A stretch of 64,000 bases of DNA from Burkholderia plantarii. Lineage in GTDB: Bacteria; Pseudomonadota; Gammaproteobacteria; Burkholderiales; Burkholderiaceae. Each line of letters starts with the position of its first letter. The first letter of the stretch is position 1. Positions 1 to 64,000 of this stretch are shown here, in pieces. The translations under genes were made by a program, and so were the position numbers. The stretch lies in contig NZ_CP007214.1 of the NCBI RefSeq assembly GCF_001411805.1, positions 124,001-188,000 on the forward strand. Reading direction: 5' to 3'. Under the pieces are notes generated by a model. It had not been told where the DNA came from. It did not search any database and saw nothing but the letters and a program-made list of their open reading frames with translations.

Positions 1-1
1 C

Positions 2-700
2 GCCGATGCAGCCGACTTTCCGCAGCGTAAGAACGCCGATCGGCTACGCTATGCATCGGAATCGGGCAACGCCTTCGCCACGGGCACCCAACCCGCCGAT
101 ATCGTGGCCGAGCAGCAAAAGCTGCTGTGGGCCGATGCGGTCATCCTCACCTTCCCGTTGTGGTGGTTCAGCGCACCGGCGATCCTGAAGGGTTGGGTCG
201 AGCGCGTCTACGCGCATGGTTTCGCTTACGGTGTCGGCCTGCATGGTGGTGAACGCTGGGGCGATCGGTATGGTGAAGGAACGCTAGCCGGTCGCCGGGC
301 AATGGTTGTCGTCAGCATCGGCGGCCGCGAGCCGCACTATAGCGAGCGCGGCGTCAATGGGCGACTCGACGAAATCTTGTGGCCCATCCAGCATGGACAA
401 CTCTTCTACCCAGGCATGGATGTTATGCCGCCCTTCCCCATCTTCCAGAGCGACCGCCTGTCTGAAGAGCGCTGGGTAGAAGTCGCGGCTGCCTTCAAGG
501 TCCGGATGGAGAATCTCTTCACCGACACGCCAGTCCCGTATCGCACTCAGAATGGCGGACACTATGATGGACAGCAGGTGCTCAAGCCCGGTCTCGGTTC
601 CGGAGAAACCGGCCTCCGCATCCACCTGGCGCAACATGGCGATCCTGTCGAGAAGCTGGGCTCAGCCGAATCACAGTCCGCGGCACTTGCCCGCTCCTGA
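2..700 (+). CDS. NAD(P)H quinone oxidoreductase / flavodoxin-fold protein, 5' end outside window
   Basis: The reading frame is open from the first bases, so the true start lies upstream of the window; about 232 codons are visible. The stretch TFPLWWFSAPAILKGWVERV followed by a HGFAYG-type motif is typical of the Flavodoxin_2 family (modulator of drug activity B, NQO-like), FMN/FAD-dependent two-electron quinone or nitro reductases of the cytoplasm. A downstream GREPHYSERG segment fits the part of the family near the quinone site. The next gene is another oxidoreductase 16 bases away on the same strand, so the two may be co-transcribed. Family assignment is from motif reading; the substrate is unknown. 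Confidence 0.75.
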   Translation, partial: ADAADFPQRKNADRLRYASESGNAFATGTQPADIVAEQQKLLWADAVILTFPLWWFSAPAILKGWVERVYAHGFAYGVGLHGGERWGDRYGEGTLAGRRAMVVVSIGGREPHYSERGVNGRLDEILWPIQHGQLFYPGMDVMPPFPIFQSDRLSEERWVEVAAAFKVRMENLFTDTPVPYRTQNGGHYDGQQVLKPGLGSGETGLRIHLAQHGDPVEKLGSAESQSAALARS

Positions 701-716
701 TCAGGATTGCCAAATT

Positions 717-1724
717 ATGCGCGCGTTCCGCTCCAATGGTCAGGTCGGCCTCGAAGCCCTCACGATGGTCGACTTGCCCGATCCGGGTATACCGGGCCCG
801 GGAGAAATCCGGGTCCACCTGCATGCGACCTCGCTCAATTATCACGATCTGGGCGTCGTGATGGGGCGCCTTCCAGCCGCTCCGGGACGCATCCCCATGG
901 CGGACGGAGCAGGCGTGGTCGAGGCGGTCGGGCCGGACGTAGAGGCTTTCTCGGTCGGCGACCATGTCGTGTCGACCTTCTTTCCGACGTGGCTTGATGG
1001 CGAGCCGCAGATCGCCGATTTCGCGACGACCCCGGGCGACGGTGTCGACGGTTACGCACGCGAAGTGGTTGTGGCGCCAGTACACGCCTTCACACACGCA
1101 CCGAAGGGTTACACCCATGCCGAAGCAGCAACGCTGACGACGGCAGGGCTAACGGCTTGGCGCGCTCTCGTCGTCGATGGTGGATTGAAGGCCGGTGCAA
1201 CTGTGCTGGTGCTGGGCACGGGCGGGGTGTCGATCTTCGCGCTTCAATTCGCCAAAGCGATGGGGGCGTCGGTGATCGTGACATCTTCATCCGACGACAA
1301 GCTGGAACGTGCCCGCGCGCTCGGCGCCGATCACACCGTCAATTATCGCGAGATCCCAGAATGGGGCAGGCATGTCCGCGATATTACCGGCGGACGCGGC
1401 GTCGACCATGTCGTCGAGGTCGGGGGACCCGGCACACTGGCCCAGTCAATCCAGGCTGGGCGGGTCGGCGGGCATCTGGCGCTGATCGGCGTTCTCACTG
1501 GACGCGGCGGCGATGTGCCCACGGGTTTGCTGATGGCGCGCCAACAGCGACTCCAGGGCGTCGTGGTCGGTAACCGCCAGCATCAACTCGAAATGGTACG
1601 GGCGCTCGTCATCGTCGGCGTCAGGCCCATCATCGACCACGCCTTCACGTTCCCCAAACTGGCCGACGCCTTCCGTCTGCAGCAAACAGCCAGCCACTTC
1701 GGCAAGATCGTCGTGGAATATTGA
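717..1724 (+). CDS. Zinc-independent MDR-family alcohol dehydrogenase / quinone reductase
   Basis: A 335-aa medium-chain dehydrogenase/reductase. The start chosen is ATG 717 (MRAFRSNGQVG), because the frame upstream of it runs inside the preceding gene and reads as non-family sequence. The N-terminal GroES-like half carries NYHDLGVVMG, and the Rossmann half has the LVLGTGGVSIFALQFAKA nucleotide-binding stretch followed by LGADHTVNYR, the usual MDR signature. The cysteine-rich structural zinc loop is absent, as in the quinone reductase/enoyl reductase branch. It probably reduces an enone or oxidises an alcohol with NADP(H). It follows the quinone oxidoreductase by 16 bp, suggesting one transcript. 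Confidence 0.8.
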   Translation: MRAFRSNGQVGLEALTMVDLPDPGIPGPGEIRVHLHATSLNYHDLGVVMGRLPAAPGRIPMADGAGVVEAVGPDVEAFSVGDHVVSTFFPTWLDGEPQIADFATTPGDGVDGYAREVVVAPVHAFTHAPKGYTHAEAATLTTAGLTAWRALVVDGGLKAGATVLVLGTGGVSIFALQFAKAMGASVIVTSSSDDKLERARALGADHTVNYREIPEWGRHVRDITGGRGVDHVVEVGGPGTLAQSIQAGRVGGHLALIGVLTGRGGDVPTGLLMARQQRLQGVVVGNRQHQLEMVRALVIVGVRPIIDHAFTFPKLADAFRLQQTASHFGKIVVEY

Positions 1725-1828
1725 AAGGGACGATGGGGCGCCTCCATCAACTCTACCTCGGCGGAGCCGTCTTGTTACGGGTTTATCCTGTCGAGACGGC
1801 GTAGTGTTTGAGGTCTTCGTGAGGAGCC

Positions 1829-2151
1829 GACGTCCCCCCGCCCTTGAGTAGCACGACGCTTTAGAGTCCAATCACGTAGTCAGGAGATTGGGCATGAAGA
1901 AGCGATTCACCGAAGAGCAGATCATTGGTTTCCTGCGCGAGGCGGAGGCCGGCTTGCCGATCAAGGAGCTTTATCGGCAGCATGGCTTTTCCGAAGCAAG
2001 CTACTACCTGTGGCGCAGCAAGTTCGGCGGCATGAGCGTGTCCGACGCGAAGCGCCTGAAAGAACTGGCGGCCGAAAACAACCGGCTGAAGAAGTTGCTC
2101 GCGGAATCGATGCTGGAGAACGAAGTCACTCGCGAGGCGCGACGAAAAAAG
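1829..2151 (+). mobile_element. IS3-family (IS407-like) left end, cut by IS6 element
   Basis: Bases 1829-1893 form the leader of an IS3-type element and match, base for base over most of their length, the sequence found on the minus strand at 22303-22272 continued at 21427-21408. The orfA gene starts at 1894 and ends where the IS6 element begins at 2152. No orfB or right end follows, so this is a remnant. The 5' limit is set only by where the two copies stop matching (near CGACGTCCCCC). Confidence 0.7.
1894..2151 (+). pseudogene. IS3-family transposase OrfA, truncated
   Basis: MKKRFTEEQIIGFLREAEAG followed by the SEASYYLWRSKFGGM helix-turn-helix region and a leucine-zipper-like stretch (ENNRLKKLLAE) is the standard IS407-group OrfA, the DNA-binding half of the frameshift-produced OrfAB transposase. 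The frame is intact for about 85 residues, then enters the IS6 inverted repeat at 2152 and continues only as antisense of the IS6 transposase up to 2619. That longer reading is a chimera. An ATG at 1894 preceded by AGGAGATT is the natural start. Without orfB the fragment cannot act on its own. Confidence 0.85.
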
Positions 2152-2979
2152 GGCGCTGTCACGTTAGCGGAGTATGTTCACAACGGGCGCAAGCTCGACC
2201 CGCATGTTTCATGCGGCAGACGGATTCTGGGTGACCTCGGTCAATTCACGCCACGTCGAGAAGCGTACGGCAAGGTGTTTGCGATAAAGCGAAGCACGCA
2301 GCCGATGCCGCTTCAGGGCGAAGTGCCGACGGATCAGCCCGAAGCGCTCGAGGAAAGCCTGAGTGCGTGTCGGGTCGCGAAATCCCCGCATGCGTCGCTC
2401 GCGTTCGCGGCTCGGCTGATGACTGTTCTCGGCGCGGTTGTTCACGCGGGCAGCGGCCTTCACGAACACGTGCTTGACGTGGGCGAGTTCGGGAATATCG
2501 GCCATGGCCGCCGGGTAACTGCGCAATTGGCCGGTGACGATCTTTCGCGGTACCGGGCAGGTACGCAGCACTCGCTGGAAGAACCGTTTGGCCGCAGCCT
2601 TGTCGCGCCGCTTCTGTAACAGCACATCAAGTTCGACACCGTGCTCGTCGACGGCGCGCCACAGCAGATAAGCTTCGCCGCGCAGGGTCACCGCCATTTC
2701 GTCGAGATGCCAGGTGCTGCACGGCTTGCGCCGGGCAACCTTGACGCGACAGGCGAAGGCCGGACCGAACTTGTCGCACCAGCGGCGGATCGTTTCATGG
2801 CTGACGATCACGCCGCGCTCGAATAGCAGCTCTTCAATGTCGCGTAGGCTCAGCTGGAAGCGGAAATACCAGCGCACCGCCTGGCTGATGATCGCTGCGG
2901 GGAATCGATGGCCGTGGTAGAGCGCTTTCGGTTTCATCGCCCCATCTTACGCGACCACAGCCGTCAACGTGACAGCGCC
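2152..2979 (-). mobile_element. IS6-family insertion sequence, 828 bp, both ends present
   Basis: The left end is GGCGCTGTCACGTTAGCGG (2152-2170); the right end, read on the minus strand from 2979, is GGCGCTGTCACGTTGACGG. These 19-bp ends differ at two positions and begin with GG, as in the IS6/IS26 family. One transposase gene fills the element. The flanking octamers (2144-2151 and 2980-2987) differ, so there is no target duplication, consistent with IS6-type deletion or cointegrate events. Related pieces occur at 8559-8612 and 44633-44996. Confidence 0.9.
2209..2937 (-). CDS. IS6-family DDE transposase, second catalytic Asp replaced by Gly
   Basis: A 242-aa transposase of normal family length. 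It has the N-terminal HTH (residues about 15-60, SLRDIEELLFERGVIVSHET), the first catalytic Asp in TWHLDE (D79), the CHP-like core with VDEHGVELDVLLQKRRD, and the Glu in NNRAENSHQP (E170). The second acidic residue, normally in IVTDQLRSY, is Gly136 here (codon GGC at 2532-2530). The sister gene at 47401-48123 has Asp at the same place. A single A-to-G change would explain it and should abolish strand transfer. Apart from that the frame is intact, so the element may be recently silenced or movable only in trans. Confidence 0.88.
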   Translation of the reverse strand: MKPKALYHGHRFPAAIISQAVRWYFRFQLSLRDIEELLFERGVIVSHETIRRWCDKFGPAFACRVKVARRKPCSTWHLDEMAVTLRGEAYLLWRAVDEHGVELDVLLQKRRDKAAAKRFFQRVLRTCPVPRKIVTGQLRSYPAAMADIPELAHVKHVFVKAAARVNNRAENSHQPSRERERRMRGFRDPTRTQAFLERFGLIRRHFALKRHRLRASLYRKHLAVRFSTWRELTEVTQNPSAA

Positions 2980-3264
2980 ATTCGCGTCCGTGCACGGCCA
3001 AGTTTCCAATCTGTTCGTGGGCTGCCGCTATCATCGGGATGCGAAACGCAGGCGCGTAGCCCGAGCCCAAGCGAAGGCGGCTTGGGAACGAGCGTCGTGC
3101 GCCCGCTTGGCCACGTAAGCGAATCGCTGGCGGGCTCACCTTGCCCTTCCTCGTACGGCTACCGAACACCCTGATAGTACCGGTGACCGAATTGCAGGCA
3201 TGCCGTTCTCGCTGCGGTTTGCTTCGGTCCGTCCCCGGGGCCGAGATGATCGTCGCGATGGTTT

Positions 3265-4839
3265 CTAGGCCGCCGTCACGCGGAAGAACGAAATCGCCTC
3301 CGCCAGTTGGCGCCCCTGGCCTTCCAGCGATGCCGACGCGGCCGCCGCTTCCTCCACGAGCGCGGCGTTCTGCTGGGTCACCTCGTCCATCTGCACGATG
3401 GCCCTGTTCACTTCCTCGATGCCGCCGCTCTGTTCGCCCGAGGCCGTCGCAATTTCTCCCATGATGCCGGTCACGCGTGCCACCGCCCGCGTGACCTCGG
3501 AGATAGTGGTACCCGCCTCCTCGGCCAGTCGCGCGCCCGCCTGAATCTTCTGTACCGATTCGGTGATCAGATCCTTGATGTCTTTCGCCGCACTGGACGA
3601 GCGCTGCGCCAGACTGCGCACTTCACTCGCGACCACGGCGAAGCCGCGCCCTTGCTCACCGGCGCGTGCCGCCTCGACTGCAGCGTTCAACGCCAGGATA
3701 TTGGTCTGGAACGCGATGCCCTCGATGATGCCGGTAATGTCGGCGACCTTCGCCGAGCTCTGATTGATGTCGCTCATCGTCTCCACGACCTGCCCCACGA
3801 CCGCGCTGCCCTTTTGCGCGATCTCCGATGCCGAGTTCGCAAGCACGCACGCCTGCTGCGCGTTCTGCGCGTTCTGCTTCACCGTGGAGGTCAATTCGTC
3901 CATGCTCGAGGCGGTCTGCTGGAGCGCCGATGCCTGCTGCTCGGTACGCGACGACAGATCCTGGTTGCCGGCCGCAATCTGGCTCGTACCGGTGGCGATG
4001 TTGTCCACCGATGCCCTCACGCGCTCGATCAATTGCACGAGGCTCGCTTGCATCGTGCCCATCGAGGCCAGCACACTGCCACTCGCGGCCAGTTCCACGC
4101 CACGCACCGGACCGATATCGCCGCTCGCCACCCGCGTGGACGCTTCCTTCAGCGCGGCCGGCTCCGCACCGAGCGAGCGGACCAGCCCGCGAGTGATCAG
4201 CACGCCGGCCAGTAAGGCCATCGCGATTGCCAACACGCTAAGCCCGACCAGCAAATTGCGCTGGCTGACGAATCTTTCTCGCGACTGCCGGATCATTTCT
4301 GCGGAACGCTGGTTACTGTAATCCACGTAATCGTTGACGGCCTTGATCAGGGCGGTGAGCAACGGCCTGCATTTGACGTCGATCTCCGCGATCGCGGCAT
4401 CGCGCTGATTGGCGAGAGCGAGCCGGTCGATGTCGAGGGCGACCGGACGATACTGCGTCTCGACGCGCGAAATCTCGGCCGCCAGGCTGCGGCCTTGATC
4501 GGTCACGTCGCTTGCGCCGGCCACCATTGCATTGAACCGCTCGAGATTGGCTTCTACGCGCCGTTCGGCGTCCTCCACGGCGGCTTTCTCGATCGCGACG
4601 TCGGCGGGGGTGGTGACCAGCACCAGATTGCGCACTGCCATGGCACGATCGTCGACGGCGGCCCGGATCGCCTGCGCCAGCTGCGCGCGAGCGGCCACGC
4701 CGGCGACGAAGCCTGAGAAGCGCTCGTCGGCCTGGTTCAAGGCGTGCAGCGCAAAGGCGGATACGACCAGCACCAACCCGGCGAGCAGGCCGAAAGTGCC
4801 AAGCAGCTTCGACCGTATGGTCAGATGTTCGAAATTCAT
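3265..4839 (-). CDS. Methyl-accepting chemotaxis protein
   Basis: A 524-aa transmembrane chemoreceptor. A hydrophobic segment at residues about 12-32 and a second at about 196-217 enclose a roughly 160-residue helical periplasmic domain of the four-helix-bundle kind. A HAMP domain follows to about 270, then the cytoplasmic signalling domain with the conserved tip [20 protein letters not shown] near residues 370-400, where CheA and CheW bind. The protein ends in FFRVTAA with no NWETF-like tail, so it does not tether CheR/CheB directly. No che genes are adjacent. It lies 161 bp downstream of a LuxR-type regulator gene on the same strand. Confidence 0.93.
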
Positions 4840-5000
4840 GCCCTTCCCCGTCTATGGATGGCGATCTGGTGCTGCGTGCATGTATCACGCGCCGACTGCC
4901 CATCCGTTGTCATGCGGCCGTTCCCAACCGTTCGCTTCGATGCATCCATTCCAATGGATAACTAAATAATTCATACGAAACTGATGTCGTGCCGGCCTGT

Positions 5001-5639
5001 TTATCTCGCCACATCGGCAATCAGCTCGTTGGCCACCGCGTAGCGCGTGAGATCTGCGTTGGATTTGAAATCGAGCTTTTCCAGCAATCTCGCGCGGTAG
5101 CTGCTGACCGTTTTCACGGACAGACACAGCTCGCTGGCGATGTCCTTCACCCTTTGCCCGTCGGCAAGACGAACCAGCATCTGCAATTCACGATTCGACA
5201 GGTCTTCGTGCCTCTGACGCCGCCCCAACAGCAGACGATCCGACAGGCCTGCCGCCACGTCCGCGCCGAGGAACCGTTGCCCGCGACAGGTCGCATCGAT
5301 CGCGACCAGCATGTCGGCAATATTGGCCGAGAGCCGGACATAGCTAGTAGCGCCGGCCCGCAGCACCCGAATAGCGTTGTCGTCGTCGGCACCCGACGCG
5401 AGTACGAGCAGCGGCACGTCCGGCGCATGGCACTTGATTTCCCTCACGCGCCCCGGTGCGCATTGGAGCCGCCCGCTGACGACCAGCACGACGAGCCGAG
5501 CTGCGCCGACATTCCGGATACCTTCGCCCGGCTCGATCTCCCCGGTTCTCGCTCCGTTCTTGCTTCGCGCCAGCAACGCGCAGACACCGATCCGAAGAAT
5601 TGGATCGCCGTCGACGACGATAAAATCGTATGAATTCAC
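5001..5639 (-). CDS. LuxR/NarL-type response regulator with degenerate receiver domain
   Basis: The C-terminal NarL/LuxR HTH is clear (LSNRELQMLVRLADGQRVKD then LSVKTVSSYRARLLEKL). The N-terminal part has the receiver fold, but key residues are gone. The acidic pair is DG in VVDGDP, the phospho-acceptor position of VVLLDIRMP reads VVLVVSGRL (Val for Asp), and the Lys of GYLLK is Leu in SYVRLS. I chose GTG 5639 because the receiver normally starts three to five residues before the first strand; an in-frame ATG at 5705 would add 22 basic, unfamily-like residues. It is probably a phosphorylation-independent regulator. No histidine kinase gene is adjacent. Confidence 0.8.
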   Translation of the reverse strand: MNSYDFIVVDGDPILRIGVCALLARSKNGARTGEIEPGEGIRNVGAARLVVLVVSGRLQCAPGRVREIKCHAPDVPLLVLASGADDDNAIRVLRAGATSYVRLSANIADMLVAIDATCRGQRFLGADVAAGLSDRLLLGRRQRHEDLSNRELQMLVRLADGQRVKDIASELCLSVKTVSSYRARLLEKLDFKSNADLTRYAVANELIADVAR

Positions 5640-5705
5640 GGGTATCCATCCATAAACCGCGAGGTCCGCGCCCGGACGCCGGGCGCCCTCACGCGTTGCG
5701 CGCAT

Positions 5706-6112
5706 GATGCAGCTGGCCGCCGTCCGAACAGGTCCGGCGTGCCGAAGTGATGGCGTCCCGCCGTTGGAGGAAGATTACGGCATTGGCATTCCGGCAAGTA
5801 TCAAATTTTGCAATTTTTTTTGAGAAACACCCTTTTAGTAGGGGAAAACACTGAGCATTTCATGGGGAATATGCGAAAAAATACCAATTAAGTATCAATT
5901 TAATCTTTTCCTGATATTCTTTGATCGACCTTTTCGTATGACCCGGGCGGGTTGCCCGGCGCGAGGCCGGGCTTTCCGGCCTTGCCATCGAGACAGGCGG
6001 TGTGGGCTCGCGGGTGGCGTGCGCAAATCGTGACCGGACGGGAGACGTTGTCGCCGCACGATGGTGATGCGCAGGCCCGCCCGCCTCGCAAGGCTTACGT
6101 TGGGGTAGCACG
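5706..6112. other. Intergenic region with AT-rich tract and GC hairpin
   Basis: 407 bp between divergent genes. Bases about 5800-5930 are strikingly AT-rich for this genome and probably hold promoters for one or both neighbours, although I cannot pick a convincing -35/-10 pair. A 7-bp stem (GCCCGGC 5954-5960 with GCCGGGC 5966-5972) lies in the leader of the EAL gene and may act as an attenuator or terminator. No c-di-GMP riboswitch core was recognised. Confidence 0.4.
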
Positions 6113-7267
6113 ATGACGCAGATGCAAAGCAGCGATACCTCTCATGGCGATGGTCTAGCCATCTTCGCCAAGCAGTCGATCATCCACCGTGACGGGAAAC
6201 TGTACGGGCACGAGCTGCTATTCCGTGATCAGACGGGCGTCGTGACCGCCATCACTGACGACGTGAGAGCGACCACATGCGTGCTTGAAGCGGCGGTCGG
6301 CCATGTCGGCCTCGATCAAGTATCGCCGGTCGGCGTGTTTTTCCTGAATTGCTCCGACGGTTTCCTGATGTCGCCGACGATCCATGTGTTGCCGGCACAT
6401 CGCTTCGTGCTGGAGGTACTCGAAACTAGCACGGTGGACCTACGGCTGCTGCGACGTTGCGAGCAGTTGAAGGCCATGGGTTTTCGCATCGCGCTTGACG
6501 ATGTCCGCGTGGTTTCGCCGAAGATAATGGACGCGTTGCCGCTGATAGACATCGTGAAGGTGGACTGGCCGTTCATTGAAGAGCGCGAGCGCGATCTGCT
6601 GGTCGATATCCTGGTGAGCGCCGGCAAGATCGCGCTCGCCGAGAAAATCGAAACCGATGCCGATCGTGACCGCGCGCTGCAGGCCGGCTGCGATTTGATG
6701 CAGGGGTTCTTTTTCAGCAAGCCTCGCATCGTCGCGAGCAAGAAGCTACCGCCCGATTTCAAGGTCATCGCGCAGGTGTTGCAGGCAATCCTCGACGAGG
6801 AAAACCTCGCGGACCTGTCGATCAAGATCGAGCGGTGTCCGAAGCTTTGCATTCAGCTGCTTCATCTTGCGAACAACTGCGCCGCGACCAAGCAATCTCG
6901 GGCGAGGATATCCTCGGTCTCGCAGGCCGCTTCGCTGGCCGGCACTAACATGCTTTTGACCTGGTGCGCACTGCAGATCTACCAAGGCGGAGCGGATGTG
7001 CTGACCGATCCGCTCGCGGATCTTGCACGGCTACGCGCCGAGCAGATGAGCGACATGCAAACGGCCGGGGGAGGCACGGCATGCGCAGTCACCAAGGCTC
7101 GCCTGGTCGGGCTGCTGTCCCTGCTGCATATCAGCCAGGGCGTGTCGGCTCTGGAGCTTTGGCGGCCGATCGCGCTCGACGCGGAGATCAAGCGTGCGCT
7201 GATCCTGCAGGAAGGGCCGCTCGGCGCCGCACTGGCTAAGGTAATCGAGCTTGAACGCGCTTTTTAG
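6113..7267 (+). CDS. EAL-HDOD signalling protein (YuxH/CdgJ type)
   Basis: 384 aa. The EAL-type half (residues about 17-195) contains HELLFR in place of EAL, LNCS, LEVLE, ALDDV, VKVDWPF, AEKIE and MQGFFFSKP. Several metal and substrate residues persist, but the DDFGTGYSS loop needed for phosphodiesterase activity is replaced by DDVRVVSPK. The C-terminal half (about 200-330, IERCPKLCIQLLHLANNCAA) is the HDOD domain. Proteins of this kind usually have weak or no c-di-GMP hydrolysis and act as effectors of motility or surface behaviour. The chemoreceptor and degenerate response regulator nearby fit that context. The start is ATG 6113; weak AGC-type leader only. Confidence 0.85.
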   Translation: MTQMQSSDTSHGDGLAIFAKQSIIHRDGKLYGHELLFRDQTGVVTAITDDVRATTCVLEAAVGHVGLDQVSPVGVFFLNCSDGFLMSPTIHVLPAHRFVLEVLETSTVDLRLLRRCEQLKAMGFRIALDDVRVVSPKIMDALPLIDIVKVDWPFIEERERDLLVDILVSAGKIALAEKIETDADRDRALQAGCDLMQGFFFSKPRIVASKKLPPDFKVIAQVLQAILDEENLADLSIKIERCPKLCIQLLHLANNCAATKQSRARISSVSQAASLAGTNMLLTWCALQIYQGGADVLTDPLADLARLRAEQMSDMQTAGGGTACAVTKARLVGLLSLLHISQGVSALELWRPIALDAEIKRALILQEGPLGAALAKVIELERAF

Positions 7268-7393
7268 AAGCGACGATCCCAGGGCCATGCGAAGGGGACG
7301 TTTTATGACGGGTTGCAAAAAAAACCATGTTGCAAGGATTCGATACGTCTGGATAGTATTCCAGCCCGATATCCCATTGTTGAGACTGAGTTC

Positions 7394-8512
7394 ATGAGCA
7401 TTTCCGAGGAGGATCGTGTACTGACATCGCGGGACGTTGCCCATCGGCTCGGCGTGTCTATCAAGACAGCGCAAGGCTGGATTGAAACCAACGTGCCGCA
7501 GTCCTGGAAAACTCCCGGGGGGCATCGCCGTGCCCACGAGCGTGACGTGCTTGCCGCGCAGATGCGCATGGCCTCGTCGCAGGACTACGACCTCGCTCCG
7601 GTGCCCGTTGCCTTCCTGACCAGCGAGCCGATCTGGTGTCGCTTTCGCGAACGCCTGGCCGACGTGGATGCCAGGATTGAGCACGTTGCCGACGCCCTGA
7701 CGGCCTTGTCCACCTTCGGCCGGGTCCAGCCCGCCGTGGTGGTGGTTGATATCTCGGCGACCGACTGGGACCGGGGCCTCGTGGTTAATCACCTTCTGTC
7801 CGACTCGCACCTCGCCCACGTGGTCGTGATTGCGCTGTGCGACGAGCGCGGCCGCGCGCATCTTGCGGCGGTCGCCTCGGCGCGTCTCATCGTGCTTGCC
7901 CGCGACGCCGAGGCGGCCGCCGTCGAGGCCGTCCGCGCAGCGCTGGCGCCTTTCCTTGATGGTGCTTCCGGCGATGCGGAAGCACCCCAGGCCTTACCCT
8001 ATCCCGTTGCACGCAATGAGGCCAAACGCTTGCTTGCCTTGCAGCGCTCCGGCTTGGTGGATAGCCCCTATGAAGACATCTTCGACGATACGGCCAGATT
8101 GGCGGCCCGCATGTTTTCGGCGCCGATTGCGCTGATCAGCCTCGTGACCGCCGACCGGCAGTGGTTCAAAGCCCACCATGGGCTGGCTGCGAGGGAGACG
8201 CCGCGGATCTGGGCGTTCTGCAATTACACCATCTTGGGCGATCCGTTCGTGGTGGAAGATGCCTTGCAGGATTCACGCTTCAAAGACAATGTCCTGGTCA
8301 CCCGCGCGCCGCAGATACGGTTTTATGCGGGCGCGCCCTTGCGCGATAGCAACGGCTATGCGCTCGGATCGCTCTGCGTCATCGATCAGGTTCCTCGTAA
8401 GGCCAGTGACACGGAGATGGATGAGCTCCGGCTACTGGCGGATCTGATCTCGTCTCGTATCTGCCTGGCACAGAAACTCCGGGAACAACTACAGCGCCAT
8501 ACTTCCGCGTAG
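7394..8512 (+). CDS. HTH (MerR/excisionase-like) plus GAF-domain sensor protein
   Basis: 372 aa from ATG 7394 (MSISEEDRVLTSRDV). Residues about 10-55 form a winged HTH of the HTH_17/MerR type (TSRDVAHRLGVSIKTAQGWI, PGGHRRAHERDVL). Residues 65-180 have a receiver-like alternation of strands and helices without a recognisable phospho-acceptor. The C-terminal 150 residues (LVDSPYEDIFDDTARLAARM ... CVIDQVPRKASDTEMDELRL) are a GAF domain of the family that binds small molecules or chromophores. Such HTH-GAF proteins are predicted one-component regulators. The in-frame start further upstream at 7313 reads as leader sequence and was not used. Confidence 0.72.
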   Translation: MSISEEDRVLTSRDVAHRLGVSIKTAQGWIETNVPQSWKTPGGHRRAHERDVLAAQMRMASSQDYDLAPVPVAFLTSEPIWCRFRERLADVDARIEHVADALTALSTFGRVQPAVVVVDISATDWDRGLVVNHLLSDSHLAHVVVIALCDERGRAHLAAVASARLIVLARDAEAAAVEAVRAALAPFLDGASGDAEAPQALPYPVARNEAKRLLALQRSGLVDSPYEDIFDDTARLAARMFSAPIALISLVTADRQWFKAHHGLAARETPRIWAFCNYTILGDPFVVEDALQDSRFKDNVLVTRAPQIRFYAGAPLRDSNGYALGSLCVIDQVPRKASDTEMDELRLLADLISSRICLAQKLREQLQRHTSA

Positions 8513-8558
8513 GGCGGGTTCGGCGGCAAGCACAACGGCACCGGCGGTGCGGACCACA

Positions 8559-8612
8559 CGCTTCGCCCTGAAGCGGCATCTGCTGCGGGCGCTGTCACGT
8601 TGACGGCTGTGG
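8559..8612 (+). mobile_element. IS6-family remnant at the left edge of IS21
   Basis: 8559-8587 matches the part of the IS6 transposase gene encoding HFALKRHRLR, and 8588-8606 is a full IS6 inverted repeat GGCGCTGTCACGTTGACGG followed by a few more IS6 bases (CTGTGG). IS21 sequence takes over near 8613. This suggests one IS6 end sitting next to internal IS6 sequence, later cut by IS21. Confidence 0.7.
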
Positions 8613-8717
8613 TGTTGATGTCCGCACAGAACTGACCCACTAGAGCTGAAAATTTTCATCGAATTTTGACCCACGTGATTGAATGCCCTGCTCATTCTTT
8701 GAGCAGGGGATACAAAG

Positions 8718-10229
8718 GTGATCACGGTGGGCATATTGGCCAAGATCAGGCGGATGTATTTCCGCGAGAAGGTCCCGCTGCGCGAGATTGCGCGGCGTAC
8801 GGGCCTGTCCCGAAACACGGTGCGCCGCTGGCTGCGGCAGACTGATGCCGTCGAGCCGAAGTATCCGAAGCGCGTCAGCCCGAGCGTCATCGACGACTGG
8901 GCCGCACAGCTGACAGGTTGGCTGCGTGCCGACAGTCATCGCCCGAAGCGTGACCGGCGCACCGCCCGGTTCATGTTCGAGGCGATCCGCGCCGAGGGTT
9001 ACGCCGGCAGCTACGGCCGCGTGAGCGCGTTCGTGAGGCGTTGGCACGAGGAGCAGGCTGAGGCGCCTCGCAGGAAGGCCTTCGTGCCGCTCGCCTTCGA
9101 ACCCGGCGAAGCCTTCCAGTTTGACCGGAGCTGCGAATACGCGTTTGTTGGCGGGCTACGGCGACGCCTGGAGGTCGCCCACGTCAAACTTAACTCCAGC
9201 CGCGCGTTCTGGCTCGTCGCCTATCACACCCAGAGTCACGAGATGCTGTTCGACGCACACGCCCGCGCATTCGCCGCGTTCGGCGGCGTGCCCCGGAGCG
9301 GCATCTACGACAACATGAAGACCGCCGTGGACAAGGTCGGCCGCGGCAAGGAGCGCGCGGTCAACGCGCGCTTCGAAGCAGTGTGCAGTCACTACCTGTT
9401 CGAGCCAGAGTTCTGCAACCGGGCCGCCGGCTGGGAGAAAGGCATCGTCGAGAAGAACGTTCAGGACCGGCGACGTCAGATCTGGCACGAAGCAGCGCTA
9501 CGGCGCTGGGAAACGCTGGAGATCCTAAACGAATGGGTCGCTGGTCAGTGTCGTGAGGCCTGGCAGATGCGGCACCCGCAGTGGCCCGAGCTGACAGTCA
9601 AGGACGTGCTGCAGGACGAGCGCACCAGGCTGATGCCCAATCCACGGCCGTTCGACGGCTACATCGAGCAGACCCTGCGAGTCTCGTCGACCAGCCTGAT
9701 TCACTTCCAACGCAACCGCTACAGCGTGCCCACCGAGTACACGAACCAGTTGGTGAGCGTGCGCTGCTATCCGGCATATCTCAGCGTCGTCGCCAACGCC
9801 CAGGAGATCGCACGCCACGAACGCAGCTTCGAGCGGCACATGACCTTCTACGATTGGCGCCACTACGTCACGCTGGTCGAGCGCCAACCCGCACTGCGCA
9901 ACGGCGCACCGTTCATCACGATGCCGCAGCCGCTGCAACTGCTGCAGCGGCATCTGCTGAAACACCCGGGCGGCGATCGCGTCATGACGCAGGTGCTCGC
10001 TGCGGTGCGCGAACACGGGCTCGATGCGGTGCTGCTCGCCGTACAGGCTGCGCTGGATTCAGGACGCCCCAGCGCAGAGCACGTCCTGAACGTGCTGAGC
10101 CGGCTGAAGGCGCCTGTCACGAATGGCAGCCTCGCCACGACGAAACTCCAGCTCACGGAAGAGCCCGCGGCCGACGTGAGCCGTTACGAGACGCTGCGCG
10201 TCAACCCACCGGAGGACCGTCATGTCTAA
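8718..10229 (+). CDS. istA: IS21 transposase IstA
   Basis: 503 aa. It has an N-terminal HTH (residues about 20-42, [20 protein letters not shown]) and a DDE catalytic core with FQFDRS (D136), [10 protein letters not shown] and [11 protein letters not shown], then the C-terminal Mu-type beta domain (NRYSVPTEY region). IstA binds the terminal repeats and carries out strand transfer with IstB. The last 8 bases overlap the start of istB, as is usual. FDRS is slightly atypical (FDWS is common), but the Asp is kept. The frame is intact, so it is probably functional. Confidence 0.93.
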
Positions 10230-11019
10230 CGACATCGCCGCCCAACTCAAGGGGCTCAAACTGCATGGCATGGCGAGCACGTGGCCGGAGCTGCTCGCAC
10301 AGTCGCGTCACACTGACTTCGAGCCGGAGCGCTTCATGAAGCAGCTGCTGATGGCTGAAACCGCCGAACGGCAGGTGCGCTCGATCGCCTACCAGATGAC
10401 CGCCGCTCGCTTCCCGGCACACCGCGACCTGAAGGGCTTCGACTTCGCGCAGGCACACGTCGACGAAGCGCTGGTGCGCGAACTGAGCGAGCTGTCGTTC
10501 CTCGCAAGCGCGCACAACGTCGTGTTCATCGGTGGTCCGGGCACCGGCAAGACGCACCTCGCCTCAGCGATCGGAATCGAAGCCGTACAGCGCCACGGCA
10601 AGCGCGTGCGCTACTTCTCGACTGTCGAGCTGACCAACGCCCTGGAGCAGGAGAAGTCCATCGGCAAACAAGGCCAGATCGCCCACAAGCTGATGTACGT
10701 CGACCTGGTGATCCTCGACGAACTGGGCTATCTGCCGTTCAGCCAGACCGGCGGTGCATTGCTGTTCCATCTGCTCTCAAAGCTATACGAGCACACGAGC
10801 GTCGCGATCACGACCAATCTCAGCTTCGGCGAGTGGGCGAGCGTGTTCGGGGACGCAAAGATGACGACGGCGCTGCTGGACCGCGTCACCCATCACTGCC
10901 ACATCGTCGAAACGGGCAATGAATCGTGGCGCTTCAGGACCAGTTCTGCCAAGGCAAAGACAACAAGAAAAAGAGCGGCAAAACCAGCGGGTAACGAAGA
11001 GTTATCCACACCGGAATAG
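10222..11019 (+). CDS. istB: IS21 helper ATPase IstB
   Basis: 265 aa AAA+ ATPase that regulates IstA target choice. The N-terminal IstB_N segment ([16 protein letters not shown]) precedes Walker A GGPGTGKT (residues 104-111), Walker [15 protein letters not shown] and the sensor [10 protein letters not shown]. The tail is Lys/Arg rich ([14 protein letters not shown]), plausible for DNA contact. It is translationally coupled to istA by an 8-bp overlap. Confidence 0.95.
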
Positions 11020-11091
11020 ATGTACTACGCTGTCTCGGGGTGGGTCAGATTTAGATGAAATCGGTGGGTTAAGACTCGGTGGAAATCAACA

Positions 11092-11825
11092 CGTCGACCG
11101 CAGTGTCCGTCTCGAATGATGCGCCCGGCAACGACTTCGATCTTGGTGGTTTCCTCGAACGCATTGCCTGTCACGACCGTCCTGTCTATCGCCAACCCCA
11201 ATCGGTCGGCTCTGCGAGAGGTATGGGTGGCCGCAAGCCACCCTGCTTCGACCTCCCGGTCTTCGATATCCTGACCCACACCAATCGTCTGCCGCCGAAC
11301 GCACATGTGCGACAGCTTGGGTATGCCACACAACTCGCCAATGTGCTTTGCAGCTGAACGATAGGGCATCTGGGCGCCATCACGCGCGCACAGGTACGAG
11401 ACCTCAGGCGTAACCCGCGCCGGCAAAGATTTTGCGATCGGGCGGACCGACTCGCGGAATGGCGCGATATCGCCGTTTTCGTCCAGAGGCTCTGGCAAGC
11501 ACATGCAAGCGACTACGCGCGGAACTCGTACGTGGACCACGCCCAATGCTGTAGCAAACATGCGGGAACGCCAGTCCTTGATTCGGCGAAAACGTCCGCA
11601 GTGAGGGCACCTGCGTTTGGCTGCGTCATACGCGAGAACCTGCTGTTGAGTCACCGCCTGCTGCAGCACACCCAGCAATGCGCGGGCCTCTGCAAGCGAG
11701 ATACCAAAGTCGGAGACTGTCGCGCGGGACGCGTCAGGCCGCCTCAACCTGCCGAGGCTAACGACCTGGCATTCGCCGCCGCCATCAACTCTGCGTAGCT
11801 CAACCTCCCATTGAATAGGCGACAT
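11092..11825 (-). pseudogene. ISKra4-like transposase, N-terminal part, cut by IS21
   Basis: Read from ATG 11825, MSPIQWEVELRRVDGGGE, then CPHCGRFRRIKDWRSRMFAT and VVHVRVPRVVACMC, matches the N-terminal zinc-ribbon region of ISKra4-group transposases. The frame is open for about 245 codons and stops at the IS21 end. The C-terminal catalytic DDE part is missing. The ISKra4 right end must lie in the deleted portion and its left end somewhere in 11826-11950, which I could not fix. Confidence 0.7.
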
Positions 11826-12269
11826 TCTTGCCCCCAATTTGTTGCTTCGACGAGGCCAGCGTATCAGACTGCAGAGCACTCCCCCAGTGTTGTTCCACTC
11901 CCAGAATTAACGGACTTCAACAGACGGCGCATCGTGCGCTCGTACGGCGGCGCCGCCCCCTTGCCCATGCATCGGGCATGCCCGGACGATGACAGCGAAA
12001 AGTGACTACCGGGATCGACCCGGCTCCATCGCTAGGGACTCGCGCCGGCAGACGCGGCCCGGCCCGGGGGACAACATCGACGCGCACGAGGCACGCAGCG
12101 TGCTCGATAGGTCGGTCGGCTATGGCACTTCCGCGCCGTATCGCTCCCAACCACGGGAGGCCCATGCCTCGGCGCACCGGGCGGCCTGCATTGGTGCATG
12201 CGGTGGCGAAGCCGGACATTTCGACAATCTTTGCAAAAACTACGTGCAACCCGTCATTAAGGAGCGCTC
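11826..12269. other. Intergenic, upstream of manganese catalase
   Basis: 444 bp with no convincing gene. The left part probably contains the ISKra4 left end. The right part is the leader of the catalase gene, with AAGGAG at 12260-12265 placed correctly before ATG 12270. Only short overlapping readings without family character are present. Confidence 0.4.
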
Positions 12270-13157
12270 ATGTTTTCCCATAATTCAAGACTGCAATACA
12301 CCGTGCGCGTGGCGACGCCGAACCCCGGCCTCGCCAACCTTTTGCTCGAGCAGTTCGGCGGACCGCAGGGCGAGCTTGCCGCGGCGATGCGTTACTTCAC
12401 GCAGGCAATCACCGAGGAGGATCCGGGCCGCAAGGACATGCTGCTCGACATCGCCACCGAGGAACTGAGCCACTTGGAGGTGATTGGTTCGCTGGTCGCG
12501 ATGCTTAACCGAGGCGCCAAGGGCGAACTGGCCGAAGCGGTCGACGGCCAGGCCGAGCTGTACCGCAAGCTGCAGAGTGCGGGCAACGACAGCCATGTCA
12601 CGCAGGTGCTGTACGGCGCCGGCACGCCGCTGATCAATTCGGGCGCGGTGCCATGGAGCGCCGCCTACATCGACACGATTGGCGAACCGACCGCCGACTT
12701 GCGCTCGAACATCGCCGCGGAAGCGCGCGCGAAGATCATCTACGAGCGTCTGATCAACGTCTGCGACGATCCCGGGGTGCGCGACGCGCTCGGCTTCCTG
12801 ATGACGCGCGAGGTCTCGCATCAGATCTCGTTCGAGAAGGCGCTGTACGCGATTACGGCGAACTTCCCGCCGGGCAAGCTGCCGCCTGTGCCGCCGTTCG
12901 ACCGGGTGTACTTCGACATGTCGCCCGACTCAGAGCCGATCCCGGGGCCGTGGAACCACGGCGACGGCTTGCAGGTGCGCACCGGCGAGGCGGCCGTGGA
13001 CGGCGGCGACGGCATGGCCGACGTGACGCTCGACGACGAGCAGGCGGCCGCCGTCGAGGCGATGGCCAAGCGGCTCGAATCAGACCCGGCCGTTGACCCG
13101 ACCACCGGCACGGATCTCGGTCGCGGTGCGCCAGTGCCGCGCGACGATGTGCTATGA
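12270..13157 (+). CDS. katN: Manganese (non-haem) catalase
   Basis: 295 aa, usual length for the family. The di-manganese ligands are all visible: E35 (GPQGELAAAMRY), E65 and H68 (ATEELSHLE), E151 (AAEARAKIIYERL) and H184 (TREVSHQISFEK). It disproportionates hydrogen peroxide in the cytoplasm. The C-terminal 60 residues are acidic and loop-like, as in proteobacterial homologues. There is a strong AAGGAG site seven bases ahead of the ATG. It heads a run of stress/envelope genes on the same strand (SDR, PIG-L, glycosyltransferase) but is separated from them by 566 bp. Such genes are often RpoS-type stress genes; I see no operator to prove this. Confidence 0.95.
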   Translation: MFSHNSRLQYTVRVATPNPGLANLLLEQFGGPQGELAAAMRYFTQAITEEDPGRKDMLLDIATEELSHLEVIGSLVAMLNRGAKGELAEAVDGQAELYRKLQSAGNDSHVTQVLYGAGTPLINSGAVPWSAAYIDTIGEPTADLRSNIAAEARAKIIYERLINVCDDPGVRDALGFLMTREVSHQISFEKALYAITANFPPGKLPPVPPFDRVYFDMSPDSEPIPGPWNHGDGLQVRTGEAAVDGGDGMADVTLDDEQAAAVEAMAKRLESDPAVDPTTGTDLGRGAPVPRDDVL

Positions 13158-13179
13158 GACAGGCCGCGCGCCGCAAGTA

Positions 13180-13215
13180 GCTGCCGGCGAGTCCTCAGGG
13201 CGGCCCGCCGGCAGC
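13180..13215 (+). terminator. Inverted repeat after catalase gene, possible terminator
   Basis: GCTGCCGGCG (13180-13189) pairs perfectly with CGCCGGCAGC (13206-13215) across a 16-base loop, 22 bases after the catalase stop. There is no T-tract, so it may be a Rho-assisted or mRNA-stabilising hairpin. Confidence 0.45.
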
Positions 13216-13723
13216 CGATGCCAGTCGGCGGGCAGGGACACGTAGCCTGCCGGACCCTCCTCCCCGGCTTTTGGCACGACTGCGCGCAGCGCGTGGCGCG
13301 GGCGCGGCCCGGTCGGCCTCGGGGCAGTAACGCGAGAAGGGAGCGGACGAGTTCGGGATCTCGGCACCCGAGCCACCCGTCGTACTACTCCGGAAGGACG
13401 ATCACGACACCGCACTTCCGCTGGAGCGCCCCTCAAGGGCTACCAGCACTTCGACCCTCGTGACGACGGCTGGACCAAAATAGGTCGAAGGCGCCGCCTA
13501 GCGGTTTAGGGACGCGCGGTGCCGTCCGTCCGCTCGCGTGACCTCGTGAACGATCGCGCCGCAAGCACGACACCGCCGGAATGTCTCGGGAGGAGCCGGT
13601 TGCCGGGCGCGGCACTGGTTATGCAGACGCGCCCCGCCGGCCGATGCGCGGCACGGTCATTGCGGCTGATGGATATTAGCCGGCCTCCGATGCCGGTAAT
13701 CTCGTTCCTCTAGGAGTCTGTTC
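13216..13723. other. Intergenic, no gene seen
   Basis: About 500 bp of high-GC sequence. Only short readings without family features or good ribosome sites occur here. It must contain the promoter of the SDR gene, whose AGGAG site is at 13711-13715. Confidence 0.4.
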
Positions 13724-14626
13724 ATGGCCGATGCGCCCGATCAAACCACGATGCGTGATCCGCTCACGCAATACCCGCGTCCCGACTTCGAGAAGCAGCC
13801 GCAGCCCGCGCCGGGCCTCGCCCGCGAGATGCACCCGAAGCCCGACCACGGCGAAACCAGCTATCGCGGCATGGGTCGCCTGAAGGGCCGCCGCGCGCTG
13901 ATTACCGGCGCCGATAGCGGCATCGGCCGCGCCGTCGCGATCGCCTTCGCGCGCGAAGGCGCCAACCTCGCCCTGAACTATTTACACAGCGAGGAAGCCG
14001 ATGCCCGCGAGGTCGTGAAGCTCGTCGAGGACGCCGGCCGTCAGGCGCTCGCGCTGCCCGGCGACATCGCCGACGAGGCCTTCTGCCGGCAACTCGTGAC
14101 CGACGCGGTCAACGGCCTCGGCGGCCTCGACATCCTCGTCAACGTGGCCGGCAAGCAGGTCTACGTCGAGCAGATCGCCGATCTCTCCACCGAGCAGCTG
14201 GAGGCGACGTTCCGCACCAACGTGTTCGCGATGTTCTGGCTCTGCAAGGCGGCGCTGCCGCACCTGCCGCCCGGCGCGAGCATCATCAACACCACCTCGA
14301 TCCAGAGCTACCAGCCCAGCCCCGGCCTGCTCGACTATGCCTCCACCAAGGCCGCCATCACCGCGTTCACGCATGCGTTCGCCAAGCAGGTGGTCGGGCG
14401 CGGCGTGCGCGTGAACGCCGTGGCGCCGGGGCCGATCTGGACGCCGCTGCAGCCGAGCGGCGGCCAGCCTCAGGAAAAGGTCCAGGTGTTCGGCTCCGAG
14501 GCGCCGATGAAGCGCCCCGGCCAGCCGGCCGAACTCGCCCCCGTCTACGTGCTGCTCGCCTCGCAGGAGTCGAGCTACGTGACGGGCGAGATCTACGGCG
14601 TGACGGGCGGCCATCACCTACCATGA
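13724..14626 (+). CDS. SDR-family oxidoreductase (YghA-like)
   Basis: 300 aa. The N-terminal proline-rich extension (residues 1-52) before the Rossmann domain is typical of the YghA/general stress group. Cofactor motif TGADSGIG spans 61-68, NVAG is near 140-143, and the catalytic Ser192, Tyr205 and Lys209 (YASTK) are present. It reduces carbonyl compounds with NAD(P)H; the physiological substrate in this group is not settled. The AGGAG ribosome site precedes ATG 13724, and the stop overlaps the next gene by 4 bp (ATGA), so it is coupled to the PIG-L gene. Confidence 0.9.
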
Positions 14627-15417
14627 GCCGAATCCCGATGGCAGGCCGCCTGCTCGTCGTCTCCCCGCATCTCGACGACGCGGTGCTCAGTTGCGGCCAC
14701 GTCCTGGCGCGGCATCCCGGGGCTGTCGTCTGCACGGTACTGAGCGCGCCGCCGGAACGGAACATGTCGACGGCATGGGACCGGGCGTCGGGATTCGCCG
14801 ACGCGTTCGAGGCGATGCGCGCGCGCAGGGAAGAGGACCGGCAGGCGCTCGCGCTGCTGGGCGCGTCGGCCGTGCATCTGCCGTTTTGCGACGCCCAGTA
14901 CGAGTCGCCGCCGGCGCCCGACCGGCTGCAGACGGTGCTGCGCCACGCTCTCGCCACCGTCCGCCCTGACTCGCTGCTGACGCCGCTCGGACTGTTCCAT
15001 TCGGATCACACGCTGGTGGCTGACGCGGTGCTCGCCTGCCTCGCCGCGCTGCGACAGGCAGCACCCGGCGAGACGCCGCCGGCCTCGCCGGCCATTTACG
15101 CCTACGAGGACGTGCCGTACCGGATGATGGACGGCCGCGTCGAGGCGCGCCAGCGCCTGCTTGCGGCGAACGGCTGGTCGATGGAGCGGGTCGAGCTCGC
15201 GAGCGCCAGCGACGACACCCGGCTCGGCAGACTGAAACCGGCCGCCATCGCGGCCTATCGCAGCCAGTTACGCGCGTTCGGCCCCGACGGACAGGCCAAC
15301 CTGCATATCGCGGAGCGCCATTGGCACGTGCGCGGGACGGCCGGCGCCGCCACGAACGGCGATTTAGGTGCCTCGCGCCGCGAATCGGAAGCCCGCGCGC
15401 CATCCTCATTACGCTAG
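14623..15417 (+). CDS. PIG-L family N-acetylglucosaminyl deacetylase-like protein
   Basis: 264 aa. PHLDD at residues 15-19 gives the zinc-binding His and Asp pair of the LmbE/PIG-L fold, and FHSDH near residue 127 supplies the second metal His. These zinc enzymes remove acetyl groups from GlcNAc-type sugars or conjugates. It is sandwiched between an SDR gene (4-bp overlap) and a family 2 glycosyltransferase (14 bp downstream), which suggests synthesis or modification of a surface or small-molecule glycan. Confidence 0.88.
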
Positions 15418-15431
15418 GGAAGATCGAACGG

Positions 15432-16415
15432 ATGGAACACGCATCGATTTCGCAGCGCATCTCCGTGGTGGTGTTGACTTGGAACCGCGTCGACGAACTG
15501 GCGGCCACGCTCGGCCATCTGCTCGCGCTGCCCGAGAGCCCGCCGCTCTTCGTGGCGGACAACGGCTCCGATGACAATACGGTCGCGCTCGTGAAGGCGC
15601 GTTTTCCGACCGTATGCGTGGTGGAATGCGGCGAGAACCGCGGCGCCGCCGGACGCAATCTCGCGGCGGCCTGCGTGGCGACCGACTATGTCGCGTTCTG
15701 CGACGACGACACCTGGTGGGAGCCGGGCGCGCTCGCGCGCGCGGTGCAGGTACTCGACGCCTGGCCGAACGTCGGCGTGTTGAGCGCGCGCGTGGTGGTA
15801 GGCGAGGACGCCGCCACCGATCCAACCTGCGCGGCGATGAGCCTGAGCCCGCTCGGCAGCGAAGGCCTGCCCGGCCCGGCGCTGGTGGGCTACATGGCCG
15901 GCGCCTGCGTGTTCCGCACCGCGCTGTTCCGCGACGTCGGCGGCTACGAGCCGAGGCTGTTCATCGGCGGCGAAGAGGAACTGGTCGCGCTCGACGTGCT
16001 CGCCCTCGGCCACTCGATCGTCTACTGCGACCAGCTGACGGTGCATCATCATCCGTCGGTGCAGCGCGACAGCGGCCTGCGCCGGCGGATGCTGGCGCGC
16101 AACGCCGCCTGGGTCGGCTGGCTGCGCCTGCCCTGGCCCGAAGCGGGGCGCGCCACGCTGCGCGCACTCGGCACGTTCGCGCGGGAGGGCCACCTGCTGC
16201 GCGACGGGCTCGCGCTGCTGCGCGGGCTCGCGTGGATCCTGCCGCGCCGCAGGGTGGTGCCGCCGAACCTGACGGCCATGCGCCGGCGCGTGGCGCTCGC
16301 CGGGCGACGCCCCCAGGCGCCCGCGCCCGCCACGGCGGTGGCCATGGCGAAGGCCGCGGTCGAGGCCGAAGCCGCTGCGCGGCATCCGGCCGGCAAGGTG
16401 GACGTCAGTTCCTGA
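15432..16415 (+). CDS. Family 2 glycosyltransferase
   Basis: 327 aa from ATG 15432 (MEHASISQRISVVVLTWNRV), preceded by AGGGAAG. The GT-A fold is clear: VVVLTWNRVDEL, FVADNGSDDNT, and the metal-binding DDD at residues 91-93 (AFCDDDTWWEPG). FIGGEEELVALDV supplies the acceptor-side acidic residues. The family transfers a nucleotide-activated sugar. It follows the PIG-L gene by 14 bp. In related bacteria such a block often continues with acyl-CoA dehydrogenase and methyltransferase genes; here the next gene is cut off by IS30 at 16794, so the block may be incomplete. Confidence 0.87.
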   Translation: MEHASISQRISVVVLTWNRVDELAATLGHLLALPESPPLFVADNGSDDNTVALVKARFPTVCVVECGENRGAAGRNLAAACVATDYVAFCDDDTWWEPGALARAVQVLDAWPNVGVLSARVVVGEDAATDPTCAAMSLSPLGSEGLPGPALVGYMAGACVFRTALFRDVGGYEPRLFIGGEEELVALDVLALGHSIVYCDQLTVHHHPSVQRDSGLRRRMLARNAAWVGWLRLPWPEAGRATLRALGTFAREGHLLRDGLALLRGLAWILPRRRVVPPNLTAMRRRVALAGRRPQAPAPATAVAMAKAAVEAEAAARHPAGKVDVSS

Positions 16416-16658
16416 GACGATCATCGCCGGCGCCTGTGAGCTTGGCCCGGCAAGCGGGCTGGCTCCGGAGCGCCCCGACGACGACGTCGGGCCGCTGATG
16501 TGGGCCGGGTTTGCAGGCGGCATGCGCGGGTGGCCGGTGCAGGCTTGGTTCGCCGACGGCGACCGTTCGGCCCGACGCGGCGTCCCGCCGCCGGCCGCGC
16601 ACGCCGGCCGGCACGCCTCTCATGAAGCCCGCGCATCCCGGCCACGGGCGGGCGCGCA

Positions 16659-16793
16659 TCAGCCGCCCGCAGCCGCCTCGCCACCTTGCGCGAGCGCCCC
16701 GATTTCCGTGATCAGGCGCCCCGGCTCGACCGGCTTGCTCAAGTGGACGTCGAACCCCGCCTGTTGCGAGCGTGCGCGGCTTTCCTCATGGCG
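16659..16793 (-). pseudogene. C-terminal fragment of a response-regulator receiver domain
   Basis: Read on the minus strand, the frame ending at 16659 encodes HEESRARSQQAGFDVHLSKP then VEPGRLITEIGALAQ and a Gly/Ala tail. AGFDxHLxKPV is the conserved end of a CheY-like receiver in a hybrid kinase or response regulator. It is the distal part of a gene whose start was lost where IS30 begins at 16794. It is too short to work alone. Confidence 0.72.
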
Positions 16794-18237
16794 GATTCAA
16801 TCGGTCGTTGCAACATCTCCATATAGGAGGTGTTAAATGGGACGACCATTGGGATGGGGCTCGGAACAAACGGGAAGACCAGTAATGCGATCACCTGGCA
16901 GACCGGGTGTCAATCAACTGGATTCCAAGCGGGCATTCTGGAGGTGTATCGCACAAGGAATGGAGACGGAGGCCGCAGCGCATGCGTGTAACGTGTCGCA
17001 ACCTTTGGGGCCGCGATGGTTTCGTGAGGCGGGCGGCATGCCGCCAATCGACCTCGCGCCGCATTCTGGACGTTACCTGTCATTGCCGGAGCGCGAGGAG
17101 ATCGCGTTGCTGTGGGCACAGGAGTGCAGCGTTCGTGAGATTTCGCGAAGGCTGCAGCGATCGCCGTCAACGATTTCACGCGAGCTACGTCGTAACGCGG
17201 CGACCCGCGGTGGTACTCTGGCGTATCGGGCAACGGTCGCCCAGTGGAAGGCTGAACGCGCGGCACAACGTCCGAAGCCCTCGAAACTGGCAGCGAACGA
17301 CCAGTTGAAGACGTACGTGCAGGATCGTCTGGCTGGAAAAGATCACCGACTTTCGAGGCAAGCCGATTCCCGGGCCTAACGTTCCGTGGAAGGGACGAAG
17401 ACAAGGACGCCGCGCGGACCGTCGCTGGGGCACCTGCTGGAGTCCGGAACAAATCAGTCGGCGACTTCAGATTGACTATCCCGATGATCAATCTATGCGG
17501 ATCTCTCACGAAGCCATCTATCAGGCGCTCTATATTCAAGGCCGGGGCGCTTTGCGGTGAGAACTTACTGCTTGCCTTCGCTCGGGCCGTGCGCTGCGCG
17601 TACCTCGGGCCAGGACGCAACAGCGTGGAAAGCACTTCGTCACTGCGGAGGTTATGATCAGTGAACGCCCGGCTGAAATTGCTGAGCGTGCCGTTCCAGG
17701 ACATTGGGAAGGCGACCTGATCATTGGCCTTAACCGATCGGCGATTGGCACTCTGGTTGAACGCACTACACGGTTCACGATGCTACTGCATCTTCCGCCA
17801 ATGGAGGGTCATGGAGTCGGGGCGCGCCTCAAGAACGGCCCCGCACTGGCAGGTCACGGGGCAGAGGCGGTTCGCAATGCTATCGCAGCAAAGATCGCTC
17901 TATTACCCGAGCATTTGCGGCGGTCGCTGACATGGGATCAAGGCGCAGAGATGGCCCAGCATGTGCAGCTACGACTCGATACGGCTCTGGATATCTACTT
18001 CTGTGATCCTCAAAGTCCATGGCAACGCGGGACGAATGAAAACACGAACGGCCTGCTACGGCAGTACTTTCCGAAAGGCACAGATATGAGTCGATACACC
18101 GAGCGTGAACTCGACGCAGTCGCAAACACACTGAACTGTCGACCACGTAAAACCCTTGGGTGGAAGACACCAACGGAAGTACTCCAGGAACTACTATCTG
18201 CAACATAATGATTGGTGTTGCGACGACTCCTTGAACC
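16794..18237 (+). mobile_element. IS30-family element, copy 1 (plus orientation), transposase broken
   Basis: 1,444 bp between GATTCAATCGGTCGTTGCAA (16794) and, on the minus strand from 18237, GGTTCAAGGAGTCGTCGCAA; these inverted ends agree at most positions. An identical-length copy lies inverted at 25750-27193. Four bases outside each end (GGCG and TAAG) are also shared by both copies, but no direct target duplication brackets either one. Confidence 0.88.
16837..18208 (+). pseudogene. IS30-family transposase with frameshift and nonsense codon
   Basis: The N-terminal 166 or so codons (from 16837) carry the IS30 HTH (SVREISRRLQRSPSTISREL). An extra base near 17335-17340 throws the frame into a stop at 17377. 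The correct frame resumes as ITDFRGKPIPGPNVPWKG, meets an in-frame TGA at 17558-17560 where Arg is expected, and then runs through the DDE core (GHWEGDLIIGL, NTNGLLRQYFPKGTD) to 18208. Both lesions are present in the other copy at 25779-27150, so neither encodes a full transposase. I judge this inactive. Confidence 0.88.
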
Positions 18238-18345
18238 TAAGGTCTCTACAGTGCTCCGTGTGATGCAGGGCGCTTTCAGCAGGCAACCAGGGGGACGGTA
18301 CCGTGCTCTGCGCCGTCTCCTGGTTGTTCGATTTGGCTAGGGGTA

Positions 18346-18421
18346 CCTCTTTGATCGGCAAGCCGGCCTCCGCCTCGCGCAGTAAACCGATGATCCGCGC
18401 TTCGGTGAATCGTTTCTTCAT
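18346..18421 (-). pseudogene. IS3-family OrfA N-terminal fragment
   Basis: From ATG 18421 the minus strand reads MKKRFTEARIIGLLREAEAG then LPIKEV, close to the OrfA at 1894, and diverges near 18346. The ATG sits directly beside the IS66 insertion: the leader of the same IS3 copy continues on the far side of IS66 at 21408. The unrelated 108 bp between here and IS30 (18238-18345) shows no recognisable gene. Confidence 0.75.
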
Positions 18422-18424
18422 GCC

Positions 18425-18432
18425 CAATCTCG
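18425..18432 (+). repeat. 8-bp target duplication, left copy
   Basis: CAATCTCG immediately outside the IS66 end. The same octamer is at 21400-21407. Eight bases is the standard IS66 duplication length. Confidence 0.92.
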
Positions 18433-18459
18433 GTAAGCGGTCAGGTAATGACACCCCTC

Positions 18460-18906
18460 CTATGAATGGGGCTTCTTGGAGAGTCGCTGGCCGTCCCTCA
18501 GGAAACCATGGCGCTCGTAGAAGTGGTGAGCAGCCTGTCGGTGGTCTCCGCTCGTCACTTCCAACTTTACACATCCGACCTGCCTAAACCAGTGTTCTGC
18601 AGCGTCAATCAGCGCGCTACCAACTCTGTTTCCCCGATATCGCTCGTCGACGACCATGCTAGTTATGCGTCCGAGACTGCCCGCCACGTGGAACAACGGT
18701 AGGGCGTGAAGGCTGATACTCCCGATGACTTGTTCTCGCATGGATGCAACAATGATTTTGTCCATCGGGCTCGGACGCATCGCTCCAATCTTCTCGAGGA
18801 TTAACGCCGAAGTTGTCTGGTAGCCGAGTTGCTGCAGCAAGAGCGCGATTGTTGCGTGATCCGATGATCGCGCTTCACGGATGAGAATGTCCGATGACTT
18901 CAGCAC
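18460..18906 (-). CDS. GNAT-family N-acetyltransferase, passenger gene of IS66
   Basis: 148 aa from GTG 18906, which has GGAGG six to eleven bases ahead, lying inside the last codons of tnpC (32-bp overlap). The GNAT core is present: beta-4/alpha-3 region ITSMVVDERYRGNRVGSALI, with acetyl-CoA loop R91-GNRV-G96, and the C-terminal HHFYERHGFLRDG stretch of motif B. The substrate could be a small amine, a toxin, an antibiotic or a protein N-terminus; nothing here decides it. The gene sits wholly within the IS66 inverted repeats and moves with the element. Upstream in-frame codons to 19047 are antiparallel tnpC sequence and were not used. Confidence 0.85.
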   Translation of the reverse strand: MLKSSDILIREARSSDHATIALLLQQLGYQTTSALILEKIGAMRPSPMDKIIVASMREQVIGSISLHALPLFHVAGSLGRITSMVVDERYRGNRVGSALIDAAEHWFRQVGCVKLEVTSGDHRQAAHHFYERHGFLRDGQRLSKKPHS

Positions 18907-20455
18907 GTACAGTCCTCCAAGGTAAAAGATCTTCGTAGTCGCTGAGAGTCGCGGCTTCCGGTAATGCCCTAAACAGCGAGACCAGATAGCGATACGGATC
19001 GATGCCGTTCGCCTTGCACGTTTCGACGAGGGAGTACAGGTTGGCACTGGCCTGCGCGCCCGCGACAGTGTCGGAGAACAACCAGCCCTTGCGGCCGACG
19101 ACGAACGGCCGGATCGCGTTCTCGCACAGGTTGTTCGAGATCGGCCAGTTGCCGTTATCGACGTAGCGGACCAGCTTGGGCCACTGTCCGCTCATGTACT
19201 GCAATGCCTTGCCGAGCAGACTCGACGGCACGATGTCCGGCAGATGCTCGACCAGCATGCGCTCGATGAAGGCGATCACGCGGGCGCTGTATCGGGCGCG
19301 CAGTCGCTGTCGGCGTTCGGGCGCCCACTTCGCACTGCGCGCCTCGGCCGCGAACAGCTTGCCAATCAGCACGACGAAGCGCGTGGTTAGCAGATCCGCA
19401 GAGCGTGCGGCCTTCGGCACCGACTCCTCAGCCTTGATAAAGCCGCGGCGCACGTGTGCCCAGCACCCGAGATGCACGAGTTGGTGATCGTGGGCGATGC
19501 CGTTGTAGAGTTCATATCCATCTGTCATCAGCACTGTGCCAGGCTGCACGCCGGCATAGAGCTTCTGCGCATGTTGGGCACCGCGCCCTGGCGAGTACGA
19601 GAACATCCGCACTGGCGACCCCGAACCATTGACCTGCGCCCATAGGTAACTCTTCGCCTGTGGCCTTCGTCCTGGTTCCTTCAGCACCTGGAACGTTGTT
19701 TCGTCGCCGTAGATCAGGTCCGATTCGAGCAGCGTGTCGCGCATCAGGTTGATCACCGGCTGCGTGGCCAGTCCCACCCGCACGACGCTGGCGGCCAGCG
19801 TGTTCGACGAGATGTCGCCGCCGAAGCGACGCAGCATCGTGGCCTGGCGATACAGCGGCATGCCGTATTGATACTTGCCGGTGATGATCCACGCCAGCGC
19901 GGATTCCGTGAGCAGCCCGCGCGGAATGATGCGTGCCGGCGCTGGCGTGACCTTGATGCCGAGGTCGCAGCACGGGCACGCGTACTTGACCCGCTGGTGC
20001 TGAACGACGCGCACCTGCTCGGGAATCACGTCGAGCTGCTCGCTCGTCTCGACGCCGATCTCCACGAGGGCATGGCCGTCGTGCGCGCAGAATCGTTCAG
20101 ACTCGGGTAGTTCGTGCCGCACGACCTCGCGTGGCAAGTTCGGATCGAGCGGTTTGCGCCCACGCTTGCCGCGCGCGTGAGCGGCGACCGATTTGCCGGG
20201 CACGTCCTCGCGCGCGGGTGCATCGGTAGCCGTCGCAAGTGCCTCGGCTTCGTTGAACAGGCCGAGCTGGTCGGCATGGCGCGCTTCGCTCGAGGCGCCG
20301 AACAGTTCGTGCGTGTAGGCCCGCAGTTTCTCTTCGGCCAGATCGCGCTGAGCCGTCACGAGCCGAAGCTCACCGCGCAGTGCATCGCGTTCGGCGCTCG
20401 CGGCAATCAGCGCCTCGTAATGCTCGGCGCTCAACATGACGGGATTGTTCGGCAT
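18875..20455 (-). CDS. tnpC: IS66 transposase TnpC
   Basis: 526 aa. The N-terminal coiled coil and HTH (LSAEHYEALIAASAERDALR ... LFGASSE) is followed by the C-H-C-C zinc region (VKYACPCCDLGIKV) and the DDE core (LIYGDETTFQVLKEPG; HLGCWAHVRRGF; NNLCENAIRPFVVGRKGW). The C-terminus is the usual LSDYEDLLPWR followed by 14 extra residues (TVRAEVIGHSHP) encoded by the start of the acetyltransferase gene, so the original stop has been replaced at the junction. The frame is intact; probably functional. Confidence 0.92.
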   Translation of the reverse strand: MPNNPVMLSAEHYEALIAASAERDALRGELRLVTAQRDLAEEKLRAYTHELFGASSEARHADQLGLFNEAEALATATDAPAREDVPGKSVAAHARGKRGRKPLDPNLPREVVRHELPESERFCAHDGHALVEIGVETSEQLDVIPEQVRVVQHQRVKYACPCCDLGIKVTPAPARIIPRGLLTESALAWIITGKYQYGMPLYRQATMLRRFGGDISSNTLAASVVRVGLATQPVINLMRDTLLESDLIYGDETTFQVLKEPGRRPQAKSYLWAQVNGSGSPVRMFSYSPGRGAQHAQKLYAGVQPGTVLMTDGYELYNGIAHDHQLVHLGCWAHVRRGFIKAEESVPKAARSADLLTTRFVVLIGKLFAAEARSAKWAPERRQRLRARYSARVIAFIERMLVEHLPDIVPSSLLGKALQYMSGQWPKLVRYVDNGNWPISNNLCENAIRPFVVGRKGWLFSDTVAGAQASANLYSLVETCKANGIDPYRYLVSLFRALPEAATLSDYEDLLPWRTVRAEVIGHSHP

Positions 20456-20486
20456 GGCCGATTAGACCATATAGTCCTCGTCGTGT

Positions 20487-20837
20487 TCAGCTCATCCGCG
20501 AGTAATGTCGCTGGGGATGCTTCTGGATCACGGCCAGGTCGATTCCGTCGAGCAGCCAATGCAACTGCTCGGTGCTGAGCGTGATCGTGTCACCGCCGGT
20601 CGGCCAGACGAAGCGGTCGGCTTCGAGTCGCTTGAGCAGCAACCAGAAGCCGTTGCCGCCCCAGCCGAGAATCTTGATGCGATCGTGACGGCGGTTGCCG
20701 AAGACAAATAGCGCCGAGGTCATCGGGTTCAGGCGCATCGCCTGTTCGACCAGGATCGACAGGCCGTTGATGCCCATGCGGAAGTCGACCGGATCGCGAT
20801 GCAGGTAGACCTTCAGCCCTTCGTCGAACCGGAACAC
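20487..20837 (-). CDS. tnpB: IS66 accessory protein TnpB
   Basis: 116 aa, the normal length. VYLHRDPVDFRMGINGLSIL and LFVFGNRRHDRIKILGWGGN are the family signatures (IS66 Orf2). TnpB is needed for IS66 transposition together with TnpA and TnpC, though its biochemical role is unclear. Its start overlaps the end of tnpA by 25 bp; tnpC follows after 31 bp. Confidence 0.94.
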   Translation of the reverse strand: MFRFDEGLKVYLHRDPVDFRMGINGLSILVEQAMRLNPMTSALFVFGNRRHDRIKILGWGGNGFWLLLKRLEADRFVWPTGGDTITLSTEQLHWLLDGIDLAVIQKHPQRHYSRMS

Positions 20838-21319
20838 GGCAGCCTCCCGAGCATCTGGATCACCGTGGCCAACTCATCGGCACTCGCTTCGCCGAGATCG
20901 AATTCGACTCCATTGGGCAAGCGCACATGGAGCGCAACTGCCATCGTCATAGCAGGCCGAGCTTCGTTCTGTACGCTCATAGTCACCGGCGTCTTTGATG
21001 CGGCCACGACTGGAATGAACGCCGGCTCGGGCGGCACCACCTGATTACGCGCTGGCATGTCTATCGACACGCCTTCGATCATATCGATCGTACGCACTTC
21101 CTGCGGAACCACTGCCGGAGCTTCGCGCTGCATCAGATGCTTTGTAATCCACTTGCGCAACAGGTTGGCGTTGACCCCATGCTCTTGCGCCAGTCTCGCT
21201 ACCGATACGCCCGGACTCAACGCTCGCTCGACCAGCGCGCGCTTCGCGCCCTCGTCGTACCGGCGACGACCATCCCGCGTCAGCCTCACTACTCCTAACT
21301 CTGAGTTTTTCTCTGCCAT
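20813..21319 (-). CDS. tnpA: IS66 accessory protein TnpA (HTH)
   Basis: 168 aa from ATG 21319 (MAEKNSELGVVRLTRDGRRR). The HTH is KRALVERALSPGVSVARLAQ then GVNANLLRKWI. The C-terminus (LPNGVEFDLGEASADELATV) is the usual TnpA ending. A GTG at 21346 in the same frame would add nine residues encoded by the hairpin at 21321-21347; I consider that hairpin regulatory and use the ATG. Confidence 0.88.
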   Translation of the reverse strand: MAEKNSELGVVRLTRDGRRRYDEGAKRALVERALSPGVSVARLAQEHGVNANLLRKWITKHLMQREAPAVVPQEVRTIDMIEGVSIDMPARNQVVPPEPAFIPVVAASKTPVTMSVQNEARPAMTMAVALHVRLPNGVEFDLGEASADELATVIQMLGRLPCSGSTKG

Positions 21320-21320
21320 A

Positions 21321-21347
21321 GGTGTCCACCAATAGTAGGTGGACACC
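21321..21347 (-). promoter_or_regulatory. Perfect hairpin directly before IS66 tnpA
   Basis: GGTGTCCACC and GGTGGACACC are perfect 10-bp arms around a 7-base loop. The 3' arm ends one base from the ATG and covers the place where the ribosome must bind, so the structure could hold down tnpA translation, especially when transcription enters from outside. This is inference from position. Confidence 0.6.
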
Positions 21348-21399
21348 TTTTCCCATATTCACGATATCTATGGCAGGGCGTGGTTTATTGAGCGCTTAC

Positions 21400-21407
21400 C
21401 AATCTCG
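21400..21407 (+). repeat. 8-bp target duplication, right copy
   Basis: CAATCTCG, identical to 18425-18432. It is followed by IS3 leader sequence (TGACTACGTGATTGGACTCT, 21408-21427) that joins in sense to the ATG at 18421 once IS66 is removed. Confidence 0.92.
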
Positions 21408-21427
21408 TGACTACGTGATTGGACTCT

Positions 21428-22216
21428 AAGAACCGCCAACACAAGTCATCCACAAATCTCGAGCAGATGATGGCGGCAGCCAGGGCGAGCAAAGCGGTAT
21501 GAATATCGAAGCGGCGCTCGAAGCAAATCCGGAGCTTTCCGAATCCGGCGAACCAGGCAAGCGTGCGTTCGACCACCCAACGATGCCGCCCAAGGCGATC
21601 GCGACTTTCGACGCCACGACGCGCGATATGGGCCTTGATGCCGCGCTGTCTCAGATAACGTCGACAGCGTGCAGTTTGGTCGGCCGCTTGCGGGGCTGAC
21701 CAGTCAGGCCAGCCACGGCAGGGATGGCATCAAGCATGAACTCGAATGCCATCGAATCGTGCCGGTTGGCTCCTGTGATCGTGACAGCCAGCGGGATGCC
21801 ACGTGCATCTACGACGATGTGTCGTTTCGATCCGAGCTTGCCGCGGTCCGTCGGGTTGGGGCCGGTTTCCTGGCCCCCCGGGGGCTGGAGACGCTGGCTC
21901 CATCGAGGCTGGCGCGCTCCCAATCGATCTGGTCGTGCTCACGCAGCCGACGCAGCATCGCCAGATGCAGCCGATGCCATACACCGGCCGCTTGCCAGTC
22001 TCGCAGACGCCGCCAGCACGTCATGCCGCTGCCAAAACCCAGCCCCTGCGGAAGGTCTTCCCACGGGATGCCTGCTTGCAGCACATACAGGATGCCGTTG
22101 AGCGCAGTTCGGTCGTCGATCGTGCGCCGCCGTCCGCCCTTGGGCGATGGGGTGAATTCCGGAATCAGAGGTTCCAGCACCACCCACAACTCGTTGCCGA
22201 TTTTGCGTCTTGCCAT
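21428..22216 (-). pseudogene. IS5/IS427-type transposase, broken
   Basis: The minus strand from ATG 22216 encodes MARRKIGNELWVVLEPLIPE ... WERASLDGASVSSP. At the C/G run around 21880 (CCCCCCGGGGG) the frame changes and continues as PGGQETGPNPTDRGKLGSKR ... GANRHDSM; this first shift could be the programmed frameshift known for some IS5 subgroups. Near 21655 a short deletion removes the DKAYD region and shifts the frame again to RYLRQRGIKAHIARRG and WVVERTLAWFAGFGKLRI. The second lesion is not programmed, so the gene is a pseudogene. Confidence 0.78.
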
Positions 22217-22271
22217 GTCGCAGACGATACGAATTCTGCTACGTCATGTCTAGGTTGCGTTAGCGATTCTC
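21428..22271 (-). mobile_element. IS5-family (IS427-like) element, degenerate
   Basis: The ends read GAGAATCGCTAACGCAAC (minus strand from 22271) and AAGAACCGCCAACACAAG (plus strand from 21428), agreeing at 13 of 18 positions. It is inserted in the same IS3 leader that IS66 entered: IS3 sequence resumes at 22272 with AAGCGTCCTGCTACTCAAGG. The short TTA/CTT-type duplication of this family is consistent with the flanks but ambiguous by a base. Confidence 0.7.
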
Positions 22272-22303
22272 AAGCGTCCTGCTACTCAAGGGTGGGGGAC
22301 GTC
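22272..22303 (-). mobile_element. IS3-family left-end remnant beyond IS5
   Basis: On the minus strand this is CGACGTCCCCCACCCTTGAG followed by TAGCAGGACGCTT, nearly identical to 1829-1860. With 21408-21427 and 18346-18421 it makes up one IS3 copy split by IS5 and IS66. 22304-22510 holds no gene I can recognise and ends as the leader of the MpaB-like gene. Confidence 0.7.
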
Positions 22304-22510
22304 GAGCGAAAGCGAGCCGCGCTCCGTTGCGCGCTTGACGACATGCACCATCTATGCGACATTCCCGATCGGGAATATTGCGGCTCAAGGGGGGCTGTCA
22401 TGATCGGACGATGACCTCGGCGGGGCAAGATCGGTCGAGCTAGGCTTCGTCGGGGGACCGCGCGCCCGCGTGCGTTCGATTTGTAGATACTCTGGTCAAA
22501 GGATCGTGAA

Positions 22511-23596
22511 ATGTCCGAACAAGTTGCAGTGAGTTCATCGGAAGACTTTGCCCTTTCCGTCGAAAAACTGATGGGAAGTCCGGCCCGATGGCGGCGGCTA
22601 GGGGTGCCGGTGGCAGCCGGGCGGTCCCGCCATGACGATGGCACGACGGACTTCGGCATCTTCGGCCCATCCAGTGTTGTGTGGAAGGTCCTTTTGCATC
22701 CCGCCTCGGTCACCTACCAGACGGTGGCGCAATTCAGTATGCAACTGATGTACAAGCCGGTGGTAGCAGGCGTCCGCGATGCGGATCCGCTTGCTACGAA
22801 GGTTCGCGCCGGCACGTTGACCGCGTTTGACTTCTTCGAGCGCTTTCAGCGCAATTCGGGCCTCCACGCGCCGATGTGGTTCGGTGATACGCGCACTGCC
22901 GAAACCATGTGGGCGCACCTGCATGCTCTTCATGCCCATGTGAAAGGCGGCATCATCGATGTCGGACATCCGGAACTGGGCGAGTACCACGCCGATGGCC
23001 CTCGTGACGTGATGTGGGCTGCCCTTACCGAGATGATGGGTATGCTTTGGGTGTACGAACATTTCGCCTGGCATGGCGATTCCCCCCCGCAGCGGCTGCC
23101 GGATCATGAACGCGACCAGTATGTTGCGGAGTCAGCGGCATATCTGCGTCTCGTGGGCGCGCGGGAAGAGGAAATCCCTCAAACGATCGCGGAGGTTGAT
23201 GCCCTCTTCGATCGATATCAGGAGCTATTCAAGAAGAGCGAAACGGTGGCTGTCATGCCTGAATCCGGCAAGGACTTCAACGTACTCGCTCAGGAGCAGA
23301 TCAAGAAGAACTGGCATCCCACCCAACAGATGGCCGTTGATGTCCTGGACGAGTTCTTCTACAAGCCGACGAACCTGGTCATCGCCTCTTACCCGACCTA
23401 TCTTCAGATATGGGGAGCTGGCTGGGACGAAGCGAAAAGAGCCGAGGAAGCAGAGAATTTGAAGGCGGCGCTGCCAGAAATCCGGACCCGGCAGGAATCG
23501 GCGGATGTCGAGCGGCGAGCGATAGATTTTTTCTGGGGACCAGATGGTCATGCGCTGATTTCGTCAGCTCGTGCGCTCATGAAGGGATTGGGCTGA
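22511..23596 (+). CDS. MpaB-family oxygenase-like protein (DUF2236)
   Basis: 361 aa. The pattern WKVLLHPASVTYQTVAQFSM, FFERFQRNSGLHAPMWFGDT, HALHAHVKG, and MLWVYEHFAW matches the ER-bound oxygenase MpaB/B' and latex-clearing protein (Lcp) family, helical proteins some of which bind b-type haem and cleave polyprenoid double bonds. The conserved Arg and His positions fit, but I cannot confirm haem ligation. A PDR-like reductase gene follows 187 bp downstream on the same strand. The block lies between broken insertion sequences, so it may be a captured fragment of a catabolic cluster. Confidence 0.72.
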   Translation: MSEQVAVSSSEDFALSVEKLMGSPARWRRLGVPVAAGRSRHDDGTTDFGIFGPSSVVWKVLLHPASVTYQTVAQFSMQLMYKPVVAGVRDADPLATKVRAGTLTAFDFFERFQRNSGLHAPMWFGDTRTAETMWAHLHALHAHVKGGIIDVGHPELGEYHADGPRDVMWAALTEMMGMLWVYEHFAWHGDSPPQRLPDHERDQYVAESAAYLRLVGAREEEIPQTIAEVDALFDRYQELFKKSETVAVMPESGKDFNVLAQEQIKKNWHPTQQMAVDVLDEFFYKPTNLVIASYPTYLQIWGAGWDEAKRAEEAENLKAALPEIRTRQESADVERRAIDFFWGPDGHALISSARALMKGLG

Positions 23597-23783
23597 TTAC
23601 CCAAATCAGTAGCATGAAGATCAGGCAGCATCGGCTACGGCGATAGATCGTTCCACGGCGTTATCGCCCATCTTTCATGAAAACGAGCGTTTGACGTGCT
23701 GACTTTTTTCCATAGTTGGTCGCAAATGACAATTGCGAGTGGTGAATCGAAGTGCTCCTCGGGCACGGCATAGGAAAATCACG

Positions 23784-24809
23784 ATGTCTGAAATGACAAT
23801 GTCCAGCAGAAACATGGCGCTCACCCGTATCCCAGCAAAGATAACAAGGCGCGACGAAATCGCCAACGACATCCTCCTGATCGAGTTCAGCGCCGAGTAT
23901 CTTCCCTCCTGGACTGCCGGATCGCATATCGACGTGAATATTCCCGACTACGGATTACGATCGTATTCGTTGGTGGATGGGGATTACCAGAAGAAATACC
24001 GGATCGCGGTAAAGATCATCCAGCATCCGGGATCGGCCTCCTTATACATTCGCGACCATTTCCATGTAGGCACCGACGTCGTCATCTATCCGGCGATCAA
24101 CAGGTTTCCGATCAAGCAAGCGTCACGGTATACCTTCTTGGCAGCCGGTATTGGCGTTACGCCGATCATCTCGATGCTTCGCCAACTCGATGGCAGCGAC
24201 GCTGTCTGGAAATGCCACTATTTCGTCAGAAACAGGGATCGGATACCCTTCATCGATGATTTGCGGGCCTTGGCAGTCAGGGCAAATGCTGAGTTGAACG
24301 TATATGTCAGCGCAGAAAGTGGCCGCCAGCCACTTGCCGAGCTTTTCGCGCATGAAGAGAATTTGGATGCCGTATATGCATGCGGTCCCACCGGCTTCAT
24401 GAAAGAGGCCGAGGTCATCGTCTCGACGCGAGGGGGAGCTCGGTTCTACATGGAGGATTTCGATGAGCAGAGGACGGAGGTCATCGGAGAGCATCCTGCA
24501 CCCATCTGTCAGGGCAAAACCGCGGAAAGAATCAGTTCGAATTCGCCTTTTGAAGTCGAATGTCGCGCCAGTGGGCGTAGCTTCACCGTGGCGCCGCATG
24601 AGACGATCCTGGACTATGTGAAGCAAATCCTTCCCGATCAACCCTATTCCTGCGAGGAGGGCGTGTGCGGAACCTGCGAGGTGTCGGTCCTTGAGGGAAT
24701 AGCTGCACATCGTGATCAATGGTACAGCGATGAAGCGCGTGCAAATGGCGGACGGATGATGATCTGCGTGAGCCGGTCGAAAACTAAGAAGATCGTTCTC
24801 GATCTTTGA
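23784..24809 (+). CDS. PDR-type ferredoxin-NAD(P)H reductase (phthalate/vanillate oxygenase reductase family)
   Basis: 341 aa from ATG 23784, preceded by TAGGAAA. Domain order is FMN-binding (RSYSLVDG, residues 59-66), NAD-binding (AAGIGVTPIISMLRQL ... YACGPTGFM) and a C-terminal plant-type 2Fe-2S domain (SCEEGVCGTC near 288-298 and a fourth Cys in MMICVSRS). It passes electrons from NADH to a Rieske oxygenase. No oxygenase alpha subunit is adjacent; Rieske genes occur at 32581 and 40913. The start at 23733 upstream is possible but lacks a ribosome site. Confidence 0.88.
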   Translation: MSEMTMSSRNMALTRIPAKITRRDEIANDILLIEFSAEYLPSWTAGSHIDVNIPDYGLRSYSLVDGDYQKKYRIAVKIIQHPGSASLYIRDHFHVGTDVVIYPAINRFPIKQASRYTFLAAGIGVTPIISMLRQLDGSDAVWKCHYFVRNRDRIPFIDDLRALAVRANAELNVYVSAESGRQPLAELFAHEENLDAVYACGPTGFMKEAEVIVSTRGGARFYMEDFDEQRTEVIGEHPAPICQGKTAERISSNSPFEVECRASGRSFTVAPHETILDYVKQILPDQPYSCEEGVCGTCEVSVLEGIAAHRDQWYSDEARANGGRMMICVSRSKTKKIVLDL

Positions 24810-24919
24810 CTGCCACGTGAGCCGCTCCATTTGTGCGTGGCCATCGATTGACGAAGGGCGGGATCGCTTGTGGCGCCGCCTCAAGTAACGGCGGTTGCGT
24901 TGATGGTGACGTGTGGTGG
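24810..24919. other. Start of a 627-bp gene-poor stretch (24810-25436)
   Basis: The stretch to 25436 contains only scraps, listed separately: an IS3 right end with OrfB tail (24920-25032), a start-like 21-codon reading (25078), and a recombinase tail (25325-25405). A second short start with GGAGGG before ATG 25202 gives only MVDLKGQGFALD. Together they look like several deletion junctions. Confidence 0.45.
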
Positions 24920-25032
24920 TGACCTGCCCCCGGTTTTAGTCCGAACTGCAGTTAGAGCCCGAGGTTAAAAGCTGCTGTTGTTGCGTCGTGCGCCCGAGCG
25001 AACTGAGCAGGCGTCAGATAGCGGCTTATCCA
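24920..25032 (-). mobile_element. IS3-family right end with OrfB C-terminal tail
   Basis: On the minus strand RYLTPAQFARAHDATTAAFN plus LGL and stop (24952) is the usual C-terminus of an IS3-group OrfB. The element end TGACCTGCCCCCGGTTTTAG starts at 24920 on the plus strand. Only about 110 bp remain. Confidence 0.6.
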
Positions 25033-25077
25033 CCGCCGTCATTTTTATTGAACCATCAATACGACAAGGATATCGAA

Positions 25078-25143
25078 ATGAGCACGAATCTGTACGACAT
25101 TCCGGTTAACCATGCGGCAGACGAATGCTGTCCAACGAACTAA
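25078..25143 (+). pseudogene. Possible truncated gene start, 21 codons
   Basis: ATG 25078 has AAGGA eight to twelve bases upstream and encodes MSTNLYDIPVNHAADECCPT plus Asn and stop. The good ribosome site and abrupt end suggest the 5' end of a gene cut by a deletion. I do not recognise the product, and it may be chance. Confidence 0.25.
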
Positions 25144-25324
25144 AGTTGGTACGAATTTGCTACTAAAGTTGAGACTTTTTCGATTCTGGAGGGAAGTCGC
25201 AATGGTCGACCTTAAGGGGCAAGGGTTTGCGCTCGATTGACGAAAAGTTGCAACCCCTACGTGAATTGCAAAATCGTCTGTCCGGCTGACAACACCGCAC
25301 TAACACACGCCACGCCCGGGTGTA

Positions 25325-25405
25325 TCAGTCAGCGAAGGCGTCACGGATTTGCCTGGCCCGCTTCACGTCATCGCTGTGCAGATAGATCGATGTCGTTGCA
25401 ATTGA
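25325..25405 (-). pseudogene. C-terminal tail of a tyrosine recombinase
   Basis: The minus-strand frame ending at 25325 reads SIATTSIYLHSDDVKRARQI then RDAFAD and stop. IATTSIYLHSD contains the catalytic-tyrosine context (GHASIxTTxxY) of XerC/D-like integrases. Upstream of residue 1 the match is lost. It lies against the end of the next IS3 remnant. It is a relic that may mark the end of a former mobile island. Confidence 0.55.
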
Positions 25406-25436
25406 ACCGCACCGGGAATCGTGGAGGCTGGTTGGT

Positions 25437-25749
25437 TTAAGTTAATGCGGACACGTCAGCGGCATTTCTGAGTTGCCTGTAGTAGTTTGCCTCAGTTTCA
25501 GCAGGCGGGATATAGCCGAGCGGTTCCATCAGCCGATGACGGTTGTACCAGGCGACCCATTCCAGCGTTGCCAGTTCGACGGATTCCCTCGTTTTCCAAG
25601 GGGCGCGCCGATGAATCAGTTCCGTCTTGTACAGGCCGTTGATCGTCTCGGCCAGCGCATTGTCGTAGCTGTCGCCCCGGCTGCCGACCGACGGCTCGAT
25701 GCCGGCCTCAGCCAGCCGTTCGCTGTAGCGGATGCTGACGTATTGCTTA
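25437..25749 (-). pseudogene. IS3-family transposase OrfB C-terminal part, cut by IS30
   Basis: QYVSIRYSERLAEAGIEPSV, GSRGDSYDNALAETINGLYK and EWVAWYNRHRLMEPLGYIPP are the last third of an IS3-group OrfB, including the catalytic Glu in NALAETINGLYKTE. The reading begins at the IS30 edge (25749) and the N-terminal two thirds, with both catalytic Asp residues, are missing. This copy is of a different IS3 subgroup from the orfA fragments at 1894 and 18421. Confidence 0.85.
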
Positions 25750-27193
25750 GGTTCAAGGAGTCGTCGCAACACCAATCATTATGTTGCAGATAGTAGTTCC
25801 TGGAGTACTTCCGTTGGTGTCTTCCACCCAAGGGTTTTACGTGGTCGACAGTTCAGTGTGTTTGCGACTGCGTCGAGTTCACGCTCGGTGTATCGACTCA
25901 TATCTGTGCCTTTCGGAAAGTACTGCCGTAGCAGGCCGTTCGTGTTTTCATTCGTCCCGCGTTGCCATGGACTTTGAGGATCACAGAAGTAGATATCCAG
26001 AGCCGTATCGAGTCGTAGCTGCACATGCTGGGCCATCTCTGCGCCTTGATCCCATGTCAGCGACCGCCGCAAATGCTCGGGTAATAGAGCGATCTTTGCT
26101 GCGATAGCATTGCGAACCGCCTCTGCCCCGTGACCTGCCAGTGCGGGGCCGTTCTTGAGGCGCGCCCCGACTCCATGACCCTCCATTGGCGGAAGATGCA
26201 GTAGCATCGTGAACCGTGTAGTGCGTTCAACCAGAGTGCCAATCGCCGATCGGTTAAGGCCAATGATCAGGTCGCCTTCCCAATGTCCTGGAACGGCACG
26301 CTCAGCAATTTCAGCCGGGCGTTCACTGATCATAACCTCCGCAGTGACGAAGTGCTTTCCACGCTGTTGCGTCCTGGCCCGAGGTACGCGCAGCGCACGG
26401 CCCGAGCGAAGGCAAGCAGTAAGTTCTCACCGCAAAGCGCCCCGGCCTTGAATATAGAGCGCCTGATAGATGGCTTCGTGAGAGATCCGCATAGATTGAT
26501 CATCGGGATAGTCAATCTGAAGTCGCCGACTGATTTGTTCCGGACTCCAGCAGGTGCCCCAGCGACGGTCCGCGCGGCGTCCTTGTCTTCGTCCCTTCCA
26601 CGGAACGTTAGGCCCGGGAATCGGCTTGCCTCGAAAGTCGGTGATCTTTTCCAGCCAGACGATCCTGCACGTACGTCTTCAACTGGTCGTTCGCTGCCAG
26701 TTTCGAGGGCTTCGGACGTTGTGCCGCGCGTTCAGCCTTCCACTGGGCGACCGTTGCCCGATACGCCAGAGTACCACCGCGGGTCGCCGCGTTACGACGT
26801 AGCTCGCGTGAAATCGTTGACGGCGATCGCTGCAGCCTTCGCGAAATCTCACGAACGCTGCACTCCTGTGCCCACAGCAACGCGATCTCCTCGCGCTCCG
26901 GCAATGACAGGTAACGTCCAGAATGCGGCGCGAGGTCGATTGGCGGCATGCCGCCCGCCTCACGAAACCATCGCGGCCCCAAAGGTTGCGACACGTTACA
27001 CGCATGCGCTGCGGCCTCCGTCTCCATTCCTTGTGCGATACACCTCCAGAATGCCCGCTTGGAATCCAGTTGATTGACACCCGGTCTGCCAGGTGATCGC
27101 ATTACTGGTCTTCCCGTTTGTTCCGAGCCCCATCCCAATGGTCGTCCCATTTAACACCTCCTATATGGAGATGTTGCAACGACCGATTGAATC
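25750..27193 (-). mobile_element. IS30-family element, copy 2 (minus orientation)
   Basis: 1,444 bp, the inverted counterpart of 16794-18237 and apparently identical to it: every translated segment, including the mutated stretches, is the same. The outer end lies 17 bp from the stop of the porin gene; the inner end cuts an IS3 orfB. Confidence 0.9.
25779..27150 (-). pseudogene. IS30-family transposase, second broken copy
   Basis: It has the same N-terminal HTH part (from 27150), the same one-base frameshift about 500 bp in, the same in-frame TGA and the same C-terminal DDE part (from 26333) as the first copy. Two independent lesions shared exactly mean the copies derive from one already-broken parent or have been equalised by gene conversion. 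Confidence 0.9.
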
Positions 27194-27210
27194 CGCCGAC
27201 AGTTGGCCGC

Positions 27211-28413
27211 TCAGAATTTGTGGCGGATACCGACACGTAGTGTCGTCTGGCGATCACTCGTCGACCGCGCGAGATTGGTGATGTCCGCGACAGCCGAAGC
27301 GCCAGTGGAATCCGTCCCTGATGCTTTCTGGTAAACACCGATGAAATACAAGTCTGTGCGCTTGGACAGGAAGTAATCAACACCGAGCGAGCCTTGATAG
27401 TATTTCGCGCGGCCGCTGGTCCCACTCGCAGTCGACGCGCCATTTCCTTGGGTGTAGTCGAAAGCCACGCCTGCCACCAAAAATGGCGTGAACTGATACT
27501 TGAAGTTCGCTTCCGCGCTGTTGAACGTCGCGTTTCCACGGTATCCGACGGGATTCGGTCCGGAAGTAGTGGTGTCTCCCAGCCCCCTGAATTGAATGTT
27601 CGAATAGGTTAGTCCGACCGTCGCCGCACCGATGGCATACGCGGCTCCCCCGCCGATGACCTGATAAGTGTGCGCGGACACGTAGCCGCTGTAGACGGGA
27701 GAGATTGCGTAATTGCTACTGGGCGATGCCGCCGTGCTCGCTCCGTTGTCGCCGAAGAAACCGGCGTTTGGATTGCGAGCATTCAGGTAGGCCGCGCCGA
27801 ACGACAGGGACCCGTTCACATAGTTGGCGCCGACCGACCAAAACTGGTTGCGCGTGGTGTCGCCTGCGACGCCACCGAGGCTGTAGACGGCACCGAATCG
27901 CAGGCCACCGTAGTTGATGCTGGTGAACTTGATTGCGTTGTTGACGCGGTAGGCATCGTTGAAGTTGTCGAGGTCGCCCGGGTGCGACGCGACATACCCA
28001 CCCCATTGCGTGCCGGCCTCGAACTGCCCGATGTAGTCGACTACCGAATCATATTGACGGCCGAAGGTCACCGTGCCGAAATCGCTCGATAGACCCACAT
28101 ACGCTTGGCGGCCAAATAGAAGGCCTTGAGTGCTCCCGATGTTTTTCTGGTTCAGCGAGCCGCTGTTGATGTCGAATCCGTTCTCGAGAACGAAAATCGC
28201 CTTGAAGCTGCCACCGAGGTCTTCGGTACCCCTCAACCCCCAACGGCTGCCCTGCATGACGCCGCTCGACAGGTTGTACAGGCCTCTGCCTCCGGCATTC
28301 GACGTCCAGTTGAAGCCGTCGTCGACAAGTCCGTATAAGGTGACGCTGCTTTGAGCCTGTGCAGTTGCCGTGAACGTGACAAAACAACCAAGCGCGATTG
28401 CTGCTTTCTTCAT
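27211..28413 (-). CDS. Gram-negative porin (Burkholderia Omp38/OpcP type)
   Basis: 400 aa from ATG 28413 (MKKAAIALGCFVTFTATAQA), a signal peptide with cleavage after residue 20, then QSSVTLYGLVDDGFNWTS. GSRWGLRGTEDLGGSFKAIF and LFGRQAYVGLSSDFGTVTFG are the classic beta-barrel repeats, and the chain ends in Phe (VGIRHKF), the outer-membrane insertion signal. It is a 16-strand general diffusion porin, probably for uptake of the substrate of the catabolic genes upstream. It is the last gene of a minus-strand run (Rieske-ADH-ALDH-MFS-porin), 196 bp after the MFS gene. Confidence 0.93.
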   Translation of the reverse strand: MKKAAIALGCFVTFTATAQAQSSVTLYGLVDDGFNWTSNAGGRGLYNLSSGVMQGSRWGLRGTEDLGGSFKAIFVLENGFDINSGSLNQKNIGSTQGLLFGRQAYVGLSSDFGTVTFGRQYDSVVDYIGQFEAGTQWGGYVASHPGDLDNFNDAYRVNNAIKFTSINYGGLRFGAVYSLGGVAGDTTRNQFWSVGANYVNGSLSFGAAYLNARNPNAGFFGDNGASTAASPSSNYAISPVYSGYVSAHTYQVIGGGAAYAIGAATVGLTYSNIQFRGLGDTTTSGPNPVGYRGNATFNSAEANFKYQFTPFLVAGVAFDYTQGNGASTASGTSGRAKYYQGSLGVDYFLSKRTDLYFIGVYQKASGTDSTGASAVADITNLARSTSDRQTTLRVGIRHKF

Positions 28414-28609
28414 GACTTCTCGTCTCCAATATATTTTTTGATTCTTATGGCAGCTCTTGGCTGCGTGGTATTTAGGTGCGATGTCCAGGCGTGCGACCTC
28501 CTCCTCGTAGTGAGGAAACAGAAAAACCAAGGATATGCGGCGCCGACTGCTCGTATCGTCGGCGTGCTGCGAACGCCGAGCCGTTCCCGGCTCGACGCAT
28601 CTCCGTCAC

Positions 28610-29944
28610 CTAGGTGATTTGAGTCCGCTTGACGACAATCTTGCCGACCACGACAGTCATCAGGGCAGACACTACAAAGAGGCCGGCAACGACCAGAAGG
28701 CCAAGCGCTAGGTTGCCCGTCGACATCTGAATTCGACCGATTCCCATTGGCGCCAGCCAGCCACCCAGCAATGCCCCGAACGACGCGATGAAAGCGATGG
28801 CCACAGGCTTCACCTGCTCAGCAAGGAACGTCTGGGGGATCGACCAGAAGATTGCCAGCGACGAAAACACGCCAATCGTCGCGACGACGAAGCCTGCGAT
28901 CGCAATCAATGCGTTGCTCGACACGGCAACGGTCCCGTAGCCCAACGCGGCAAGCAGGCATGCACATGCTCCATGCACCACGCGCTCATCGCGGCGGTCC
29001 GAGGACCGGCAGATGAACGTCATGCCGATGACACCCAAGAGCGGCGGAATCGCGGCAATCCAGCCAATCCGGTTCATCGGGATGCCGTTCGCGTGAAGAA
29101 TCTGGGGTTGCCATGCAGTGAGGCACGCATTGCCGCAGAAGATGCCCACGTACACAAGACACATGAGCCACAGCGCCGGCGTGCGCAACACGGTGCCGAA
29201 CGTACGGGCCGATGCAGAATGAGACGACGTATGGTCCTCAGCGATCTCCGCTTCGATCCATTTGCGCTCGTGCGTCTCTAGCCATTTCGCCTGATGCGGT
29301 CGGTCCGTGAGGTAGAAGATGCCGACGAGGCCCAGCATGACCGCCGGCAGGCCCTCGAGAATGAACATCCACTTCCACCCTGGCAGCCCGAAGGTGCCGT
29401 CGAGCTTGAGGATGCTGCTGGAGACGAGGGAGACAAGAATGTACGCCAGCGCGATGGAATACGTGAACATCGCGTTGTATCGTGCGCGGTGTGAACGCGG
29501 AATCCAGAAGCTCAGGAATAGGAACACACCAGGCGTCAAACCGGCCTCGGCGATACCCAGCAGTCCGCGGACGACGTAGAAGCTGGTCGGTCCCTTCACG
29601 AATGCCATGGCCATCGTCACTAGACCAAACGCTATCGCGATTCTGGTTAGAGTGACCCGTGCGCCGAATCTCGCGAGGATGAGGTTGCTCGGCACCTCGA
29701 ACAGCGAGTATCCCAGGAACAAGACGCCCAGGCCGACGCTGTACATCTGGGCGGTCAGGCCGAGCTCACGGTTCATGGAGAACGATGCGAACCCAATGTT
29801 TGCGCGGTCAATCACGGATATGACGTACAGCGCGATGAGGAACCACATCAGGCGGCGTCCCACCTTCCGCACGATTGCGTCGCCGTCGAGCGTCGTTGCG
29901 CCGGGGGCGGCCGACTCGTGCGCCGGGCCAGTTACTGAGTTCAT
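28610..29944 (-). CDS. MFS transporter, anion:cation symporter (ACS) family
   Basis: 444 aa. About twelve hydrophobic segments are visible; DRANIGFASFSMNRELGL at the first loop and RFGARVTLTRIAIAFGLV at the second are ACS-family motifs, as is GWKWMFILEGLPAVMLG. Proteins of this family import organic anions such as aromatic acids, phthalate or tartrate by proton symport. GGAG precedes ATG 29944. It follows the ALDH gene by 80 bp in the same direction. A decayed relative is at 42574-43386. Confidence 0.92.
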   Translation of the reverse strand: MNSVTGPAHESAAPGATTLDGDAIVRKVGRRLMWFLIALYVISVIDRANIGFASFSMNRELGLTAQMYSVGLGVLFLGYSLFEVPSNLILARFGARVTLTRIAIAFGLVTMAMAFVKGPTSFYVVRGLLGIAEAGLTPGVFLFLSFWIPRSHRARYNAMFTYSIALAYILVSLVSSSILKLDGTFGLPGWKWMFILEGLPAVMLGLVGIFYLTDRPHQAKWLETHERKWIEAEIAEDHTSSHSASARTFGTVLRTPALWLMCLVYVGIFCGNACLTAWQPQILHANGIPMNRIGWIAAIPPLLGVIGMTFICRSSDRRDERVVHGACACLLAALGYGTVAVSSNALIAIAGFVVATIGVFSSLAIFWSIPQTFLAEQVKPVAIAFIASFGALLGGWLAPMGIGRIQMSTGNLALGLLVVAGLFVVSALMTVVVGKIVVKRTQIT

Positions 29945-30024
29945 CTTCAAGTCTCCAATTTATTGTGTTCTCGTTCCAGACGCGACCGCGTCCCCTCCCG
30001 CGGAGGACTGCGGCTTAGGTGGCG

Positions 30025-31482
30025 CTATGCACTCGAGGGCAAATACAAGGCGCGCGTCTCGGTGAAAGACAGCAGCCCCTCCTTGCCAAACTGCCTGCCA
30101 AGGCCGGACTCTTTCACGCCACCGAAAGGCACGAGAGGATCCACGCCGACGTGACGATTTACCCAGACCGTCCCGGCAATCAGGTCAGATGCAACCTTCT
30201 GCGCTTCAGCGACGCTCGCGCTCCAAACGGACGCGCAGAGGCCGTACTCGCCGGCGTTGGCTAGTGCGATGGCTTCCTCGTCATCTTCAAAGCGCATGAC
30301 GGGCAGCACCGGCCCGAACGTCTCTTCATCGACGAGACGAGTTCCCTGGGTCAGCCCCGTGACAATGGTCGGTTCGATGAAATAGCCAGGCCTATCGAGC
30401 GCATTCCCCCCCACCGCGACACGGGCGTGTGGGTTCGCCTTCGTATCCTTGAGCACGGAAAGAATCGAATCGAACTGGGCCCGATTTTGAACGGGGCCGA
30501 GCTTCATATTTGGGGTGAAGCCGCCGCCTACGGACGTCTCAAGTGCGATCGCAACCATTCGCTCAACCAGTTCGTCGTGTATCGAACCATGCACGTACAG
30601 CCGCTTGATGGCCATGCAAACTTGGCCGCTATTGACGAATGCGGCGCCGAAGAGCGCGGGGGCGACCAGGTCGAGATCCACGTCCTTGCGGACGATCGCC
30701 GCATCGTTTCCACCCAGTTCGAGGGTGAGCCGCTTCAACGTGTCCGCCGAGCTGGCGGCGACGCGCTTCCCGGTCGCGATGGAGCCGGTCAACGTAATCT
30801 TCGCGACGTCAGCATGGCTGCTCATCAGCGCACCCACGTCGTTACCGCCGTTGATGACGTTGAAGACGCCTCGCGGGAACACATCCTTCGCCAGTTCCGC
30901 AAGCTTGAGCGTGGCGAGCGGTGTGTACGGCGAAGGCTTCAGGACGATGGTGTTGCCGGTGTAAAGCGCGTGCGTAATCTTCGGCACCGCGAGACCGATA
31001 GGAACATTCCATGGAGCAATGGCACCCACGACGCCAAGCGGTCGATGCTGCAGCACGACGCGACCCGAGTCGTCGTCCCGGAGTACCTCGTCTCCGATGT
31101 CGATGGTCAGCATGGTTCGCAGCAGCATCGCGGCTCGTTCGATTTCAGCGCGCGCTAGGGCCAGCGGCCGGCCTTGTTCCAGAGTCAGGATTGCCGCGAG
31201 TTCGGCCACGTTCGATTCGAGCACCTCGGCGAACTGGCTCAAGCGGTGCCGCCGCTCCTCGATGGAAGTCGACGCCCACGAGCGAAATGCAACCTTGGCC
31301 GCGCCTACCGCCTGCTCCAGCTGTCGATGAGTGGCCAGCGGCGCAACCGCGCATTCCGACGCCGTCGCGGGATCAATCACGGCTGCATGCTGGCTACCAT
31401 CTATAAGCTCGCCACCGATAAGCATGCGCGCAGGATTGAAGCGCAGGTGCGTCATCACCGCGCTAGAATTGTCCAAAACCAT
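30025..31482 (-). CDS. NAD(P)-dependent aldehyde dehydrogenase
   Basis: 485 aa, normal family length. The catalytic Cys289 (NSGQVCMAIKR), general base Glu255 (LELGGND) and oxyanion Asn159 (PWNVP) are present, as is the cofactor loop TGSIATGK near 232-239. It oxidises an aldehyde to an acid in the cytoplasm. It lies 28 bp after the zinc alcohol dehydrogenase, so the two probably oxidise an alcohol to an acid in sequence. AGGAAA precedes ATG 31482. Confidence 0.94.
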   Translation of the reverse strand: MVLDNSSAVMTHLRFNPARMLIGGELIDGSQHAAVIDPATASECAVAPLATHRQLEQAVGAAKVAFRSWASTSIEERRHRLSQFAEVLESNVAELAAILTLEQGRPLALARAEIERAAMLLRTMLTIDIGDEVLRDDDSGRVVLQHRPLGVVGAIAPWNVPIGLAVPKITHALYTGNTIVLKPSPYTPLATLKLAELAKDVFPRGVFNVINGGNDVGALMSSHADVAKITLTGSIATGKRVAASSADTLKRLTLELGGNDAAIVRKDVDLDLVAPALFGAAFVNSGQVCMAIKRLYVHGSIHDELVERMVAIALETSVGGGFTPNMKLGPVQNRAQFDSILSVLKDTKANPHARVAVGGNALDRPGYFIEPTIVTGLTQGTRLVDEETFGPVLPVMRFEDDEEAIALANAGEYGLCASVWSASVAEAQKVASDLIAGTVWVNRHVGVDPLVPFGGVKESGLGRQFGKEGLLSFTETRALYLPSSA

Positions 31483-31510
31483 CTCTATTTCCTGGTTGAT
31501 TTGAATGTCG

Positions 31511-32572
31511 CTATGCTTCGTTCACCGCGATGACGCGACCGAGGATTCGACCTTCGGAGAGCTCACTGAGGGCGTCGTTGATAGACGACATCGGACGAGC
31601 GTGCAGCCGAACTGGCAGAAATGGGGGCTTACTCTTTTGCATGAGCTTGAGCAAAGATTCCATCTCGTCGAGCGAGCCGACATACGACCCGCGCAACGTG
31701 ACGTTGCGCATCGGGAGAAGGGCTGTCGAGATGGTGAATGCGCCGCCGAACAATCCGACGACGATGACCGTGCCGCCACGCGAGACAGCCTTCATGGCCA
31801 TCTCGGTCGTCGTTCCGCTTCCGACGAAATCGACGACAGCACGAACCCCGTTCGGGGCCAGCTTTCTTAGCTCGATGAGGGCCTCGGGCGAGCGCGTGTT
31901 CAGGACCGCATCGGCCCCTGCCTGCTTTGCTTCCTCGAGCTTCGCGTCGTCGATATCCGCGACAATGATTTTCGCTTCGGTCAGCATCCCTGCGATCGCG
32001 ACGGCAGCCAGGCCAAGGCCGCCCGCCCCCACTAGAACGAGAGCATCGTCTTCAAGCAAGGTCGGGAGCTTCAGCAGCGCGCTGAACGCAGTAAGCCCCG
32101 AGCATGCGCAAGTCGCGGCGAACAAGGGGTTGAGCGTCCCGTAGTCCAACAGGTAGCACGAGTGCGGGACCATCACATAGTCCGCATACCCGCCAGGCTT
32201 CCGAGTGCCCAAAGCTCGACCGCTCTCGCAATCGACCTCTCGTCGGTTGCGACAGTTGAAGCACTCGCCGCAGCCATGCCACGGGTAGACAACGCATTTC
32301 GTTCCCACTGCGATGGTCGCATCGGTGCCGACCGCGTCGACTACGCCGACGATTTCATGCCCCATCGTGAAAGGTAGATGAACACCGACGCTTTCGAAGG
32401 AGACGCTCTGCCCGTTACCCAGATCGAGCGCGCCGTGCTGGATGTGGAGGTCGCTGTGGCAGACGCCGCATGCTTGCACCTTCACGCGGACTTGCGTTCC
32501 TCTCGGCGCCGGCGTGTCGCGCAGTACGACCTGGAGCGGACGGCCCCATTCGGTGATGTCGTAGCTTCGCAT
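31511..32572 (-). CDS. Zinc-dependent alcohol dehydrogenase
   Basis: 353 aa MDR enzyme with both zinc sites: catalytic C38 (ACGVCHSDLH), H72 and E73 (GHE); structural C101, C104, C107 and C115 (HGCGECFNCRNRREVDC). The Rossmann motif VLVGAGGLGLAAVAIAG follows. It probably acts on a primary or aromatic alcohol with NAD. It starts 8 bp after the stop of the VanA-like oxygenase gene and precedes the aldehyde dehydrogenase by 28 bp, a tight operon. AGAAGAGCC lies before ATG 32572. Confidence 0.92.
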   Translation of the reverse strand: MRSYDITEWGRPLQVVLRDTPAPRGTQVRVKVQACGVCHSDLHIQHGALDLGNGQSVSFESVGVHLPFTMGHEIVGVVDAVGTDATIAVGTKCVVYPWHGCGECFNCRNRREVDCESGRALGTRKPGGYADYVMVPHSCYLLDYGTLNPLFAATCACSGLTAFSALLKLPTLLEDDALVLVGAGGLGLAAVAIAGMLTEAKIIVADIDDAKLEEAKQAGADAVLNTRSPEALIELRKLAPNGVRAVVDFVGSGTTTEMAMKAVSRGGTVIVVGLFGGAFTISTALLPMRNVTLRGSYVGSLDEMESLLKLMQKSKPPFLPVRLHARPMSSINDALSELSEGRILGRVIAVNEA

Positions 32573-32580
32573 GGCTCTTC

Positions 32581-33633
32581 TCAGTGGGCGACGTGGGCGG
32601 CGATGTGCGACGACTGCTCATCGGCAAGCATGGCATCGAGCATTCGGCGTACCTTCAGCAGGGTCGCATCGGCTGCGATCGCAATCATTGGAGCATCGGG
32701 CGAGGTGGCGATGACCTTTTGCTGAGCTTCGATGATTCGACGGTCTTCGTCGAATGCGTTCTCGACTTGGGCGGTCAGCTTGCTGGTCAAGTCCGTGACG
32801 CTGGCCTGGAAGTTGTTGTGGGCCGTCGCCCAGAAGTAATGCGCCGTGTTCTCGGTTTCCGGCGTTACGGCGATGAAGGTGTGCAGCTTCATCGTCTCGG
32901 GCGCGAGGCTGTCGTAGCCGCCCCCTACGGGTGCAATCACCGAATCCTGCACGAACAGGTTGCCGCGAATGTGCCAGACGTAGTAGTTGAATCGGTCGAC
33001 CGTCTCCGGCAGGTTGCCGAGCTCGCGCGCGAATGCAGGGGCGCTGCTGTTCAGCGTGGTGAAGCGGACCTGTACCGCATCGTCGGTGAATTCGGTCTCC
33101 GGTCGGATGCTTCCTTGCTTGCGGGTGCCGATGGACTTCCCGTGGACGAAACCGAGATGGGAGAAGTCGAGCAGGTTGTCGGTGATGAGCTGAGCGCTCG
33201 ATGCGTAATGCATGTAGCGCCCCTCCTCGACCGACCAGCCTTCTTTCCCTGCCCAATGCACGCGCTGGATTTCATCGGCCCTGGCTGCCGCCGGCTCGCC
33301 CATCCAAATCCACGCGAGATTGTCGCGTACCTCGACAGGGAAGGCACGGACACGCATCTTGTCGGAAACACGTTCCTGCCCGGGCACTTCAATGCAGCGC
33401 CCCTGACAGTCGAATAGCAGGCCGTGATACATGCATCGGACCGCGTCGCCTTCCTGCTCGCCCTTCGACAGCGGCGCCGCGCGATGGCAGCATCGGTCTT
33501 CCAGCGCAGCGAGCGTTCCATCGGTGCGCCGATAAAATACGAGGTCTTCGCCCAACAGCTTGCGAGCGGTCAAGGCACCGGGTTTGAATTCACCATTCCA
33601 GCCTGCTACGTACCAGGCATTCCGTAGATACAT
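32581..33633 (-). CDS. Rieske non-haem iron oxygenase, VanA-like
   Basis: 350 aa from ATG 33633, which has AGGAG ten bases upstream. Rieske cluster ligands are C48-x-H50 (CCHRAAPL) and C67-x-x-H70 (CMYHG). The mononuclear iron motif is DNLLDFSHLGFVH. Length and N-terminus (MYLRNAWYVAGW) match the vanillate O-demethylase/dicamba monooxygenase group, which demethylate or hydroxylate aromatic rings. No reductase is adjacent; the PDR reductases at 23784 and 39923 are candidates. It heads an operon with ADH, ALDH, MFS and porin genes, consistent with a pathway from uptake through ring or side-chain oxidation. Confidence 0.9.
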   Translation of the reverse strand: MYLRNAWYVAGWNGEFKPGALTARKLLGEDLVFYRRTDGTLAALEDRCCHRAAPLSKGEQEGDAVRCMYHGLLFDCQGRCIEVPGQERVSDKMRVRAFPVEVRDNLAWIWMGEPAAARADEIQRVHWAGKEGWSVEEGRYMHYASSAQLITDNLLDFSHLGFVHGKSIGTRKQGSIRPETEFTDDAVQVRFTTLNSSAPAFARELGNLPETVDRFNYYVWHIRGNLFVQDSVIAPVGGGYDSLAPETMKLHTFIAVTPETENTAHYFWATAHNNFQASVTDLTSKLTAQVENAFDEDRRIIEAQQKVIATSPDAPMIAIAADATLLKVRRMLDAMLADEQSSHIAAHVAH

Positions 33634-33773
33634 CGTGCGTCTCCTGTTCTTGATAGCGCGCATCTACGGCGTGGGGCTGCCGCGAAATAATGCGCACGTG
33701 GTTTTCAGGTCGACACACTGTATCTGCCGGAATATGGAGCGTCTGCCACCTCCTCGGGGGACAACCGACCAAG

Positions 33774-34586
33774 TTATCGCTCCGGATTTACCCTTCCTCT
33801 TTGAGTCCACGCATACCAGTGGCGAAGGTATGCAATCACCAGTTCACGCTGAGACGTGACTTGCAATCGTTGGTAGGCGCGCTTGACGTAGCTACGCACC
33901 GTCTCTGTTCCGATTTGCAGCTTCTGGGCTGTTTCGCCGACGGTATCGCCCATGAGCAAATGAGCACAGACCTCTCGCTCGCGTGGCGGCATACCAACGC
34001 TTTCGAGAAGGCACTGCTGAATCAGATTGATGGAGCTGAGACAATCCGCCGGCGGAAGCGCTGCCGCGCTGGTGACTTGGTGGCGGTCGATGAGCGCGAA
34101 GATGACAGGGCTGGCCTCTATCAAACGCTCAATCTGCTGCTGCTCGAAGGGGGGGCTGACATTCCAGCGCAGCGCGCTGAGCGCATAGGTTCTCTCCCGA
34201 CCCTGTTGACATACAAGCATGCGGTCAACGAGCTGCGGGTACACCTCCGCGCGCAACTGGCCGTGCGGAAGGTCGGCCTTCTTCAGCCTCGAATGTGCGA
34301 AGTCACTGCGACGGAGCTGCGATGTTGCCTGGTGCAACGCCGGGTCAACCGCCCAGAGGGAATCGCGCGTGTAGAGCGTTATCCTGGCTGCCGAACCGAA
34401 TCGGGTCGGGTCGCTCGACGTGATGGGCGTCACCGCATCGGGTGTGACGCGGTAACAGGCAAAGAAGTCGATGCCACAAACGCTTATCAGGTACCGCTCG
34501 AGTTGGCTCCCAAATGCTTCGGTACCAATTGCTGCGATGGCGTTCGCGGTCCAGGCCTCCGATGGGATTCTTGCTGACGTATTCAT
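33774..34586 (-). CDS. LuxR-family transcriptional regulator
   Basis: 270 aa. The C-terminal HTH (residues about 195-255, PPREREVCAHLLMGDTVGET, IGTETVRSYVKRAYQRLQV) is the LuxR/GerE type. The N-terminal 180 residues have no receiver or autoinducer motif I recognise; they may sense a small molecule. The start has CGGAGAATGCA before ATG 34586. It lies 140 bp upstream of the VanA-like oxygenase on the same strand and is divergent from a porin pseudogene, so it probably controls this operon. Confidence 0.85.
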   Translation of the reverse strand: MNTSARIPSEAWTANAIAAIGTEAFGSQLERYLISVCGIDFFACYRVTPDAVTPITSSDPTRFGSAARITLYTRDSLWAVDPALHQATSQLRRSDFAHSRLKKADLPHGQLRAEVYPQLVDRMLVCQQGRERTYALSALRWNVSPPFEQQQIERLIEASPVIFALIDRHQVTSAAALPPADCLSSINLIQQCLLESVGMPPREREVCAHLLMGDTVGETAQKLQIGTETVRSYVKRAYQRLQVTSQRELVIAYLRHWYAWTQRGRVNPER

Positions 34587-34748
34587 TGCATTCTCCGTGG
34601 CCGCCGCTGCACCGAAGATACGCTCGCCGACGCCGCCACTTCACAACTGAATGGTACGTCTGAAAGGCTTCCGGCATCGTCCGCGCTCGCTAGGGTTCTC
34701 CACAGTTTGACTGTGAATCTTTTCGCACCTACGATTGTCTCGCCGCTT

Positions 34749-34774
34749 TTGGTGGGCCAATTTGGTTGGGCCAG
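34749..34774. promoter_or_regulatory. Tandem TTGGT-type sites, candidate GntR operator
   Basis: TTGGTGGGCCAA (34749-34760) and TTGGTTGGGCCAG (34762-34774) lie between the LuxR gene and the porin pseudogene. The FadR/GntR-FCD half-site is TNGTnnnACNA. The sequences resemble the site at 42253-42275 (TTGGTGGGGCCAA). Confidence 0.5.
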
Positions 34775-34821
34775 TTTACCCTAACTGCGCGATCAGATTT
34801 ATAAATTAGATGGAGGAGACG

Positions 34822-36054
34822 TTGAAGAAACTCACGCTTGCGGCGAGCGCGCTCGACGGCATTGTTGCGGCACCAGCACATGCGCAGTCGTCAGTTGTGC
34901 TCTATGGGCTTATCGATGAGGGCTTCAACTACACCAGCAACGTGCAGACGGGGCGATCGGGAGGGGCGCCCACGGGAAAGCAGCAGTACGCGCTCGTGGA
35001 CGGCGCAACGGGGATTGGCGGGAGTCGCCGGGGGCTTAAAGGGACGGAAGACCTTGGACATGGCTACAAAGCCATCTTCGTGCTGGAAAACGGGCTCAAC
35101 ATCAACACGGGCGGCCTCGCCTAAGGCGGTTTGATGTTTGGCCGGCAGGCGTTTGTAGGATTGGCTGCGTCGGTCGGCAAACTGACGTTTGGGCGTCAAT
35201 ACAGCATCGTCAGCGACATGCTGGCGACTTTTTCGGAAGCGGGCGAGATTCCGGTTCACATGGGGGCCAACCCAAGCGACTTCGACGACTTGGGCCATTC
35301 GTTCCGAATCAACAATACCGTCAAGTTCCGCTCGGAAGCGTACCGTGGCATCACCGTCGGGGCGATGTATTCGGTTGGCGGACTGGCTGGCTCGCCCGGC
35401 CTGAATCAAATCTGGTCGTTGTCTGCGACGTACGCCATGGGAGCGTTCTCAGCCGGCGTCGGGTACACGAACGCGCGCGACCCGAACCTCTCCTACTTCG
35501 GCACGAACGGGACCGCGGGCGGGAGCAACACGGACAACATGGGGACCATCGGGACCACCTCCACGTCCGTGCAAACCAATCCCATCTATGCCGGCTTTGC
35601 CTCGGCCAGTACGATGCAGCTCTACATCGCGGGCACGAAGTATCGGATGGGGCCGCTGTCCGTCGGGGGCACATTCACTCATGCCAGCTACGATGGCCTT
35701 GGGGACACGACTGCTGGCCCCAACCCCGCTCGATACACGGGCACTGGCGTCATCAACAATGGCGAAGTAAACGTCAGCTACATGTTCACGCCAGCGTTCA
35801 GCGTCAATGCCTCGTACGGATACACGCGTAAAGCGAGCATTGGCTCGTTCGGCGAAGCAGCCTATAACCAAGGCACGCTGGCCGCGTCCTACCTGCTGTC
35901 CAAGCGCACCGAGCTCTATGCGTTCGCTATCTATCAGAAAGCGTCGGGAACGGATTCGTTGGGCCAGCCCGCGGTCGCATCAATCACGCAGTTGACCGCG
36001 TCGTCCACCAACCAGCAACTGCTCGTCCGGGTAGGTATCGTTCACACCTTCTAA
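34822..36054 (+). pseudogene. Porin gene interrupted by one in-frame nonsense codon
   Basis: From TTG 34822 (GGAGGAGA just upstream serves as ribosome site; the ATG at 34810 overlaps it) the frame encodes a signal peptide ending APAHA, then QSSVVLYGLIDEGFNYTS. At 35122 a TAA stands where the family has Gln or similar (NTGGLA-stop-GGLMFGRQAFVG). The same frame then continues to a proper C-terminal Phe (LVRVGIVHTF) at 36054. A single C-to-T change of CAA would create it. The remaining 308 codons after the stop are otherwise undamaged, so loss is recent or the stop is read through. Confidence 0.9.
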
Positions 36055-36077
36055 GCGAGACCACATGCAGCGGTAGC

Positions 36078-36884
36078 TCAATCAGCCTGACGTGCCACAC
36101 GCTTCGCGCGGGACTTGGCTGGTTTGGCGGCAGCCGGCCCTTCCTCATCGCCGAGAATCTCGTTCCATGCGTCGACTGCACTGGAGAAGTGCTTTTCCAT
36201 CAGGGTGACAGCCTTTTTGGCATCGCGCTTCTTCACGGCCTCATAGAGCTTTGCATGATGTCCAGCGGACACTTCGCCGCGCGTCGTATCGGCGAAGAGC
36301 GCGAAGCGGCGGCTCTCGGAAATACGGTAGAACGAGTTCAGCAACCGCACGAGCACTTCATTGTGCGTGCAGCGAGCCAACGCCATGTGAAAGGCCGTGT
36401 CCTGGACCGAGATGTTGCCTTCGTTGGCCAGTACGGCATTCGTTGCGTCAATGATGGCCATCAATCCATCGAGGTCCGCCTCGGTGCGGCGCTCACATGC
36501 CAACTGCACGGCGCGCAGCTCGAGGGCCCAGCGGACTTCCAGCGTTTCCTTGACCTCTCTCATCGAGGGCTCGGAGCCCATCTCGGTCAGGAGCACAATC
36601 GTTTCGAAGCTGCTGTCAGTCGACATCCGGCGCAGATAGATACCGGAATTCGGGCGTGATTCGATGACGCGCAGCGCACTCAATGTGGACAGCGCCTCGC
36701 GCAGCGCGTTGCGGCCGACGCCAAATCGCTCGGCTAGGGCACGCTCGGATGGCAAACGCTCGCCGCTCTCAAAGCCACGCTCCTTGAAGAAGGCCAGCAT
36801 CTTGCCCACGAGCTCGGAGCGCGGAGTTGCTTCGCGTGTTGCGGCGGACGTCAGTTCCATATTGCTTACCGATGCAGGTGCCAT
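36078..36884 (-). CDS. GntR-family regulator, FCD (FadR) subfamily
   Basis: 268 aa. The N-terminal winged HTH (SGERLPSERALAERFGVGRN ALREA segment, residues about 40-75) is the GntR type, followed by the all-helical FCD ligand domain with metal-binding His residues (FHMALARCTHN, GHHAKLYEAV). Such repressors respond to carboxylic acids. A basic tail (AKPAKSRAKRVARQAD) follows. The start at ATG 36884 lacks a good ribosome site; ATG 36860 is an alternative. It is the last gene of the Rieske-PDR-CaiB-thiolase-DUF35 run, 47 bp after DUF35, so it probably regulates that operon. Confidence 0.92.
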   Translation of the reverse strand: MAPASVSNMELTSAATREATPRSELVGKMLAFFKERGFESGERLPSERALAERFGVGRNALREALSTLSALRVIESRPNSGIYLRRMSTDSSFETIVLLTEMGSEPSMREVKETLEVRWALELRAVQLACERRTEADLDGLMAIIDATNAVLANEGNISVQDTAFHMALARCTHNEVLVRLLNSFYRISESRRFALFADTTRGEVSAGHHAKLYEAVKKRDAKKAVTLMEKHFSSAVDAWNEILGDEEGPAAAKPAKSRAKRVARQAD

Positions 36885-36931
36885 GAATGTTGAGAATTAT
36901 ACAGGCCACCCCATCCGGATCGGACGCTCCG

Positions 36932-37375
36932 TCAGGGTTGCAGCTTCCAGTTCAGGAGGGTAAATGGGGTCTCCGAATCAGGGTGATGTTCGAATACGCC
37001 CAAGACCGGCGCACCGATCGTCACGGTCTGGGCAGGGTCACCTAGTAGATTCCCTAGCATCCGGATATTGCCGGCTTGCGGCAGCTCGACGAGCACCACG
37101 AGATACGGCAAAGTGTTCGCGAGCGCCGGATGAGACGGATGCCACACGCGCTCCCAACTGAAGATGTTCGCTTGGGGAGCAACCTCTTCCCAGGCTGGGT
37201 CGAACTCGCGGCAAGCATGACAAATCCACTCGGGCCCGAACTGCCAGGTCCGGCAATGCGCGCAACGTTGCACGAGCAGCTTCTCCTGGCGCAGGCCTTC
37301 CCAGTACGGTGCCGAGATACCGTCGACCTCTGGAACTGGCACCGGCAAGCCGGTCGGAAGATGGAACTCGCTCAT
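36932..37375 (-). CDS. Zn-ribbon/OB-fold protein (DUF35), partner of the thiolase-like protein
   Basis: 147 aa. The rubredoxin-like zinc ribbon has C38, C41, C52 and C55 (QRCAHCRTW, WICHACREF) and the rest is the OB-fold that binds acyl-CoA. DUF35 proteins form complexes with thiolase-like lipid-transfer proteins, where they support thiolysis or retro-aldol cleavage of beta-hydroxyacyl-CoA (as with steroid Ltp2). It overlaps the thiolase stop by 4 bp (ATGA), which supports the pairing. Confidence 0.9.
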   Translation of the reverse strand: MSEFHLPTGLPVPVPEVDGISAPYWEGLRQEKLLVQRCAHCRTWQFGPEWICHACREFDPAWEEVAPQANIFSWERVWHPSHPALANTLPYLVVLVELPQAGNIRMLGNLLGDPAQTVTIGAPVLGVFEHHPDSETPFTLLNWKLQP

Positions 37376-38556
37376 AGGGCCGCCTCCGAACCAAAAATCA
37401 GACTGCTTGCGGGCGACACCATCGGACCACCGATGACCAGTGCGATGTCTTTGTTTCGCGCTTGGCTGGTCGATTCGCCACGCACCTGCCTGACTGCCTC
37501 GATGACGAGCTCGAAGCCTTGCAGATAGACCTCACCGAGATTACCGCCACTGGTGTTCAACGGAAGCTTGCCAGCCGGCGCGCTGAGATTTTCTAGCGTC
37601 ATGAAGTCGTTGATTTCGTCCGGCTTGAATAATCCGTGCTCGCACAGGGACATCACGACGCCCCCCGTAAAGTTCTCGTACGCCTGTACCGAACCGACAT
37701 CCGAAGGCCCGACTTTGGCCATCGCGAAAAGGTCGCTGGCGACTGACCGATAGTTTGCGGACGCGTAGACGGGGGCATTGTGCGGAACAGCGCCAGCACG
37801 CCACTCGGCACCGCTCGCTGCGCCCAGGAGGTAGACCGGCGGCCGGGCGAAATCCCGGGCATTGTCGGCCGCAACCAGAATCAGGGCTGCAGCGCCGTCG
37901 TTCTCCATGCAGCAGTCGAAGAGACGGAACGGCTCGACGATCCACCGCGAGTCGTCGTACGCATCGGAGGTCAGCGGCCTCCCGTACATGACCGCACGAG
38001 GATTCGCTTGGGCGTGGAAGTTCGAGGCGAGTGCCACTGCACGCATCGCGTCGCGTTCGACGCGATGCTCATGCATGAAGCGCTGAACGCGAAGTGCGAA
38101 CTTCTGGGGTGGCGCCAGGACCCCGTAGGGCATCTGATAGGCCATGTCGCCAGCGACCGTTGTGCGTGGGGCTGCCTTCCCGAAGCGACCAAACTGACCT
38201 TGAGCGAGTCCCCGGTACACCACCACGCAATTCGCCATCCCCGCGTTGATAGCGGCCGCCCCGTTCGCCACGGCGGCGGCGCAGCCCCCCCCGCCGCCCC
38301 CCCACTGCAAGGTGGTGGCCCGCATGCGCTTGACGCCCAGCGCGGTGGCCAGCCGAACCGCATCGTTTCGGTCTTCACCAAAGGAGGCGAACCCATCGAT
38401 GTCGGAAGGGTCGATGCCAGCGTCACGACAGGCAGCCAGGACGGCTTGCAAGACGAGCTTGAACTCGGGGTGCGGCGAGCGGCCGAACTTGAAGTATTCG
38501 CTCTCTCCAACCCCGACTACCGCGCCCCGGCCACGAAGTGTTCGCTCATCGCTCAT
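37372..38556 (-). CDS. Thiolase-like / lipid-transfer protein (SCP-x/Ltp type)
   Basis: 394 aa thiolase fold. The nucleophile-region Cys92 lies in a glycine-rich loop (QWGGGGGGCAAAVANGAAAI). The C-terminal motif reads NTSGGNLGEVYLQGFELVIE; classical thiolases have GGHPxGxSG here, so a catalytic His is replaced by Asn. Thiolase-like proteins with a DUF35 partner act as thiolases or retro-aldolases on CoA esters. The gene overlaps its neighbours by 4 bp on both sides (CaiB and DUF35). The role in side-chain shortening is inferred from this context. Confidence 0.88.
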   Translation of the reverse strand: MSDERTLRGRGAVVGVGESEYFKFGRSPHPEFKLVLQAVLAACRDAGIDPSDIDGFASFGEDRNDAVRLATALGVKRMRATTLQWGGGGGGCAAAVANGAAAINAGMANCVVVYRGLAQGQFGRFGKAAPRTTVAGDMAYQMPYGVLAPPQKFALRVQRFMHEHRVERDAMRAVALASNFHAQANPRAVMYGRPLTSDAYDDSRWIVEPFRLFDCCMENDGAAALILVAADNARDFARPPVYLLGAASGAEWRAGAVPHNAPVYASANYRSVASDLFAMAKVGPSDVGSVQAYENFTGGVVMSLCEHGLFKPDEINDFMTLENLSAPAGKLPLNTSGGNLGEVYLQGFELVIEAVRQVRGESTSQARNKDIALVIGGPMVSPASSLIFGSEAAL

Positions 38557-39863
38557 GTTGCTGCCTCGGCGCGATGCGCCGACGCAGCAGCGTCCTTGCC
38601 CGCGAAACTGTAGACCGCGCCCCGGTCGAGCAAGTCGAATGCCGCATCGACGTCATACCCCAGGACCTCGGTCAACACATTGAAGCTGTGCTCACCGATT
38701 CGAGGTGCCGGTCGCGGGTCATCGACAGGCGTTTCGCTGAAGCGGAACGGCAGCGAAACGTTCGGCAACCAGCCGAGGTCAGGATGCGCTACCCGGGTTA
38801 CCAGCTTGCGCTCCTGGGCCTCGGCCGACCGGATAGCCTCTCCGACAGAGCGCACTTCACCGCAAGGAATCGACGCCGCGCGCATACGTTGCTGCCAGTG
38901 CGACCACGTGAACTTCGCGAAAGCCTCGTCGAGCACCTTGAACAGTTCCGCCCGGCGGGCGATGCGGCCGTTGCGGTCCGCGAGCACCGGGTCATTGGCG
39001 AGTTCGGGCATTTCCAGCACCTGGTTCGCCAGACGGTGGAAAATCTTGTTGTTGCCGCAGTTGATGTAGAACGACTTGTCGGCGGCCTTGAATACGCCGG
39101 ACGGACACGTATCGGGACTCGTGTTGCCGTGGCGCTGAGGCTCGACGCCGGTGAACACATGCTGCAGCGTTGCATACCCGGTCATCAGCACCGCATTGTC
39201 AAACAGCGAGACCTCGACGGCCTGGCCTTTGCCCGTGCGCTCACGAGCGACGAGCGCGGCGAGCATCGCATTGCTGGCCATCATGGCCGTGCTGATGTCC
39301 ATGACGGGCGAAAGCGCGCGGACGCCCTGGCGGTCGGGGTAGCCATTCATCGAAACGAAGCCGCTTTCTGCCTGGGCGATGGGGTCGAAGCCGAGACGGT
39401 CTGCGAAGGCGCCTTCACGACCATACGCCGACACCGAGCAGTAGATGACCTCGAGGTTGGTCTCGCGAATTGTCTTGTAGTCCAACCCCAGACGCTCCAT
39501 CACGCCGGTCGAGAAGTTCTCCGCGACGACGTCGGCAGATGCAATGAGCTCCCGAGCGATCCGGCGCCCATCCTCCGACTTCAGGTCGAGCGCGATGCTT
39601 CGCTTGTTCCGATTCGACCAGAGATACGGCGCGCCGATGCTTTCGTCTTCTGGGTGAGCCGGCGGGTAGTATCTGAATTCGTCACCACGCACGGGTGCCT
39701 CGATTTTGATGACGTCGGCCCCCATGTCGGCAAGCATCATCGTGGCAAACGGCCCGGCGATGAAGTGCGTGAAATCCACCACTCGAATCCCGGCCAGCGC
39801 TTTGGGAGCATCCTTGGGCCGCGGTTGGTGTAGAGGGAACTCTTCGGCGAACGTCGAGGACAT
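38553..39863 (-). CDS. CaiB/BaiF (family III) CoA-transferase
   Basis: 436 aa from ATG 39863, with AGGAG placed ten bases ahead. LAGIRVVDFTHFIAGPFATM and LADMGADVIKIEAPVRGDEF are the family III N-terminus, and LDLKSEDGRRIARELIASAD and the later GYPDRQGVRAL region continue the fold. The family moves CoA between carboxylic acids, using an Asp as acyl carrier. It probably activates the aromatic or alicyclic acid before thiolase action. A longer reading to 40067 overlaps the reductase antisense and is not used. Confidence 0.93.
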   Translation of the reverse strand: MSSTFAEEFPLHQPRPKDAPKALAGIRVVDFTHFIAGPFATMMLADMGADVIKIEAPVRGDEFRYYPPAHPEDESIGAPYLWSNRNKRSIALDLKSEDGRRIARELIASADVVAENFSTGVMERLGLDYKTIRETNLEVIYCSVSAYGREGAFADRLGFDPIAQAESGFVSMNGYPDRQGVRALSPVMDISTAMMASNAMLAALVARERTGKGQAVEVSLFDNAVLMTGYATLQHVFTGVEPQRHGNTSPDTCPSGVFKAADKSFYINCGNNKIFHRLANQVLEMPELANDPVLADRNGRIARRAELFKVLDEAFAKFTWSHWQQRMRAASIPCGEVRSVGEAIRSAEAQERKLVTRVAHPDLGWLPNVSLPFRFSETPVDDPRPAPRIGEHSFNVLTEVLGYDVDAAFDLLDRGAVYSFAGKDAAASAHRAEAAT

Positions 39864-39922
39864 GAAATCTCCTATATTCCAGTTCGCGTTCATCCGAACG
39901 CGCGGCTTCTCAGCCGTTTTAT

Positions 39923-40885
39923 TTACAGGTCCAGCACCAGCGTCTTCGACGTCGCGCCCGAGCAGCACACCATGACCGCCGTATTGCTCGCCTTCTCTTG
40001 GTCGGTCAGGAAGTCGTCGCGGTGATCCGGGACGCCGTCGATGACGCCAGTTCGGCAAGTCCCGCACACACCCGAGCAGCAGGCGTACTGGACGTCCACA
40101 CCCTGGTCGAGCAGTGCCTCGAGGATGGTCTTGCCAGGTTGGACCGGGATACGCTTCCCGCTCTTCTGCAGAACGACGTCAAACCCACCTCCGGTAGCCG
40201 AGTCGCTGGCCGCGGCGAATCGCTCGAAGTGCACCTGCTCCTGCGGCAGGTCCGCACACGAGGCGATGAAGTCATCGACCATGCCGCGAGGGCCGCAGCA
40301 GTAGAAGTGCGTTCCGGTAGGCGCGTCCGCCACGAGGCGTCGAATGTCCACGCGGCCGCCATCGCTTTCGAGATGCAACTTGACCCGGCTGTCGGATTCG
40401 GGGAGGCGCGCGAGCTCATCGACGTATGCGGCGCGCGCGCGGTGGCGGGCCGCGAGGTGCAACTGCCACTTTGCACCCAGGCGCTCGAGTCGACGAATCA
40501 TCGACACCACCGGCGTGATGCCGATACCACCGCAAATGAACACCGAGTTCTCTGCCTGCTCGTTCAGCGGAAAGTCGTTGAGCGGAGCGGAGATGGTGAA
40601 GCGGTCTCCTACGCGGGGAGTCTTGTGCATCCACGCGGAACCACCACGTCCCGAAGCCTCACGCTGAACCGCGACGACGTATCGATGACGCTCGTGCGGG
40701 TCGTTGAGGAGCGAATAGCTCCGTACCCGATTCTCGGGAAGGTGCAGGTCGATGTGCGCGCCGGCCTCGAATGCCGGCAGCATGGGCATATCGATCGGGC
40801 GGAACTCAAAGGATGCGACGTCATCCGCTTCGAGACGGATTTGAACGAGACGGACGTCGATTCGCTCGGCGTTAGGCTGGGACAT
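39923..40885 (-). CDS. PDR-type reductase of the adjacent Rieske oxygenase
   Basis: 320 aa. FMN-binding RSYSLLND (near 55-62), NAD-binding FICGGIGITPVVSMIRRLER and YCCGPRGMVDDF, and a C-terminal 2Fe-2S domain with ACCSGVCGTC and VMVCCSGA. This is the phthalate dioxygenase reductase fold, taking electrons from NADH to the Rieske centre. It follows the oxygenase by 27 bp, so together they should form a two-component system. Confidence 0.94.
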   Translation of the reverse strand: MSQPNAERIDVRLVQIRLEADDVASFEFRPIDMPMLPAFEAGAHIDLHLPENRVRSYSLLNDPHERHRYVVAVQREASGRGGSAWMHKTPRVGDRFTISAPLNDFPLNEQAENSVFICGGIGITPVVSMIRRLERLGAKWQLHLAARHRARAAYVDELARLPESDSRVKLHLESDGGRVDIRRLVADAPTGTHFYCCGPRGMVDDFIASCADLPQEQVHFERFAAASDSATGGGFDVVLQKSGKRIPVQPGKTILEALLDQGVDVQYACCSGVCGTCRTGVIDGVPDHRDDFLTDQEKASNTAVMVCCSGATSKTLVLDL

Positions 40886-40912
40886 GGTGATTTTGCTGTA
40901 TGCGTTCGACGA

Positions 40913-42235
40913 TCAGGGCGTGTATCCGAAGTCGGTACCGAGCCGAGCCTTCATGAATTCCGCGCCGTCCGTGGTCCACGAAGAGCCGGCTGGCATCGTG
41001 AGCGAGACAGCACGAACCATCCACAGCTGCGGGTTGTCGAGGGCGACGGGTGACCTCCGGTCGGCTGCGAGCTTGCGGACGTTCTCGAGCAGCAGGCGGC
41101 GAGTCATTGCGATACCGGTATCGCTGATGCCCAGGTTTTCCTTGCGCCGGTCGTAGATGGGCGAGACGCCAGACTGGCATGCTGCGTCTTGAACCCAGAG
41201 GCCGGGGAGGCCCGAGAACCACGTCTTGGTCTGAGCGTCGTAGTTGAACAGGAAGCCCGATGCGAGATTGAACTTCGTCCAATACTTGGCATACGGCTGC
41301 GAAACCGGGCGCGGCTCGAAGGCGTCCTTGCTGGCGTGACCCGTTTCGCGACCACCGTAGCCTTCCTCGAACACCTTGCGCGACTTCTCGTACAGCGGCG
41401 CCGCCGGCGTGTAGGAGAACATCAGGCAGAGTGTGTTCTCGTCGTCGATGGGCACCCATGCGTGGCCGCTGAGCTCGGGGTACTTCGACTGCGGCGGAAC
41501 CAGCGTGTAGAACGGGAACAGGAACTGGTTCACACGCCAGTAGTGGTTCTTCTCGTCGAGAACACGACGCGACGCGATGCTGATGCCGAAATCCCGCCGC
41601 TGACATTCGAACACCGGCCGCAGGTCTCTCTTCGACGTCCAGTCATTGATGGAGCCCTGCGAATCGATACGGCCGTGAAGAATCGCGGCGTGCGCCGAGT
41701 CGATTTCGCCTTCGACGGCCTGCAGCCAGTTGCACTCCTGGACGCGGAAGCTGAAATGCACGTTCTCCAGCGGGACCATGTTCCACTCAAGGTCCGGCAG
41801 CGGCGGCAGCGCATCACGCGGCTCTTCGCCCATGTATGCCCAGACGATGCCGTTACGTTCCTGGCACGGATAGTTCTTGATGCGGACTTTTTCCTTCAGG
41901 CGGCTCTCTTCGGGCTCGGCCGGCGTATCGAGCACCTTCCCATCCACGGCGAACTGCCAGCCGTGGTACACGCAGCGCAAACCGCACTTTTCATTGCGAC
42001 CGAAGACAAGCGGCGCGCCGCGGTGCGGGCACACATGGTCGATAAGCCCCACGCGGCCTTCGCTGTCGCGAAACGCCAGCAAATCCTCCCCGAGCAACCG
42101 CACGCGCTGCGGCTCGCCGTCAACGGCCAGGTCCGACGAGGGCAAGAACGGCAGCCAGAAGAGGCGCATGAACTGACCGGTGGGAGTACCTGCGCCGACG
42201 CGAACCAGCGCTTCGTTATCTTCATGAGAAAGCAC
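40913..42235 (-). CDS. Rieske oxygenase alpha subunit, phthalate 4,5-dioxygenase type
   Basis: 440 aa from GTG 42235 with GGAG upstream. Rieske ligands C69-x-H71 (CPHRGAPL) and C88-x-x-H91 (CVYHGW); the iron site is EGEIDSAHAAILHG. The long C-terminal region (RRLLLENVRKLAADRRSPVA) is that of the phthalate/3-chlorobenzoate group, which are single-alpha enzymes used with a PDR reductase; that reductase is the next gene. Expected to hydroxylate an aromatic acid. A perfect palindrome at 42253-42275 lies just ahead of the start. Confidence 0.92.
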   Translation of the reverse strand: MLSHEDNEALVRVGAGTPTGQFMRLFWLPFLPSSDLAVDGEPQRVRLLGEDLLAFRDSEGRVGLIDHVCPHRGAPLVFGRNEKCGLRCVYHGWQFAVDGKVLDTPAEPEESRLKEKVRIKNYPCQERNGIVWAYMGEEPRDALPPLPDLEWNMVPLENVHFSFRVQECNWLQAVEGEIDSAHAAILHGRIDSQGSINDWTSKRDLRPVFECQRRDFGISIASRRVLDEKNHYWRVNQFLFPFYTLVPPQSKYPELSGHAWVPIDDENTLCLMFSYTPAAPLYEKSRKVFEEGYGGRETGHASKDAFEPRPVSQPYAKYWTKFNLASGFLFNYDAQTKTWFSGLPGLWVQDAACQSGVSPIYDRRKENLGISDTGIAMTRRLLLENVRKLAADRRSPVALDNPQLWMVRAVSLTMPAGSSWTTDGAEFMKARLGTDFGYTP

Positions 42236-42252
42236 TATGGGGCTCCATATTC

Positions 42253-42275
42253 ATAAATTGGTGGGGCCAATTTAT
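42253..42275. promoter_or_regulatory. Perfect palindrome before Rieske operon, candidate GntR site
   Basis: ATAAATTGG and CCAATTTAT, 9-bp arms with the 5-base spacer TGGGG, 18 bp ahead of the GTG start. The core TTGGTGGGGCCAA has the TTGGT-n3-(A/G)CCAA shape of FCD-GntR operators. The GntR gene closes this operon. Confidence 0.6.
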
Positions 42276-42484
42276 AGCAATCAACTTGCAAAGGTCAACA
42301 GCTTTCAGGTGATGAAGCTCAGCTTTGGCCTAGGCAGGCATCTCCGGCATGATGCTTAAAAACATCCATATACACCTGATTTAAAAGGAAATATCGTTTT
42401 TACCGAACCACGTTCTCGGCCGTCGCTAGGGATTTCCCGAACTTGGTTGGGTTTCCGAAAAAAACTATATTTGCACCTACCAGA

Positions 42485-42497
42485 TTGGTCCAACCAC
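42485..42497. promoter_or_regulatory. TTGGTCCAACCAC, further candidate GntR half-palindrome
   Basis: TTGGT-CCA-ACCAC fits the same consensus and is placed ahead of the MFS pseudogene. The surrounding 42276-42573 (about 300 bp) otherwise shows no gene, only a frame into which the MFS remnant opens. Confidence 0.4.
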
Positions 42498-42573
42498 GTA
42501 AAAATCCCTCCTTGAGAACACGTGTCCCTGCCACCGCGAACAACCATCGACGCGGCTATCGAAGACAGCCGTC

Positions 42574-43386
42574 CCTCGCTGCATACGTTTCGGCACCGTT
42601 GGTATCGGATGCCATCCTGCGACTCGATGGAGCACTCGGTCTTCCCGGGTGGAAGTGGCCGTTTCTGTTGGAGGGCTTTCCAGCAGTGATGCTCGGCGTG
42701 TTCGGGATTTTCCATCTCACCGACCGGCCAGAGCAGGCAAAGTGGCTCTCGCGGGATGAGAAGGCGTGGCTCGCTAACGAGCTCGAAATCTCGCGCACGA
42801 AGAAGTCACCGACCAAGAAGTTGAATACGCTAGAGGCGCTGCGCCAGCCTGTCCTTTGGGAGCTCATCCAGGGTTACGTGGGTATCTTCTGCGGTAATGA
42901 AACAGTCGGAGGCTGCTTAGCGCAAATCCTGCACGTCTACGGCGTGCCGCTCATTCTTATCAACCTGGTAGCGGAGGTCTCGCCACTTGCCGGCATGATG
43001 GGTATGGCGATTCTGTTGCGCCGTTCCGACCGTCGGAAGGAGCGAATATGGCACACCGTCGGATGCACGCTTATTGCGGCGCTCGGGTATGGGACTGTCG
43101 CCGCATCCGGCAGCCTGTCGACGGCGCTCATCGGCTTCGTGCTCGCCAACATCGGCGTCTATGCATCGTTGGCCATCTTCTGGTCGATTCGCAGACCTAC
43201 CTTCCACAGCAGATTCGACCCGCCGTGATTGCTGTCATCAGTTCGTTCGGGGCAATCTTCGAGAGGTGGGGAGCGCCTTTGTTTATAGGACGTGTACAGC
43301 GACAAACCCACCGCCTGTCCCCCAGCATGATCGTCGTTGCGGTGCTTTTCCTTCTATCTTCCGTCTGCGTTTTATTCGCTGGATAA
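42574..43386 (+). pseudogene. MFS (ACS family) transporter remnant, truncated and frameshifted
   Basis: From about 42574 the sequence encodes LRLDGALGLPGWKWPFLLEG, GIFHLTDRPEQAKWLSRDEK and VGCTLIAALGYGTVAASGSL, which align with residues about 185-400 of the MFS protein at 28610. The first half of the gene is missing. Near 43189 the frame shifts (FWSI then SQTYLPQQIRPAVIAVISSF). It ends at a stop at 43386. It cannot make a working transporter. Confidence 0.85.
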
Positions 43387-43418
43387 CGACTCGCCAGACA
43401 AGCTGGCAAGGAGGCTCA

Positions 43419-44501
43419 ATGAGTCAAGCAGGACCTCTGAATGGATTGAAGGTTGTCGAGTTTGGCGCAATTGGCCCGGTGCCGTTCTGCGCGATGCTTC
43501 TCGCTGACATGGGTGCCGATGTGGTTCAAATCACCCGCCCGAATGTGACTGCCTCCGAAAGCGATTTCATCCAACGCGGCCGCCGGTTCGTTTCGCTCGA
43601 CCTCAAGAGTCCCGAGAGCAGAGACGAAGCGCTGCGCTTGGTATCGGTCGCTGACGTCGTGCTTGAGGGCAATCGTCCTGGGGTGATGGAGAAGCTCGGC
43701 CTGGGGCCAGACACGTGCCTCGCGCGCAATCCGCGCCTCGTTTATGGCCGAATGACGGGATGGGGTCAGCAAGGCCCGTTCGCGGCCAGCGCGGGGCACG
43801 ACATCAACTACATCGCAGTCACTGGTGCCCTCGACGCGATTGGTACGCAAGGGCGCCCGATCGTACCGCTGAATCTCGTGGGTGACTACGGTGGCGGCTC
43901 GATGTTTCTCGCGTTCGGCATCCTGGCAGCATTGCTCGCTGCTCAAGATAGCGGCCAAGGTCAGGTGATTGATGCCGCCATGGTCGATGGTGCGAGCTAC
44001 CTCATGTCTCTCTTCTACCGCCTCCGGGCGCAGGGGAAGTGGCGAGGCCCGCGCGCAACGAACGAGCTGGATGGCGGTGCGCCTTGGTACGACACTTACA
44101 AAACGCTCGACGAAAAGTGGGTTGCGGTTGGGGCCATTGAAGAACCGTTTTGGCAGTTGATGCTCACGAAGTTGGGAATCGCTCCAGAAGGTTTCCTCTC
44201 GAGAAAGGACAGATCCAACTGGCCCGCCATCCGGGTGACGCTGGAGAGGTTGTTCGGCGAGAAAACGCGCGACGAATGGAGCGCAATTTTCGACGGAACC
44301 GATGCATGCGTGAGCCCGGTCTTGACTATGGACGAAGCGCACGAGAACGAACACCTAAAGGCGAGACACACATTCGTCAAGATCGATGGGATCGTCCGAC
44401 CCGCGCCAGCTCCTCGTTTCAGCAGTTGTCACCTGGCGCATCTCAGGACCAGCCCGGGCAAAGTTGAGATTAAATCGTTAATTGGTTCGTGGGGCGATTA
44501 G
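43419..44501 (+). CDS. CaiB/BaiF CoA-transferase / alpha-methylacyl-CoA racemase-like
   Basis: 360 aa from ATG 43419, preceded by AAGGAGG. LNGLKVVEFGAIGPVPFCAM and LADMGADVVQITRPN are the N-terminus; NRPGVMEKLGLGPDTCLARN and GDYGGGSMFLAFGILAALLA are conserved in the racemase (AMACR) branch. Length 360 is close to that branch (about 360) rather than to the 436-aa transferase at 38553. Such enzymes epimerise 2-methylacyl-CoA esters or transfer CoA. It lies on the opposite strand to the operon. Confidence 0.88.
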   Translation: MSQAGPLNGLKVVEFGAIGPVPFCAMLLADMGADVVQITRPNVTASESDFIQRGRRFVSLDLKSPESRDEALRLVSVADVVLEGNRPGVMEKLGLGPDTCLARNPRLVYGRMTGWGQQGPFAASAGHDINYIAVTGALDAIGTQGRPIVPLNLVGDYGGGSMFLAFGILAALLAAQDSGQGQVIDAAMVDGASYLMSLFYRLRAQGKWRGPRATNELDGGAPWYDTYKTLDEKWVAVGAIEEPFWQLMLTKLGIAPEGFLSRKDRSNWPAIRVTLERLFGEKTRDEWSAIFDGTDACVSPVLTMDEAHENEHLKARHTFVKIDGIVRPAPAPRFSSCHLAHLRTSPGKVEIKSLIGSWGD

Positions 44502-44632
44502 TATTATTGTTTCAAAAATGTAATACATCACTGGCACGTCCGCAGCATGGACACTGACCAAGCCGCGCAAGCAAATGGTAGCTCCGGCTATGACGTAGGC
44601 TCGTGATCGATGTGGGAACGTGACGCTGCGCT
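44502..44632. other. Short gap, no gene seen
   Basis: 131 bp between the CoA-transferase stop and the IS6 derivative. Nothing recognisable. Confidence 0.4.
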
Positions 44633-44996
44633 GGCGCTGTCACGTTGACGGTGGTGGTCGCGTAAGATGGGCCGATGAAACCAAAATCGCTCTACCACGG
44701 CCATCGATTCGCCGCAGCGATCATCAGCCAGGCGGTGCGCTGGTATTTCCGCTTCCAGCTGAGCCTACGCGACATTGAGGAATTGCTGTTCGAGCGCGGC
44801 GTGAGCGTCAGCCACGAGACGATCCGCCGGTGGTGCGACACATTCGGTGCGACCTTCGCTTTGTCGCAAACACCTCGCCGCACGCTTCTCGACATGGTGT
44901 GAATTGGCCGAGGTCACCCGGAATCCCTCTGCCGCATGATACAGGCAGGTCACGCTCGCCCCCTTGTGAACATACTCCGCTAACGTGACTGTGCCG
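44633..44996 (+). mobile_element. IS6-family derivative of 364 bp, internally deleted, both ends kept
   Basis: The left end is GGCGCTGTCACGTTGACGG (44633-44651) and the right end, minus strand from 44996, is GGCACAGTCACGTTAGCGG. It encodes MKPKSLYHGHRFAAAIISQA and residues to about 63 (TIRRWCDTFGATFA), then jumps to the last 25 codons of the transposase (KHLAARFSTWCELAEVTRN-like, out of frame). About 460 bp of the catalytic core are missing. The flanking octamers differ. Confidence 0.85.
44675..44902 (+). pseudogene. IS6-family transposase with catalytic core deleted
   Basis: The N-terminal HTH of 60 or so residues matches the transposase at 2209. The D, D and E of the active site are all lost in the deletion near 44865. 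The frame then runs a few wrong residues (SQTPRRTLLDMV) to a stop. It cannot transpose itself but its ends could be used by a full IS6 transposase. Confidence 0.88.
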
Positions 44997-45015
44997 CGGG
45001 CTCCTGTACGCTAGG

Positions 45016-46059
45016 TCAATGCCGCGAATTTTCCTGCCGGGCGCCGGCCCCCCCATCGACGGTCAGCATCAACACCGCGTAGGTGGCGAGCCAATGCTCC
45101 GCCATGTAGTTGCCGCTGACGTGCGGCAACGCGGCAGCCCCATGCCGGCTCGCCGCTTCGCGCATCAGCCGCGCGCGCGCGTCGTCCGGGGGCAGCGCGC
45201 TCGCGAGCGATCGAAAGCACCAGGCCCGGCTCAGGTTCAGTCCGTTGAGATGGGTGATGCGGCCATCGGCGTGGTCGCTCACGACGGCAGGGGTGAACAG
45301 GCACGATGGCTGGCTTGCCGCCAGACGTGGCAGGAACCGCTCGAACCAGGCGGCGAATTCTCCGGCGTCCAGGGTGCGCCGCATGCATTCGGCCTCCATC
45401 AGGCAGGGGGAAAGGAAATCGTCGAGGCTCGGCTCGCCCCATGCCGGACAGTCCGCATCGTCGCCATACCACCGCTTCGCCGCCGCAGCCAGCTGGGTCC
45501 TGAACGCGGCATCGCCGACGGCGTCCGCATAATCGAGCGCGAGCCGGACGGCGAACGCCGTGTTGTGATGCGTTCCGGCCCGGTTCGGGTAGGTGGCCTT
45601 GGCCAGGAACTCCTCGAAACGCTCCCGGATCAACCGCGCCAACGGCGCCAGCGCCTGCGCCCAGCCGGAATCGTGGTGCGCGCCGAGTGCCGCGGAAAGC
45701 TTGAGCAACCACGCCCAGCCATAAGGCCGCTCGAAGTTTTGCCTCAGCGGGTCGCCGAAGTACTCGCATTCCCGTGCGACCTTCGGGGCCGTCAGCGAGG
45801 CATCGAACAGCTCACGAATGCGCGGCCCGGCATCAAGGTCGGGAAACTCGCACAGCAGCCGGGCAAGCAGCCAGTAGCCATGCACGCACGAGTGCCAGTC
45901 GAAGCTGCCGAAGAACACCGGATGAAGCTGCCGCGGCGTACCGCTGTCGTCCGGCCCCGACCATACGTGGCCCGGACTGCAAGGGTATTCGCGCGTGACG
46001 TGGCCAAGCGTCAGGCGGGAGAATTGATCGGCAAGCTCACGGGTCAAACTGGAAGACAT
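45016..46059 (-). CDS. DUF2891-family protein
   Basis: 347 aa from ATG 46059. GHVTREYPCSPGHVWSGPDD, VFFGSFDWHSCVHGYWLLAR, FERPYGWAWLLKL and HLNGLNLSRAWCFRSLASAL are the conserved blocks of DUF2891, an alpha/alpha-barrel-like family with W/H-rich motifs; its function is not known to me. It is the last of a minus-strand run after tldD and a small hypothetical gene (19-bp gap). The 3' end is 19 bp from the IS6 derivative but the C-terminus (LTVDGGAGARQENSRH) looks complete. Confidence 0.8.
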   Translation of the reverse strand: MSSSLTRELADQFSRLTLGHVTREYPCSPGHVWSGPDDSGTPRQLHPVFFGSFDWHSCVHGYWLLARLLCEFPDLDAGPRIRELFDASLTAPKVARECEYFGDPLRQNFERPYGWAWLLKLSAALGAHHDSGWAQALAPLARLIRERFEEFLAKATYPNRAGTHHNTAFAVRLALDYADAVGDAAFRTQLAAAAKRWYGDDADCPAWGEPSLDDFLSPCLMEAECMRRTLDAGEFAAWFERFLPRLAASQPSCLFTPAVVSDHADGRITHLNGLNLSRAWCFRSLASALPPDDARARLMREAASRHGAAALPHVSGNYMAEHWLATYAVLMLTVDGGAGARQENSRH

Positions 46060-46078
46060 GGGTGTGGTTCCAATCGAA

Positions 46079-46543
46079 TCAGGCGGACCTGGCGTATCGT
46101 TCCAAACGCTTCGCGACTTCGTCGACCACCTTGACGGGAGCAACTTCCAGCTGCAGGTCATGCGTCGTCAAAACCTTGGAGAACAGACGAACCGCGTCGT
46201 GGTTGAAATGAAAATGCCCTTGAATGCCCGAGGAAAACGCTTGGTTCGCGATCGCTTCCAGGTCCTTGTACGACGCGCCCTCGACATCCCCGTAACCGAA
46301 TTCGCACAGGATGCCGGTGGCAATCACCACCCGCATCAGGATCTGCAGCGCGACCAGCGATCCGACGCCGGCGTGCAGCGCCTCGAGCTGAAGGTGGTAT
46401 TCCAGCGACAATGCATCGCGTATCGGCCTCGGCAACGGCAGCAACTCCGTCTTGGCCTCCCGCTGCCGGTAACTGGACTGATGCAGACGATAGGCCCACT
46501 GGTTGGCCGGCGGTCGCGCCGGTGTCGCACGCCTCGAAACCAT
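46079..46543 (-). CDS. Hypothetical protein between tldD and DUF2891 genes
   Basis: 154 aa from ATG 46543. The previous gene (tldD) stops at 46546, two bases before it, and GGAGGGA in the end of tldD is a good ribosome site, so translation is coupled. The chain is mostly helical (EYHLQLEALHAGVGSLVALQ, DLEAIANQAFSSGIQ), with HFHFNHDAVRLF in the middle. No membrane segment, signal peptide or known motif. I do not recognise the family. Its place in a tldD unit hints at a role with that protease. Confidence 0.65.
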   Translation of the reverse strand: MVSRRATPARPPANQWAYRLHQSSYRQREAKTELLPLPRPIRDALSLEYHLQLEALHAGVGSLVALQILMRVVIATGILCEFGYGDVEGASYKDLEAIANQAFSSGIQGHFHFNHDAVRLFSKVLTTHDLQLEVAPVKVVDEVAKRLERYARSA

Positions 46544-46545
46544 GA

Positions 46546-47339
46546 CTACGCCGTCCCTCCGACGATCATCTCGTCCACCCTCACGGTCGGTTGGCCGACG
46601 CCCACCGGAATCACTTGCCCCGCCTTGCTGCAGGACGCCTTCCCGGGATCGCACGCGAGGTCGTTGCCGACCATGCTGATGTGGCGGATCGTGTCCGGAC
46701 CGCGCCCCGTGATCGTCGCGCCCTTGACGGGCGCGGTGATCCTGCCGTTCTCGATCAGGTAGGCTTCCGATGCCTCGAACACGAACTGGCCGCTCGTAAT
46801 GTCGACCTGGCCACCCTCGAGGCCCGAGACGTAGATGCCGTGCCGCACCGACGCGACGATTTCCTCGGGATCACGATCGCCGTTGAGCATGAACGTGTTC
46901 GTCATGCGCGGCATCGGCGGCGAGGCATAGCCCGCGCGCCGGCCGTTCCCGGTCGGCGCCATCCCCATCAGGCGCGCGCTGAGCCGGTCGTGCATGTATC
47001 CGCGCAGCACGCCGTTCTCGATCAGGGTCGTGCGCCGCGTCTCGCACCCTTCGTCGTCGATATGCAGCGAACCGCGCCCGCCCTGCAGCGTGCCATCGTC
47101 GACGATGGTCACGTTCGGCGAGGCGACCTGCTCCCCCAGGCGTCCCGCGAAGGCCGAGGTCCCGCGCCGCACGCCATCCGCCTCCAGTCCGTGGCCGACC
47201 GCCTCGTGCAGCAGCACGCCGTTCCAGCCCGGCCCGACCACCACCGTCATTTTCCCGGCCGGCGCCGGCCGCGACTGCAGTTTGGTGAGCGCGGCCGCCA
47301 CCCGCTCGTGCGCGAACGCGCGAAGCTCGCCCTCGGACC
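46546..47339 (-). pseudogene. tldD: TldD/PmbA-family metalloprotease, 5' part removed by IS6
   Basis: The reading from the IS6 edge (47339) to 46546 keeps the catalytic motif HEAVGH ([20 protein letters not shown]), the conserved [20 protein letters not shown] and GISG-type end ([40 protein letters not shown]). It is the C-terminal 260 or so residues of a TldD protein of about 480. The N-terminal ring-binding domain is lost. TldD and TldE are partners that process peptides such as microcins and antitoxins. No TldE gene is seen, and this copy is unlikely to work. Confidence 0.88.
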
Positions 47340-48164
47340 GGCTTTGTCAAGTTCAGTGCTGGAGGCTGTTCGAATTGATGATGCAAAGGAGTCCTGCTGA
47401 TTATCGAGCGAAACCTGCGTCGCTCCAGCGGTACCAGCTGGCAATGCGTTCCTTCAGCCGGGCGCGGTGATCCGCAGCCCTCATGCAGTGACGGGGTAAC
47501 GCGAAGTGTTGCCGGATCGGACCGAAACGTAAAAGGAAAGCCTGGGTGCGCAGCGCATCGCGAAATCCCTGCATCTGGCGCTCACGCCGGCGCGTGGGCT
47601 GGTGACTGTTTTCTGCCCGGTTGTTCACCCGGGCACAGGCCTTCACAAACACGTGCTTCACCCCGTCCAGTTCGGGCACCTCTGCCTTTGCCGCCGGGTA
47701 GCTGCGCAACTGGTCGGTGACGATCTTCCGGGGTACCGGGTTTGCGCGCAGGATGCGTCTGAAGAAGCGCTTCGCGGCCGCCTTGTCGCGGCGCTTCTGC
47801 AGCAGCACGTCCAGTTCGGTCCCATGTTCGTCCACCGCGCGCCACAGCACGTACGGCTCGCCGCGCAGCTTCACGAACAATTCATCGAGATGCCAGGTCG
47901 TGCCCGACCTACCACGCACGGCTTTCGTGCAATGGGCAAACTGTGCGCCGAACCGGTCACACCAGTTGCGTACTGATTCGTAGGTCACAGTCACACCGCG
48001 CTCAAGCAGCAGCTCCTCGATGTCGCGCAGGCTCAGATTGAAGCGGTGGTACCAGCGTACCGCGCAGCTGATGATCGAGGCCGGGAAGCGGTAGCCGTGA
48101 AACGGGTTGCGGGTCTTTGGCATTTCCCCATTCTATCCGCTGGGCGCTTCAAGTTGACATTGCC
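47340..48164 (-). mobile_element. IS6-family insertion sequence, second type, 825 bp
   Basis: The left end is GGCTTTGTCAAGTTCAGTGC (47340) and the right end, minus strand from 48164, is GGCAATGTCAACTTGAAGCG. It has one transposase gene. The flanking octamers differ. The left flank is the middle of tldD and the right flank is the start of a different gene, so the element probably produced a deletion between two genes. Confidence 0.88.
47401..48123 (-). CDS. IS6-family DDE transposase, intact
   Basis: 240 aa. HTH SLRDIEELLLERGVTVTYES, catalytic D80 (TWHLDELFV), D137 (IVTDQLRSYPAA) and E171 (NNRAENSHQPTRR) are all present. About 60 percent of positions look shared with the transposase at 2209. 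No frame damage; this is the only IS6 transposase in the window with a full active site, and it could mobilise related ends. Confidence 0.94.
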   Translation of the reverse strand: MPKTRNPFHGYRFPASIISCAVRWYHRFNLSLRDIEELLLERGVTVTYESVRNWCDRFGAQFAHCTKAVRGRSGTTWHLDELFVKLRGEPYVLWRAVDEHGTELDVLLQKRRDKAAAKRFFRRILRANPVPRKIVTDQLRSYPAAKAEVPELDGVKHVFVKACARVNNRAENSHQPTRRRERQMQGFRDALRTQAFLLRFGPIRQHFALPRHCMRAADHRARLKERIASWYRWSDAGFAR

Positions 48165-48292
48165 ACGCCGAGCGCCATCGGTTGGCTGGCCTCGTCCGTC
48201 GCGAGGACGGTGCGCCCGCCGAGGATGCGCTGCAGGAGCAGGTCGGTGTTGCGCAGGAGGGTGGCGTAGCTCAGGCAGGGTTGGTCGGTCAT
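48165..48292 (-). pseudogene. 5' fragment of an unrecognised gene, cut by IS6
   Basis: From ATG 48292 the minus strand encodes MTDQPCLSYATLLRNTDLLL then QRILGGRTVLATDEASQPM and ends at the IS6 border after about 42 codons. The codon choice is coding-like (C or G at third positions). I do not recognise the product. With the tldD fragment it marks the two sides of a deletion. Confidence 0.45.
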
Positions 48293-48741
48293 GGTCGCCG
48301 GCGGGTTGGGCGAGGCGAGGTGGCCGGCTCGCCGCGGCGGGCGAGGTGTAATCGGTACTATAGGCGTTTTGGGGCATTAAACGCAATGCCGATAATACGA
48401 ATTATCGGCATGGCCACACGCCGCGAAAAAGCCGGCCGACGCCGGCGGTTGACATTCAAGCACTTGCGGCTTATTTCAGCTGGAATAACCTCCTTGAAAG
48501 AAGCCGTCTTATCTCAATAGCTTGATTAGACCTCGAAACTAGTTCTGAGAAACTAGAGGCCATGCCCAGTGTCGTCGGGAAGAATCCTAGCCGACACGGC
48601 AATTGGCGAACATCTCTTCAGCGCCAAGCGTAGTGTGGGATAGAAGTTTTAGGCGCGGTTGTAATCAGTTGATCGCCCACCGCTCGATCGCGAGGTCCAG
48701 GAACAAACTGGCAGGCCCCTCCAAATGCAGCGCAAATTTGC
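48293..48741. other. Intergenic before the defence genes
   Basis: 449 bp without a gene. GC falls compared with the left side, and the 3' end of the STAND gene lies at 48742. A perfect palindrome is listed separately at 48386-48411. Confidence 0.45.
48386..48411. repeat. Perfect 11-bp inverted repeat with 4-base loop
   Basis: ATGCCGATAAT (48386-48396), ACGA, ATTATCGGCAT (48401-48411). It could be an operator, a hairpin end or a recombination core. It is not a standard dif or CRISPR unit that I know. Confidence 0.6.
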
Positions 48742-51700
48742 TCATTCGAAGCGCTGCTCACGCAATTTGTCTCTTGTCGCTTCATATTCCCGCTCCATCC
48801 GAATATCTTGATCTATCTGCTCAAGCTCGGTAACGACCGCTGCCCGAACCTCTGGCGATGGATGCTCCTTAAGCACGTCGAACGCCTGGGCCCGAGTTTC
48901 CATAAGTTGAGCTCGAGAGCCGGACCAACTGCTAGGGGTAATCTTAGCGGCCATCGCACGGAGAACGCTCTGCTTGTCAGGCGCCGCGTCCAACAACCCC
49001 TTGATCTGCTCGCTGAGGACCACGCTCGCCGACTGTGCCAGTGGCACACTACCCTCGGCCACGTGCGTAAACACGCTCATGGCCGTTGCGACACGCGCGA
49101 ACCGATCCGGCTGCACCTGGCACCACGCAATCAGGCGATCTAACGGTGCGCTGTTGAGGAATGGTATTTTGCGGCGTACGCCATCTTTGGAAAAAATACG
49201 GATCAGCCGGCGCTCTCTCTCGTCTCCGGTAAACACTTCGTCGAGGAGAAGCTCGGGGAAATTGCTGGCGAGGGTGCTGACAATGGGATCCAGCTCGAAA
49301 CTGTATAGGCGGTAGTCTGCCGATCTAGCACACAGCAGCGTCACAAGACCTTGAACTTCATCGATCGGAGCAGACGCCACGAGGCATCGACCGGCGACGG
49401 ATTCCATCCCATGGATGCGGTTCTGCGCGAAGCTACCCCTTTTAACAGAGACAAGCGCATGAATGACATCCCGTCCAATCGACAACAATTCATCGCCGGG
49501 CAGGTAGCTACTGTCTTTCCCGATATGAAATCGCATCGTCAGTATGTCAAGGCTGACGTAGATACCCTCTTCTCGATCGATCAACTCAGCCAACAACAAG
49601 GCCAAGTAGGCGTCGGAGAGCGCTTCATGCATTCGGCCGTAGGCGAGTCGCCTGAATCGCGACACGTCGTACTCTTTGCTACGTGCCAACTCGAGCAGCA
49701 CCTCAATTCCCCATGGTTCAATGCGACTAACGCCAAGCAAGTAAATAAAATGTGGTCGCAGCACCGAATGGTTCAGTATTCGCTCTTGCATCGCCCTACC
49801 CATACCACTGTCCGCGTCATGGGCAGCCTGGATGAAGCCACCTAAAAATATCGGGTGGCGACTCGCAGTAGCTTGTTCATAAGCCATCTCCAATAGACGC
49901 TCGAACGTCGCCATCTGATCAGCACTTCCCCGTGCTATCCCGACTCCGAATGAATGCAGTGCGTCGAACTCGCCCGCCCATAGCCTCTCCCCAAGCCGGT
50001 CCAACACGCCAAGGTTAGAGGCAGCGCTCTTGCCCAGCGAGATGATCTTCGCTACGACAATGTCGTTACTGGCGGCGGTGACCTCCCCGGCACTCTCGAT
50101 ATGCTCATGAATATGGACCAACACATATGCCTGGATCTCCGAAGCAAGATCCGACGGTGCAGTGAGGCGCTCTAGATCCATCAACCGAGTCACTAGCTCC
50201 GGGCGAGCATCGTCACAATCGAAGTGAAGAGTTTGCTTGATCGCAAGCCAGAGCTTGGGCCAACCGCCATGGGCATGGCTACGGACGATATCTTCGAGTA
50301 CTTCGGGGCAAAAGGCACGCGTCCATAAGCTCCGAAAATGCCCTGCAAACAAAGCACGCGCCCATTCAGAACGCACTGGTTCACTCGAGGCAATCTCCAG
50401 CTCCAGCAAATGTAAAAAACCGATATACCAATCGGCCACCTCAGCTGACGTGCGAGGACTCCAGCCGGTATCACGCCGTCGCGCTCCGAAATCAAACATG
50501 GAATAGGAAATCCAATGCCTCGCCTCGAGCGCAGCGTGGAAAAGCGCCTGAGCGATCTCCAGGTTTCTGATCGTACCCGATGCGAGCAATTTCGCAATGA
50601 CCTCCCGCCTCCTCGACGGAGGTGCTTGCGTCCCAGAAAGATGCAGCGACAGCAGTTGCTGAAGTTGGCCAACAAACCCGTTGTTCGCTTCTTCTGCCTT
50701 CTCGGACTCAGCAAATTTCAACAGTACAGTTGTCGCGCGATCAAACTTATCATCGTCATAGGCGAGCTGCGCGAGCAAGCGAGCGAAGAAGCCGGCGTTC
50801 GGATTCTGTGTCGATGCGAACTCGGGATCACTGGCAGCCGCTTCGATTAGCCGCAACGCAATATCTGGAAACACCGGTGCGATGAAGTGAAATGCCGACA
50901 GCATTTTCTCATCAAGCGTACGAATGTCGTGCATCGGCCCGCCCGGGGCCACCCAGCTGTCGGCAAGGCGACGCACCGGTTCGACATCGTGCAGATATCC
51001 CAACCGATGGGCGCACGAATAGAACAGTCTCCGATTCTCAAGTTTCAGGATTTCGGCGTTGATCTCATCAGGCGATATGCTCTCGAGAGCGCGTTTGGCC
51101 AATCGGTTGGCGAGGGCATGCGGCAGAACCGCACGCCAATTGCCGCGGCTTTGCGTCAGTTGACGACGGAGCAGCTCGGCCAGCCCTCGACTCAAGGTTC
51201 GCCGACTGAGCCCGGAAACGGTCGCCAGCACACCCATTTCGTCATTTGATTCTGATAACGAGACATTGAACGAATAGACCAGAGAAAGCACTTCGGCAAC
51301 CTCCAGAACCTGATCGTCGGGGCTATTGCGCTGCCTGAACAGCCGCTGAAATAAGGCTCCGTCCGAGAAATTAGTGAGTGTCTCGTCCGCGTCGACCCGA
51401 CCCGCCAGTGCTATAGCGACTCGGGCATTGCCACCTGAAAACTCGGCGATCTTGTCCGCATTAATTTGTCCCAAATCTGGAAAGCGTCGCTGTATTAACA
51501 AGGAGACCGTTTTCTCACCGCTAGGCTCGATGTAGATCACCTCCGTTTCTTCTGGGCGATCCTCAGAGACGTCGTATTCAATTGTCAGCAGGCTAAGCTT
51601 CGCGTTGCTCTCAGACACCTGCTTTTGCAACTGACGATGGACGTCTGGCGGACAATTGTCGAGCACCAAGTAGACCATGTGGCCGTTAGCGATCAGATAT

Positions 51701-52563
51701 GAGACCAGCTCCGACGCTGTCGGCACCAAAGTCTCCCCCAGATCAGCATAGATCGTGCTGGCCGACGACAACGCCCCTTTGCCAACATCTGTCTCAAATA
51801 GCGCTTGCGCGAATCGCGTCTTACCGACCCCGGACAAGCCGGTGATGCGGACCGCCTTGCCGCCGGTCCGCAACCGGTCTCGGACCAGATCGACGCCTTC
51901 GAGAGCCGGAACGGGATTTTTCTGCGTCGAGTTCACGTCGATAACGCATGGATGATCGTCCGCCAAGTACGCATCATCTTGCCTTGGTGGAGTCGCCGCC
52001 CACCGCCCGAACGACTTCCATCCCGACAAGGGTTTTCCACGCCGAGTGCGGGCCCATAGACTGACACTCGGATGTCGCCGCAGCCAATTGGACAACCGGT
52101 CCCGACCGTAGAAATCGAGGAATAAGTCCGCCTTGTTTGGCAGCTGCTCGACGACCGATTTCATCCCACGCAATCGGCTCGCCAGCATGCTGTCCGAGCA
52201 GTCGTCTTTTCCGCTGACGATGATGTAAGCACCATGCTGGTCAGCAAGCTCGGCGATGACCGCCTTCAGCGTCCCGCTATCCAACATCTCCTTCCTACAA
52301 GCGGCCTCGCCCATTCCGTGCTTCTTGACCTGGATGCCGCAGCTTCCTCGTGGCACGAAGCCGTTGCCGGCCGCCAGCCCGGCGTCCGCGATACGCACAT
52401 CCAGTCCACCGTCAGGAGCCTCCTGAGCACCGCCCCACGTTACGCAGGTTGACGGCCTCCCCTGCTGAAGCAGCTCGGCTTCGCACAACCGCGCGACCAG
52501 TTCACGCAGATCACCGGCATCGAGATCCGAGATGTCCGAAGGTTCCAGTTCAAAGAAAACCAT
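48742..52563 (-). CDS. STAND NTPase with N-terminal Mrr-like nuclease head (Avs-like defence protein)
   Basis: 1,273 aa. Residues about 15-165 resemble an Mrr-type PD-(D/E)xK nuclease: WGGAQEAPDGGLDVRI with Asp55, then GIQVKKH with Gln78 and Lys80, spaced as in the family. Residues 215-480 form a P-loop NTPase: Walker A GLSGVGKT (242-249), Walker B VYLVLDNC (D302), then a winged-helix-like part with FSGGNARVAIALAGR. From about 500 to the end the chain is helical repeats without other motifs. This order (nuclease, STAND, long repeat sensor) is that of Avs antiviral proteins, where the repeats bind a phage protein and trigger DNA cleavage. The nuclease residues are present but the family match needs a profile search. 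Confidence 0.72.
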   Translation of the reverse strand: MVFFELEPSDISDLDAGDLRELVARLCEAELLQQGRPSTCVTWGGAQEAPDGGLDVRIADAGLAAGNGFVPRGSCGIQVKKHGMGEAACRKEMLDSGTLKAVIAELADQHGAYIIVSGKDDCSDSMLASRLRGMKSVVEQLPNKADLFLDFYGRDRLSNWLRRHPSVSLWARTRRGKPLSGWKSFGRWAATPPRQDDAYLADDHPCVIDVNSTQKNPVPALEGVDLVRDRLRTGGKAVRITGLSGVGKTRFAQALFETDVGKGALSSASTIYADLGETLVPTASELVSYLIANGHMVYLVLDNCPPDVHRQLQKQVSESNAKLSLLTIEYDVSEDRPEETEVIYIEPSGEKTVSLLIQRRFPDLGQINADKIAEFSGGNARVAIALAGRVDADETLTNFSDGALFQRLFRQRNSPDDQVLEVAEVLSLVYSFNVSLSESNDEMGVLATVSGLSRRTLSRGLAELLRRQLTQSRGNWRAVLPHALANRLAKRALESISPDEINAEILKLENRRLFYSCAHRLGYLHDVEPVRRLADSWVAPGGPMHDIRTLDEKMLSAFHFIAPVFPDIALRLIEAAASDPEFASTQNPNAGFFARLLAQLAYDDDKFDRATTVLLKFAESEKAEEANNGFVGQLQQLLSLHLSGTQAPPSRRREVIAKLLASGTIRNLEIAQALFHAALEARHWISYSMFDFGARRRDTGWSPRTSAEVADWYIGFLHLLELEIASSEPVRSEWARALFAGHFRSLWTRAFCPEVLEDIVRSHAHGGWPKLWLAIKQTLHFDCDDARPELVTRLMDLERLTAPSDLASEIQAYVLVHIHEHIESAGEVTAASNDIVVAKIISLGKSAASNLGVLDRLGERLWAGEFDALHSFGVGIARGSADQMATFERLLEMAYEQATASRHPIFLGGFIQAAHDADSGMGRAMQERILNHSVLRPHFIYLLGVSRIEPWGIEVLLELARSKEYDVSRFRRLAYGRMHEALSDAYLALLLAELIDREEGIYVSLDILTMRFHIGKDSSYLPGDELLSIGRDVIHALVSVKRGSFAQNRIHGMESVAGRCLVASAPIDEVQGLVTLLCARSADYRLYSFELDPIVSTLASNFPELLLDEVFTGDERERRLIRIFSKDGVRRKIPFLNSAPLDRLIAWCQVQPDRFARVATAMSVFTHVAEGSVPLAQSASVVLSEQIKGLLDAAPDKQSVLRAMAAKITPSSWSGSRAQLMETRAQAFDVLKEHPSPEVRAAVVTELEQIDQDIRMEREYEATRDKLREQRFE

Positions 52564-52937
52564 AAGTCATTACCCGTAGCATCAACGTCAATCTCGCTGC
52601 TGAGTTCCACGACCGTAAGTGGATGTTCGTAGCGCGATACGAGAGTCAGAATCTCCAGCAACCCGTCCGGATCCGTCTGGGTCAGACCAGCCACATAGTC
52701 TTCGCGTGTGCCGAAAAATCCCGCGCATTCCCCACATAGCAAATACTTTGTCACTTGGCGGCTGGTGTACAAGGTCGATCCATTCTTGACCTCTATCGGG
52801 TCTTCTCGGCTCCCATGGACCGTCTGCAAGCGCTTGTACGCCCACTTAGGCATCAGGTGACTTTTCCGGAGAAGCTTCTGCTCTTTGCAGAGGGCGCATT
52901 CGCCCGTATTGTCAAACACCTCATGCTCGGTTTTCAT
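52440..52937 (-). CDS. Small zinc-binding (HNH-like) protein overlapping the STAND gene start
   Basis: 165 aa from ATG 52937 (MKTEHEVFDNTGECALCKEQ). Four cysteines in two pairs, C14-x-x-C17 and C68-x-x-C71, with the SHLMPKWAYKRLQ segment and His27 between them, resemble HNH-type and McrA-like zinc folds. The stretch to about residue 125 looks coherent; the last 40 residues are encoded by the other frame of the STAND gene's first 124 bp, so the gene may be cut short by, or overlap, that start. Its distance to the upstream 1,063-aa gene is 155 bp. It may be a separate gene of the same operon, or a remnant. Confidence 0.5.
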   Translation of the reverse strand: MKTEHEVFDNTGECALCKEQKLLRKSHLMPKWAYKRLQTVHGSREDPIEVKNGSTLYTSRQVTKYLLCGECAGFFGTREDYVAGLTQTDPDGLLEILTLVSRYEHPLTVVELSSEIDVDATGNDLWFSLNWNLRTSRISMPVICVNWSRGCAKPSCFSRGGRQPA

Positions 52938-53092
52938 ACTCACCCCGATCGATCTATTTAGATTTCTCCCGTTCCGAGATAGCACGCAGAATAGAGTCCG
53001 CCTGCGTAACTACGGACATGGCACACACTTACGCCTCGTAGGCGAGAAGAACATTCCTATGGCAGGAAAAACGAAACATGAAACATGAAGGA

Positions 53093-56000
53093 TCACATCC
53101 GGCCGCCCTGAAGACCGCGAGGCGCTAGGAAAAAATTTTCCGGATCGTTTGGCCCAACGTCGGCAGCGATCTTCACGTGCAAGGTGCGCTTCAGGATGCT
53201 GAGTCCGTCGATGGCCTGGAGCGTCTGATCAGGCGCGAGCAGCATCGGCATCAAGCGGTAGGCGCCAGCTTTCTTGTACAGATCCAAGAAGGCGCTCAGA
53301 TTAACGTCGTTGGAAGGCTCCATCGTGAGTGTTCGTGATGCCATCATGGCGACTCTTGAATCACGCAAATCTCTCGGAGGCTCCGACGTGATAACCATAC
53401 CGTAGTGAGTCGGATGCTTGTCGGAAAAACGACGCACGATGCCGATGTGAATCTCCTCCTCTACATCGGCCAATCCAAATCGCTCCCGCCAGCGTTCAAA
53501 TATCTTGGAGGCCGCCTCCCGATTTCTGAACACTAACGCCATGAAGGGTGGCGCCTGCGGATACGTCACTCCGTAAGCTGCGCCCCTCCACTCAGCGCGG
53601 TTCCATAAGTGTACGTCAACGACCGAGTGAACTTTCACGTCGCGATGATCGGTCATCTTTGAAAAATGGAAGTCCTCAGAGGCCACATCCTCCTTTTTCC
53701 CTTCTTTAAGAGTGGAACGTTCACGAACGATGAGAGGGCGGTTGGGTCGAGCTTCGAACTTTTTGGAAGAATGTGTATCCCTTGCCGCGAATCGTGCTAC
53801 GCCTTTGAAAATGCGCTGTCGACTAATGCAAAGGGAGCCGATCATTGCCGCGCGGTCCATGGCCCCATCAACTCGAAACAACTGGTACACAGCGTCCTTG
53901 AGGTTCTTCGCATGACACGTCGCGGAAAAAATCGTGGCTGCCACTTCCAGCAGCATGTTGAGGAAGTCGCCGTATACCGACGGCGAGCCAGGAAAAACCC
54001 CTTGCGGCCACCTCATGGTGATCTTCATACGGTCGATGTCTGTCCTAACCTCGAAGCGCGTGATATTTGCTTCGACGACATAGACGTCGAAGCACTCAGC
54101 ATGAGCAAAGGCATTCACTTCAAACGCTGTCGCGAAGAACGCCTCCACCGTACCAACAATTGCCTCGGCAACACTGATGGCAGTATCACTCGGCTGGTGC
54201 GTGACAGTAATCCTTACGCCAAGCACCGAGGTGACGAACATTTGCTGGTCCTTACCATTGAAAATGGCGGGTCGCCACATCGCATCGCCAGCGGGCTGGC
54301 CGGCCAGTCGGTTGAAGAACGTCACGACGTCTTGAGCGGACTCGGCATCAGGAATCCAACCCTCTTCCCTCAGAACATCCTCGTAGCCGAGCACATAAAG
54401 CAATGTGGCTCGGCTCTGAAACAGGCCGAGTGCTCCCAGAGTGTCTGGGATCATATCCAGCCGTGGCACGTCCACTGTAGAGAGGTTAGCCAACTGGCAC
54501 GCAAGAATTAAATCAAAGTCATGCAATTGCTCGCCGGCCCGCTTAATAGAAGCCTCGTCATAGGGCAAAGAGCTCAGGCAACCGCGTGCGATCTGAATGA
54601 TTTGAAGCACCTCGGGCAGGTGCTTCAACTCCACCGCCTGCCAGGCAGCGTTCATCAGCAAAGGAAAGATCGTCGAAGAGAGCTCACCCTCCTCCTCACC
54701 TTCGATGAACAACGTAGTAGCGGCTGCTGTGCAACTCGCTCGTGCCGCCCACAACAAACCGGCACTGCGGTATGCAAGAGAGAGTTGCGCGTGCGCACTG
54801 ACCAAATCATCTGCATGCTCCTTCTTTGTGAGCAAGCGGGCAGCCTTGCCCAGAAGGCGGATCATTTCCATGTTTTCGTCGAAATCAAGCTGATGCGCAC
54901 GTTTGAGCAAGACCCGCGCACCCTCACTTTCACCGGTCCGTTTGGCGACGAACTCGGACACTTGATCAACGAGGTCGCGATACCCGTGACTCTTCCCTGC
55001 CGCCACACCGAGTACCTCGACTAGTTTGGTCAGACGGTTGACGTCAAACTCGCCCATACCTTCGGCTTTGACAAGGACATCCGAGAACTGGGGCCATAGA
55101 GATGCGAGTCGCTCTGAATCGCCATCTCGCATAGCTTCGTTAGCCTCAATAGTCAAAAGCGAGGTCCGTGCCTCCAAGGCATTGTTTGGACGACTGGGAT
55201 CGCTTGCCAGATCGGACAGCCTCGACGAGAGGCGCGCGATTCGGGGCCTAAGCCCGACTTGCGCCTCTGACAAATGCCCATGGACAACGATATTGAAAAG
55301 TAGCTGCATCAGGTTGCACAGCATTTCCAGGTTTTTTGCGTGGGCGTCATCGATGACCAATGCTTCGAACGCCTCATAACCGTCAACAACGGCCTTGATA
55401 TCGTCAAACCACCAAAAGGCGGTCCACTGAGCCTCGTAGCGGGCTGTGAACTGCTGGCGCTGCGTTCCACCATCATCCGCTAGACGGATCGCCCGGCTGA
55501 ATTTTCCGTCGACGTCAGTTCTGGGTAGTTCCAGTTCGCGGGCGAGTTTGGCGGCCACCAACGCCTCAGCCGCGCGTTGCATCTTCATGCCGGCGAAGGC
55601 CGTGGGATCGGTCAGTTCCTTCTCTATGTCCTCTAGTTGCTGCTTGCGCGAGTAGTCGGACGGCCCAAGTTCGCGCTCGCTAACCTTGTCGCCGATGCCT
55701 AGGTAGTTATACGCGAGATCGCGCCGATTGTTGTTGATGACCTCGTCGACAATCCAACTGCGATCATGGATCGTCACTGTGACGCCATACTTTTCGCTCA
55801 GTTCCTGCTCGACGCGAGCTCGGTCTTTTGCCCGCGCTGCTCTCGATGTGACAAAGAAAACTTTCTTGTAACCGCGCTTCGTATCGACGATGCCAGCCAC
55901 ATCGGATCGCGCCTTGTCAGCCCACGTCTTCTTCGCACTGAAAGCAAATGCCCACCGCTCGCTACCGCTATTGGCCAAGCCACAATAGAGCTTGCCGATC

Positions 56001-56284
56001 TCGTCGGCGACTGGAGTCGTTTCGGTGTCCGCCTTGCTGTCGCCACCGCCCTCCGGCCCCGTGGCAGCCCTCAAGTTTGGACAGATGGTGCGCTCGCAAA
56101 GCTTGCGACAAAACAACTCGAAGTCGTGCGTCTCATTGCGCTCGGTGATACTGTCCAGGTGATATGAAAGGATTTCAGGCTTCAGTCGGTACAGATCGCG
56201 AGTGGTCGAATCCGAATAGCGTTCTGGCCGCAATTGACGCATGAACTCAGACGGTGAAACGAGCTTTTCTTGAGCCTTCTTCAT
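53093..56284 (-). CDS. Large protein with N-terminal PD-(D/E)xK-like domain, unrecognised family
   Basis: 1,063 aa, intact frame. Residues about 50-185 look like a restriction-nuclease fold: FELFCRKLCERTICPN (E56), GPEGGGDSKAD (D82), WAFAFSAKKTWADK (K118/K119), followed by GYKKVFFVTSRAARAKD and TIHDRSWIVDEV, the usual strand-helix pattern. The middle (200-700) is mostly helical and TPR-like (LLTIEANEAMRDGDSERLAS, AHAQLSLAYRSAGLLWAARA). The C-terminal 250 residues end in a mixed beta region (FMALVFRNREAASKIFERW). I see no Walker A motif, so it is not a STAND protein. Start is ATG 56284. No known system fits all of it. It is divergent from the XRE/IetAS block and co-directional with the STAND gene. 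Confidence 0.68.
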   Translation of the reverse strand: MKKAQEKLVSPSEFMRQLRPERYSDSTTRDLYRLKPEILSYHLDSITERNETHDFELFCRKLCERTICPNLRAATGPEGGGDSKADTETTPVADEIGKLYCGLANSGSERWAFAFSAKKTWADKARSDVAGIVDTKRGYKKVFFVTSRAARAKDRARVEQELSEKYGVTVTIHDRSWIVDEVINNNRRDLAYNYLGIGDKVSERELGPSDYSRKQQLEDIEKELTDPTAFAGMKMQRAAEALVAAKLARELELPRTDVDGKFSRAIRLADDGGTQRQQFTARYEAQWTAFWWFDDIKAVVDGYEAFEALVIDDAHAKNLEMLCNLMQLLFNIVVHGHLSEAQVGLRPRIARLSSRLSDLASDPSRPNNALEARTSLLTIEANEAMRDGDSERLASLWPQFSDVLVKAEGMGEFDVNRLTKLVEVLGVAAGKSHGYRDLVDQVSEFVAKRTGESEGARVLLKRAHQLDFDENMEMIRLLGKAARLLTKKEHADDLVSAHAQLSLAYRSAGLLWAARASCTAAATTLFIEGEEEGELSSTIFPLLMNAAWQAVELKHLPEVLQIIQIARGCLSSLPYDEASIKRAGEQLHDFDLILACQLANLSTVDVPRLDMIPDTLGALGLFQSRATLLYVLGYEDVLREEGWIPDAESAQDVVTFFNRLAGQPAGDAMWRPAIFNGKDQQMFVTSVLGVRITVTHQPSDTAISVAEAIVGTVEAFFATAFEVNAFAHAECFDVYVVEANITRFEVRTDIDRMKITMRWPQGVFPGSPSVYGDFLNMLLEVAATIFSATCHAKNLKDAVYQLFRVDGAMDRAAMIGSLCISRQRIFKGVARFAARDTHSSKKFEARPNRPLIVRERSTLKEGKKEDVASEDFHFSKMTDHRDVKVHSVVDVHLWNRAEWRGAAYGVTYPQAPPFMALVFRNREAASKIFERWRERFGLADVEEEIHIGIVRRFSDKHPTHYGMVITSEPPRDLRDSRVAMMASRTLTMEPSNDVNLSAFLDLYKKAGAYRLMPMLLAPDQTLQAIDGLSILKRTLHVKIAADVGPNDPENFFLAPRGLQGGRM

Positions 56285-56893
56285 CTGAATATGCCCTTAT
56301 TTTTGCAGTACGTACCGAATAGACCGGCTATGTCAACATGAGTGAGCAAGTACAACCCATGACGATATGTGGCTTCAGACAAAGATGACTTCCTCATTGG
56401 TCATTCCCTCCCTGGTTCGTCCCGCGAGATATGCTCGTGTCTTCGGATTATCGATCCGGTTAGGCCAGCGTTGTTCTATCTCTCATCGCGTAGTAAGCGC
56501 AAGGCATCTACGGCAGCGTGTTCACGTCTCCAAGCCAAGTCCCGGCTGTCCTCGCACGATACACGATGATGGTAGCAAGATGCGGCATCGTGGTTCGGCG
56601 TAGCTCGCCGACTTCATTCGCCTGAAGTCCGAACACCATAGCCTCAACTGTGTCCTCATATTCCTGCTAGCGGAACGCGTTGCGGCGCGTCGCAAGGACG
56701 CTCCGGCTGCCCCCGCATGAGGCGCAAATCGATCGAGCCAAAGCTGCACGCACTTTCTAACGTTAGCTATTCATTGCTGTTATTTTCTACCTTGTTTGAT
56801 CAGGCATACGGTCCGGGGCTTGGATGCGCAAAACGCGTAGCACCTTCCCGCCCATGATGGCACTGCCACATCAAGGAACTCAGTTTTCTTGTC
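56285..56893. other. Intergenic between the defence operon and XRE gene
   Basis: About 600 bp holding two divergent promoters. Only short readings without family features. GC is lower than in the neighbouring core-like genes. No toxin gene was seen that would pair with the XRE protein. Confidence 0.45.
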
Positions 56894-56912
56894 TATAGCA
56901 CCAAGTGCTATA
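56894..56912 (+). promoter_or_regulatory. Palindromic operator overlapping a TATAAT box
   Basis: TATAGCAC-CAA-GTGCTATA is a perfect 8-bp inverted repeat; its right arm ends in TATAAT (56909-56914), a consensus -10 box. ATG 56957 is 45 bp downstream. Such an arrangement is typical of XRE autoregulation. Confidence 0.75.
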
Positions 56913-56956
56913 ATACCGGGGGCATTTTTAACGGATTCCGGCAAGAGTGGATTGCA

Positions 56957-57271
56957 ATGCGCAAGACGAGATCACCCATCATTGAAGCCGTCCGCGCCAC
57001 GGCCGAAGGGCTTCACGGGGTCGGCCCGGTCGATCAGGTTACGCTACGCGAAATTGACCCACTGTGGTTGCCACCGGTGGAGCCGTTGGAACCCGCCGAT
57101 ATCAGGCGCATCCGCGAAAGCACGCATGTAAGCCAAGCAGTTTTTGCGCGCCTATTGAACACGAGTCTTTCGACTGTTCAGAAATGGGAGATTGGTCAGA
57201 AGAAGCCTGCGGGCACAGCACTTAAGTTGCTGCATCTGGTTCAGAAGCGCGGCCTGGAAGCCGTCGCATGA
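56957..57271 (+). CDS. XRE-family HTH regulator (HigA/NadS-like antitoxin fold)
   Basis: 104 aa. The N-terminal 40 residues (EAVRATAEGLHGVG ... LPPVEP) form a linker, and residues about 46-100 an HTH (IRRIRESTHVSQAVFARLLN, TSLSTVQKWEIGQKKPAG). This is the fold of HigA-type antitoxins and of regulators of RelE-like toxins. No RelE/HigB reading is present upstream or downstream, so the antitoxin is an orphan or a repressor of the genes that follow. The palindrome at 56894-56912 is its probable operator. The next gene begins 121 bp later. Confidence 0.85.
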   Translation: MRKTRSPIIEAVRATAEGLHGVGPVDQVTLREIDPLWLPPVEPLEPADIRRIRESTHVSQAVFARLLNTSLSTVQKWEIGQKKPAGTALKLLHLVQKRGLEAVA

Positions 57272-57392
57272 CTGCGATGCTCAGGCAGCACTTGACCCGG
57301 CCGCCAACGCGCTGCCCAGCCGTTGGCAATGGAATCCAACCCGTCGGCGTACTACCTTTTTCCCGATGGCTCCCAAGTAAAGGTGATGTCGC

Positions 57393-58403
57393 ATGAATGC
57401 AGATATTCTCAAAAGAGTTGTACGCGCCATTGCCGATGGTTCGCAGTCTGACTTAGATCGGCTTGCCGACAAAATCGTCGAAGCAGAACGCAAGACCGGC
57501 CACGTTAGGTTGGCTGAGCAGCTCGAGGCCATCCTCAAGCAGCCTAAGACGAGGCGTGCCCCGCCATCGCCGACGTCGCCAGCCGACGTTGAGCGCACGC
57601 TCAAAGAGTTGCCCATGAGTCGGCGTCACGGAGAAACGCTGGCCACGCTCATCCCGCACGATCAACTGGAGCACCACATGGTGCTGCCCGAAGCTGTCGA
57701 GCAACGCTTCGCCCGCATCGAAGCCGAGTACGCAGCACGCGACCGGCTGCGTACCTTCGGGCTCAAGCCCCGCAAAACCGTGCTGGTCTACGGCCCGCCT
57801 GGTTGCGGCAAGTCGCTGGGCGCCAAACGGCTCGCTTGGAATACGGGCTTGCCGCTAATGAAGGTGCGCTTTGATGTGCTGATCTCCTCGTTCTTTGGCG
57901 AGTCGGCCCAGAACCTACGATCTATCTTCAGCAGTGCCCGCGAAAAGCCATGCGTGCTTCTGCTTGACGAATGCGACTTCATTGCGCGATCGCGCACGGC
58001 TTCCAAGGACATCGGCGAAGTGTCGCGCATCGTCAATTCGCTGCTGCAACTCATGGAAGAGTACGACGCGCCAGGCCTGCTTGTCGCGACGACGAATCTG
58101 GAGTCCGCGTTGGACCCGGCGCTGTTCAGGCGCTTCGACGACGTGTTCGCCATCCCGCTGCCGGGGAAAGCCGAGATCGAAAAATTGCTGAAAATGACGC
58201 TGTCCAGTGTGCGGATGGACAGGCCCATCGCCTGGGAACCTCTGGTCGCCAAACTCGAGGGTTCATCGGCCGCAATGGTCGTGAAGGCCGCCCAGGACGC
58301 CGCCAAGGCTACCGTGCTAGCCGGTCACCCGTCCTTGTCGCAAGACAAGCTACTCAAGGCCGTCGAAGAACTGCAGCGGCACGACGCCGCACAACGGGCG
58401 TAA
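57393..58403 (+). CDS. ietA: AAA+ ATPase, IetA-like (IetAS defence pair)
   Basis: 336 aa. After an N-terminal helical region (residues 1-100) comes the AAA+ core: Walker A GPPGCGKS (134-141), Walker B LLLDECDF (D192, E193), sensor ATTNLESALDPALFRRFDD, with arginine-finger RRFD. This is the FtsH/CDC48-like clade. The subtilase gene starts 3 bp after its stop, so the two are co-translated. AAA+ plus subtilase is the IetAS arrangement, known from an Agrobacterium plasmid incompatibility/toxin locus and later scored as anti-phage. A leader AAGGTGA precedes ATG 57393. Confidence 0.85.
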   Translation: MNADILKRVVRAIADGSQSDLDRLADKIVEAERKTGHVRLAEQLEAILKQPKTRRAPPSPTSPADVERTLKELPMSRRHGETLATLIPHDQLEHHMVLPEAVEQRFARIEAEYAARDRLRTFGLKPRKTVLVYGPPGCGKSLGAKRLAWNTGLPLMKVRFDVLISSFFGESAQNLRSIFSSAREKPCVLLLDECDFIARSRTASKDIGEVSRIVNSLLQLMEEYDAPGLLVATTNLESALDPALFRRFDDVFAIPLPGKAEIEKLLKMTLSSVRMDRPIAWEPLVAKLEGSSAAMVVKAAQDAAKATVLAGHPSLSQDKLLKAVEELQRHDAAQRA

Positions 58404-58406
58404 GTC

Positions 58407-61091
58407 ATGCCGGAAGCGCACAACTTCGAGCATCTGCCGCTTTTGCTCCGCTACAAGGGACATGCACGCCTTCCGAGCGGAGGAAAAACCAACCCGCAGA
58501 CGCTGGCGAACAGAAACGCCCGGCAAGCGCACAGCACGGCCCTGCAAGGTGCTGTGCAAGCGCTCTCGGGCAACTGGAAACAGCGGCAGGCGCAACGGCA
58601 AGGCCAAGCACTGCCGGTCATACCGAACGGCATCCCCATCCTGCTCAAGGTTGACACGGGGCTGGACCTAGATGTTCTAAGAGACCGCTTCGATTTCGAG
58701 ATTGTGGCCGAGCAAGAAGAAGGCTACGTTATTGTCGCATCAGAAGACATCGACGTTGCGTCGTTCCTCGCAATGGTCGATGGCTTTGCCGTGAATGTTC
58801 ATGGCTCGGCAACCATCGCTAGTGTCCATCGGTTGTTCGACGACCCCGACCAGACCGACCGGCTGGGCCGCATCCTGTCGGAACGGCTCTTCGCTGATTG
58901 GGGAAACATCGCGGACGATCAAGACTTCATTGTCGATATTGGGATCGCCTGCGCCGGTACACAGGAAATCCCATCGGTACCGAAGCGCGGCAAGCGCGAC
59001 ACCGACGCCACATGGGCCGCAAAAGAACTAGCCTGGTCCCAAGCGCGGAACGACGCCTACGATGCGTGGGAAGCGCTGAAGATCGAGCGCGAAAATCAGA
59101 TCGAGAGTTTCCGCGCCTTCTATCAGGCTGAGGTCCTTCACAACATTGAGGGGGCACCCTTCGACGCGGGTGTGCTACCCGACAGCTTCACGGTTCGACT
59201 CGAGATATCGGGAAAAGGGCTCAAAGACTTCGTCCTGAACTACCAGTATATCTTCGAGGTCGTTGAGCCAGAGGACATCGCGCTCCCCCAAGCTGTCGCA
59301 GGCCAAGTAGGTCAAGTTGGTCAGCAGGTCACTCCGACCCCTCCGAATGCTGACGCGCCGACGGTCTGCGTGGTCGACAGCGGCATTCAAGAGGAACATG
59401 CCCTGCTGCAGCCGGCCGTAGATCAAGCCGCGTCATACTGCTTCCTGCCAGAGATGGCCGCCACTGCCGTCGCCGACGAAGTCGCACCAGGGGGACATGG
59501 TACAAGAGTGGCGGGCGCCGTGCTCTACGGCGAGGAAGTCCCGAAGATAGGTGCACCTAAGCTGACCTTCTGGATTCAAAACGCACGCGTGCTCAATGCG
59601 CAAAACCTCATGCCCATCACGCTCTTCCCGCCAGAAGCGATACGTCGGGCTGTTGAGCGTTTCAACGATGGACCGCGGCAGACGCGTATCTTCAATCACT
59701 CTATCAACGCACGTGGCTACTGCCGCACGCGCTACATGTCGTCGTGGGCCGCAGAGATCGATCAGCTTTGCAACGAACGGGACGTGCTCATCGTGCAGAG
59801 CGCGGGCAACCTTCCGCTTGATGGAGCCGCCCCCTTCATTGGCATCCGCGAACACCTTGCCGCCGGCCGGGACTACCCTGCCTACCTGTCGGAAAATTCC
59901 GTCCGAATCGCCAATCCGGGGCAAAGCCTCCAAGCCTTGACCGTTGGCTCTATCGCCTACGACGTCGCGGAAGTCGGCCTATGGCGTAGCTTCGCGATCC
60001 AGCCCGACGGGCCTTCGGCCTTCTCGCGGACGGGACCAGGCATCTGGAACGTCATCAAGCCGGAAGTGGTCGCCTATGGCGGTGACGCGGTCCGCACCAC
60101 CGGCAACCCGCCTGACATCCAAGGCGGTGGCCGCATTCCGGCCGCTTGCCCGGAGCTGGTGCGGTCAACACTGCACGCGCCTGGACCTGCATCCGATCGG
60201 GACGATGCAGGTACCTCCTATGCAGCGCCCAAGGTAGCTCGTATCGCGGCACAAGTGCAGCGGGTTCTGCCCGATGAACCTGCACTGCTCTACCGCGCAC
60301 TCATCGTGCAGTCCGCGCAGTGGCCGGCTTGGGCGGAAGATCTACTGACGCGCCTGCGCAATCCGCCCGATAACCTGATGCAAGCAGAGAAGCAGGCCCT
60401 GCTCAACGCAGCGTCGCATGCGCTGCGCTGCCTGGGGTACGGCATCCCTGACCAGGAACGCGCAACCGTAAACACCGATCACCGCACAACCTTCATCACC
60501 AGCGGCGACACCGAGATTCACGCAGCCGAATGCCACGTCTTTCAGGTACCGATCCCGGCAGAGCTTCGCCAGCAGGCGGACGAATTCGACGTGCGAATTG
60601 ACGTCACGCTGTCCTATGTGGCCCAGCCTCGTCGCACACGTCGGAACTTGCGGCGATACCTTTCGACATGGGTTGACTGGAAGGCCAGCAATCTTGGCGA
60701 GGGGCTGAACGACTTCCGGGTACGCGCCCTGAAGAACGCCGCGAACGATGACGAACCTCTACGCGGATCGGCTTTGCCGTGGACGTTGCACGAAAAGCCG
60801 CAATGGGGAGTTATCCGCGATCACAAGCGTAACAGCGGTACGGTGCAAAAGGACTGGGCAGTCGTGCGGTCGAACGCGCTGCCTGACCACTTCTGCATCG
60901 CTGTCGTCGGACACCAAGGCTGGAGCCATGACCCAGATTCGGCTGCGCGCTATGCCCTTGCTGTGACGTTTGAAGTCTTGGGCCAAGAGATCGCGATCTA
61001 TGAGCCGCTACGCTCGGCCGTCGCCGAGTTGCAAGCAGAGGCGGGCGAGATTGAGGCTGAAGCCGAAGTAGAGGTTGAGGTCGATGAGTAA
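58407..61091 (+). CDS. ietS: Subtilase (S8) protease, IetS-like (IetAS defence pair)
   Basis: 894 aa. Catalytic triad by position: D324 (VCVVDSGIQEEH), H364 (GGHGTRVAGAVLYG) and S604 (GTSYAAPKVAR). The N-terminal 300 residues have no signal peptide, so the enzyme is cytoplasmic, unlike most secreted subtilisins. The C-terminal 200 residues form a beta-rich region (DVRIDVTLSYVAQPRRTRRN) and an acidic tail (EAGEIEAEAEVEVEVDE). In IetAS the ATPase is thought to present or unleash the protease during infection. The frame is intact and full length. Confidence 0.88.
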   Translation: MPEAHNFEHLPLLLRYKGHARLPSGGKTNPQTLANRNARQAHSTALQGAVQALSGNWKQRQAQRQGQALPVIPNGIPILLKVDTGLDLDVLRDRFDFEIVAEQEEGYVIVASEDIDVASFLAMVDGFAVNVHGSATIASVHRLFDDPDQTDRLGRILSERLFADWGNIADDQDFIVDIGIACAGTQEIPSVPKRGKRDTDATWAAKELAWSQARNDAYDAWEALKIERENQIESFRAFYQAEVLHNIEGAPFDAGVLPDSFTVRLEISGKGLKDFVLNYQYIFEVVEPEDIALPQAVAGQVGQVGQQVTPTPPNADAPTVCVVDSGIQEEHALLQPAVDQAASYCFLPEMAATAVADEVAPGGHGTRVAGAVLYGEEVPKIGAPKLTFWIQNARVLNAQNLMPITLFPPEAIRRAVERFNDGPRQTRIFNHSINARGYCRTRYMSSWAAEIDQLCNERDVLIVQSAGNLPLDGAAPFIGIREHLAAGRDYPAYLSENSVRIANPGQSLQALTVGSIAYDVAEVGLWRSFAIQPDGPSAFSRTGPGIWNVIKPEVVAYGGDAVRTTGNPPDIQGGGRIPAACPELVRSTLHAPGPASDRDDAGTSYAAPKVARIAAQVQRVLPDEPALLYRALIVQSAQWPAWAEDLLTRLRNPPDNLMQAEKQALLNAASHALRCLGYGIPDQERATVNTDHRTTFITSGDTEIHAAECHVFQVPIPAELRQQADEFDVRIDVTLSYVAQPRRTRRNLRRYLSTWVDWKASNLGEGLNDFRVRALKNAANDDEPLRGSALPWTLHEKPQWGVIRDHKRNSGTVQKDWAVVRSNALPDHFCIAVVGHQGWSHDPDSAARYALAVTFEVLGQEIAIYEPLRSAVAELQAEAGEIEAEAEVEVEVDE

Positions 61092-61161
61092 CCGGACCTC
61101 AGAGGCCGCAAGCGTCACCGCTTCAAGCTGAGCGTGAAGACAACCGTCTCTCGCATTTCTG

Positions 61162-61887
61162 CTACTCACCCTGCCCTAACGAAGGCCATGCAATATTGTC
61201 TAACGCATTGATTTCTTGCCGCGCAGCGTTCCCATATCTCCGAACGATTTTCAGTCGCTCTTCATTCGCGGCAAGGGATCGGACGAGCTGTTGGATTTCC
61301 TGTTCGCTCACACCGGCTTGCTTCAAGAGCGCGATCTGCGGCATCACCAGTGTCCCCAACTCGATGGGGCCAACAGGGTCATGACCGGGGTTGATTTGTG
61401 CCACTTGGAACCGCGCTCGCAAACGAGCATCCTCGATCGTTCTCGCCGCTCGATTGATCGCTTCATCGAGCGCCGCGCGATCTGCAGGGCGCAACTCCTC
61501 AAGATCGGCGACAGACAACAGTTGCTCATGCAGACATTGGGGCACCTCGATGGCTAACGTCTGCTCGGTGACGTCCGGAGCAGGACCGTTTGCGGTGGCG
61601 GGTAAGACGGGCACCATTAGTCCAGTGCATTGCGCATCCGCATTAAAAATATATCGATGCACTGCGTCCCGCCGAATCTTCCTATAGCTGCTCTCGACTC
61701 GTTGCTCTAGCTTCGCGAGTTCTTGCTGCTGCTTTGCGACCTGCTCGTCCACTGCAGCTTTTTGGTATAAGGGGATGACCGTAAAAAATAATCCCCCAGC
61801 CGTCAATACCGTGGTTAGAACCTGCGCGATGTGACTTGCAATCGGCACGTACCGCTCAACAGTTTCAAACCAGTTTTTCTTTGTCAT
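61162..61887 (-). CDS. Single-pass membrane protein with coiled coil, convergent with ietS
   Basis: 241 aa from ATG 61887 (MTKKNWFETVERYVPIASHI), the only start preceded by a purine-rich leader (AGGAAAGAC). Residues about 18-41 are hydrophobic (IAQVLTTVLTAGGLFFTVIP), followed by a coiled coil (EQVAKQQQELAKLEQRVESS) and a soluble domain of about 170 residues without motifs (LNAA-like helices, PQCLHEQLLSVADLEEL). I do not recognise the family. It ends 71 bp from ietS and faces the recombinase gene, so it is in the defence island. Confidence 0.6.
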   Translation of the reverse strand: MTKKNWFETVERYVPIASHIAQVLTTVLTAGGLFFTVIPLYQKAAVDEQVAKQQQELAKLEQRVESSYRKIRRDAVHRYIFNADAQCTGLMVPVLPATANGPAPDVTEQTLAIEVPQCLHEQLLSVADLEELRPADRAALDEAINRAARTIEDARLRARFQVAQINPGHDPVGPIELGTLVMPQIALLKQAGVSEQEIQQLVRSLAANEERLKIVRRYGNAARQEINALDNIAWPSLGQGE

Positions 61888-62238
61888 GTCTTTCCTCAAC
61901 GAGCACCACCCTCGCGTGCCCAGTAGGTTCAGCCATACTGCAAGAAGTTGATAGGAAACGGCTGATAGAAGCCTTTGTGGCGTTGATGCGGGCGAAGCTC
62001 CCCGCACGTAGGTCGACCGGTTCTACTGGCTTGCGCAGGCAACAACGACGGTCAAACCATGAATGTCGGCAAAGGTTTTCTCTGTGACGGCCAGGGGCGC
62101 ACCTAGATCGGCGACAAGCCGCAAGACTAGATGGGCTTGTCGGCCGCTTCCCGATCAGCGTCAATGTTGACGGGCGTCGCCCGGGCCCGCCCTGGCTCTG
62201 ATGATTGCGTTCACCTCGATCCTCAGTCCCAACTCAGA
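61888..62238. other. Intergenic before the recombinase gene
   Basis: 351 bp. No gene. Repeated short GC-rich segments (GGCTTGCGCAGGC, GCACGTAGGTCGACCGG) but no obvious att site that I could pair within the window; the partner would lie outside it. Confidence 0.35.
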
Positions 62239-64000
62239 CTACTCGCCGCGACCCGCGGCGAGCCGCGCATGGTACTTCGCGCTTTCCTGGCGCATGCGCT
62301 GCTGCTCCGCATTGACGTAGATGGTGGTGGTCTGCAGCGAGCCATGGCCCAGCACCTGTTGCAGGACCTCGATCGCCATGCCGGCCGCGACCGACTGCGT
62401 CCCGAACGTGTGCCGAAACGCGTGCGGCGAGGTGGCCGCCAGTTGCCGGCGAGCGGACTCGTCGAGATCCGGCAGCTGCTCGAGCAGGCGCTCGAGCGCG
62501 CGCGTCACCACCCGACGTGCCGCGCGCGGCGTGTAGCCGGCCACACGCGTCACCTGGCCGGTGTCCGTCACCCCAAATTTATCCCGACTGGCGGGGGTGG
62601 GCGGCACCACGGTCGGCGCCACCAGCGGCACGCCGTCGGCATTGCCGCCAGGCGCATCCAGATCCAGGCCACGATCCTGCCAGTGCTCGCGCAAGGCCTC
62701 CACGGCGTCCTCGGTCAGCGGCACGATGCGCTCTTTGTTGCCCTTGCCGACCAGGCGCAGCATCCAGGTCGCCGGAATCTCGTCCTCGGCCGGCCACCAC
62801 TGCAGCCCGCCTCGCTCCGCCGTCACGGCTTCCTCAATGCGCAGGCCGGCATCGCCCATCAGCAGCACCAGGGCCCGAGCCACGCGCCAGTCCGGCCCCT
62901 GCGGGCCGAATCCTTCGGAGCGATCGGCGAGCTCCGCGCGCACCCGGCTCCACACGTCGATTGGCAGCGCCCGCTGCACCTGCAGCTTAGTCGCCCGCTT
63001 GACCGGCTTCGGGTCGGTCACGGCCACCCACGGGTTGCCGGCCAGGTAGCGGACCTTCACCAGCCAGTCGAACGCCGCGCGCAGCGTGCGCACCGCGTAG
63101 CGCTGGCTGTCGAGCGACAGCGGCGTCAGCGCGAATGGTCGCCAGCGGCCCGAGGCACGCGAGGCCGGCGGCCCGCGGAACGCCTCCGACGGGTTCGCCA
63201 AGAAAGCCTTGTAGGCCTCGCAGTCGTCGACGAGGATCGAGGACATCGGGCGGCCGCGCTCGAGCACGCACCACAGCACGAAGCGCTCAAGTTCGCGCCA
63301 GTAGGCGCGCTGAGTGGCCACCTGCCCATCGTAGCGGTGCAGGTAGGCGAACACCGCGTCCAGATCGTGCGCGGCCGAGATGTAGGGAAACGCCGGCGCG
63401 CGGTTCGCGCCGCGGGCGCCGGCGAGCTCGTGCGGCACCACCAGGCGGTGGATCGGCACCAGCTGGTCCCGACGCAGCGCGACGCGCGTCTCGGGTGCGG
63501 CCAGCAGCGGATCAACCCCATCGACGTCGGCATCCACCGTCTGGCCGATCGTCTCGGCGTGGCGGCGCAGCCAGGCCACCACGGTGCGGGCTCGGCCGAC
63601 GCCGATGCGCGGCACCGAGCGCCACCAAGCTCCGCCTCGGCGGTTGCAGTACGCGACGAGCTCGCCGACCGTACGCACGTCGACCTCGGCCAGACGCTGC
63701 GCAACCAGCGGCCGGAACCAGCGCGCGACGGCGTGAGCCGCCGCTGGCGCGGCCTTGGCCCAACTGCCGGCCGCCAGCTCGATCATCTGCAGCGACACGG
63801 GGGTCAGGCGCGGCTCACCGTACTTGCGAATGGACGCCTGCAGATGCTCGACCAGAACGGGCGAGCCCTCGCGCAGCGCGATCGACACCAGGTCGTCGCG
63901 CATGGTGCGCAGCAGGCGCTCGACGTCCAGCACATCGTGCTCCTCCGGGTCGAAGTACAGCCGTGCGATGGTGGCGATCGGCAACCCTTTGACACGCGCG
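62239..64000 (-). CDS. Tyrosine recombinase/integrase, 5' end outside window
   Basis: About 586 codons in the window, open to the right edge (reading upstream as ARVKGLPIATIARLYF), so the start is beyond 64000. The C-terminal catalytic domain has Arg (GDAGLRIEEAVTAE), Lys (LVGKGNKERIVPL), HxxR (SPHAFRHTFGTQSV), and GHGSLQTTTIYVNAEQ with the nucleophilic Tyr. A long N-terminal region (about 250 residues, including VAYCNRRGGAWWRSVP and an SAM-like core-binding part at 210-300) is of the type used by large mobile elements and plasmids. It may have delivered the defence block. Confidence 0.9.
   Translation of the reverse strand, partial: ARVKGLPIATIARLYFDPEEHDVLDVERLLRTMRDDLVSIALREGSPVLVEHLQASIRKYGEPRLTPVSLQMIELAAGSWAKAAPAAAHAVARWFRPLVAQRLAEVDVRTVGELVAYCNRRGGAWWRSVPRIGVGRARTVVAWLRRHAETIGQTVDADVDGVDPLLAAPETRVALRRDQLVPIHRLVVPHELAGARGANRAPAFPYISAAHDLDAVFAYLHRYDGQVATQRAYWRELERFVLWCVLERGRPMSSILVDDCEAYKAFLANPSEAFRGPPASRASGRWRPFALTPLSLDSQRYAVRTLRAAFDWLVKVRYLAGNPWVAVTDPKPVKRATKLQVQRALPIDVWSRVRAELADRSEGFGPQGPDWRVARALVLLMGDAGLRIEEAVTAERGGLQWWPAEDEIPATWMLRLVGKGNKERIVPLTEDAVEALREHWQDRGLDLDAPGGNADGVPLVAPTVVPPTPASRDKFGVTDTGQVTRVAGYTPRAARRVVTRALERLLEQLPDLDESARRQLAATSPHAFRHTFGTQSVAAGMAIEVLQQVLGHGSLQTTTIYVNAEQQRMRQESAKYHARLAAGRGE

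Follow-up and report, generated by a model that had tools for sequence, protein, structure and literature searches.

Do two large genes that adjoin in a defence-rich stretch of DNA encode one immune system, or do they simply share an address? This question is raised by two ORFs in the window (the whole 64,000-nucleotide stretch analysed, i.e. positions 124001-188000 of C3, the third contig (197 kb) of a Burkholderia genome), here called gene A (48742..52563, 1,273 aa) and gene B (53093..56284, 1,063 aa). Both lie on the minus strand, separated by 529 bp, in agreement with the initial annotation, which placed two ORFs of this size and position about 530 bp apart and saw in them, together with a small zinc protein, a candidate multi-gene defence system. 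The best explanation, which we hold to be probable while well short of certain, is that gene B, a candidate for anti-phage defence, acts on its own and codes for a nuclease-solenoid protein, that gene A is separate, and that the two are island neighbours and not partners. Its basis consists of the ORFs themselves, the family of gene A, a truncated gene, the conservation and predicted fold of gene B, a lack of co-occurrence and defence-rich neighbourhoods.

The genome (8.08 Mb) comes in three contigs and, with the two large ones taking up 4.14 and 3.74 Mb, the 197 kb that remain for C3 make it probably a plasmid. Matches to PADLOC, Pfam and NCBIfam models bear out the defence-island setting proposed for this locus, including the presence of IetAS and an integrase nearby. 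IetA (57393-58403) and IetS (58407-61091), both on the plus strand (PADLOC E 1.4e-73 and 4.1e-60), form a separate known defence system adjoining gene B, and a tyrosine integrase (62239..63984, minus strand; Pfam DUF3701 and Phage_integrase) lies further on. Between gene B and IetA, a plus-strand HTH protein (56957-57271) resembles NadS/MqsA antitoxins with scores below their cut-offs, and no toxin partner for it was recognised in the ORF list. On the other side, an IS6-family transposase (47401..48123, minus strand; NCBIfam NF033587, E 3.6e-57) is found downstream of gene A, about 100 bp from the end of a TldD-like C-terminal half (46546-47301, labelled by reading the sequence), which suggests a deletion or insertion boundary there. 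Within 48742-63984, the G+C content is 53-57% in gene A, the region of the zinc remnant and gene B, against 61% for the window and 72% for the integrase, a difference compatible with recent acquisition. Further away, CoA-transferase-like, ferredoxin-reductase-like and Rieske-oxygenase-like ORFs at 38553-42235 (again labelled by reading) make up an unrelated catabolic cluster.

Gene A and the truncated zinc-type gene

Gene A matches the PADLOC model PDLC03991 (PD-Lambda-4_A) from end to end (E 6e-302, residues 1-1273 on model positions 1-1283), and by this match it is not an undescribed gene but belongs to the PD-Lambda-4_A family. PD-lambda-4 is placed under P-loop NTPase domains in the accessible portion of PMC10952713, and the term was not found in the accessible portion of the main text of PMC9519451 (Vassallo et al. 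2022). The Walker A motif noticed at the outset, GLSGVGKT (residues 241-248), holds up well, with G242, S244, G245, V246, G247 and K248 identical in all eight aligned sequences, i.e. the window protein and seven homologues with 31-52% identity to it. The QxK of the nuclease-like head (Q78, K80) is kept in the same eight, and the C-terminal part is helical, with a HEAT_2 match below the Pfam cut-off. What is missing is the other component, since a profile search for PD-Lambda-4_B (PDLC03992, 303 positions) gave no match in the window's own genome and none in 12 other genomes having A-like hits (several of those hits being weak or partial), the search being positive in one of 14 genomes (E. coli) as a control. 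Gene B does not fill this gap: it is not PD-Lambda-4_B. Because the B component is missing and the neighbours of A-like genes differ from locus to locus at five plasmid loci, gene A is, as far as sequence tells, an orphan or stand-alone member of this described family. On the largest contig, at C1:2085635-2086036 (L017), an open frame of 1,278 codons contains another PD-Lambda-4_A-like match, though a weak one (E 8.7e-7).

The zinc protein was not the whole gene that it had been taken for. The listed ORF (52440-52985) runs on, free of homology, past the start of gene A, and only its residues 17-136 (120 residues, identity up to 93%) match homologues; these correspond to 120 codons at 52578..52937 on the minus strand, with a CxxC...H...CxxC pattern. 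The 20 proteins counted in this family, query included, have 187-300 aa, mostly 235-300 aa. Homology ends at codon GCT (52578), the ATG of gene A (52563) comes 14 bp further on, and the missing half was found nowhere else in the genome, where only query residues 1-121 were matched, at this very locus. The zinc ORF thus reads as a gene remnant that lacks its 3' part and continues in frame into the sequence of gene A, and the junction (52563..52578, minus strand) looks like a recombination seam. On the simplest reading, a past recombination event joined gene A to the zinc-type gene here, whereby the zinc gene would have had its 3' part replaced and gene A would have lost its own upstream flank. 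The zinc protein was also considered as a system component and rejected, being read as a remnant; no member of its family was found in 64 other genomes of the genus or in viral contigs.

Gene B, a nuclease-like head on a predicted solenoid

The profile searches recommended for both proteins, which gave gene A its family, assigned gene B to none: for the window protein, none of the families in Pfam, NCBIfam and PADLOC gives a significant match, and PADLOC (2023 models) gives none at E<=0.1. Homologues are nonetheless many: of 7,997 scored candidates, 932 reach E<=0.001, the 120 listed having 58-99% identity and the closest listed coming from Burkholderia gladioli (99%). No named description of the family was found in open PubMed Central using general words or PD-lambda-4 as search terms (it might go by another name), nor in the accessible portion of PMC13092281. 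Gene B therefore appears as a large family that is unnamed in the libraries searched.

Conservation was assessed in an alignment of 83 sequences (the window protein, 71 of 75 near-full-length proteins from genome loci and 11 database proteins). The head has the motif order E56 in the first helix, GGGD82, then S116-A-K118. Of the putative catalytic residues named in the initial annotation, E56 and D82 are present in 83/83, which cannot be said of K118, the canonical lysine, kept in 69/83 (the other 14 have M, Q, E, N or T in its place), or of K119, kept in 55/83; D86, S116, K124 and D128 are invariant as well, and K84 varies in a single sequence. That K118 is replaced while K124 never is points to a possible migration of the lysine. 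The head is also the better conserved part of the protein, with a mean top-residue frequency of 0.67 vs 0.56, 0.41 and 0.51 for the others. As originally noted, there is no NTPase motif: the Walker A pattern occurs in 0/83 sequences, and the window protein matches no NTPase profile. Searched separately, 29 heads gave weak, scattered Pfam matches (GIY-YIG in 3/29, best E 0.026), no PADLOC match and no PDB sequence below E 0.78. As no nuclease profile matches convincingly, it is the order of the motifs and the predicted secondary structure that suggest a PD-(D/E)xK assignment.

The AlphaFold model (pLDDT 89.3, pTM 0.80) agrees with the helical repeats first described for this protein. Its layout is (i) a PD-(D/E)xK-like head (~1-205), (ii) a TPR-like solenoid (~206-665), (iii) a gluzincin-like alpha/beta region without zinc motif (~680-830) and (iv) a second alpha/beta domain (~880-1050). 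In the head, the succession of elements (H52-66, E87-89, E111-116, H121-133, E141-146, H152-166, E169-173 in the full-length model) fits PD-(D/E)xK, and the loop 77-81 has a pLDDT below 50. The best PDB fold match of the full model is the TPR protein LGN (E 2.7e-3), bearing in mind that TPR-like matches come easily from helical repeats, while the family profile finds a single PDB sequence (E 1.4e-4), in the helical part, whose name suggests a designed protein. The first alpha/beta domain is weakly similar in fold to M1/M61 gluzincin peptidases but lacks their HExxH zinc site in the equivalent helix in 14/14 alignment rows; across the C-terminal part, HExxH is absent from 82/83 sequences and misplaced in one. 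The last domain did not fill the fold lists, giving no evidence of a new fold, and a search of viral folds with the C-terminal model gave nothing at E<=0.001. When 72 C-terminal sequences were searched against Pfam, only four families appeared, with one member each (best E 0.005).

Some members of the family are incomplete. A headless gene B in Pantoea was entertained as a modular variant and rejected: the adjacent upstream ORF resembles part of a head by eye, so that the case is read as a broken gene. Three genome loci (L042, L059 and L064) contain only shortened frames although the contig continues, which may reflect decay or, in draft assemblies, sequencing error.

Distribution and neighbourhoods of gene B

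Gene B is rare and widespread. It was found in 3/369 genomes of the class and 2/101 relatives (the window's own genome counted each time), and a scan of representative genomes gave 152 relatives among 254 pattern matches. Judged by their titles, with phyla partly assigned by us, the best 80 of these 152 come from Pseudomonadota, Bacteroidota (Runella, Hymenobacter), Chloroflexota (Anaerolineaceae), Acidobacteria, Bacillota (Moorella) and desulfobacterial genera, among others. There are 13 plasmid records with gene B, Nostoc and Cohnella plasmids among the carriers; five viral contigs encode relatives, one of them partial, and one phage record has a relative with 25% identity. A megablast search of 52000-56300 against plasmids returned no match. 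The presence on plasmids and viral contigs, together with identities that are higher in Variovorax (74%) than in Burkholderia dolosa (54%), with Pseudomonas fluorescens at 71%, suggests that gene B moves horizontally, an argument weakened by a Burkholderia stagnalis homologue at 74%. On one viral contig (L128, 8001-11123), the ORF that comes after the gene B relative is kinase-like and lies on the opposite strand, with a terminase-like ORF next (both labelled by reading), and at L018 an annotated protein kinase gene lies directly downstream of gene B.

The immediate same-strand neighbours of gene B are diverse. Gene B itself apart, 21 neighbour clusters occur in at least 4 of 90 loci, the most widespread being an integrase-like protein (10/90, labelled by reading the sequences). 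A 622-aa gene lies directly upstream of gene B in seven loci, six of them in Sphingopyxis; three clusters are found in six loci each, one of them resolvase-like (by reading), and the remainder in four or five, including 440-, 483- and 592-aa genes next to or near gene B. There is thus no general partner, and lineage-specific ones are possible.

The surroundings are rich in defence-related matches. PADLOC families matched numbered 199 for 138 near ORFs, 98 for 128 far ORFs and 4 for 88 control ORFs, the last being a smaller set drawn from this one genome (ten stretches on its two large contigs). The counts refer to families and not to proteins, since many models may be matched by the same protein, and none of the families shown has more than 2 (near), 3 (far) or 1 (control) members. 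From each locus, the neighbour scan took at most two ORFs with a length of 130-650 aa, with eight near-duplicate, cut-off or chosen loci omitted (L025, L070, L075, L081, L091, L094, L102, L103); 155 near ORFs were found, 140 sampled and 138 used after removal of two gene B fragments, and all 128 far and 88 control ORFs were used. The ORFs came from simple greedy calling, which in G+C-rich DNA includes spurious frames. Not every PADLOC match is a defence gene, since a far ORF annotated as rpoD matches MzaA, and since near and far neighbours are both defence-rich, the setting does not single out gene B. Among individual cases, Sphingobium has DUF1837 and helicase genes downstream of gene B, a pair that we take to be Hachiman-type (HamA models match one near ORF), and Nostoc has AbiEii and NACHT proteins nearby, by annotation. 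Methyltransferase models do match a few of the near ORFs (PDLC03019 in 2/138), and for this reason we make no general claim about partner methylases.

These comparisons bear directly on the original proposal of a multi-gene system, in which gene A, the zinc protein and gene B would be encoded by one operon. All three are close together on the same strand, and in Burkholderia gladioli a gene B homologue (P0001) and a zinc homologue (P0121) are listed with a longest contig of identical length (195,844 bp), a hint that gene B and the zinc gene were neighbours before gene A arrived. The neighbourhood, however, is not conserved, and a lack of co-occurrence of the three genes is the outcome that the initial annotation had itself named as refuting its proposal. 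Neither gene A nor the zinc protein is encoded at any of the 89 gene B loci compared (9 from plasmids and 80 from genomes; blastp E<=1e-3) in the flanks covered, which were up to 9-10 kb per side and often less, with full 10-kb flanks on both sides at 40 of the 80 genome loci. In the class sample of 369 genomes, A occurs in 13, B in 3 and both in the window's own genome only, and no accession is common to the 13 plasmid records with B and those listed for A (30 out of 43). Genome-wide counts being small, the 89-locus comparison is the strongest evidence against a joint system, and with the zinc gene truncated in addition, a one-operon system is very improbable. The alternative suggestion in the initial annotation, that the 1,063-aa protein may be an independent effector, is the one that gains support, at the level of an inferred function.

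What gene B may do

Two further readings accept gene B as a gene on its own and differ as to its activity. The head of gene B has its motifs (E in the first helix, GGGD, SAK) in the order of Mrr and type IV restriction-like PD-(D/E)xK nucleases, and the gene has no general partner, so that it could be a type IV-like restriction enzyme, whose C-terminal domains would read modified or foreign DNA and whose head would cut it without the host being killed. This we consider unlikely: neither the window protein nor the 29 heads match Mrr, no DNA-reading domain was recognised in the C-termini, which are unusual, and about 460 residues are a long TPR-like solenoid, more typical of protein binding. It is more doubtful still that the PD-(D/E)xK-like protein of gene B is an RNase or acts on some other target than DNA, or that its catalysis is altered; the substitutions at K118 would fit, but the invariance of E56, D82, D86, S116 and K124 argues that a catalytic set has been kept, perhaps with a moved lysine.

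The stand-alone anti-phage gene that we favour invites another comparison. Avs-type STAND defence proteins combine a nuclease head, a STAND NTPase and a helical-repeat sensor. Gene B is alike in layout only (a nuclease head and a helical-repeat sensor), with no recognised NTPase domain; PADLOC Avs models match neither gene A nor gene B at E<=0.1, and Avs membership is not claimed for either. With its invariant nuclease-like site and its large, repeat-rich body, gene B has the traits of a mobile gene that acts alone in defence islands, for which we infer a nuclease activity, a trigger, a DNA target and a role in defence. In the mechanism proposed, the solenoid and C-terminal domains would bind an infection signal, which could be a phage protein or peptide or else a DNA end, this binding would release or assemble the nuclease head, and the freed or assembled head would cut DNA, the switching requiring no NTP-driven step. 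A bolder version, which is tentative at best, has gene B as the founder of a widespread family of single-gene immune systems. Here, a TPR-like solenoid and an inactive, protease-derived, gluzincin-like domain would together sense the infection and turn on a PD-(D/E)xK DNase with a migrated catalytic lysine, K124, no NTPase being involved.

The locus illustrates that two large adjoining defence genes need not be one system, the truncated gene marking the seam here. If gene B protects against phage, the family of 932 scored homologues would become a named single-gene defence and, if the proposed mechanism is true, one in which a repeat sensor controls a nuclease and dispenses with the STAND NTPase that Avs-type proteins have.
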